This document shows, one piece after another, positions 1-26,231 of a stretch of 26,231 nt of DNA. The position numbers and the translations under genes are program-made. The stretch's first letter is position 1; each line of letters begins with the position of its first letter. The notes beneath the pieces were generated by a model. It saw only the letters and a list, made by a program, of their open reading frames with translations. It did no database searches and was not told the origin of the DNA. This stretch comes from a virus: positions 1-26,231 of the IMG/VR virus record IMGVR_UViG_3300032607_000891; one strand, 5' to 3'.

Positions 1-204
1 ATGCGCGACTTCCAGTGGGGATTTGTTGAACGCCCTGACGGGACCAAGATGCACCGTGCTGTTTACCTACAACAATCTCGCCGCCCCAAGCCGCTAAGTC
101 TTAAGGAGCAGGCACTGGCAATACTGGACGACTGTTCTGACTGCCTTGACGGTTCCCACGAAAACATCATCCGCCGCGCACTGGAGGAATTGCCAAATGA
201 CTGA
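1..204 (+). CDS. Small hypothetical protein, possibly 5'-truncated
   Basis: This is an open frame of 67 residues that begins with ATG at the first base of the window, so the true start could lie further upstream. I do not recognise the family. The product is soluble-looking, with a basic first half (RRPKPLSLKEQ) and a C-terminal helical segment (NIIRRALEELPND). It overlaps the next gene by 8 nt, the kind of overlap seen between co-transcribed phage genes. This gene and its neighbour look richer in G and C than the genes from 510 onward, which may mean a different origin, though I only judged this by eye. Confidence 0.55.
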   Translation: MRDFQWGFVERPDGTKMHRAVYLQQSRRPKPLSLKEQALAILDDCSDCLDGSHENIIRRALEELPND

Positions 205-388
205 CCTTTCCCCCGCCGCGCAATTAGTTTGGGATGCTTTTTGCGAAGCACCGATATGCGGAGAGGTTAAGCTTGCCTTTGCCCTTCGCGCTATTGCTGA
301 AAACTGTGTGCCAGACGACAGTGAAGGGCATTGGATTTATATCCCACATGTCTTGGCTATTGCCGATGAGCTTGAAGCTCAGCAGTAG
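197..388 (+). CDS. Small conserved-type hypothetical protein (63 aa)
   Basis: The start is set at ATG 197, inside a longer open frame whose first ATG is at 146, because it overlaps the preceding gene by only 8 nt and gives the N-terminus MTDLSPAAQLVWDAF. The layout is an N-terminal DLSPAAQ segment, a central ALRAIAENCVP helix and a C-terminal LAIADELEAQQ helix. It recalls a family of short proteins common in marine Synechococcus and its phages and plasmids, typically DLSPAAQAV at the start and IAxELE at the end. That similarity is from memory. No function is known to me. The product is likely soluble and mostly helical. Confidence 0.6.
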   Translation: MTDLSPAAQLVWDAFCEAPICGEVKLAFALRAIAENCVPDDSEGHWIYIPHVLAIADELEAQQ

Positions 389-477
389 TCCCGCACACTA
401 GTCACGCGACTAAACTTTCACCCGACGTGCAGGCAATTTATGTTGCGTTTCAGCGTGGGAAGTTTGCGTAAAAACGC

Positions 478-500
478 TAACATGTAAGTAAAATAAAGAG
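478..500 (+). promoter_or_regulatory. Candidate phage promoter motif upstream of the 289-aa gene
   Basis: The gene-free stretch 389-509 ends in TAACATGTAAGTAAAATA (478-495). This is nearly the same as TATAATGTAAGTAAATA at 3579-3595, upstream of another plus-strand gene. The first six bases occupy a -10-like position. An AAAGAG at 495-500 lies 9 nt before ATG 510 and may act as a weak ribosome binding site. A short GCGT/ACGC hairpin lies just upstream at about 467-478. I see no coding potential in 389-509. Confidence 0.4.
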
Positions 501-509
501 TTTTTTCAT

Positions 510-1379
510 ATGGCGTCACAAGACTACTTTCCTTATTACGTTAAAAATACATATAATTCTTTAAATCCCACTGTATACCCTAGAATTTCTGAACCTTATG
601 AAAGAGGTGACCTAGGACCAAGCTTTGGTGCATTTGATGAAGCAACAAACGAATACAAATTTACACCGGAAGGGGAACTGTACAAAAATTATTTTAAAGG
701 GGAAACGGGGCGTGATCTTGTTGTAAAACCTTTTTTTTCGGGGATTCCTGAAGGAGCAGCTGGATATTTTAAATCTAAAGGACCAGGAGGTTCAACTGAT
801 CCAAAGGAACGTATTATTTATATAAATAAAGAAGAAGAGGGGAATCCTTTTATAATCGCACATGAAGGAGCTCATGCAGGAGATCCTAATTTAGCTAGCC
901 CAAGAGAACAATATTCTCCTGAATCAAGAGATCCTGTAGGTTTTTTAAGAAATTATATAAATAATGAATTTAATAGTCGCCCTACTATGATTGCCGAAAC
1001 CGAAGCACAGAGAGGAGCTGTGGAGCAACTTCAGGGTATAGGAGTCCCTACTGGAGCGGATCAAGGTGACCCGTGGTTCAAAGGTTATCCGGCTAGTTTT
1101 ATAGATAAAGGCTTAACTAGAGCTAAACAAATTTTTACTGCACCTATAATACCTGACGTTTTAGGACAGGTAGCCTACGAATACTTTGCAAAAAATAAAA
1201 AAATACCTACTTCTTTTGTTCCTGATGAGCCAACCTATCCCGTCTACCGTGAGTTTGAATTTAGTCCGAGACTTGCACAAAACCTCTTAGATCTATCCTT
1301 AAACTCCGCTTATAGGGATGAAGAACAACGAATTCGCGATAATACTAAACAATATATAGACTCTCGTTTAGGTTATTAG
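510..1379 (+). CDS. Putative HExxH-type metallopeptidase-like protein
   Basis: The product is 289 residues with no signal peptide or membrane segment. Its most telling feature is IIAHEGAHAGDP, residues 115-126. This contains an HExxH zinc-binding motif (H118, E119, H122) followed by D125. ETEAQRGAVE at 163-172 offers glutamates that could be a third zinc ligand, as in zincins. The preceding strand RIIYINKEE (101-109) fits the strand before the active helix in that fold. The rest is unrecognised, with many aromatic and proline residues (PFFSGIP, PTYPVYREFEF). It is the first gene after the repeated promoter-like motif. A role in virion maturation, in the virion itself or in lysis is only an inference, and the HExxH match could be fortuitous. 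Confidence 0.7.
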   Translation: MASQDYFPYYVKNTYNSLNPTVYPRISEPYERGDLGPSFGAFDEATNEYKFTPEGELYKNYFKGETGRDLVVKPFFSGIPEGAAGYFKSKGPGGSTDPKERIIYINKEEEGNPFIIAHEGAHAGDPNLASPREQYSPESRDPVGFLRNYINNEFNSRPTMIAETEAQRGAVEQLQGIGVPTGADQGDPWFKGYPASFIDKGLTRAKQIFTAPIIPDVLGQVAYEYFAKNKKIPTSFVPDEPTYPVYREFEFSPRLAQNLLDLSLNSAYRDEEQRIRDNTKQYIDSRLGY

Positions 1380-1446
1380 TTAAAATCACATTTTGTTGTT
1401 AACGGATTGATGCTTTGTGACCCACAATATTGCTAGGTGCTAATCC

Positions 1447-1623
1447 GTGACCCACAAAACCGATAAGTCAACGCCACTAATCACCTTCGTTACTATGTCT
1501 GATACCAAAGCCTTGGAAGAATACTGCGAAGCCAGCTTGGATCTAAGCAACCAAGATGATGTTGGCGATTACCAATCCTTTGACACCGTAGAAGAATTGC
1601 TTGAGGATCTCCACGACGAGTAG
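1447..1623 (+). CDS. Small acidic hypothetical protein (58 or 42 aa)
   Basis: An open frame fills the space between two called genes. It starts with GTG at 1447 (58 aa) or ATG at 1495 (42 aa) and ends with TAG at 1621. The shorter version begins MSDTKALEEYCEAS and the C-terminus is very acidic (VEELLEDLHDE). The 11-base string GTGACCCACAA, which forms the GTG start region, also occurs at 1417-1427, so the region carries a short direct repeat. I do not recognise a family. The evidence is the otherwise empty space, a helical acidic composition and the many other tiny genes around it. No clear ribosome binding site precedes either start. Confidence 0.4.
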   Translation: MTHKTDKSTPLITFVTMSDTKALEEYCEASLDLSNQDDVGDYQSFDTVEELLEDLHDE

Positions 1624-1691
1624 TCCGGTCAACTTCTAGTTTGTTTCAACTTTTAGGGTGTGCGATAAACTAAGGCTTATTATCCCAAACC

Positions 1692-1943
1692 ATGACTAAC
1701 TCTGCTTCAGTAGCAACTATTCTTACAGTTTCTATCCATCGAAAAGATACGAACCCTGTCCATGGCCGTGGGGTTTTACAAATTTCTATTGACGACGAAG
1801 GTGCAGGAGGTTTTGTAAAGATTTGTGAACTAGGCGATGATCTAGAACATTACATAAGCATTGACGCTGATGAACTAGATTTGGTTTTCCAGGAAGCCAA
1901 AAAGCTTCTTGCTCAGAAAACACTGTGTCCTTTTAAAGATTAG
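1692..1943 (+). CDS. Hypothetical protein (83 aa)
   Basis: This is an 83-residue soluble-looking protein that I do not recognise. It alternates hydrophobic and polar residues in strand-like stretches (ATILTVSIHRK, GVLQISIDDE, FVKICELGDD, HYISIDADELD) and ends in a helix (LVFQEAKKLLAQK), so a small alpha/beta fold is plausible. Its start lies in a leader (TCCCAAACC then ATG) that closely resembles the leader of the next small gene (TCCCAAATT then ATG at 1961). Both also have GGC 6 nt before the TCCCAAA. The two genes are separated by 17 nt and are probably co-expressed. Confidence 0.65.
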   Translation: MTNSASVATILTVSIHRKDTNPVHGRGVLQISIDDEGAGGFVKICELGDDLEHYISIDADELDLVFQEAKKLLAQKTLCPFKD

Positions 1944-1960
1944 GCACTATTTCCCAAATT

Positions 1961-2131
1961 ATGAAGCCAAAATTTCTTGTCATATTGGATCAAGCAATTA
2001 ATGAGGGCGTGCTTCGTGGGTACAGAAGGGCACTTAAACATGACGAAAATCCGAGTGAAGAACGTATATGTGAGACTATTGAAGAATGTGTGTTAGGTTC
2101 TCTCTATGAGTATTTTGATTTTGACGAATAG
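1961..2131 (+). CDS. Small hypothetical protein, paralogue of the gene at 24597-24779
   Basis: A 56-residue frame runs from ATG 1961 to TAG 2129. It is supported by clear similarity to the 60-aa minus-strand product at 24597-24779. Both start MK and share V-L-[DE]-[QN]-AI, then G, then GY-x-RA-[LF]-KH, then P-[SN]-[ED]-E and a later IE. Conservation between two copies far apart in the window shows both are translated. The protein is acidic at its C-terminus (YEYFDFDE) and has no membrane segment. I do not know its function. The similar leader and 17-nt gap tie it to the preceding gene. Confidence 0.7.
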   Translation: MKPKFLVILDQAINEGVLRGYRRALKHDENPSEERICETIEECVLGSLYEYFDFDE

Positions 2132-2160
2132 GAGTGGTTTGTATAGAAACGTCCAAAGTT

Positions 2161-2188
2161 TTGATTATATTTATTGCTAAAATATAGT
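2161..2188 (+). promoter_or_regulatory. Candidate sigma-70-type promoter for the HNH gene
   Basis: TTGATT (2161-2166), a 16-nt spacer and TATAGT (2183-2188) form a reasonable -35/-10 pair, 16 nt before the GTG start of the HNH endonuclease. HNH endonucleases carried by phages are often expressed from their own signals, which fits. The pair lies in AT-rich sequence, where such matches arise by chance. Confidence 0.35.
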
Positions 2189-2204
2189 TAACCGACTCAT
2201 TTTT

Positions 2205-2564
2205 GTGAGCGAACGGGATCTGCTTTTTAACTTATCCTGTCTTCAAAAAAAATCTGCCCGCAAAACTTTTAGAAAACAGATCCTTGATGAGTGGGGATGT
2301 TGTGCTTATTGCGGCAAACTAAATCCCGCAACACTAGACCATGTTATTCCTCGCTCTCAGGGAGGGCCAACAACAAGAAACAACCTCATTGCTGCCTGTG
2401 GCGATTGCAATATTCTTAAAGGATCTGAAAATTGGTATCTCTGGTTTAGATCCCAAGAATTTTGGACAGAAGAAAAAGAGGATCAAATTTTACGCTGGCT
2501 TTACTGGCGTGAAATTGATCCTTTTGAGACGCCTCCTGATTGGGCTTTAGCCGTTACTTCTTAA
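2205..2564 (+). CDS. HNH endonuclease
   Basis: The product of 119 residues carries a full HNH/zinc-ribbon core: CCAYCGK, then TLDHVIPRSQGGPTTRNNL, then IAACGDCN. The CxxC pair and the later CxxC bind structural zinc; DH supplies the catalytic histidine; the N of NNL and the final N complete the HNH set. The family cuts DNA and includes free-standing phage homing enzymes and packaging-associated nucleases. The C-terminal part is rich in Trp (WYLWFRSQEFW, LRWLYWREID). The start is GTG 2205, chosen because it is the first start in the frame. Its 3' end overlaps the oppositely oriented gene at 2554-2733 by 11 nt. A selfish homing role is inferred from its free-standing position. Confidence 0.9.
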   Translation: MSERDLLFNLSCLQKKSARKTFRKQILDEWGCCAYCGKLNPATLDHVIPRSQGGPTTRNNLIAACGDCNILKGSENWYLWFRSQEFWTEEKEDQILRWLYWREIDPFETPPDWALAVTS

Positions 2565-2733
2565 CTAATTTAGTAACAATACCAGCTAGTAATTCGATTG
2601 CCTTATACACTTTTCCATAGACTGCATCGTCTTTTGGTGTGGGCGTAAGGTTGACGATAGCCAAAGCGAGAACATGAACTGCCGCAGCAACTCCGACGAG
2701 TTCAGTCCAATTTTGCGTGAGGTGGTTTAGCAT
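2554..2733 (-). CDS. Small single-span membrane protein, holin-like
   Basis: A 59-residue frame on the minus strand runs from ATG at 2733 to TAA at 2554 and fills an otherwise empty 239-nt stretch. The product has a short polar N-terminus (MLNHLTQNW), one hydrophobic segment (about residues 12-28, LVGVAAAVHVLALAIVN), a TPTPKDDAVYGKVYK turn and a second amphipathic helix ending in lysines (LAGIVTKLVKK). The layout resembles short phage membrane proteins with a TPTPKDD-type segment found near lysis genes, as I recall them. The endolysin lies about 1.3 kb away on the other strand. Holin function is inferred. Its 3' end overlaps the HNH gene tail to tail. A TATAAT reading leftward at 2756-2761 may be its promoter. 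Confidence 0.7.
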   Translation of the reverse strand: MLNHLTQNWTELVGVAAAVHVLALAIVNLTPTPKDDAVYGKVYKAIELLAGIVTKLVKK

Positions 2734-2745
2734 TTTTTTAGAGAA

Positions 2746-2783
2746 GTCTATTAAAATTATAGACGAACTTGTTTAAGCAAGTT
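2746..2783. promoter_or_regulatory. Divergent intergenic region with two tandem dyads
   Basis: Between the leftward holin-like gene and the rightward gene at 2804 lie two perfect 6-bp inverted repeats: GTCTAT...ATAGAC (2746-2764) and AACTTG...CAAGTT (2766-2783). Read leftward, the first dyad contains TATAAT, a consensus -10, about 22 nt before the ATG at 2733. I see no good -35. The dyads may be operators or transcript hairpins; neither has a terminal T run, so they are not typical terminators. Confidence 0.4.
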
Positions 2784-2803
2784 TCTAGATGTGAGTTTGA
2801 CTA

Positions 2804-3031
2804 ATGGCCGAAGTCGCACAAAAACGAGACCCTGAAAAATGGGCTCGAGCAAAGGCTAAAGCTCGTAAACGTATGGGTGGTCATAGTGCTCGCGCTATGC
2901 AGTTAGCCACGAAGTACTATAAAGATATGGGCGGCGGCTACGTTGGCAAGAAGTCTTCAGAAAATAGGCTGAAGAAATGGTCCAAGGAAGACTGGCAGAC
3001 TAAGTCTGAATACGAGAAAAAAGATAATTAA
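2804..3031 (+). CDS. Small basic protein, N-terminal half of a probable split gene
   Basis: The product has 75 residues and is very basic. KWARAKAKARKRM at 12-24 and HSARAMQLATKYYKDMGGGY (27-46) are followed by KKWSKEDWQTKSEYEKK. It resembles a family of basic proteins in phages and large DNA viruses in which a K(R)xMGG...SARAMQxAxKYYK segment is followed, in the same chain, by KWTKExW and then RYLPKxAxxxLSPxE. Pfam DUF5872 comes to mind, but I could not check this. Here the RYLPKAAWASMSPEE part is in the next gene (3064-3276), so the protein appears split in two. A DNA- or RNA-binding role is suggested only by the charge. Confidence 0.75.
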   Translation: MAEVAQKRDPEKWARAKAKARKRMGGHSARAMQLATKYYKDMGGGYVGKKSSENRLKKWSKEDWQTKSEYEKKDN

Positions 3032-3063
3032 ATAGTACTACACTTCTATGACGCACTTAACTC

Positions 3064-3276
3064 ATGGCTGATTTAGCTCGCGAACAAGGTCGAACTGAAC
3101 GTTATCTGCCTAAAGCAGCGTGGGCATCTATGTCACCTGAAGAGCGACGTGCAACAGATGAAAAAAAGAAAGCTGCCGCGCGTGGTAAACCAGTCAACAC
3201 TCACATAGAGAATACTGAAGCTGCTAAAAGAGCAAGTGCTAAGGCTCGGGCTTATCGAGCGTCCAAGGCGAAGTAA
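3064..3276 (+). CDS. Small basic protein, C-terminal half of a probable split gene
   Basis: This 70-residue basic product begins MADLAREQGRTERYLPK, continues with AAWASMSPEERRATDEKKKA, and ends in an Ala/Lys/Arg-rich tail (AAKRASAKARAYRASKAK). The ERYLPKxAWxxMSPEERRAT segment matches what I remember as the C-terminal portion of the same basic protein family as the preceding gene. The two genes are 32 nt apart and in the same frame class (2804 and 3064 differ by 260, so they are not in register). A simple internal stop would not rejoin them; a frame change or a true two-gene split would be needed. The start at 3064 lacks a Shine-Dalgarno sequence. The 3' end overlaps the minus-strand gene at 3239 by 38 nt. 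Confidence 0.7.
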   Translation: MADLAREQGRTERYLPKAAWASMSPEERRATDEKKKAAARGKPVNTHIENTEAAKRASAKARAYRASKAK

Positions 3277-3574
3277 TTCGTAGTTCACCACCTAGTAGTT
3301 CTTGAGCACGTGATCCGTCTGGTGGTGCCTCACTAAATACAGCTGCACTATTTTGTTTATCTTCCTGCTCCCAAGAAGTGTTTATTTTTTTTATTTGTAT
3401 ATCAAGCTCTTCCATGACTATCAAAGTTCTAAATTCTGTCCAGTCGTCCTGGCAATTAGCCTTAACTAGTTGTAAAAATTTATTATTCTTTAACTTTGAA
3501 AAAAATCGTTCAATAAAAATAATTAACTCGTAAATTAGAGCGTTTGTTCGGTTGTAACTGTTTGGAGCGTTCAT
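3239..3574 (-). CDS. Hypothetical protein (111 aa), opposite strand
   Basis: This minus-strand frame covers 3277-3574, where the plus strand has no gene. The product has an N-terminal hydrophobic-aromatic stretch (IYELIIFIERFFSKLKNNKF, residues 14-33) that reads as an amphipathic helix rather than a clear membrane span. A mixed charged region follows, with a proline-rich, ordinary C-terminus (LRITSPWTLDKPEP). I do not recognise it. Its composition looks coding, but support is limited to length and the empty opposite strand. It would be a second exception to rightward transcription in the left arm, and its 3' end overlaps the basic-protein gene by 38 nt. Confidence 0.5.
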   Translation of the reverse strand: MNAPNSYNRTNALIYELIIFIERFFSKLKNNKFLQLVKANCQDDWTEFRTLIVMEELDIQIKKINTSWEQEDKQNSAAVFSEAPPDGSRAQELLGGELRITSPWTLDKPEP

Positions 3575-3578
3575 GGAT

Positions 3579-3602
3579 TATAATGTAAGTAAATAGGTGG
3601 AG
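3579..3602 (+). promoter_or_regulatory. Consensus -10 with repeated motif and Shine-Dalgarno site
   Basis: TATAAT (3579-3584) runs directly into GTAAGTAAATA (3585-3595), matching the motif at 478-495 upstream of the 289-aa gene. A strong AGGTGGAG ribosome binding site (3595-3602) follows, 8 nt before ATG 3611. This is one of very few convincing Shine-Dalgarno sequences in the window, so the downstream protein may be made in large amounts. No good -35 is visible; TTGTAA at 3552-3557 is too far away. Confidence 0.5.
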
Positions 3603-3610
3603 TTTTTAAA

Positions 3611-4009
3611 ATGGCTGAAGTAACGTTTAACCGAGAACTTGGTGCTGCACCTGAGGGTATCAGCCGATTTGGTCAGATTCGCACTAGTAATGGATCTAAT
3701 GTAACTATAAACAGTTTTAGATCCTTTGCAGGCGATGGAGCGTTTCCACTCGCTGATGTCTTTGAAATTACTTTTGGAACTACTGGAACTGCGACTGTAA
3801 CTTTGACTGCTGAAGCATTTGCTGTTCGAGGTGTGCGAGTTTTTAAATCAGATGGAACTTTAGCTGGTGAGGCGGAGGCTCCTAAGTTAACCCGCCGAAT
3901 TGATTCGAGTTTTACTTATTCCGTGACTAACAATGACACTGCTACTGTGTACGTAGATCGTAGTGCTCGTAGTTCTACTGAGTACAGAGTCACAATTACT
4001 GCTGTTTAA
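3611..4009 (+). CDS. Beta-rich small protein, possibly virion-associated
   Basis: The product has 132 residues and is rich in Thr, Val, Ala and Phe, with a regular strand pattern (NVTINSFRSFAG, VFEITFGTTGTATVTLTAEA, VRGVRVFKSDG, SFTYSVTNNDTATVYVDR, YRVTITAV). This composition suggests a beta-sandwich of the kind found in capsid decoration, head-fibre or neck proteins. I cannot assign a family. It has the best ribosome binding site in the window (AGGTGGAG, 8 nt upstream) and a consensus -10. Both fit a highly expressed structural protein, though that function is inferred. It is 18 nt upstream of the endolysin gene and probably shares its transcript. Confidence 0.7.
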   Translation: MAEVTFNRELGAAPEGISRFGQIRTSNGSNVTINSFRSFAGDGAFPLADVFEITFGTTGTATVTLTAEAFAVRGVRVFKSDGTLAGEAEAPKLTRRIDSSFTYSVTNNDTATVYVDRSARSSTEYRVTITAV

Positions 4010-4027
4010 ATTTGTGTATTCTTAATC

Positions 4028-5263
4028 ATGCGAATATCTGAAAACGGTCTGAACTTCATAAAAGAATTTGAGGGTCTCGAACTCACAGCTTATAAAGACA
4101 TTGCAGGAGTATTAACAATTGGTTACGGGCATACAGGCAGTGACGTAACCACAGGGCTGACCATAACTAAGGAACAAGCGTACGCACTCTTAGCCCAAGA
4201 CACAAATAGTTCTCAGCAATGTGTGAGTTCTTTTGTCAGCGTTAAAATTAATCAGAATGAGTATGACGCTCTTGTTTCGTTTGTTTTTAACATCGGAACA
4301 ACAGCGTTTATAAACTCAACACTATTAAAACTTTTAAATGAAGGAGAAAGTAAAGTAATTGTTGCTGCTGAATTTTTAAGGTGGGTAAAAGCTGGTAGTG
4401 ATGAGGACGTACCAGGTTTAGTGAGGCGCCGTGGGGCGGAACGCAAATTATTCCTAGAAAAAACTAAGCATCCACTCTTGTCAAAATCAATTTTAGCAAA
4501 ACAAAACACTTGGCTAAAGCGTAAGCCTATTGGTAGTGACGAGTTAACGGCTGAACAAAAACTGTACGTACCCAAGGATTCCGCGTGGCAATGGACTGAG
4601 CTTCGTACATATGCAGGAGAACTTCACCAAAGAGTATTCCTAACCACAGAAGCCGACAGCGAGTGGTGGATTTATCCAGATCATTGGAAAATAATTAATG
4701 ATGCTGAACCTGCCCCAGTTAAACAACCGAATAAAGAGATTAATTTAAACGTACCTTATTACTCACAACGTGATAACTATAAAGATCCTATGCGAACTTG
4801 CTACTCCAGTAGCTGTGCGATGATGTTAAGCGGTATTGACCCTGAGGCTATTGCAATAGACGATGAGTACATAAAAGTTGTATATAGCTACGGGGATACG
4901 ACAGAACCTTCCTCTCAGATTAAAGCTCTTAAAGATTTTGGTGTTACTGCGTCGTTTGTTCAAATCGGTACTTGGAGTGATATCGAATCTCTACTGAGTA
5001 AAAATATTCCTGTGCCTATTGGTATTCTCCACAAAGGTCCTGTCACAGCGCCAACCGGCGGTGGCCATTGGATTTGTTGTAAAGGAATTACAGCCGACAG
5101 AAAAAATATTATCGTGCACGATCCGTTTGGTGATTTAGATCTTGTAGGAGGAACTTATATCTCTACAAATGGTAAAGATAAACTTTATTCCAAGAAGAAT
5201 TTAGGCCCTCGGTGGATGGTTACAGGTGACAAAAGTGGCTGGTTTATCAAAGGGACTAGATAA
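4028..5263 (+). CDS. Modular endolysin: GH24 lysozyme, SH3-like region and C39-like peptidase
   Basis: This 411-aa lysis enzyme has three parts. Residues 1-150 form a phage T4-type lysozyme (glycoside hydrolase 24) with the E-D-T triad visible: E15 in EFEGLE, D24 in AYKDIAG and T30 in LTIGYGH. Residues about 158-225 (TWLKRKPIGSDELTAEQKLY and WWIYPDHW) resemble a repeat-like SH3 or wall-binding region seen in cyanobacterial and cyanophage hydrolases. Residues 238-405 look like a C39-type papain-like peptidase: Q247, C258 in RTCYSSSCAMM, H347 in GGGHWICC and D365 in VHDPFGD. Typical phage GH24 enzymes are about 150-180 aa, so this is a bifunctional form that could cut both glycan and peptide bonds of peptidoglycan. 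There is no signal peptide, which fits holin-dependent release. The stop overlaps the next start (TAATG). Confidence 0.88.
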   Translation: MRISENGLNFIKEFEGLELTAYKDIAGVLTIGYGHTGSDVTTGLTITKEQAYALLAQDTNSSQQCVSSFVSVKINQNEYDALVSFVFNIGTTAFINSTLLKLLNEGESKVIVAAEFLRWVKAGSDEDVPGLVRRRGAERKLFLEKTKHPLLSKSILAKQNTWLKRKPIGSDELTAEQKLYVPKDSAWQWTELRTYAGELHQRVFLTTEADSEWWIYPDHWKIINDAEPAPVKQPNKEINLNVPYYSQRDNYKDPMRTCYSSSCAMMLSGIDPEAIAIDDEYIKVVYSYGDTTEPSSQIKALKDFGVTASFVQIGTWSDIESLLSKNIPVPIGILHKGPVTAPTGGGHWICCKGITADRKNIIVHDPFGDLDLVGGTYISTNGKDKLYSKKNLGPRWMVTGDKSGWFIKGTR

Positions 5264-5496
5264 TGGCAAGAGATTATGCGAAAGAATATCGCGAACATGG
5301 CGGCACTGAGAAGCAAAAGAAACGTCGTGCAGCTCGAAATAAAGCGAGAAAGTATATGGAAAAAAATGGGCGGGTACATAAAGGTGATGGTAAGGAAGTA
5401 GACCACAAAAATTTCAATCCGACGGATAACAGTCCAAGCAATCTCCGGGTAGTTTCACAAAAAACTAATCGTGAGAAGCAACCAAAACGGAGTTAG
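5263..5496 (+). CDS. Small HNH-like protein (77 aa)
   Basis: The product begins MARDYAKEYREHGGTEKQKK, is strongly basic in its first half, and ends with EVDHKNFNPTDNSPSNLRVV and a KTNREKQPK tail. The DH...N...NLR..S...N pattern is the core of a small HNH-type fold that many phages carry, often without the zinc-binding cysteines. It is known in several phages next to structural or lysis genes. Nuclease activity is uncertain because the zinc CxxC pairs are absent. The start ATG overlaps the endolysin stop by one base (TAATG), implying translational coupling. Confidence 0.75.
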   Translation: MARDYAKEYREHGGTEKQKKRRAARNKARKYMEKNGRVHKGDGKEVDHKNFNPTDNSPSNLRVVSQKTNREKQPKRS

Positions 5497-5505
5497 ACTA
5501 CAAAA

Positions 5506-6030
5506 ATGGAAAAGCATACTTTTGTTCAGCGACCTGGCGGCCTCGGCCCAATGGCTGATCGTGTGAAACCAATAGGCTCTCCGACTACTGGAAAACCTTC
5601 GATGTATGCAAATACATTTGAAGCAATTGAAGCTAGACGTGCATCTACAGTAGATGACATCAATAGAATCTATGCGCAGTACAAACGCGACCGTGGTGAG
5701 TATGCACGTGAACCGATAGGCCCAATTGGGTATGGGGAAGGTAATATGCTTGAGAGTTCTCAGTTAACTGGACCAGCCGGATATAACCATAAAGATTCGT
5801 TGCAGCTACCTATGAGGCCTATGGATATGAACCGGGCACAGTATCTCGTTGACACACAAAATTCAATGAGTCCCGATATGCGAGCTCAGCTACAAATTAT
5901 GACGGCGTCTCCTGAGCAAACATTCTTAAAAGCTTCTGACATGACGTACGCTGCGTACCCACAGACGTATCGTATGCCAAATTCATTACCCTTACAACTA
6001 CCACAGAAAGCAGTCTCGGCCAAGAAATAA
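5506..6030 (+). CDS. Hypothetical protein (174 aa), Met/Pro/Tyr-rich
   Basis: This 174-aa product is unusually rich in Met, Pro, Gln and Tyr, with low-complexity runs such as PMRPMDMNRAQY and MPNSLPLQLPQK. One helical segment (FEAIEARRASTVDDINRIYA, 38-57) stands out. It has no membrane span or signal peptide and is predicted to be partly disordered. I do not recognise it. GGAG at 5489-5492 is a possible ribosome binding site, 13 nt from the start. The stop shares a base with the next gene's ATG (TAATG at 6028-6032). A virion-internal or linker role would fit its composition and place but is speculative. Confidence 0.7.
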   Translation: MEKHTFVQRPGGLGPMADRVKPIGSPTTGKPSMYANTFEAIEARRASTVDDINRIYAQYKRDRGEYAREPIGPIGYGEGNMLESSQLTGPAGYNHKDSLQLPMRPMDMNRAQYLVDTQNSMSPDMRAQLQIMTASPEQTFLKASDMTYAAYPQTYRMPNSLPLQLPQKAVSAKK

Positions 6031-6170
6031 TGATGACTAACGGCGGTGAACCTGTTCGGATGGCAGGAATGAGACTAGGTCTTGGTCCTGCGGACATTGT
6101 GAAGTTAGTCTCAAATCCTTCCGAGATTACTGCTAGGGTGCGATATCAGCAAGCATTCCCCCGTAGCTAG
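6030..6170 (+). CDS. Small hypothetical protein (46 aa) between coupled genes
   Basis: A 46-codon frame bridges the 139-nt gap between the 174-aa gene and ThyX. Its ATG overlaps the preceding stop (TAATG) and its stop TAG overlaps the GTG start of ThyX (TAGTG), both by one base. These two perfect junctions are strong evidence that it is translated. A second ATG follows immediately. The product begins MMTNGGEPVRMAGMRLGLGP and ends with a short helix and VRYQQAFPRS. No family is recognised. Confidence 0.65.
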   Translation: MMTNGGEPVRMAGMRLGLGPADIVKLVSNPSEITARVRYQQAFPRS

Positions 6171-6853
6171 TGAAGCTTCATTCGGCCAATCTTAATTGGA
6201 TCACTCCTGAATGTGAGAAAACAATTGCTCGACACGCAAGAGTATCTACTAAAGACCCAGATCGTGAGGAGTTTGTCAAACTTTTAAGCTTTTGTGTGCG
6301 TCACGGGCACTGGAGTGTATTCGAACAAGCGTCGGCTTCTTTTGAGGTTCTGACGACTCGTGCTATCTCTCCTCAAATATTAAGACATCGAAGTTTTGCC
6401 TTTCAAGAATTATCTCAAAGATATTCTGACCCGAGTGAAGTCCTCGTGGGCGATGGAAATGAGTTTGAATTTCAGTTAAGACTTCAAACACCAAATAATA
6501 GGCAGAGTAGTGCGGATGAAGTCTCTCCCGAAGTAAGAGATTATTTCTGGAATAAACTTAAATCTATCGACAGTGAGTTAAAACATTTATATCACGAGAT
6601 GTTAGACCATGGAATCGCAAAAGAATGTGCTCGAAATGTACTACCTGAATACACGACAACCCGTCTCCACATAAGCGGTACGATTAGAAGCTTCATACAC
6701 TATGTAGGTCTCAGAGGTAAAGAGAATACTCAGCTAGAGCATCGCAGTATCGCCCGCAGTATCGGAGCCGTACTTAAAAAAGAACTACCAATTGTGTGTA
6801 CAGCTCTAAAAACTGTTGAAGACTCTAGCTTAGCTGGCTGGGAGTTTAACTAA
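6170..6853 (+). CDS. thyX: Flavin-dependent thymidylate synthase ThyX
   Basis: ThyX makes dTMP from dUMP using methylene-tetrahydrofolate and reduced FAD, so it supplies thymidine for phage DNA synthesis. The 227-aa product has the signature RHR-x7-S (R72-H73-R74, S82) in ILRHRSFAFQELSQRYS. It also has the upstream HGHWSVFEQASASF and the C-terminal ARNVLPEYTTTRLHISGTIR and QLEHRSIAR blocks of the family. Length is normal. The start is GTG 6170, which shares a base with the stop of the 46-aa gene. The gene ends the rightward cluster, 3 nt from the convergent minus-strand cluster. ThyX is common in cyanophages and their hosts. Confidence 0.95.
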   Translation: MKLHSANLNWITPECEKTIARHARVSTKDPDREEFVKLLSFCVRHGHWSVFEQASASFEVLTTRAISPQILRHRSFAFQELSQRYSDPSEVLVGDGNEFEFQLRLQTPNNRQSSADEVSPEVRDYFWNKLKSIDSELKHLYHEMLDHGIAKECARNVLPEYTTTRLHISGTIRSFIHYVGLRGKENTQLEHRSIARSIGAVLKKELPIVCTALKTVEDSSLAGWEFN

Positions 6854-6856
6854 TTT

Positions 6857-7441
6857 TTATCTAGTCCAGGGATCGATCCTTGACCCTGGTTCTGCTATTG
6901 GTTCTGCTTGCCTCAGTGCATTCGCAGTTGATTGCTGAGCTTGTTGAGCTTGCATAAGACTCACAACTTGCTTATACTTCTCCAACTCAAGTGTCAGTGC
7001 TTGGTTCTGTGCTTGCACCCAGTTCTGTGCATTAGTTGTTAGTTCTTCCAGAGTGCTCTTTGTATGAGGGAACGCGAAAACGACGTGGCCTTTGTCTTTA
7101 GCTGCTATTGTTGTTCCCCCAGTGTTTTCAGCTAAAGCTTTAAGAAAGGAATAGGCTCGTTCAGGTTCTATGTTTGTTAAGTACGAAAGTTGAAAGGGGT
7201 CGACTAAACCACCGTTCATCTCATATAAAGCTGTAAATGTTGAAGTTACTTTAAGTGACATATCATTTTCAGCTCGGGTAGCTCGTGTACGCTCTCGCAT
7301 AACACTGACACCTCCTAGTAAACCACCACCGAAAGCGAGTGCCACACCAAGATTAGCTGGTGCTGTGACTGCAGTTAAAGCACCAATCCCTAAAGCTCCG
7401 ACTATTACTAATGTGAAATTAAAGTTTTGGCGGCGTGTCAT
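6857..7441 (-). CDS. Membrane-anchored hypothetical protein with Gln-rich tail
   Basis: The start is placed at ATG 7441 (194 aa); a longer TTG version at 7495 would overlap the primase-helicase by 77 nt instead of 23. After a short basic N-terminus (MTRRQNFN) come two hydrophobic segments, FTLVIVGALGIGALTAV (residues about 9-25) and LGVALAFGGGLLGGVSVM (31-48), so a hairpin membrane anchor is likely. A cytoplasmic region follows that may be a winged-helix-like fold (TSTFTALYEMNGG, DPFQLSYLTNIEPERAYSFL). A Gln/Ala-rich coiled coil (QNQALTLELEKYKQVVSLMQ) ends the protein. I do not recognise a family. It is the last gene of the leftward cluster. Tethering replication to the membrane is a guess from its position beside the helicase. 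Confidence 0.65.
   Translation of the reverse strand: MTRRQNFNFTLVIVGALGIGALTAVTAPANLGVALAFGGGLLGGVSVMRERTRATRAENDMSLKVTSTFTALYEMNGGLVDPFQLSYLTNIEPERAYSFLKALAENTGGTTIAAKDKGHVVFAFPHTKSTLEELTTNAQNWVQAQNQALTLELEKYKQVVSLMQAQQAQQSTANALRQAEPIAEPGSRIDPWTR
6866..6889. repeat. Inverted repeat at the convergent gene boundary
   Basis: CCAGGG (6866-6871) and CCCTGG (6884-6889) form a perfect 6-bp stem around a loop that itself holds the palindrome GGATCGATCC (6870-6879). The repeat lies within the last codons of the minus-strand membrane-protein gene, just after the ThyX stop. It could slow or end transcription from both sides, but neither side has a T run. Confidence 0.3.
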
Positions 7442-10196
7442 GTTTTTGAAAAGCAAGGTTCCAGATGGAAGTGGTTGGATCTTGAGCAAACTCAACCGGG
7501 GAGGGCAGTCGATCAGGCCCTGTTGAAGCCCGGTCGGATTTTAGATCATAACCCTTTAAACGCAAGCCCTTCATTGATGGTATTCCATCTTTTAACGTGA
7601 GCTCTATGCCCTCAAGCTTAAGAATATTGATTAATGCTTCCCGAGTTCGTTCTATAAACCTGTGCTTAGCTGCTGGCTTGTAGCCACAAGCTCTACAAAA
7701 GTTCGCATAGCTAGGATAGAGAGCACCGTATGAGTTTGAGACGTACATACCTTTCTCAGACTCGTCTACTGAAGGTTTTCTAGCTCCCTGACCAACCGGT
7801 GTGGTTGTGTTAGGAGCGTACAAACAACAGTCATTTAGCCAGGACACAAACTGATTGTTAAACAAAAGAGCATCGATGTTTGTTTTGTTTAGTGAAGGTA
7901 CGTGTTTAGTCGGATTGGCTAGAACGTCTTTCATCTGATCGTAAGGAAGGGATAGAGCCCAGGTCACAATGCCGCTCATTTCTGGTTCAAACGTACCCTC
8001 AATGCGATCATCGTGAACGCTTATCAATTCTTTTCTAGAGCTAGGAGGAACCACTTTGTCCATCAGTATCGTTAACCGTCTTCTTTCAAGACCACTGCTC
8101 GAGTCATTAGATGTGATGTGTTCGTTACTAGCAATGCAAACTAGACACTCAGGTTTAAAGCTAATTATTTCTTTACCGTATTTACGTTCGGCACGTAGTG
8201 TATCCGAAGCTGAAGTAAGTTTTTTAAGTATGTCCATACGCTTGTTGTAGTTGCTTTCATCTGTGAGCAGCAGCAATCTTTTACTGATCAAGTTGTACGT
8301 TTCAAATTTATTGGTTTCAATAATCTCAAGGCTTGAAGTGTGAGTGCCGTGAAAACCCGCTAGAGCCACCATGATCTGCTGCATGGTCGACTTACCCGTG
8401 CCGCCTGGACCCACTAGGTGCAAGAAGCGTTCTCCTGCTGTATATCCGGTAAGTATCGCTCTAGCAAAAGCTTGTATTAGAAGCTCTTGACCTGCGTTTA
8501 GTGAGCTCTGTAACCAAGCTTTAAACTGTGGACATTGAGCTTTGCCGTTATAGGCGTACTGCAATTTGTGCCTTAGGAATAAATTTTTGTGCTTACCCTC
8601 AAGAAACTCGAATGTCCGAGTATCAAGCACTCCGTTTTGGAAAGCGATAAGACCTCTAGATTTACTCCATATACTTTTCCGGCCACCGTCATCGGAACGT
8701 AATAGCTTTGCTTTTAAAATTAAGTAGACACTATTTATAGTCGCCGAAGTGTACTTAGGTAGTACACCTGCAAGTACAAACGAATCTAGAGCTTTTACAA
8801 TCCGGCGCTTGATGTGCTGCTCGTCTTGTTGATACCACAGGTCGTAATCAAAGTCGTAGTGGTAAAACTGGTCAAGGCTACTGTCGTATAAAAAATCGTC
8901 GCCTTGATTCGTAACAATGATATCCGCAACATCATTCTCTGAGAACTGCCTGTTCTGACTGTTGCCTGCATTCTGTAGGTTGATTAACTGCGTGGGTGTA
9001 GAGGGAACGTTCATTTGCTTTTGTTGTGTGTTTGTTGTGAGCTCTGCTGTGTCTTTTGAGTCAATTGGCGCTTCTAGCAGGAAAGAAGAAAAATCGAGCA
9101 CAGCGTTTACTTGTGCTTTCTTTAACTGTTTAAGTTGTTCTTGAACGATTGGTGTGACTGTTTGTTCATAGATTTTTGGATTGTTATTCTTAATTTTTTT
9201 CCAAACGGCTAACGAGCCTAGATCAGAAGCTAAGGCGATAGCTGGTTGGATCGCAGCTGTGTCGCGTATTGAATTTAGAATTCGGTCAAATTTACCGTCC
9301 AGGTCGTGAGGGTATGCATAGATATTATAGAACGCTTGGTGAGCTATCGTCAACGGTGATACGCACACAGGTATCTGGTGTGCTTCTAACCAATTGCTCC
9401 AACCTATGAGTTCTTTAAAGACGCCAGCCATGGTTGAGCTTCGGTCTTCTACAGCTTCCCCGTCAAGGACAGCACGAACTGTATTGGCTACAAGTTTTTT
9501 TAGATCAACCCCTTCTTCGTTGGTGGTAAGTGCATTAAGTATGTCTTCTGCTCTTTTGTCATTTATGTCTTCTTCCTTTGGTAGAGCCAAGTAAATCTTA
9601 TGGGCTTCGTCTTGTTTGGCCGCTGGAATGAAGTTACTTGACAGTTCAAAAACTTTCTCCCCTTTGCGAGGTCCATAGAAAAGATTAGGTACCGTCGTGG
9701 CCCGAATATCTGAGCCAGGAATCTGAGCGTAAATCTTTTGGGTGAAGAACTTATAAAAGCCGGGATCGATTATTGGCTTCTCTAAGCCAAACACCAGTCG
9801 GAACCGTGGCCATGTTGGAGTTGTTGACGGTGAGTAATAGGCTAAGGTTAAATATTTTTTACAGATATCTAACTCAAGTGCTTCTTCGAATGTAAGTTCC
9901 TGGCGTTGTACTTTATTTCCCTCAGAATCTTTTCGATCTTCTTGATTATCTATGTCGACAATTATCATGCCCGCTCTTATAACACCAGTTGTTTCTGACT
10001 GCCTCTTTCCTTCGAGTAGATGCCAAGCGCATAGTCCGTATCCTTGAGCAAGCTCGGCAGCTAACTCAGGTGCCGATAATTCTTTTGCGTCCCAGTTGAG
10101 ATTAAAAGCTGCAAAATTACCACCTATGGGTATCTTGCCGGTTTTAGGGTGGACGTGCTTAGCGACCTCTTCGTTTACAGAACAGATGAACTTCAT
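7419..10196 (-). CDS. Primase-helicase: AEP-type primase fused to D5-like SF3 helicase
   Basis: This 925-aa replication protein unwinds DNA and probably makes primers. The N-terminal region (1-190) has IIVDIDN (D81, D83), then YSPSTTPTWPRFRLVFGLEK (S122, R131, R133) and VPNLFYGPRKG. This layout is that of archaeo-eukaryotic primases on cyanobacterial plasmids and phages. The C-terminal third is an SF3 helicase of the D5/NTPase type: Walker A GPGGTGKST (596-604), Walker B LLLLTDE (D646, E647), sensor ASNE (N691) and arginine residues ERRR (704-707). The middle (about 380-430) is Gln/Asn/Thr-rich and probably a linker. The start ATG 10196 has an ACACC context and no Shine-Dalgarno sequence. It is separated from the nuclease gene upstream by a 91-nt gap with a weak hairpin. 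Confidence 0.92.
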   Translation of the reverse strand: MKFICSVNEEVAKHVHPKTGKIPIGGNFAAFNLNWDAKELSAPELAAELAQGYGLCAWHLLEGKRQSETTGVIRAGMIIVDIDNQEDRKDSEGNKVQRQELTFEEALELDICKKYLTLAYYSPSTTPTWPRFRLVFGLEKPIIDPGFYKFFTQKIYAQIPGSDIRATTVPNLFYGPRKGEKVFELSSNFIPAAKQDEAHKIYLALPKEEDINDKRAEDILNALTTNEEGVDLKKLVANTVRAVLDGEAVEDRSSTMAGVFKELIGWSNWLEAHQIPVCVSPLTIAHQAFYNIYAYPHDLDGKFDRILNSIRDTAAIQPAIALASDLGSLAVWKKIKNNNPKIYEQTVTPIVQEQLKQLKKAQVNAVLDFSSFLLEAPIDSKDTAELTTNTQQKQMNVPSTPTQLINLQNAGNSQNRQFSENDVADIIVTNQGDDFLYDSSLDQFYHYDFDYDLWYQQDEQHIKRRIVKALDSFVLAGVLPKYTSATINSVYLILKAKLLRSDDGGRKSIWSKSRGLIAFQNGVLDTRTFEFLEGKHKNLFLRHKLQYAYNGKAQCPQFKAWLQSSLNAGQELLIQAFARAILTGYTAGERFLHLVGPGGTGKSTMQQIMVALAGFHGTHTSSLEIIETNKFETYNLISKRLLLLTDESNYNKRMDILKKLTSASDTLRAERKYGKEIISFKPECLVCIASNEHITSNDSSSGLERRRLTILMDKVVPPSSRKELISVHDDRIEGTFEPEMSGIVTWALSLPYDQMKDVLANPTKHVPSLNKTNIDALLFNNQFVSWLNDCCLYAPNTTTPVGQGARKPSVDESEKGMYVSNSYGALYPSYANFCRACGYKPAAKHRFIERTREALINILKLEGIELTLKDGIPSMKGLRLKGYDLKSDRASTGPDRLPSPVEFAQDPTTSIWNLAFQKHDTPPKL

Positions 10197-10226
10197 GGTG
10201 TGTCTTGGATAGCTTAGTCTGATAGC

Positions 10227-10243
10227 AAAAGGGTTTTAAACCC
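10227..10243 (-). terminator. Weak hairpin with short T run before the primase-helicase
   Basis: Read leftward, GGGTTTAAAACCC (10231-10243) is a near-perfect palindrome followed by TTTT (10227-10230). It lies in the 91-nt gap between the nuclease and primase-helicase genes. The stem is short and partly AT, so this is at most a weak terminator or attenuator. It may lower expression of the helicase relative to upstream genes. Confidence 0.35.
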
Positions 10244-10287
10244 GAAAGAAACTATGTAAACTTGCGACTTAGTATTTCGCTGATCGG

Positions 10288-11070
10288 TCATGTAGTGGGA
10301 GTCTGCATCTCGTAATATTGCTTCACAACCTCAAACCAACTTTCTTCATCTCTTTCAATTTCTTCGGCGCCAAATGTAAATACCTGCGTACTAAATTCTT
10401 TTATTGCTGTAGCCACTATTATCTGAGTTTTGTTTATTTTAATGCCTAGACAACTTTCAGCTGCGGCTTTATAAGCAGCTAGTTGCAGTCTTGTTTTCTT
10501 TACTTTAAATACACCAGAAATCAGAGCCTTTCTAGTTTGGTCGCTCATTACTTGGTCTTTCTTTGGAAATTTTGCGGCGTAGGGTCCGTTACTGGTTTTA
10601 AAGTCAGCCAAAATTATTTCGGCGTTTTCGTTCATGTAAATCAAATCACAGCAGCCGGCGTAACCATGCCCCGTGGTTGGGTCGTAATAGTGAATTCGCC
10701 CAACCCCGTCGTCACCAACATATTTGCTCCACTTAGGTTGGTTAAATGGTTTTTCTGACCATAGTACCCGACCACCGTGCATGAGTTTGTCTACAAGCTC
10801 CGGTAAGTCATCCCAGAATAATTTGTACTTTTCTGGGGGAACGACACGCAGACCTTTTAAATAATTTTCAACACTGCTGTGAACCCAGTTACCTCTTTCA
10901 GCTGCTTGGTCGGCAACACCAGGGTTCATCAAGTTCCAGTGTACTAATTTTTGACGTGTTTTTTCTGTCTGCGCCGTACTTAAAATCGAGGTTACGGAGG
11001 GGAGTGGCTTAGGAACGCCGTTGCAAACGTAGTGCCTTAAGCCATTTAAAGTTACCCGTGTTTGGGTCAC
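10288..11070 (-). CDS. RecB/Cas4-like PD-(D/E)XK exonuclease
   Basis: The 260-aa product has the full motif set of RecB-family nucleases in order: AAERGNWVHSSVENYLKG (H64), VLWSEKPF (E106), YAGCCDLIY (D142), ILADFKTSN (D156 and K158) and LQLAAYKAA (Q197, Y200). These residues bind divalent metal and DNA. In phages such proteins act as exonucleases in recombination-linked replication and repair or in host DNA breakdown. The four cysteines that bind an iron-sulfur cluster in true Cas4 are not evident, so it is a simple nuclease-domain protein. The start is GTG 11070 in a CACATC context. It sits between a small acidic protein and the primase-helicase, consistent with a replication role. Confidence 0.88.
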   Translation of the reverse strand: MTQTRVTLNGLRHYVCNGVPKPLPSVTSILSTAQTEKTRQKLVHWNLMNPGVADQAAERGNWVHSSVENYLKGLRVVPPEKYKLFWDDLPELVDKLMHGGRVLWSEKPFNQPKWSKYVGDDGVGRIHYYDPTTGHGYAGCCDLIYMNENAEIILADFKTSNGPYAAKFPKKDQVMSDQTRKALISGVFKVKKTRLQLAAYKAAAESCLGIKINKTQIIVATAIKEFSTQVFTFGAEEIERDEESWFEVVKQYYEMQTPTT

Positions 11071-11095
11071 GATGTGTATGCCAACTTATACAAGT

Positions 11096-11434
11096 CTAAA
11101 AGGAACTTAGGACTGTATTCTTTTCATTATCACCTTCGTCATCTTCATCGTTATCATCAGCGTCCTCATCATCATCTACAAAGAACTCTTGTTCCTGATA
11201 TTTGTAGTCTCTATTACGCTGGTCCAAATCACTCATAAGGCAGAGCGCCGCAGAAAAACCGTCAAGGGTAATTGTTGCACAGTCTTCAGCTGGTCGTGCT
11301 TCACCTTGGTGGTCGACGCACTCTGTGAGTAATTGTGTGCTGACTAAAACTGTTGCGATCTTCTCAAGCTTGAGAATTTGTTCTTTCTGTAGAGCTACAA
11401 GCTGCTCTATTGCTTTTTGCAGTTGGTCACTCAT
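11096..11434 (-). CDS. Small protein with coiled coil and acidic C-terminal tail
   Basis: This 112-aa product starts with a helix likely to form a coiled coil (QLQKAIEQLVALQKEQILKL, 4-23). The tail is strongly acidic (DDDEDADDNDEDDEGDNE, about residues 87-104) and ends NTVLSSF. The acidic tail could mimic nucleic acid or bind a basic partner, as seen in some phage DNA-mimic and SSB-type tails, but I recognise no family. It overlaps the upstream methyltransferase-like gene by 8 nt and is followed after 25 nt by the nuclease gene, so the three are probably co-expressed. Confidence 0.65.
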   Translation of the reverse strand: MSDQLQKAIEQLVALQKEQILKLEKIATVLVSTQLLTECVDHQGEARPAEDCATITLDGFSAALCLMSDLDQRNRDYKYQEQEFFVDDDEDADDNDEDDEGDNEKNTVLSSF

Positions 11435-11963
11435 TGGTAGGAGTCCTGGGGCGGAGCCAGCTTACTTCGTAATCGATAACTGTACCTGTAAATCTCTGTT
11501 CTTGTTTTTTGAAGAAGAACCACCCTGATGTCACTGAGTCTTTTAGTTGTTTACCGTCCGCACGGAATGCTGGTCTAGGACTTAAAATCTTTAGATTTGC
11601 TAAGGATGCTGATTTAAGAAACGTTTCGCGGTTCCGTACAGGTTCAAGGAAAGTAATCCGATCGAGAATGCAAACACCTTGAGACGCAATGTCTAGACCG
11701 TATTCAATAATCCATGGAGTGTATTCTTTTAATCCTTGAGTCACAGCGATGACCCAATCGATCTTTCCCCTCTGAGTTTCCCACCAGGCTTTATCTTGTA
11801 TATTGTTCTCCAGTGTGTTTGTGACAATGTCTGTCAAACCAGACTCTTTTACTTGCTCTAGAAGTTGCCCGTTAAAGTCTGCGGGAAGGAGGATTGTGCC
11901 AGAGCATAATTTAGAATCAGCTACAGGACCAAAAATAAATCTTGGCACGTGGTAAAACGCCAT
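11427..11963 (-). CDS. Degenerate DNA adenine-methyltransferase-like protein
   Basis: The 178-aa product resembles the second half of phage N6-adenine methyltransferases. In those enzymes a D-W-V-[VIT]-N-P-P-F catalytic motif is followed by an alpha-helix, a LLLRxxFLEP strand-loop, then PRPSFxGDGKxDSV and a WFxW strand. Here I see KIDWVIAVTQGL (67-78), VCILDRITFLEPVRNR (97-112), LSPRPAFRADGK (127-138), DSVTSGWFFF (142-151). The family-defining NPPF/DPPY is absent, replaced by AVTQ at 73-76. The N-terminal SAM-binding motif is not evident either. The protein is therefore probably not catalytic; it may bind DNA, block host enzymes or be a remnant. This reading rests on remembered family patterns. 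A strong terminator lies just upstream, and TATAAA at 11980-11985 (leftward) might be its own -10. Confidence 0.6.
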   Translation of the reverse strand: MAFYHVPRFIFGPVADSKLCSGTILLPADFNGQLLEQVKESGLTDIVTNTLENNIQDKAWWETQRGKIDWVIAVTQGLKEYTPWIIEYGLDIASQGVCILDRITFLEPVRNRETFLKSASLANLKILSPRPAFRADGKQLKDSVTSGWFFFKKQEQRFTGTVIDYEVSWLRPRTPTNE

Positions 11964-11991
11964 AGACCGTCGATAACTTTTTATAGATGAG

Positions 11992-12017
11992 AAAAAAGCG
12001 CCCCCTTGCGAAGGCGC
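11992..12017 (-). terminator. Intrinsic terminator inside the leftward cluster
   Basis: Read leftward, GCGCC and GGCGC pair around a loop with TTCGCAAG (12017 to 11998), extended by possible T-A or G-T pairs, and six T residues follow directly (11997-11992). It sits in the 80-nt gap between the 277-aa gene upstream and the methyltransferase-like gene downstream. It should limit readthrough from the SSB-region genes into the nuclease and helicase genes. Confidence 0.8.
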
Positions 12018-12043
12018 GTCCCCATGTCCTTAAACAGTTTACG

Positions 12044-12877
12044 CTAGAAATCCAAACCAGCAGCTTTAAGTGCAGCTTTCTGTTCGTCGTTTAGTTCCTT
12101 TCCCTTTGAGGGTTTTGAACTAGGAACAGGCTCGGGTGTTTCTTCTTTGGTCTTCTTAGGAGCCTCGGCTGTTGGTGGCAGAGACGCTTGCTGGTGCTCA
12201 TAGGCACCCTCTAATCTCTTTGGATTTGCTTCCGCAAAGAGAGCTTTAATATCTGCATGGTCTTCTCCCAAAGGTAGTTCGACCAAATTAGAACCGGGGA
12301 TAGAAGAGCGAAGTGCAGCTGATACCAACTCTCCTCCACTAGTCTCAAGCCACGATGTGACATCGTGAATGAGTTTTTTCTCCTCATCGGTTTCTGTTGG
12401 GCGATCTTTGAACTCTAATGCGTTGTAGTTTATTTTCGGACCGTCGGCACCTGTAAAAGAATCCCTTTCGTTAAAGGATTTTTGTACAAACTTTGTAATC
12501 GTTATAACTTCACCTACATTTATACGGTTGTTATATAGAGTCTGGAAGTACGTGATAAAGTTTTTTTGGCTCGACTTGCCGCTAATAATACTCGTGCAAA
12601 CACACCGTGGAGGTAGTAAACGATGGTTAGGGGACACACCGATATAGCTAATTCGAATAAACTCTTCGTGCGACCGCATTCCGAGATTGCCGAAATAGGG
12701 CGTAAAACCAAGCAAGATAAACTCAATGGGTATGCCGTTGTCGTTCGTGTCAACAATGGCCGCCTCAGGATCACTGTCGGATTTCCAACGACGAGCCTGA
12801 AGATCAATACGTAGTGTGTGTGGCGGGATCTGACAAAGGATTTCATCAGCCGAAAATTTGCCTGCGATAAATACCAT
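12044..12877 (-). CDS. Hypothetical replication-region protein (277 aa)
   Basis: I do not recognise this family. The first 190 residues look folded, with strands such as EFIRISYIGVS and a cysteine pair (RCVCTSI). The C-terminal third (about 215-268) is rich in Pro, Glu and Lys and probably disordered (KKTKEETPEPVPSSKPSKGK). The chain ends in a helix and LDF (KAALKAAGLDF). The protein encoded just upstream, an SSB-like protein, also ends in a Ser/Ala-rich linker and LDF. A flexible tail ending in a hydrophobic tip is typical of single-strand DNA-binding proteins that recruit partners, so this may be a second ssDNA-binding or accessory protein. The 6-nt gap to the upstream gene indicates co-translation. 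An intrinsic terminator follows the gene. Confidence 0.65.
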   Translation of the reverse strand: MVFIAGKFSADEILCQIPPHTLRIDLQARRWKSDSDPEAAIVDTNDNGIPIEFILLGFTPYFGNLGMRSHEEFIRISYIGVSPNHRLLPPRCVCTSIISGKSSQKNFITYFQTLYNNRINVGEVITITKFVQKSFNERDSFTGADGPKINYNALEFKDRPTETDEEKKLIHDVTSWLETSGGELVSAALRSSIPGSNLVELPLGEDHADIKALFAEANPKRLEGAYEHQQASLPPTAEAPKKTKEETPEPVPSSKPSKGKELNDEQKAALKAAGLDF

Positions 12878-12883
12878 GATTAG

Positions 12884-13528
12884 TTAGAGAGAGAAGTCGA
12901 GAGAACCGAGAGCAGAAGGAGACACACGACCCTTTTCAGGATCAGCAGCCCGTGTGGGAGCGGCCTTTTGTGTGCGGGGCAGATAAAGAATTTTATCCAC
13001 GCCATAGTTTAGAAAAATTCGTTCGTCTTTTTCGGATGTGCTTATCCGTCCAACAGCAATCGTTGGGGTACCTGCGGCTAGATCTGCCAGCTGAGCTGAC
13101 AGCTCATTCCAACAAGAGATTTTCATCCAATTTGTTTCTTGGTTTTCGTCCTGCCAAGCTAAAGATCGGTTTGTGACGGTATTGTCACCAAGTTGATTTT
13201 CTTCGGCTTTTGGTCCCAAACCACCTGTAGCAATAAATAAATTAATCGCCAGTAGATCTTCCCAGTTGTCATTTCTGACAACCAGCATTGGTTGCATCTT
13301 AAGCAGACCATCGGGATCGGATTTTGTGGGTCCGATAGCAAGAAAGATTTCTTTTTCTTTTAGTTTACTTAGAAGTTTTCCCACATAATGATCAGATTTT
13401 TGACTTAATAATACTTTGGTTGGGATCTTTCTTTCAGTTGAGGGTAAAGCTTCAGCGTTTAATTCACAGGAGCCTTCTCGTTCAATTGATTCGTTTGTGA
13501 CTCGTAAGCCAAGAAGCAGGATGTTCAT
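12884..13528 (-). CDS. SSB-like single-stranded DNA-binding protein
   Basis: In this 214-aa product, residues about 88-185 match the order of an SSB OB-fold: DLLAINLFIATGGLGPKAE, then NRSLAWQ, ETNWMKISCWNELSAQLADL, GTPTIAVGRIST and a final VDKILYLPR strand. The ETNW...WNELAxxLADLxxGxxxxVxGR pattern is diagnostic. An N-terminal 85-residue part is not typical of SSB and contains KVLLSQKSDHYVGKLLSKLK. The tail ends ALGSLDFSL, reminiscent of the SSB tip that binds partners, though without the usual acidic run. It would coat single-stranded DNA at the fork. The start overlaps the previous stop by 4 nt (ATGA), and the next gene follows after 6 nt. Confidence 0.75.
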   Translation of the reverse strand: MNILLLGLRVTNESIEREGSCELNAEALPSTERKIPTKVLLSQKSDHYVGKLLSKLKEKEIFLAIGPTKSDPDGLLKMQPMLVVRNDNWEDLLAINLFIATGGLGPKAEENQLGDNTVTNRSLAWQDENQETNWMKISCWNELSAQLADLAAGTPTIAVGRISTSEKDERIFLNYGVDKILYLPRTQKAAPTRAADPEKGRVSPSALGSLDFSL

Positions 13529-14052
13529 TTTTTAAACAAGCGGTAGATCGAAGAGCGGTGGACTTTAAAAACCTTAGCAATCTCCTTTACGGGGACGCCT
13601 TGGCTTGCGAAGGCTAGCGCCAATCGCTTATCCGCGCTAGTGAGTTTAGAGGCTTTCATTGTTTTGTAAGTATTGTGGAAGGGATTGACGCAGTTTTTTC
13701 GCCTGCATTTTGGGAGAACGTAAAGATCTTTAGGAATGTCTAAGTAGCTTAGTACTAGTGGCCGCACGTAGTATCGCAGACCAAACGAATATATGACAGG
13801 CGTATTATTGCAATATGTTTCTTGCCATACAGCACAATCTTTGTGACTGAAGCTGCTGTAAGCAAGGTTTTTAAAGAACTCACTAAGTAAGGTAGATTTT
13901 ATTTGTTCGTACGTCAGTGTGAAAGCATCCGCTGTGAATGCTCGAGCTATATCTTTAGCTTGCGCACTTGCGTGGTTACTGTCGTTAGCTGTTAAATCAA
14001 GCCGTAATTCTTTTTTGTTCTTTTCTATTAGTAAGCAATATTTAATTGTCAC
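13525..14052 (-). CDS. Protein with degenerate HNH zinc motif and C-terminal helix-turn-helix
   Basis: The 175-aa product has LPKCRRKNCVNPFHNTYKTM (113-132), in which C116, C121 and H126 match the C-x4-C-x3-H part of phage HNH homing enzymes of the CxxxxCVNPxHL type. The upstream catalytic His block is weak. Residues 138-175 (LTSADKRLALAFASQGVPVK, then EIAKVFKVHRSSIYRLFKK) form a clear resolvase-type helix-turn-helix. This combination suggests a homing endonuclease or a DNA-binding derivative now used as a regulator. The residues 60-110 look folded but unassigned. It is coupled to the SSB-like gene (ATGA overlap), which argues against a recently arrived selfish gene. Confidence 0.7.
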   Translation of the reverse strand: MTIKYCLLIEKNKKELRLDLTANDSNHASAQAKDIARAFTADAFTLTYEQIKSTLLSEFFKNLAYSSFSHKDCAVWQETYCNNTPVIYSFGLRYYVRPLVLSYLDIPKDLYVLPKCRRKNCVNPFHNTYKTMKASKLTSADKRLALAFASQGVPVKEIAKVFKVHRSSIYRLFKK

Positions 14053-14067
14053 TGAAATGCGACTGTC

Positions 14068-15174
14068 TTAAACTCTCAGTTGATCGTAAAGACCACCACC
14101 ACCGGGTAGGTTTTGTAACCGTAGTGCTGATTGATTTTTATCTAAGAAATCTTTGATTTCTTTGTCGGCAAATCCTTGTCTCCGAGCATAATCGAGATCC
14201 TCTTGACCAAAGAAAGTAGCGTCCTGACCAAACTCGGTGGATATATTTCCTTTTGGACGAAGTTCTTCTCTGTCAGATTCTCTAAAAACTTGCGATTGAT
14301 AAGGATCTGTGAATTTTGGTTGAGCGCTGACTGATTGAGTAGCTGCAGCAGCCGGTTGGCTTGCTGTCGGGGTGCTTAGTTTCGCACTCAGTTGATCATA
14401 AAGACCACCACCACCTTTTACGTTTTGTTCCCGTAGAAGACCTGGGCTGGCGTCTAAAAAGGTTTTAATCTGTTGATCTGTGAACCCTTGTTTCCGAGCT
14501 TCGTCCAGATCTTGACCACCAAAATATTTCGGGTCTTGACCATATTGTGTAGATATAGTTTTAGTCGTAGGTTGCGTAAGATTTGCAACTTTTGCGGGGT
14601 CAGCCATTCGTACTAAACCATATCCGCTAGCCCCGCTGCCGTATAAACCTGCATTAACGTCCCGCTCAACGTCTGGATTGTTCAATGATTGATTAAGTTT
14701 TAAGTTGTCTATTATCCCCTGAGCCACGCTCAATCGTCCTGTGCCAAAAAACTGTTGATTTTTATTAAGATAAGTTTTAACGTCCTCGTCAGAGAACCCT
14801 GCGGCTTTGGCTGCTTCTAGATCCCTTGCACCAAATCCTGGGCCTCCTAAATTTCCTGCGGAGAAGAAATCGTAAGTTTTTTTTGCATCGGGAGTGGTCG
14901 GTGAGGTCGGTGAGGTTGGAGGGGCAGTGAATGCCTGTTGAGCCTGTGGGGTGAGAGAAAACTCTGTGGTCGTTGTAGGGGTTTTTGGTGTTTTATAAGC
15001 TAATACTCCTCCACGGCCTTTTGTTACAGCAGAAGTTTTAAAGCCAGGCGCAAACCCTTCGAATTGTTGATTTCCATCCTCATCCTCAGCAAAAAACGAC
15101 AACAGATCTAGACCTAGTGCCTGTCCTGCGCCACGTAAATAGTCTTGTGGGGCTTTAAATCTAGATTTGGTCAT
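14068..15174 (-). CDS. Repeat protein with three approximately 50-residue units
   Basis: This 368-aa product has an N-terminal 60 residues, a Thr/Pro-rich linker (62-95) and three related units at about 114-156, 211-262 and 315-366. The unit pattern is FGxxDLxxARxxGFxDxxIKxFLDxxxxxLRxQNxxGGGGLYDQL; units two and three are close and unit one is diverged. Between units are Ser/Ala/Gln-rich linkers. No membrane span or signal is present. I remember similar repeats in cyanophage virion or large hypothetical proteins, but cannot check. Its place in a replication gene cluster is unexpected if it is structural. It ends 15 nt before the HNH/HTH gene. Minus-strand TACTACTAAAG precedes the gene without an obvious promoter. 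Confidence 0.75.
   Translation of the reverse strand: MTKSRFKAPQDYLRGAGQALGLDLLSFFAEDEDGNQQFEGFAPGFKTSAVTKGRGGVLAYKTPKTPTTTTEFSLTPQAQQAFTAPPTSPTSPTTPDAKKTYDFFSAGNLGGPGFGARDLEAAKAAGFSDEDVKTYLNKNQQFFGTGRLSVAQGIIDNLKLNQSLNNPDVERDVNAGLYGSGASGYGLVRMADPAKVANLTQPTTKTISTQYGQDPKYFGGQDLDEARKQGFTDQQIKTFLDASPGLLREQNVKGGGGLYDQLSAKLSTPTASQPAAAATQSVSAQPKFTDPYQSQVFRESDREELRPKGNISTEFGQDATFFGQEDLDYARRQGFADKEIKDFLDKNQSALRLQNLPGGGGLYDQLRV
14075..14415. repeat. DNA-level direct repeats inside the repeat-protein gene
   Basis: Two 29-bp segments, 14075-14103 and 14387-14415, differ at one position (CTCAGTTGATC then G or A then TAAAGACC and a CCA run). They encode the GGGGLYDQL ends of protein units two and three. 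Flanking DNA is also similar, so the unit was duplicated recently enough to keep DNA identity. Such repeats could recombine and change unit number. Confidence 0.8.
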
Positions 15175-15203
15175 GCTTTCAGGAACTCTATCTTTAGTAG
15201 TAT

Positions 15204-15220
15204 AGTTTAAAAATTAAACT
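15204..15220. repeat. AT-rich perfect hairpin between two minus-strand genes
   Basis: AGTTTAA and TTAAACT form a perfect 7-bp stem with a 3-nt loop. The hairpin lies between the 77-aa gene and the repeat-protein gene. Read leftward it is not followed by a T run, so it is more likely an RNA-processing, stability or protein-binding site than a terminator. Confidence 0.4.
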
Positions 15221-15453
15221 TAATCCGGTGCTTCAAACGTCTTAAAGCCTGCAAATTGTTTTGCGGCACGTAGGTTACCCGTCAGGCGCGGTTCGTTTCG
15301 TGAGCTTTCTTGCTCTTCTTGTATCTGCGGTCCTGTCTTTGTCTTTCTTCTGTAAGTCTCGCGTAAGCCTGGGAAGTACTCCAAAAGTTTTGAAGCGTCC
15401 GTGGAATCATCGACTGCGACTCCAAAATAATCTCCGGCGTATCTAGTGGCCAT
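15220..15453 (-). CDS. Hypothetical protein (77 aa)
   Basis: The 77-residue product begins MATRYAGDYFGVAVDDSTDA and has a charged, Glu/Arg-rich centre (TGPQIQEEQESSRNEPRL) followed by LRAAKQFAGFKTFEAPD. It is soluble and probably partly disordered. I do not recognise it. The start sits directly after AT-rich sequence (AAAGTTTAATT then ATG) with no Shine-Dalgarno site. It precedes the repeat protein, with 45 nt between that hold the AT-rich hairpin. Confidence 0.6.
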   Translation of the reverse strand: MATRYAGDYFGVAVDDSTDASKLLEYFPGLRETYRRKTKTGPQIQEEQESSRNEPRLTGNLRAAKQFAGFKTFEAPD

Positions 15454-15472
15454 AATTAAACTTTTTTTAATT

Positions 15473-16027
15473 TTACTCGTTTTCTAAGAAAAAACGTCTT
15501 AAGTCAAACCCAGGGCCAATTAAATTCTTTAAAACTCTCATATTCAGTTTAGCTTCATCGTGGTCCCGGTATCGCTTAGCTTCGCTTTCAAACTTAGTGT
15601 ATGTAACAAGTTTCTGACTCTGTTTATCCAGACAAGTCTTTACAAACGTATCACCCTTAGTGATAATCCATACCTCTTGAAATTTTAAAAGTGGCATGTT
15701 TTCAGTTTCCCTAAGAGTGTGAAACTTACGAGAACAAACTACTTGGTTTTGAGACTTTTTACTAGTTACTTTTATGGGTTTTGTTATTGTTTGCAGTTTA
15801 TCTTTATCTTTTAGAGTTTTTTGAAGATTTCGTGCCTTATTTGCTGCCTGAAACGCTGTAGGAAACATTTCTGAAGTCAGCTGAATTTTATTGCTTAACT
15901 TTACGCAACCGTAAAAGCCACCTTCACTCCTCAACGTAAACACGAGTTTACTAGGGTTTGCCTCGTGGATAATTGAAGCAGCCCTGAGCAGTTTAGACAA
16001 ACTTAAAGTTGTTGTCCGATTTTCCAT
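15473..16027 (-). CDS. Hypothetical protein (184 aa)
   Basis: The product has 184 residues, is basic, and lacks membrane segments. A Lys-rich stretch (KARNLQKTLKDKDKLQ and KPIKVTSKKSQN) lies in the middle, with two strand-rich parts on either side (KLVFTLRSEGGFYGCVKLSN and LKFQEVWIITKGDTFVKTCL). The C-terminus (NLIGPGFDLRRFFLENE) is aromatic. I recognise no family. AAGG lies 5-8 nt before the ATG and may be a short ribosome binding site. The gene is 38 nt downstream of the SH3/KOW-like gene, in the same direction. Confidence 0.65.
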   Translation of the reverse strand: MENRTTTLSLSKLLRAASIIHEANPSKLVFTLRSEGGFYGCVKLSNKIQLTSEMFPTAFQAANKARNLQKTLKDKDKLQTITKPIKVTSKKSQNQVVCSRKFHTLRETENMPLLKFQEVWIITKGDTFVKTCLDKQSQKLVTYTKFESEAKRYRDHDEAKLNMRVLKNLIGPGFDLRRFFLENE

Positions 16028-16065
16028 AAAAGCCTTGGTAGTTTTTGTAAAGAGTAACCCAATGT

Positions 16066-16347
16066 TTATTTGTTGTCCAGTAGAGCAAGACGCATCTGTT
16101 CATGTCTTGAAGTCAGCTTTGAACCGTCCCAAATTACGTCTACGTAAATTCGCCTTGCCCCTTTTAAGTTTTGTATTACACCTACGGACGAAACAGTGCC
16201 TGAACGTGTGGCGCTCAGTATACGCAAAACTTGATTCTTAGATGCAGTCGAAATAGCTGGTCCTACACACAGTTGCCTCATCCTATTTATCTCTGTAACC
16301 CTGTCGCCTTCTTTAAATTTGAAATTTAACTCGCGAGGTGTACTCAT
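16066..16347 (-). CDS. SH3/KOW-like small protein coupled to DNA polymerase
   Basis: The start is set at ATG 16347 (93 aa) because it overlaps the polymerase stop as ATGA; an in-frame ATG at 16359 would lie inside the polymerase gene. The product contains FKEGDRVTEINRM, RSGTVSSVGVIQNLKG, ARRIYVDVIWDGS and EQMRLALL. This is the strand pattern of a KOW/SH3-like barrel: GDxV at the start, GxV in the middle and a VxWDGS strand near the end. Such small barrels bind RNA, DNA or protein. The tight coupling with the polymerase gene hints at a role in replication, but this is inference. Confidence 0.7.
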   Translation of the reverse strand: MSTPRELNFKFKEGDRVTEINRMRQLCVGPAISTASKNQVLRILSATRSGTVSSVGVIQNLKGARRIYVDVIWDGSKLTSRHEQMRLALLDNK

Positions 16348-18236
16348 TTCTCTGCCCATGTGTCTGCGATCGAAGCGTCAGCTTTTGAAGGAACAATTTT
16401 CAAGATAGTCTCGGCTGCGAGTTTCATTGAGTTTTCAAGGATTTCTTTATATTGGATGGCTTTGCTCTCCTTAACCTCGAGCACAATCTCATCGTGCACA
16501 CAGGCTACTAGTGCCGCATCTTCGTTTAGATACTTTCCTAATTCAGCTAACGAAAGTTTGAGTATATCCGCCCCAGCACCCTGAATCAGAGTATTTGCGC
16601 AAGCAGTCATGATGGCGTCGTCATACGAAAGAAGCCTTCGTCTACCTAATGGAGTGCGTACATAACACCAACCATCGGCTACCATGGCTGATCGCTCTCG
16701 GTGCCATTCACGCAAGCGTGGATAAGCTGTGTGAAAAGCTGTATGAGCGACTTTTGCGTCTGATAACGATATTACTTTCCCTGACTGCGCAGCATACGTT
16801 TTATATTTTCGATAGCCCATACCATATAACAAAGCGAAATTAAGTGTTTTTCCGTCTTGCCTTTGATGTTTCTTAACGTCTGCAGTAGGTATCCTGTAAA
16901 TTAAACTTGCTGTAACCGTATGTAAGTCCTGTTCGTTTTTAAAGGCTTCAATCATTTGAGGGATCTTAATTAGCTCTGCGCCTAACCTGAGTTCGATTTG
17001 AGAAAAGTCGCAAATGACTAACTTGAAGCCTGGTGTTGCCTTAAAACAACCCCGAAACTCGCTGCTTCTTGGTATCTGCTGCGCATTGATGGCAAATTCT
17101 GTCTTATCATTCCCTGCTGTTTCTTTCTTTGAGCCCGACGACGTAAACCGACCGCTATTAGCTCCATACTGATTATACCTGCTATGAATACGGTGAGTTA
17201 AAGGATTTATGTTGCCTATAACTTTTTCTATATGTTCTAGTTTAGTTTCTATCTTGACTCGCTTCCTATACATGTTTAAGATTACGTTATCACTGTCAAA
17301 TTCACTTAAGGCAACCTGCGAGAGCGTGGGCTTATCTGTGACTCCATTAATAGGCAGCTTAATAGCTAAAGCTTCGAAAAGACGTATGCACTGTGTGCCA
17401 GAGCCGGGGTTAAATTCTTTCTTTGGTTTCTTTCCGATTAAGAGTACTCCGTCGGGATCTCTCGGAAGTTTTAGATCAGAAGGCAGTGCGCTGTCAAGCG
17501 CCTCACAAAATTCTTTAGTTTTATCCTTTAGTTCTTTACTTATACTCAGCTGTAACTCTAGTAAATTTGTAACATCAACATAGAAACCTTTATGGCACAT
17601 CATCGCCACGGATCGTATACATTTTGATTCCAATGAGTAGATGTCAAGTAAAGATTCGTCGATTAGTTCTTTTAATTGACTAGCCGCCACCTGTGGCAGC
17701 AGATCAACGTCTATCGCTGCGTATTCAATTTGTTTTAAGCTAAGATCTGGCACTGTCCAATCTGATCTTTGTTCTTCTTTACTAAGATCAATGTCTAGTC
17801 GGCGTAGGACAACCGCTTTTAAACTGCATGAAACGTCTGCAAAATAAGGCTTCTTTGCCTGCGGACTGATTCGTTTTTCTTTAAATCCAGCTCTCAAGCA
17901 TCTCTCAGCAATGTAAGTATCAAATATTTTGTTTTTGTAATCAATACCTAACTTCAACAAAAATTGAAAATCAAAATTCATAGAGTGAGCCACGAGCATC
18001 TCGCAGTTCTCGATTAATTCTTTTAAACCGCTGTGATCTGGTATCTTATATAGATCAAAAACAAAAACAGTCCTGTCATCATTCTCTTCTGTTGAGCAGA
18101 GCTGGAGTAGTCTGACGTTCGCTATACGAGCATCTAGTCCTGTTGTTTCTGTATCAAGACAGAGTTTCTTAATGGGTCTCAACTTATCTAAGGCTTGTTC
18201 AAACTCAACCTGGGTCGTAATATAAAATAAATTCAT
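16344..18236 (-). CDS. Family A DNA polymerase with 3'-5' exonuclease domain
   Basis: This 630-aa polymerase replicates the phage genome. The N-terminal proofreading domain keeps all motifs: LCLDTETTGL (D28, E30), LVAHSMNFDF (D89) and YAAIDVD (Y172, D176). The polymerase domain has motif A LVICDFSQIELR (D410), motif B RQDGKTLNFALLYGMG (R459, K464, Y471) and motif C CVHDEIVLEV (H581, D582). An SGRFTSSG thumb/palm block is at 361-368. The 5' nuclease domain of Pol I is absent, which is usual for phages. The position equal to E. coli F762 is Phe (NFALLYG). The ATG at 18236 follows immediately after a terminator U tract and has no ribosome binding site. It is coupled (ATGA) to the SH3/KOW-like gene. 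Confidence 0.96.
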   Translation of the reverse strand: MNLFYITTQVEFEQALDKLRPIKKLCLDTETTGLDARIANVRLLQLCSTEENDDRTVFVFDLYKIPDHSGLKELIENCEMLVAHSMNFDFQFLLKLGIDYKNKIFDTYIAERCLRAGFKEKRISPQAKKPYFADVSCSLKAVVLRRLDIDLSKEEQRSDWTVPDLSLKQIEYAAIDVDLLPQVAASQLKELIDESLLDIYSLESKCIRSVAMMCHKGFYVDVTNLLELQLSISKELKDKTKEFCEALDSALPSDLKLPRDPDGVLLIGKKPKKEFNPGSGTQCIRLFEALAIKLPINGVTDKPTLSQVALSEFDSDNVILNMYRKRVKIETKLEHIEKVIGNINPLTHRIHSRYNQYGANSGRFTSSGSKKETAGNDKTEFAINAQQIPRSSEFRGCFKATPGFKLVICDFSQIELRLGAELIKIPQMIEAFKNEQDLHTVTASLIYRIPTADVKKHQRQDGKTLNFALLYGMGYRKYKTYAAQSGKVISLSDAKVAHTAFHTAYPRLREWHRERSAMVADGWCYVRTPLGRRRLLSYDDAIMTACANTLIQGAGADILKLSLAELGKYLNEDAALVACVHDEIVLEVKESKAIQYKEILENSMKLAAETILKIVPSKADASIADTWAEK

Positions 18237-18262
18237 AAAAAAAGGGCGCCGTTAAGACGCCC
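18237..18262 (-). terminator. Intrinsic terminator touching the DNA polymerase start codon
   Basis: Read leftward, GGGCGTC and GGCGCCC pair (18262-18256 with 18250-18244, one G-T pair) around a 5-nt loop. Seven T residues (18243-18237) follow and lead straight into the polymerase ATG at 18236. This is a good intrinsic terminator by structure. It leaves no room for a promoter or ribosome binding site between itself and the start codon, so polymerase translation requires readthrough, or the hairpin works as a regulatory switch. Confidence 0.8.
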
Positions 18263-18280
18263 ATATAAGTGAGCTAAGGT

Positions 18281-19087
18281 CTACGCAGTGTACATGTTAC
18301 GAGCACGGATTCTTTTGCTCCAGCATGTCGCGACAAAGTAGCTTATATCGCCCCAATGGTCAGCAACGGACAACCCAATCCCCGTCAGTTCTACGGCATA
18401 CACCGTACGGCTGAGAAGATCAGAGTTACCACTCGACTCTCCGTTCTTAGATCCAAACTCTACTGTTTTTTCCATCTTGACCATACCCCAGCTAGCCAGC
18501 AACGCTAAGCCATCGCGGAGAGCAATGTACATTGGCGCAGCGTGGTAACACTCGTTTCTTTCAACACCAGCAGACATTGACACAGGGCGGAAGTTACCGT
18601 TTTCTTCCTTAATAAAGCCTCGGAAACAATCTGAGTCTGCAGTCACGTCGCCCTTAAAGGCTAGAAAATTGACAGCTTCAACGGCTACTTGCCTGAGTGT
18701 TTTCTTCCCGCCATCTCTCAAAGATACGAGGAGCATAGCTGCGCCTAGACCTTTGATATGGTTTATCTTATTCAAGGCAGCGACAGCCTCAGCGGGATCA
18801 GTAAAGATCCTGTCGGGGACAATATCCGCAGTCCTTTGAATCTTAGTTGTGCGTTGCTTACGGGGCTTAGTAAGCCCTTCAATAGCGCACTTGGCGGCAA
18901 GAGAAGCCAATACTGGATTCTTTTTCTCCACGCTTAAGGAGAAGAGCTTCTTAGCGTCGACGTCTCTCAGATTGATGTGGTCAAGAATGTGTATCGTTAT
19001 TGCAGGATTGGCTTGAGCAGCCGAAAATAATGCATTGGCTTCACCCGCGTCAAGCGTGGTTTCACCGAGTTTGAAGGAGAGTTTCAT
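18281..19087 (-). CDS. Hypothetical protein (268 aa)
   Basis: The start is placed at ATG 19087 (MKLSFKLGETT); a TTG at 19105 would add six residues. I do not recognise the family. The N-terminal 65 residues are helical (GEANALFSAAQANPAITIHI). A basic linker follows (LTKPRKQRTTKIQR). The C-terminal two thirds look folded, with a possible winged-helix or ligand-binding region (LRDGGKKTLRQVAVEAVNFL, PMYIALRDGLALLASWGMV). There is no membrane span. It is 44 nt upstream of the polymerase, with the terminator hairpin between them. Its place between the AAA+/VWA cassette and the polymerase suggests a replication or regulation role, but nothing in the sequence proves it. Confidence 0.65.
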   Translation of the reverse strand: MKLSFKLGETTLDAGEANALFSAAQANPAITIHILDHINLRDVDAKKLFSLSVEKKNPVLASLAAKCAIEGLTKPRKQRTTKIQRTADIVPDRIFTDPAEAVAALNKINHIKGLGAAMLLVSLRDGGKKTLRQVAVEAVNFLAFKGDVTADSDCFRGFIKEENGNFRPVSMSAGVERNECYHAAPMYIALRDGLALLASWGMVKMEKTVEFGSKNGESSGNSDLLSRTVYAVELTGIGLSVADHWGDISYFVATCWSKRIRARNMYTA

Positions 19088-19180
19088 GAAAAGAATGAGG
19101 ACCAAGAGCAGTCAAACACTTGAGAGTTAAAGATGCAACGATTTTACAATAACTTAATGTTTCAATTTTTCCTCCGTTTC

Positions 19181-19417
19181 TTAATCTTTCCATTTAGAAG
19201 GGTCTATGGGGCTCCAATACCGTACTCCGTCTGAGATCATGTAACAGAATTCAAGCTCCAGTTGATCGTTTCTTCTTACCTCCCCTAATCGTGCTTCCTT
19301 TTCTATTGTTACTTCAGGATGATTAAAGTCAGCTATCTCAGGCGTAGTGTAGTATTTAATTATGTTCTGAATTACTTGTTGATCAATTTGCCTGTTATTT
19401 AATTGATTGTTTTTCAT
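19181..19417 (-). CDS. Hypothetical protein (78 aa) downstream of the VWA gene
   Basis: ATG 19417 is chosen over 19471 because it leaves a 10-nt gap after the VWA stop instead of a 44-nt overlap. The product is polar and Asn/Gln-rich at the start (MKNNQLNNRQIDQQVIQNII), then acidic, and ends with LELEFCYMISDGVRYWSPID and a short tail. No family is recognised. It follows the VWA gene closely and is likely co-translated. An AT-rich gap of 93 nt separates it from the 268-aa gene; I see no gene or clear signal in that gap apart from a GGAGG with no matching reading frame. Confidence 0.6.
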   Translation of the reverse strand: MKNNQLNNRQIDQQVIQNIIKYYTTPEIADFNHPEVTIEKEARLGEVRRNDQLELEFCYMISDGVRYWSPIDPSKWKD

Positions 19418-19427
19418 TTGTAGTAAC

Positions 19428-20975
19428 TCAACGAATAGACTTTTGAAACAACTCGACAGAGTCCGGATCATTATCTACGTCCACTAAGAACACTTCGTCG
19501 CTAAATCGATGTAGTACGTTTGCTTTTCTTCCTATGCAAAATGTATTCCATTGCATATTCATTTTGTCTTTGAATACTTCTAACCTACGTATGAATAGCT
19601 CAGGAATCTCAGACTGACCATCTGTAATCATTAAGACGTCAGTTTTAGGACTTAGCGAAGTTTGATTCAGCACGTGGCTGATTACAGAACTGAAAGAAGT
19701 ACCACCTTTCGTTGCCCAAGTCATGACAAAATTTAATAAGTTTTCATTAGACTTTCGGTCACCCTTTAGCACAATGCTTTCCTGGATAACCGCATCAAAT
19801 AAGTGTATTTGAAGTTCTCTTTTTTGCTCTAGACATTCTTCCGCAACGACGCAAGCAATAGCCTTACTCCAAAGCTCTGCTTCGCCTGACATAGAACCGC
19901 TAATATCTACGTACATAATTACTGGCCCGTAAGAAATCTCTTTTACTTTTGCTTCATAATCTTTAGTTAATAAAGTTTTTTGTGAGTACTTTAAAGCGAA
20001 TAACGTCCGCCCTATGTGGTCACCAGCTAATGCAAGTTCTATTGGGAAGATATTCTTTATGTCATCAGAGAACTTAGCGCCCACGATATCACTGTAATTG
20101 CTCTGTGTTTGCTTAGCTCGTTTTCTGTTATTCCAAGCTCTTCGTAACCCACCTATTTTATTAACTAACTGCTTTAGTTTTTTGTTATGTCTGAGCAACT
20201 TAGCTAGCTTTCGCTTAGCTTCTAAATCATTACTGTGCGCTCCTATACCCTTGTTGGTACCTGCTAGTGTTTCCATATCTTCGTTCAGTTCGCTTGCTTC
20301 CTCAAATGTTCTGTCTACAGCTGTAGCTACGGCTGGTTGCATTGATTGCCTAACCTCACTAAATGTTTTTTCTAACTGTTTTCCTAACTCTTTTCCGAGG
20401 CGCCTGAGCTCGGCAGCTTTAATTTCATCTCCTTCTTCTCTGGCTTCTAAGAATTTATCTCTTAGGTCTTGCAGTTGCTGATTACCTTCTGTTAGAGCGT
20501 GGGCGAATGCTTGATCTTGGTGTGCTTGTTGTTCGATAAGTTCACTAAGTTTATTAATTATATTTACTGAGTTGTTTCCGGCAGTAAACTGATTCCCGCA
20601 AGACATAAGCATAATATTTGGCCACATCGGAGCGCTACAGATATCGCTAAACAACCCAAACCAAAAAGCATTCTCTGGTTTGTAACCCGCAGGATAAGGT
20701 GAAGCTTGACCGTCTTGTTTTGTTTGAAAATAACTTTCAATGTCGTGCAAATCAACTAGTGGAGTGACAGCTCCACCGTTATAGAGGAAATCAAATAGTT
20801 CTTTGCCGAATCTAGATAACTGAGAGATGTTGTAGTACTCAGTTAAGTATCTAACTGTCGGTTGTGCATCTCGTATAAAATCGTCCCAAAGAAAGTCACA
20901 CAAGGCGGAGACTGATAGGACCAAAGGTTCGACGCTTGTTAGACGAATAAACTCTTGTTCTGTTTTTAAGTTCAC
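19428..20975 (-). CDS. ViaA-like von Willebrand factor A protein
   Basis: This 515-aa product is the partner of the upstream AAA+ ATPase. The VWA domain (about 350-500) has a complete metal-binding (MIDAS) set: YVDISGSMSG (D357, S359, S361), GGTSFSS (T426) and MITDGQSE (D452). Just before it, NIFPIELALAG (308-318), then KTLLTK and YGPVIMYVDISG match the order in E. coli ViaA (ELATLG...LLTY...GPFIVCVDTSGS). The N-terminal 350 residues hold a long helical, charged region (150-290) likely to form a coiled coil. VWA proteins of this type bind MoxR-like ATPases and clients in metal-dependent assembly. The start overlaps the ATPase stop by 4 nt (ATGA), so the two are made together. Confidence 0.88.
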   Translation of the reverse strand: MNLKTEQEFIRLTSVEPLVLSVSALCDFLWDDFIRDAQPTVRYLTEYYNISQLSRFGKELFDFLYNGGAVTPLVDLHDIESYFQTKQDGQASPYPAGYKPENAFWFGLFSDICSAPMWPNIMLMSCGNQFTAGNNSVNIINKLSELIEQQAHQDQAFAHALTEGNQQLQDLRDKFLEAREEGDEIKAAELRRLGKELGKQLEKTFSEVRQSMQPAVATAVDRTFEEASELNEDMETLAGTNKGIGAHSNDLEAKRKLAKLLRHNKKLKQLVNKIGGLRRAWNNRKRAKQTQSNYSDIVGAKFSDDIKNIFPIELALAGDHIGRTLFALKYSQKTLLTKDYEAKVKEISYGPVIMYVDISGSMSGEAELWSKAIACVVAEECLEQKRELQIHLFDAVIQESIVLKGDRKSNENLLNFVMTWATKGGTSFSSVISHVLNQTSLSPKTDVLMITDGQSEIPELFIRRLEVFKDKMNMQWNTFCIGRKANVLHRFSDEVFLVDVDNDPDSVELFQKSIR

Positions 20976-22156
20976 GCTGTTAACTCCGAGATAGATTTGG
21001 CAATTAGTTGTTTGTGTTGCTCTAAAGTTTGAATTGTTTTTGTAGCGTCTTGCCTAGTAGAAGCAGAGATACGATACTCGCTTGACTCCATAATGGAAGA
21101 TAGTTTTTGGTCTAGTATTAAAACGTCGTTGTGTGCTTTGCGAAGTTTACTTACTAGTTTATTGAGATCGCTTATTGCTTTACAGTCTTGCGCATTGATG
21201 CTATTAAATTCATTTATTAAACCACTCAACGCTCGCTTTATATCAGTGAGCATTCTTTCAGCCGTGGGCACAGCTTGCTGCAGCACTTCTTTAATTACAC
21301 TGATGTCGTCTACATTTTGATAAATAATGTGCACTAGGGACCTGTGTAAGTGATCAGCGTACACTGTGTCGTCACCTTGTACAATCGCCCAACCTTTTAT
21401 AAACTTTAGTATCTGAACACGTCGTCTATCGCTGATCGTTATTCCTCTTGACGCGAGTAGATCAAACACCTGAGAAAACTTATCTAAAAATTCGTCGGTT
21501 ATTTTTATTTCATTTACTGACTCTTGTAATTCTTCTAAATGTTTGTAGGTTAATCCGGACTTAACTACAGGACGCTTCTTTAATCCCAATGCCCATAAAT
21601 CTAGTAGACGGCGGGATGTAGGTTTCCTTAGAGGTTCTACTGTTGGTCTAAAAAGAAAGCGATCGCAGAATGCTTGCAGGGATTCTTCTTGTGGAAATGA
21701 ATTTGTGGCTGCAACAATTGACTGTATAGGCGTATGCATTATTTCTTTACCGTTGTTGAACGTCCGTTCATTTAAGATTGTGAGTAAAGAATTAAGTACA
21801 GCAGAGCTACCCCGAAATAGCTCATCTAGGAATGCAATATTTGCACTAGGCAAGTAACCCTCAACGTCTCTTGTATATTCGTCTTTAAGTAGCTTTGATA
21901 TTGCTACCGGGCCAAACAACTCTGAAGGATCTGTAGTCGGGGATAGTAAATAACCGAAGTACTTACTACCTTCGAATCCACCTGAAACAGCTCTTACTAA
22001 TTCAGACTTACCAGTACCAGGTAGGCCAAACAAGAACGTGTTCTGTTTTGTTATAACCGAGGCTAGCAAACCATCAATGACTTCTTCTCGTTCTAGAAAT
22101 GCAGTGTTAAGAGAGCCGCGAAAGTTCTGAAGAGTGGTGAATAGTGTGTCGTTCAT
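20972..22156 (-). CDS. RavA/MoxR-like AAA+ ATPase
   Basis: This 394-aa ATPase has Walker A FLFGLPGTGKSELV (G44-S51), Walker B IAFLDELFRGSS (D111, E112), sensor 1 AATNSFP (N152) and an arginine region CDRFLFR (R166, R170). The lines FGPVAISKLLKDEY and VEGYLPSANIAFLDELF are classic for the MoxR clade. SRGITISDRRRVQILKFIKG (about 237-256) matches the lid of RavA, where VSDRRW is typical. The C-terminal 120 residues are helical. MoxR ATPases work with VWA partners as chaperones for assembly of cofactor-containing or multimeric proteins. In E. coli, RavA works with ViaA. Genes on both sides overlap by 4 nt (22153-22156 and 20972-20975). Confidence 0.92.
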   Translation of the reverse strand: MNDTLFTTLQNFRGSLNTAFLEREEVIDGLLASVITKQNTFLFGLPGTGKSELVRAVSGGFEGSKYFGYLLSPTTDPSELFGPVAISKLLKDEYTRDVEGYLPSANIAFLDELFRGSSAVLNSLLTILNERTFNNGKEIMHTPIQSIVAATNSFPQEESLQAFCDRFLFRPTVEPLRKPTSRRLLDLWALGLKKRPVVKSGLTYKHLEELQESVNEIKITDEFLDKFSQVFDLLASRGITISDRRRVQILKFIKGWAIVQGDDTVYADHLHRSLVHIIYQNVDDISVIKEVLQQAVPTAERMLTDIKRALSGLINEFNSINAQDCKAISDLNKLVSKLRKAHNDVLILDQKLSSIMESSEYRISASTRQDATKTIQTLEQHKQLIAKSISELTA

Positions 22157-22392
22157 GATTGTGTTTGAGGAGTGTTTAATCCGTGGATAACAAAGGGCTT
22201 TGGTCTAGGGAGTGGAATCTGTTGCGTTGTAATCCAACACTTATGTGTGAGCAAGTGTTGGATAGAGAGTAATCTTTCGCAGGCATAGTCAACGTTTGTA
22301 AAGCTAACGGCCTCGAGTGGATCACTCGTATATTTTTCAATGTCTTGTAGAAACCCTTCGTCGGATGCAATTAAGTAAATAGTTCTCGTCAT
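22153..22392 (-). CDS. Small protein (79 aa) of the AAA+/VWA cassette
   Basis: The product is 79 residues, with a possible alpha/beta start (MTRTIYLIASDEGFLQDIEK) and a proline-rich end (QIPLPRPKPFVIHGLNTPQT). I recognise no family. Its ATG shares a base with the stop of the 406-aa gene (TAATG) and its stop overlaps the ATPase start (ATGA). It is therefore locked into the cassette, and its conservation with MoxR/VWA pairs in other phages would be worth checking. The proline-rich tail could be a docking peptide, but this is a guess. Confidence 0.65.
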   Translation of the reverse strand: MTRTIYLIASDEGFLQDIEKYTSDPLEAVSFTNVDYACERLLSIQHLLTHKCWITTQQIPLPRPKPFVIHGLNTPQTQS

Positions 22393-23612
22393 TAAAAATC
22401 TAACTCTTCTGCTGTGCTGGCAGTTAACGTACGTAATTCATCTAACTCCTCGGTCAAACTTATGTTAGTGGAGTGAATAAATTCACTTTGTTGATCAAAT
22501 AAATTTTGTAAGTGACGTGCACGTTGGTTGTAGACATCCTTCTCGAGTTCTATCTGACCATAAAGGTTATCTAATTGATCCTTAGACTCTGCCTCTCTAA
22601 TTTTTACAATCAAATCTTTATAAACTCCTGATAAAGACAGAGATTTCTTTAACAGATCAAGACCAGCGGAGGAGTCACGTGTGGCCACAATCCGCTCTAG
22701 TTCTCCCCTAATTTCAACCTTCAGTTCTGAGAATTTGTTATATGCTCTGTCTCTAGTTTTGGCGTCTGGCGCCTGTAAGTCAGTGCTCACCTCATTTAAT
22801 TTCTTTGTTAGCTCACATAAACTTTCAAACCCAGGACAATGAGCTGATATTAACTGCAGATTCTCCGCAGTCATTTGCCACGATCCTCGCCGTTTTAGTC
22901 CTCCAGTTTGTCGACCACCTATCTTGCTAGCAATACGCACATCTAGATCATCAAGTAATTCAGCGGCTTTCAAACAAGCGCGATCAGCCGCTCCCGAACG
23001 GGCAGCTTCTAATACTTCTGTAGTGTTAGAGACTGATGCCTCCCACATTGTTTTCGAGAACGGATGATCGTCCTTATTGTTTGCAGCATCTAAGAACACA
23101 GGATTTGGCCCGAGTACATATACGTTTATAGGATTCTCAAACTGTCGCTTTGTAGGAAACAGAGATAGGTATGCTTCCTTAGCCATGTTGTATGACACAG
23201 GATCTTCGTGTTGAAACAAAGGTTCTAAGAAACCCACAACTGTACTGGCCCACTTTTCATATTCCTGCAGCCATAACTCGTTTAGTAATTCATTAAAGTT
23301 TGCAGCGTTTTGTCTGATTAAGATAATGCGTTGCATTGCCTCCACAAAATAATCCTCGTGGAGAAAGTGAGTGTCTCCTTGGTGAATTGTGCAGTCGTCG
23401 TACAGCTTGCGCTGTTCAATGCGTAGATTACTTAGGAACTCCTTAAGTTTTCCAGATAAGTTGGGTCGTACCGAAACTGATTGTTGTTTTTCAAGAACTT
23501 CAATGACTGACTTTTGTAATCTGAGATCATTCAATCTGATCTGTGTGCTCTGACGAACACTGGCGCTGATTTCAACACGCAAGATGAAGATGTTTTTATC
23601 CATGGTGATCAC
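22392..23612 (-). CDS. Large helical protein of the AAA+/VWA cassette
   Basis: The frame opens with GTG at 23612, overlapping the previous stop as GTGA. An ATG nine bases later (23603) in an ATCACC context is an equally good start, giving 406 or 403 aa. The protein is mostly helical. It has an N-terminal strand (NIFILRVEISASV) and a mid-part with WLQEYEKWASTVVGFLEPLF. A likely folded region at 150-185 (FPTKRQFENPINVYVLGPNP) follows, then a long Leu/Glu/Lys-rich coiled coil to the acidic end EELDF. Size, start strand and position next to an AAA+ ATPase and VWA gene recall DUF3150-type proteins. Those accompany CobS/MoxR-like ATPases in phages, but I could not verify this. It would be a third component or client of the pair. 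Confidence 0.75.
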   Translation of the reverse strand: MITMDKNIFILRVEISASVRQSTQIRLNDLRLQKSVIEVLEKQQSVSVRPNLSGKLKEFLSNLRIEQRKLYDDCTIHQGDTHFLHEDYFVEAMQRIILIRQNAANFNELLNELWLQEYEKWASTVVGFLEPLFQHEDPVSYNMAKEAYLSLFPTKRQFENPINVYVLGPNPVFLDAANNKDDHPFSKTMWEASVSNTTEVLEAARSGAADRACLKAAELLDDLDVRIASKIGGRQTGGLKRRGSWQMTAENLQLISAHCPGFESLCELTKKLNEVSTDLQAPDAKTRDRAYNKFSELKVEIRGELERIVATRDSSAGLDLLKKSLSLSGVYKDLIVKIREAESKDQLDNLYGQIELEKDVYNQRARHLQNLFDQQSEFIHSTNISLTEELDELRTLTASTAEELDF

Positions 23613-24034
23613 TTGATTCGAGAGAATGCGAGGTTGATTTTGTCTGTAACGAAGTCAACTTTGAACGTGAGTTTAAGCTGCTCGAGTAGTTGCTTGCGTT
23701 CTAGCTTGGCAAGTTTTAGCTTCTGCTCTATCTGAGCAATCTTATCGTCTAGTTTTTCGAGTTTTGCGTGCGGTGTGGGGGACTTTGTAACCCGAACTAT
23801 AATGTTTGCGTTGTACTCTGGGAAACGAAAGAGTGACTCAGTGCCTTGAAGCAAGCTGAGATTTACACCTGAGCTCTCTGCCTTTACTACATCGTTTGTT
23901 AGGTTACTCCGCGCAGCGTCGTAAGACACGCCAAACGATTCGTTTAGATGAGATAGTGCTATGTCACACTCGTCATACAACTGAGCAGTGAGCCTACCTT
24001 GTCGTACAAGATTTTGTAGGGTGAGTTTTGTCAT
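23609..24034 (-). CDS. Coiled-coil protein opening the AAA+/VWA cassette
   Basis: This is the first gene after the strong promoter. Its 141-aa product begins MTKLTLQNLVRQGRLTAQLY, has a central strand region (SLLQGTESLFRFPEYNANII) and a regular coiled coil at 90-125 (KLEKLDDKIAQIEQKLKLAK, then LERKQLLEQLK). No family is recognised. The stop overlaps the GTG start of the next gene. The start ATG 24034 follows a C/A-rich leader (ACAAACCCCAACACAC) with no Shine-Dalgarno sequence, and a small GC hairpin lies further upstream in the 5' UTR. Confidence 0.7.
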   Translation of the reverse strand: MTKLTLQNLVRQGRLTAQLYDECDIALSHLNESFGVSYDAARSNLTNDVVKAESSGVNLSLLQGTESLFRFPEYNANIIVRVTKSPTPHAKLEKLDDKIAQIEQKLKLAKLERKQLLEQLKLTFKVDFVTDKINLAFSRIK

Positions 24035-24097
24035 AGGGTTCTGATGTGTGTTGGGGTTTGTGCACCACGTTAAGGGCCTGTGCCGCCCATGTAGAGC

Positions 24098-24126
24098 AAG
24101 ATAACATACTGGGCTTCTGCTGTCAA
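24098..24126 (-). promoter_or_regulatory. Near-consensus extended sigma-70 promoter for the leftward cluster
   Basis: Read leftward, TTGACA (24126-24121, perfect -35), a 17-nt spacer ending in TGT (an extended -10 TGn) and TATCTT (24103-24098) form a strong sigma-70 promoter. Transcription should start about 24091, giving a UTR of roughly 57 nt with a GGGC/GCCC hairpin and a C/A-rich stretch. It is the best promoter in the window and drives the AAA+/VWA cassette and, by readthrough, probably the replication genes. The host RNA polymerase could use it, so the cluster may be early. Confidence 0.85.
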
Positions 24127-24180
24127 CTATTGTGCTTGATATACTTTGGTTATCAATACAGTGTTAAGCACGTTCAATAA

Positions 24181-24206
24181 TTAAGAATAAGTAAACTATT
24201 TCTTAA
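24181..24206. promoter_or_regulatory. 26-bp dyad, candidate operator upstream of the main promoter
   Basis: TTAAGAA (24181-24187) and TTCTTAA (24200-24206) are perfect arms, with AGT and ACT matching inside, giving 20 of 26 symmetric positions. It lies 55 bp upstream of the -35 and 47 bp past the stop of the MarR-like gene, in a 219-nt gap (24035-24253) that holds no gene. AT-rich dyads of about this size are typical of MarR-type binding sites, so the neighbouring regulator may bind here to activate or repress the promoter. It has no T run and is not a terminator. Confidence 0.5.
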
Positions 24207-24253
24207 CCTAATTTTTGACATTCAATTTTCGTACTCTGTAACCTTTTATAATT

Positions 24254-24568
24254 TTATAGCCATGTCATTGCTTCCTCGTATAAATGTTTCCCTTCGTCAG
24301 TTACAACCAAGATGTTCATTCGCGAATCGTGCGGATGTCTTTCTCTTTTGATCAAGTTCATTCCTCGTTTATTCTTCTGAGTCTTGTGACTTAGTAGGCA
24401 ACAATTACGAGATATTGAGCTTGAAGACATATTTAGTTTGTCGGGCAAGTCACTCTGCAGAAGCCCATCTTCTGCCTGAGCTATGCTCAGGAACACTAAA
24501 AGAGTGTGACATGAGACTTCGCGATTGTTGAACTGAGCAAAAGATTTTAATGCGTTAATCAAATTCAT
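24254..24568 (-). CDS. MarR-like winged-helix regulator
   Basis: The 104-aa product has the MarR order: a helix (SCHTLLVFLSIAQAEDGLLQ), a helix-turn-helix with SDLPDKLNMSSSSISRNCCL (39-58), and a wing with GMNLIKRERHPHDSRMNILV (69-88) followed by VTDEGKHLYEEAM. The [LI]IxRxxxPxDxRxxxxxxTxxG signature of the wing is clear. The family usually has a dimerisation helix pair and is about 140 aa; this one is short and its dimer interface may be reduced. It sits immediately upstream of the dyad and strong promoter of the AAA+/VWA cluster, so it is the best candidate for their regulator. The start context is ACAACAC then ATG, with no Shine-Dalgarno site. Confidence 0.8.
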   Translation of the reverse strand: MNLINALKSFAQFNNREVSCHTLLVFLSIAQAEDGLLQSDLPDKLNMSSSSISRNCCLLSHKTQKNKRGMNLIKRERHPHDSRMNILVVTDEGKHLYEEAMTWL

Positions 24569-24596
24569 GTGTTGTCAGATGCAGGGATGCGTAACA

Positions 24597-24779
24597 TCAA
24601 TCTATGTAGTCCGTTTCGAAGATAAACATAGTATCTAATTCGTGCCAGATGGCAGTTTCAATACTTGAGAATAGTGACTCGTCATTTGGAATCGTGCTGT
24701 GCTTAAATGCACGAGTGTATCCATTACGAATACCGGTATCTATTGCGTTTTCAAGCACAACACGAGATCTGATCTTCAT
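24597..24779 (-). CDS. Small hypothetical protein, paralogue of the gene at 1961-2131
   Basis: This 60-aa product begins MKIRSRVVLENAIDTGIRNG and continues YTRAFKHSTIPNDESLF, which aligns with the 56-aa plus-strand product at 1961 (shared AI, G, GYxRA, KH, P and E positions). The shared pattern is a helix with a conserved G-x-x-x-G-Y-x-R-A core, then a KH...P turn and an acidic C-terminal helix. It lies 28 nt upstream of the MarR-like gene. Function is unknown; having two copies in one phage suggests a general role such as protein binding. Confidence 0.7.
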   Translation of the reverse strand: MKIRSRVVLENAIDTGIRNGYTRAFKHSTIPNDESLFSSIETAIWHELDTMFIFETDYID

Positions 24780-24844
24780 CTAATTACAGCGTGGGACACG
24801 TAAAGTTTAGCTGCTTTCCACAGGATGAGATAACTTCAGTTTGC

Positions 24845-25033
24845 TCATGTGCGGAGTTCTTGGTGAAAAGGTGTTGTTGGGCCGTAATCGTTCATTAATT
24901 CTGGAAAAGCCAGTAATAAACGAAGTTTGTTAGCTGGATCGGCCTGTAATCCCGAAGCACCAATCAATTTAAAGAAACTACCGCCATATTCTGCAGCTGC
25001 GGCAAAAGTGTAGTGAATGTCAGATTTAGTCAT
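24845..25033 (-). CDS. Small hypothetical protein (62 aa)
   Basis: ATG 25033 is preferred because it overlaps the upstream 38-aa gene by 8 nt; an upstream TTG at 25090 is less likely. The product begins MTKSDIHYTFAAAAEYGGSF and continues FKLIGASGLQADPANKLRLL with LAFPELMNDYGP. It is probably a small, largely helical protein. The YGGSFFKLIGASGLQADPxN segment with ADxxN and a LLLAFPEL tail is consistent with many short phage proteins, but I recognise no family. In the 65-nt gap downstream a 13-codon frame with an ATGA junction exists (see rejected items). Confidence 0.55.
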   Translation of the reverse strand: MTKSDIHYTFAAAAEYGGSFFKLIGASGLQADPANKLRLLLAFPELMNDYGPTTPFHQELRT

Positions 25034-25142
25034 GGTAAGCGTGTGGGATGGGGTTTGCATAAGGTGTTTGTTGTGTTCCAAACTCTGCAACCGTAAGTGC
25101 AGTAGTTGTGAACACTATGAGCAAGGCAATGAAGTTGGCCAT
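25026..25142 (-). CDS. Micropeptide with a single hydrophobic segment (38 aa)
   Basis: A 38-codon frame from ATG 25142 to TAA 25026 begins MANFIALLIVFTTTALTVAE and ends QTPYANPIPHAYHD. The first 19 residues form a good membrane or signal segment, and the remainder is Pro/His/Tyr-rich. It starts 2 nt after the stop of the 83-aa gene and overlaps the next gene's start by 8 nt, which is a strong argument for translation in this dense cluster. Phages often place tiny membrane peptides in early regions to act on the host envelope. That role is inferred. Confidence 0.55.
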   Translation of the reverse strand: MANFIALLIVFTTTALTVAEFGTQQTPYANPIPHAYHD

Positions 25143-25144
25143 AG

Positions 25145-25396
25145 TTAAGAGTGTGCTTCTTTGTGCTCCCTAAAAGATTTGTGATACAGCTCACGTGCAC
25201 TTATGACAGGTTCTCCACCATCGTTATCGTACAGATAATGGGGAGTGGGATCCCAATCTATGCAGTCTTTGAGTGCGTCTATAGCAATCTCAACCGCGCT
25301 AATCGCGTGGTAATCGGTGAGCTCAATTGGTTTCTTATCCTCTGTTCTGATGAAGTCTTTCATCTCTTCTACCCATTTAGCTAGTGGATCTGCCAT
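25145..25396 (-). CDS. Hypothetical protein (83 aa)
   Basis: The product begins MADPLAKWVEEMKDFIRTED and continues with a second helix VEIAIDALKDCIDWDPTPHY. It has a polar Gly/Asp turn (YDNDGGEPV) and ends ELYHKSFREHKEAHS. It reads as a small helical, acidic-to-neutral soluble protein of no recognised family. The leader is C/A-rich (CACACACAAACC...AAACCA then ATG) and has no Shine-Dalgarno site. A 44-nt gap to the upstream gene holds a GCCC/GGGC hairpin. Downstream, the 38-aa micropeptide starts 2 nt after the stop. Confidence 0.6.
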   Translation of the reverse strand: MADPLAKWVEEMKDFIRTEDKKPIELTDYHAISAVEIAIDALKDCIDWDPTPHYLYDNDGGEPVISARELYHKSFREHKEAHS

Positions 25397-25440
25397 TGGT
25401 TTGATTTAGATAGGTTTGTGTGTGTGCCCCATGAGGGCGC

Positions 25441-25662
25441 TCATAAGTTATACAGGGTCACCATGCGTTTAGGTTGTGTTTGTTGCGCATTGTTACGTAC
25501 ACAGTGCTTAAGCTCGTTACCACCTACCTGCACTGTTTCAATTTTGGTTGTGCAATTGTTTTCAACTAGTTTATTTAACACGTTTCGGACTGTATCGCAG
25601 CTTGCTAAGCCTAGGACTACACCGATAAAAATTGCAGAAAAAGGAGAAATTAATGATGCCAT
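25441..25662 (-). CDS. Small membrane or lipoprotein-like protein (73 aa)
   Basis: The 73-aa product begins with a hydrophobic stretch (MASLISPFSAIFIGVVLGLA) ending in LASC (19-22), a lipobox-like sequence. Signal peptidase II could cut before C22 and lipid-modify it. The n-region lacks the usual Lys/Arg, so processing is uncertain, and it could equally be a single membrane anchor. The mature part (DTVRNVLNKLVENNCTTKIE) is polar, with two further cysteines (NNC, HCV). No family is recognised. Possible roles include envelope modification or superinfection exclusion. The start has an ATCACC context. A GC-rich hairpin (CCGCG/CGCGG, about 25693-25713) lies in the 5' leader. Confidence 0.6.
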   Translation of the reverse strand: MASLISPFSAIFIGVVLGLASCDTVRNVLNKLVENNCTTKIETVQVGGNELKHCVRNNAQQTQPKRMVTLYNL

Positions 25663-25717
25663 GGTGATTAGGTTGAGAAGGTTGTTGATCCGCGTGGTAA
25701 GTATGCGCGGCCCACTG

Positions 25718-25930
25718 CTAGTCTTTGTTAGGAAGAGGCTTTAATTCATTAACCTTTTCAGTGCTTCCACACAGAATCACACCTTTGTAAGCAACAGCTA
25801 AACCATCGGCGAAACCGATTAAATAACGGTCTACATCTGACTGATTACTAAATAACTTTAAAAGTGAGTGACTTAAACGTTCGCCTTTGTCTGTCTTAAT
25901 AGTAACTGTAACTTTGTACTTGTTTAACAT
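25718..25930 (-). CDS. Hypothetical protein (70 aa)
   Basis: ATG 25930 is chosen because it avoids the overlap that an upstream ATG at 25999 would have with the next gene. The product begins MLNKYKVTVTIKTDKGERLS with a strand, then a helix (HSLLKLFSNQSDVDRYLIGF) and a second strand (AVAYKGVILCGSTEKVNEL). A small alpha/beta fold is likely. I recognise no family. It is followed downstream, after a gap of 55 nt, by the lipoprotein-like gene. Confidence 0.6.
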   Translation of the reverse strand: MLNKYKVTVTIKTDKGERLSHSLLKLFSNQSDVDRYLIGFADGLAVAYKGVILCGSTEKVNELKPLPNKD

Positions 25931-25943
25931 TAGGTGAATCCAA

Positions 25944-26231
25944 TTAAGTAGAGGGTTTAGCCACGAAGTTAGAAGCGCCGGGGCCATGTACCGGCACAAA
26001 TATATCTGTTTTAGCGCCGTCGCATAAGTTACATGTTATGCACTGCGCTTGGCTATTATCTAGTGTAGCTGGGCATTGTTTACCACTGAATGCTACAGAG
26101 TTCTTCTCAACAACTGCAAAGGTTTTCCAACCATGAGCAGAAGCCTCTATGTAATCCTGTAATCCGTCACATGATGCCATAAATACACCTTTGCACCACT
26201 GAGCGAATGATTCTCGCCACTGGTGAGTGTA
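25944..26231 (-). CDS. Partial gene cut by the window end
   Basis: The frame stays open to the right edge. An internal ATG at 26180 would give 78 residues, but the 17 codons before it (HQWRESFAQWCKGVF) read like protein and join smoothly to MASCDGLQDYIEASAHGWKT, so the gene probably starts outside the window. Seen residues include a cysteine-rich stretch (QCPATLDNSQAQCITCNLCD, from about residue 52 of the visible part). Its spacing C-x(11)-C-x2-C-x2-C could bind zinc or iron-sulfur. I do not recognise the protein. Confidence 0.6.
   Translation of the reverse strand, partial: YTHQWRESFAQWCKGVFMASCDGLQDYIEASAHGWKTFAVVEKNSVAFSGKQCPATLDNSQAQCITCNLCDGAKTDIFVPVHGPGASNFVAKPST

Follow-up and report, generated by a model that had tools for sequence, protein, structure and literature searches.

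A conserved terminator-like hairpin at the start codon of the DNA polymerase gene in a group of uncultured phages

In a stretch of viral DNA of 26,231 nucleotides (IMG/VR record IMGVR_UViG_3300032607_000891, the whole of which is here called the window), the start codon of a DNA polymerase gene follows directly on the U tract of a terminator-like hairpin, T1. Judged from the sequences of the window and its relatives, T1 is a real terminator-like element which is conserved and specific to one gene. The explanation that we prefer, at a probability of roughly 0.6, is that T1 terminates the transcription unit upstream of it, and that the polymerase mRNA is readthrough RNA, arising mostly by passive leakage and translated from a start that lacks a Shine-Dalgarno (SD) sequence. 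Most simply, the junction would then be a leaky boundary between transcription units, at which the U tract has been free to fuse with a start codon that has no SD sequence. The abutment at this one gene is kept across a diverse phage family and is not the accident of a single genome.

The hairpin and the genes on either side of it

The features that bear on the argument are collected in Table 1.

Table 1. Positions of the polymerase junction and of the early-operon features in the window
Feature	Positions	Strand	Description
Early-operon promoter candidate	24126-24098	minus	TTGACA-17-TATCTT
Conserved structured leader	24088-24062	minus	GGGCGGCACAGGCCC..AACGTGGTGC; lies close behind early promoter; may form an H-type pseudoknot
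p141	24034-23609	minus	First gene behind early promoter; function unknown
p274	18281-19105	minus	274-aa upstream gene; function unknown; annotated gene start uncertain
T1 hairpin	18262-18244	minus	GGGCGTC-TTAAC-GGCGCCC; 7 pairs, 6 G-C, loop 5
T7 tract of T1	18243-18237	minus	Last T is the base before ATG 18236
DNA polymerase	16344-18236 (read 18236-16344)	minus	Family A with 3'-5' exonuclease domain, 630 aa; PF01612, PF00476
T2, second conserved terminator	12017-11998	minus	3' of 277-aa gene

An earlier note on this DNA had described a 7-bp stem and seven T ending one base 5' of the polymerase ATG, with no space for a promoter in between, and both statements are confirmed from the letters, the distance from T1 to the ATG in the window being 0 nt. 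The 41-nt T1 element has a predicted folding energy of -13.3 kcal/mol, compared to -5.5 +/- 1.9 kcal/mol for shuffled versions (z -4.0, with none of 200 as good). T1 has the G+C-rich hairpin of an intrinsic (Rho-independent) terminator, at -12.1 to -13.3 kcal/mol, and in the window the U tract follows directly after the stem, whereas this tract is weak in some relatives; the terminator score, computed with a formula of the d'Aubenton-Carafa type, is 37.1. In a pattern scan of positions 8000-26231, which as a whole gave no more sites than chance would (19 compared to 14.9 +/- 4.0 expected), T1 is among the top two terminator-like sites by strength, and a stricter scan of the window yields two co-directional intergenic terminators, T1 and T2.

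Several observations support the assignment of the polymerase start codon (18236-18234). An ATG stands at this position in all 48 loci compared, and over codons 2-18 the mean share of the majority base is 0.60, 0.78 and 0.51 at codon positions 1, 2 and 3, the second position being the most conserved and the third the least. The Pfam match to the exonuclease domain begins at residue 5, and the loop of T1 holds a stop codon in the polymerase frame, so that the open reading frame cannot be extended upstream past the loop. ATG 18236 is, on the evidence of these features, well supported as the start. In one contig (G015, locus L017) the polymerase copy is in two pieces with internal stops, which may be a sequencing error.

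On the other side of the junction, the stop codon of p274 lies 18 nt 5' of the T1 hairpin, and across contigs the upstream stop lies about 8-29 nt before the hairpin, as it would before a 3' terminator. The anatomy of T1, its place 18 nt past this stop codon and its conservation all point to T1 as the 3' intrinsic terminator of the unit that ends with p274. The protein p274 matches no family in Pfam, PHROGs or NCBIfam. The idea that the upstream gene is swapped in relatives was rejected, since a p274 homologue is present in 10 of 11 other contigs (28-74% identity) and the one contig that does not have it, G011, begins inside the polymerase gene. No phage record was matched by positions 10000-26231 in a megablast search. 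The early operon also encodes, at 19428-22156 on the minus strand, a MoxR-like AAA ATPase (PF20030, bpMoxR) beside a protein with a weak vWA match, an arrangement kept across the clade.

Conservation of the hairpin and its specificity to the polymerase junction

Relatives with 58-100% polymerase identity were gathered by a protein search of IMG/VR and a profile search. The resulting 83 rows, some of them near-identical, comprise 78 of the 80 search loci (two were dropped because the contig end was too near) and five others. In 73 of the 83 rows the scan called a hairpin with three or more T behind it, and the end of the T run lies 0-8 nt from the ATG in 52 of these and 9-35 nt in the other 21; the earlier note had proposed asking whether the spacing is kept in related phages, and for the most part it is. 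Of the ten uncalled rows, two extend just 15 or 27 nt upstream, and in the remaining eight a G+C-rich hairpin is visible by eye, with a T tract that is poor or displaced. A G+C-rich hairpin is therefore found 5' of the polymerase ATG in nearly every readable locus.

After the removal of near-identical rows, 59 loci remain, 55 of which have a predicted terminator score above 0. The distance from stem end to ATG is 7-42 nt, in most loci 7-16 nt. Scores below 0 occur in L140, L153, L165 and L166, in which the hairpin is kept and the U tract has decayed, and scores of merely 4.7-6.3 are found in L121, L122 and L124, which likewise retain the hairpin. Decay of the U tract with retention of the hairpin in several lineages is not predicted by pure termination and counts against it. 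A weak or lost U tract beside a kept hairpin is also seen in L154, which termination alone does not explain.

Because the hairpins were found by their pairing, the only fair test of covariation is provided by rows that align directly. In the nearly gap-free subset (10 rows, 9 of them distinct), two of the seven pairs are changed on both sides, in three rows each, and pairing is present in 63 of 63 cells (100%), compared to 28.6-71.4% for slid controls. Since the stems differ between relatives and the changes are compensatory, it is the RNA hairpin that has been kept and not its sequence.

The specificity of the arrangement is apparent from a survey of 1024 open reading frames of about 100 aa or more in 22 contigs, in which every candidate start was examined. 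A terminator-like hairpin ends within 16 nt of a candidate start in just 20 of the 1024 genes, and 17 of these 20 are the polymerase, out of 21 polymerases whose start is present. The four that fall outside this distance or pattern are those of G012 (42 nt), G027 (28 nt), and G022 and G026 (both about 25 nt, with a poor U tract). The three remaining matches are 133-aa open reading frames behind T2 in G014 and G027 and a helix-turn-helix (HTH) gene in G027. At 36135-36164 of G014 and 38548-38577 of G027, T2 abuts the start of the 133-aa frame as T1 does that of the polymerase. Strong co-directional intergenic terminators are few per contig, and T2, after the 277-aa gene, recurs as well.

In more distant relatives the arrangement was not found. 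No terminator was detected in the 120 nt before the start in any of 63 more distant polymerase loci (L018-L080, about 32-35% identity), and in the nearest named phages, PA-SR01 and Pam2 (28-29% identical), the terminator is absent and the polymerase gene overlaps the preceding gene by 4 nt; the joining of terminator and ATG is therefore confined to the nearer clade. The polymerase clade of L018-L079 (32-35% identity) has a different conserved leader, which in many members ends in ...GCCCTACCAGGC directly before the ATG and which contains a small hairpin without a U tract.

Transcription and translation of the polymerase gene

In none of 18 contigs did a search that covered the sigma70 types detect a sigma70-like site matching at least 10/12 in the 882 nt that precede the polymerase. 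In 13 of the 18, a site of this quality is located 57-93 nt before p141, which in those contigs places it about 5.7-6.3 kb 5' of the polymerase, and a promoter-like site stands just 5' of p274 in G009 and G010 (by score) and in G014, G021 and G023 (by eye). RNA polymerase that starts from these candidate sites before p141 or p274 must pass T1, which supports readthrough, whether passive or regulated, and since no promoter of the gene's own would fit behind T1, the polymerase mRNA would come from this passage. On this evidence the DNA polymerase is probably made only from RNA running past a stop signal. The phage would by this means lower or postpone expression of the polymerase and of the genes that directly follow it, compared with the genes upstream. 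Before the gene for a 368-aa protein, the motif TATACT (15199-15204, minus strand) is kept in G003, G005 and G006, with the similar TTTATACTTATTA at that place in G007 and G008; it is a possible promoter and, if it is one, would end the stretch that depends on T1 readthrough.

Translation of the readthrough RNA would start without an SD sequence on the short U/A-rich stretch that runs from the hairpin to the AUG. The earlier note was right that no ribosome binding site fits before the polymerase ATG, but this does not set the gene apart: an SD-like 4-mer precedes 20% of 25 genes in the window and 6-20% of the genes in 11 other contigs, and predicted anti-SD pairing is just slightly above that of shuffled sequences. 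As SD-like motifs are rare throughout, the polymerase gene resembles most of the others in lacking one, and the hairpin and U tract could come to abut the ATG because an SD spacer is not needed in this phage group. Among named polymerases the nearest are those of Pseudanabaena phages, and the bacterial contig that matches best comes from Myxacorys, a cyanobacterium; these matches make a cyanobacterial host likely. SD-independent translation is described in PMC3121790 as commonest in cyanobacteria and plastids, and in cyanobacteria it is associated with weakly structured RNA 5' of the start, according to PMC6847405. The predicted openness of the AUG is 0.53 over 48 polymerase starts, compared to 0.46 in 324 other starts (p 0.03). 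The window's own polymerase AUG is predicted to lie inside a weak A-U stem, which is not ideal for SD-less initiation.

The main rival to passive leakage is regulated processive antitermination, an explanation that we regard as possible, if unlikely, in which RNA polymerase from the early promoter is made terminator-resistant by a put-like leader or an early protein, so that only resistant polymerase passes T1 and T2, and T1 gates the replication genes as delayed-early genes. The two terminators do occupy constant positions in the early operon from contig to contig, and a leaky terminator before an essential gene without a fallback promoter is risky, which favours antitermination. At the head of the operon, moreover, a promoter of consensus type is directly followed by the structured leader, a 27-nt element with the consensus RGGYGGCACMGRCCY..AACGYGGYGC that is present in 13 of the 18 contigs with p141. 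Exact matches to the leader pattern in IMG/VR adjoin p141 relatives in 39 of 56 cases (by tblastn) and are unrelated in 14; in three further matches (L335, L341, L362) the retrieved sequence breaks off, and one of the three shows a p141-like start. Stem 1 of the leader covaries, two of its pairs being changed on both sides among 22 distinct sequences. According to PMC9378689, HK022 putL likewise lies just downstream of PL, and put still acts on terminators 10 kb or more from it. In the putative pseudoknot, however, the second helix does not covary: no pair is changed on both sides, and two pairs are mismatched in 9 and 4 of the 22 sequences. The pattern searches themselves fixed much of the second-helix sequence. 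G009, G010 and G023, which belong to one subclade, keep T1 and T2 in the absence of the leader, and transcripts from the promoter-like site before p274 would not carry it. The leader may control p141 instead of passage through T1, and known antiterminator families, those of N and Q included, were not found among the early proteins scanned, such proteins being hard to detect by sequence.

Nothing in the window reaches the Rfam gathering score (two weak matches in 23950-24260 fall far below it), and comparison of the leader with named phages gave one weak match (26 of 86 bases, E 0.2). A small open reading frame in the leader (ATGGGCGGCACC...) was rejected as a candidate, because a stop codon interrupts it in the window and its ATG is missing from G014, G016 and G021. 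The more particular proposal, that the 27-nt pseudoknot-like leader itself renders host RNA polymerase terminator-resistant, with T1 at the ATG as the gate of a new RNA-based antitermination, is distinctly unlikely, and the link between leader and T1 is offered as a hypothesis. Readthrough by what is probably, for the most part, passive leakage of the terminator is favoured over the on/off antitermination device as the simpler explanation, although sequence cannot separate the two. That the leakage has been tuned is not supported by predicted strength, T1 scoring lower than T2 in 10 of 20 contigs and higher in the other 10. The hairpin might instead act mainly after transcription, as structure at the 5' end of the polymerase mRNA or as a protector of the 3' end of the upstream mRNA, affecting stability or restraining translation, with termination secondary. 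This is very unlikely: the retention of the hairpin in the seven loci that score below 0 or at 4.7-6.3, the usual 7-16 nt between stem end and AUG and the greater pairing of positions -30 to -8 (0.36 unpaired at polymerase starts, compared to 0.49 at 324 others) are what it would lead one to expect, but nearly all of the 59 loci still score as terminators, the full range of spacings leaves no fixed geometry relative to the ribosome, and the stems differ so widely between lineages that no specific RNA-binding motif is kept. Least probable is that the polymerase has a transcript of its own, with little or no leader, whose start lies within the hairpin or beside it. An SD-less start could sit directly at a 5' end, and no other promoter is close by; against this, no -10-like element common to the lineages was found by eye at the needed place, and the motif TAAACT, which by eye had seemed a recurrent promoter motif before terminators, is not enriched (20 compared to 13.1 expected in 154 intergenic regions, z 1.8). 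A transcript start within the hairpin, which the earlier note had named as a finding that would overturn its reading, has no sigma70-like support.

Known systems and the meaning of the arrangement

The closest parallels are found in phage T7, whose genes 11 and 12 depend for their expression entirely on readthrough of T-phi (PMC5592923). As with T-phi, a terminator here follows a gene, and no promoter of the sigma70 types lies between it and the next genes, whose expression by readthrough is probable in the present case. The systems differ in that T7 gene 11 starts 18 nt past the annotated terminator position, compared to 0 nt here, and in that T-phi acts on a phage RNA polymerase, whereas none was recognised among those of the window's proteins that were scanned. 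The gene downstream of T1 encodes a DNA polymerase. The early terminator TE of T7 similarly marks a boundary between early and later genes, gene 1.4 starting 20 nt past the annotated TE, but the later genes of T7 have phage promoters, and none was found before the polymerase here.

Terminators are located inside the early operon of lambda, before the replication genes, where the N/nut system operates, and the placement of T1 and T2 resembles this. HK022 put offers a likeness in its promoter-proximal structured leader and in the terminators downstream in the operon, an arrangement seen here in 13 of 18 contigs; put is, however, about 70 nt long with two stem-loops (PMC9378689), while the present leader, at about 27 nt, forms at best a small pseudoknot and is not present in every member in which the terminators must be passed. 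Among titles and abstract openings retrieved on start-codon-abutting terminators, cyanophage readthrough and early-operon pseudoknots, none describes the T1 arrangement.

The junction thus provides a compact system in which leaky readthrough can be tested against antitermination, and in which SD-less initiation can be studied right behind a hairpin. If the leader does act on RNA polymerase, it would add to HK022 put another antitermination system made of RNA alone, and a leader-gated T1 would couple the onset of genome replication to transcription that has been antiterminated. On the preferred reading, as on its main rival, the expression of replication genes in these uncultured phages would have been made dependent on passing a stop signal.
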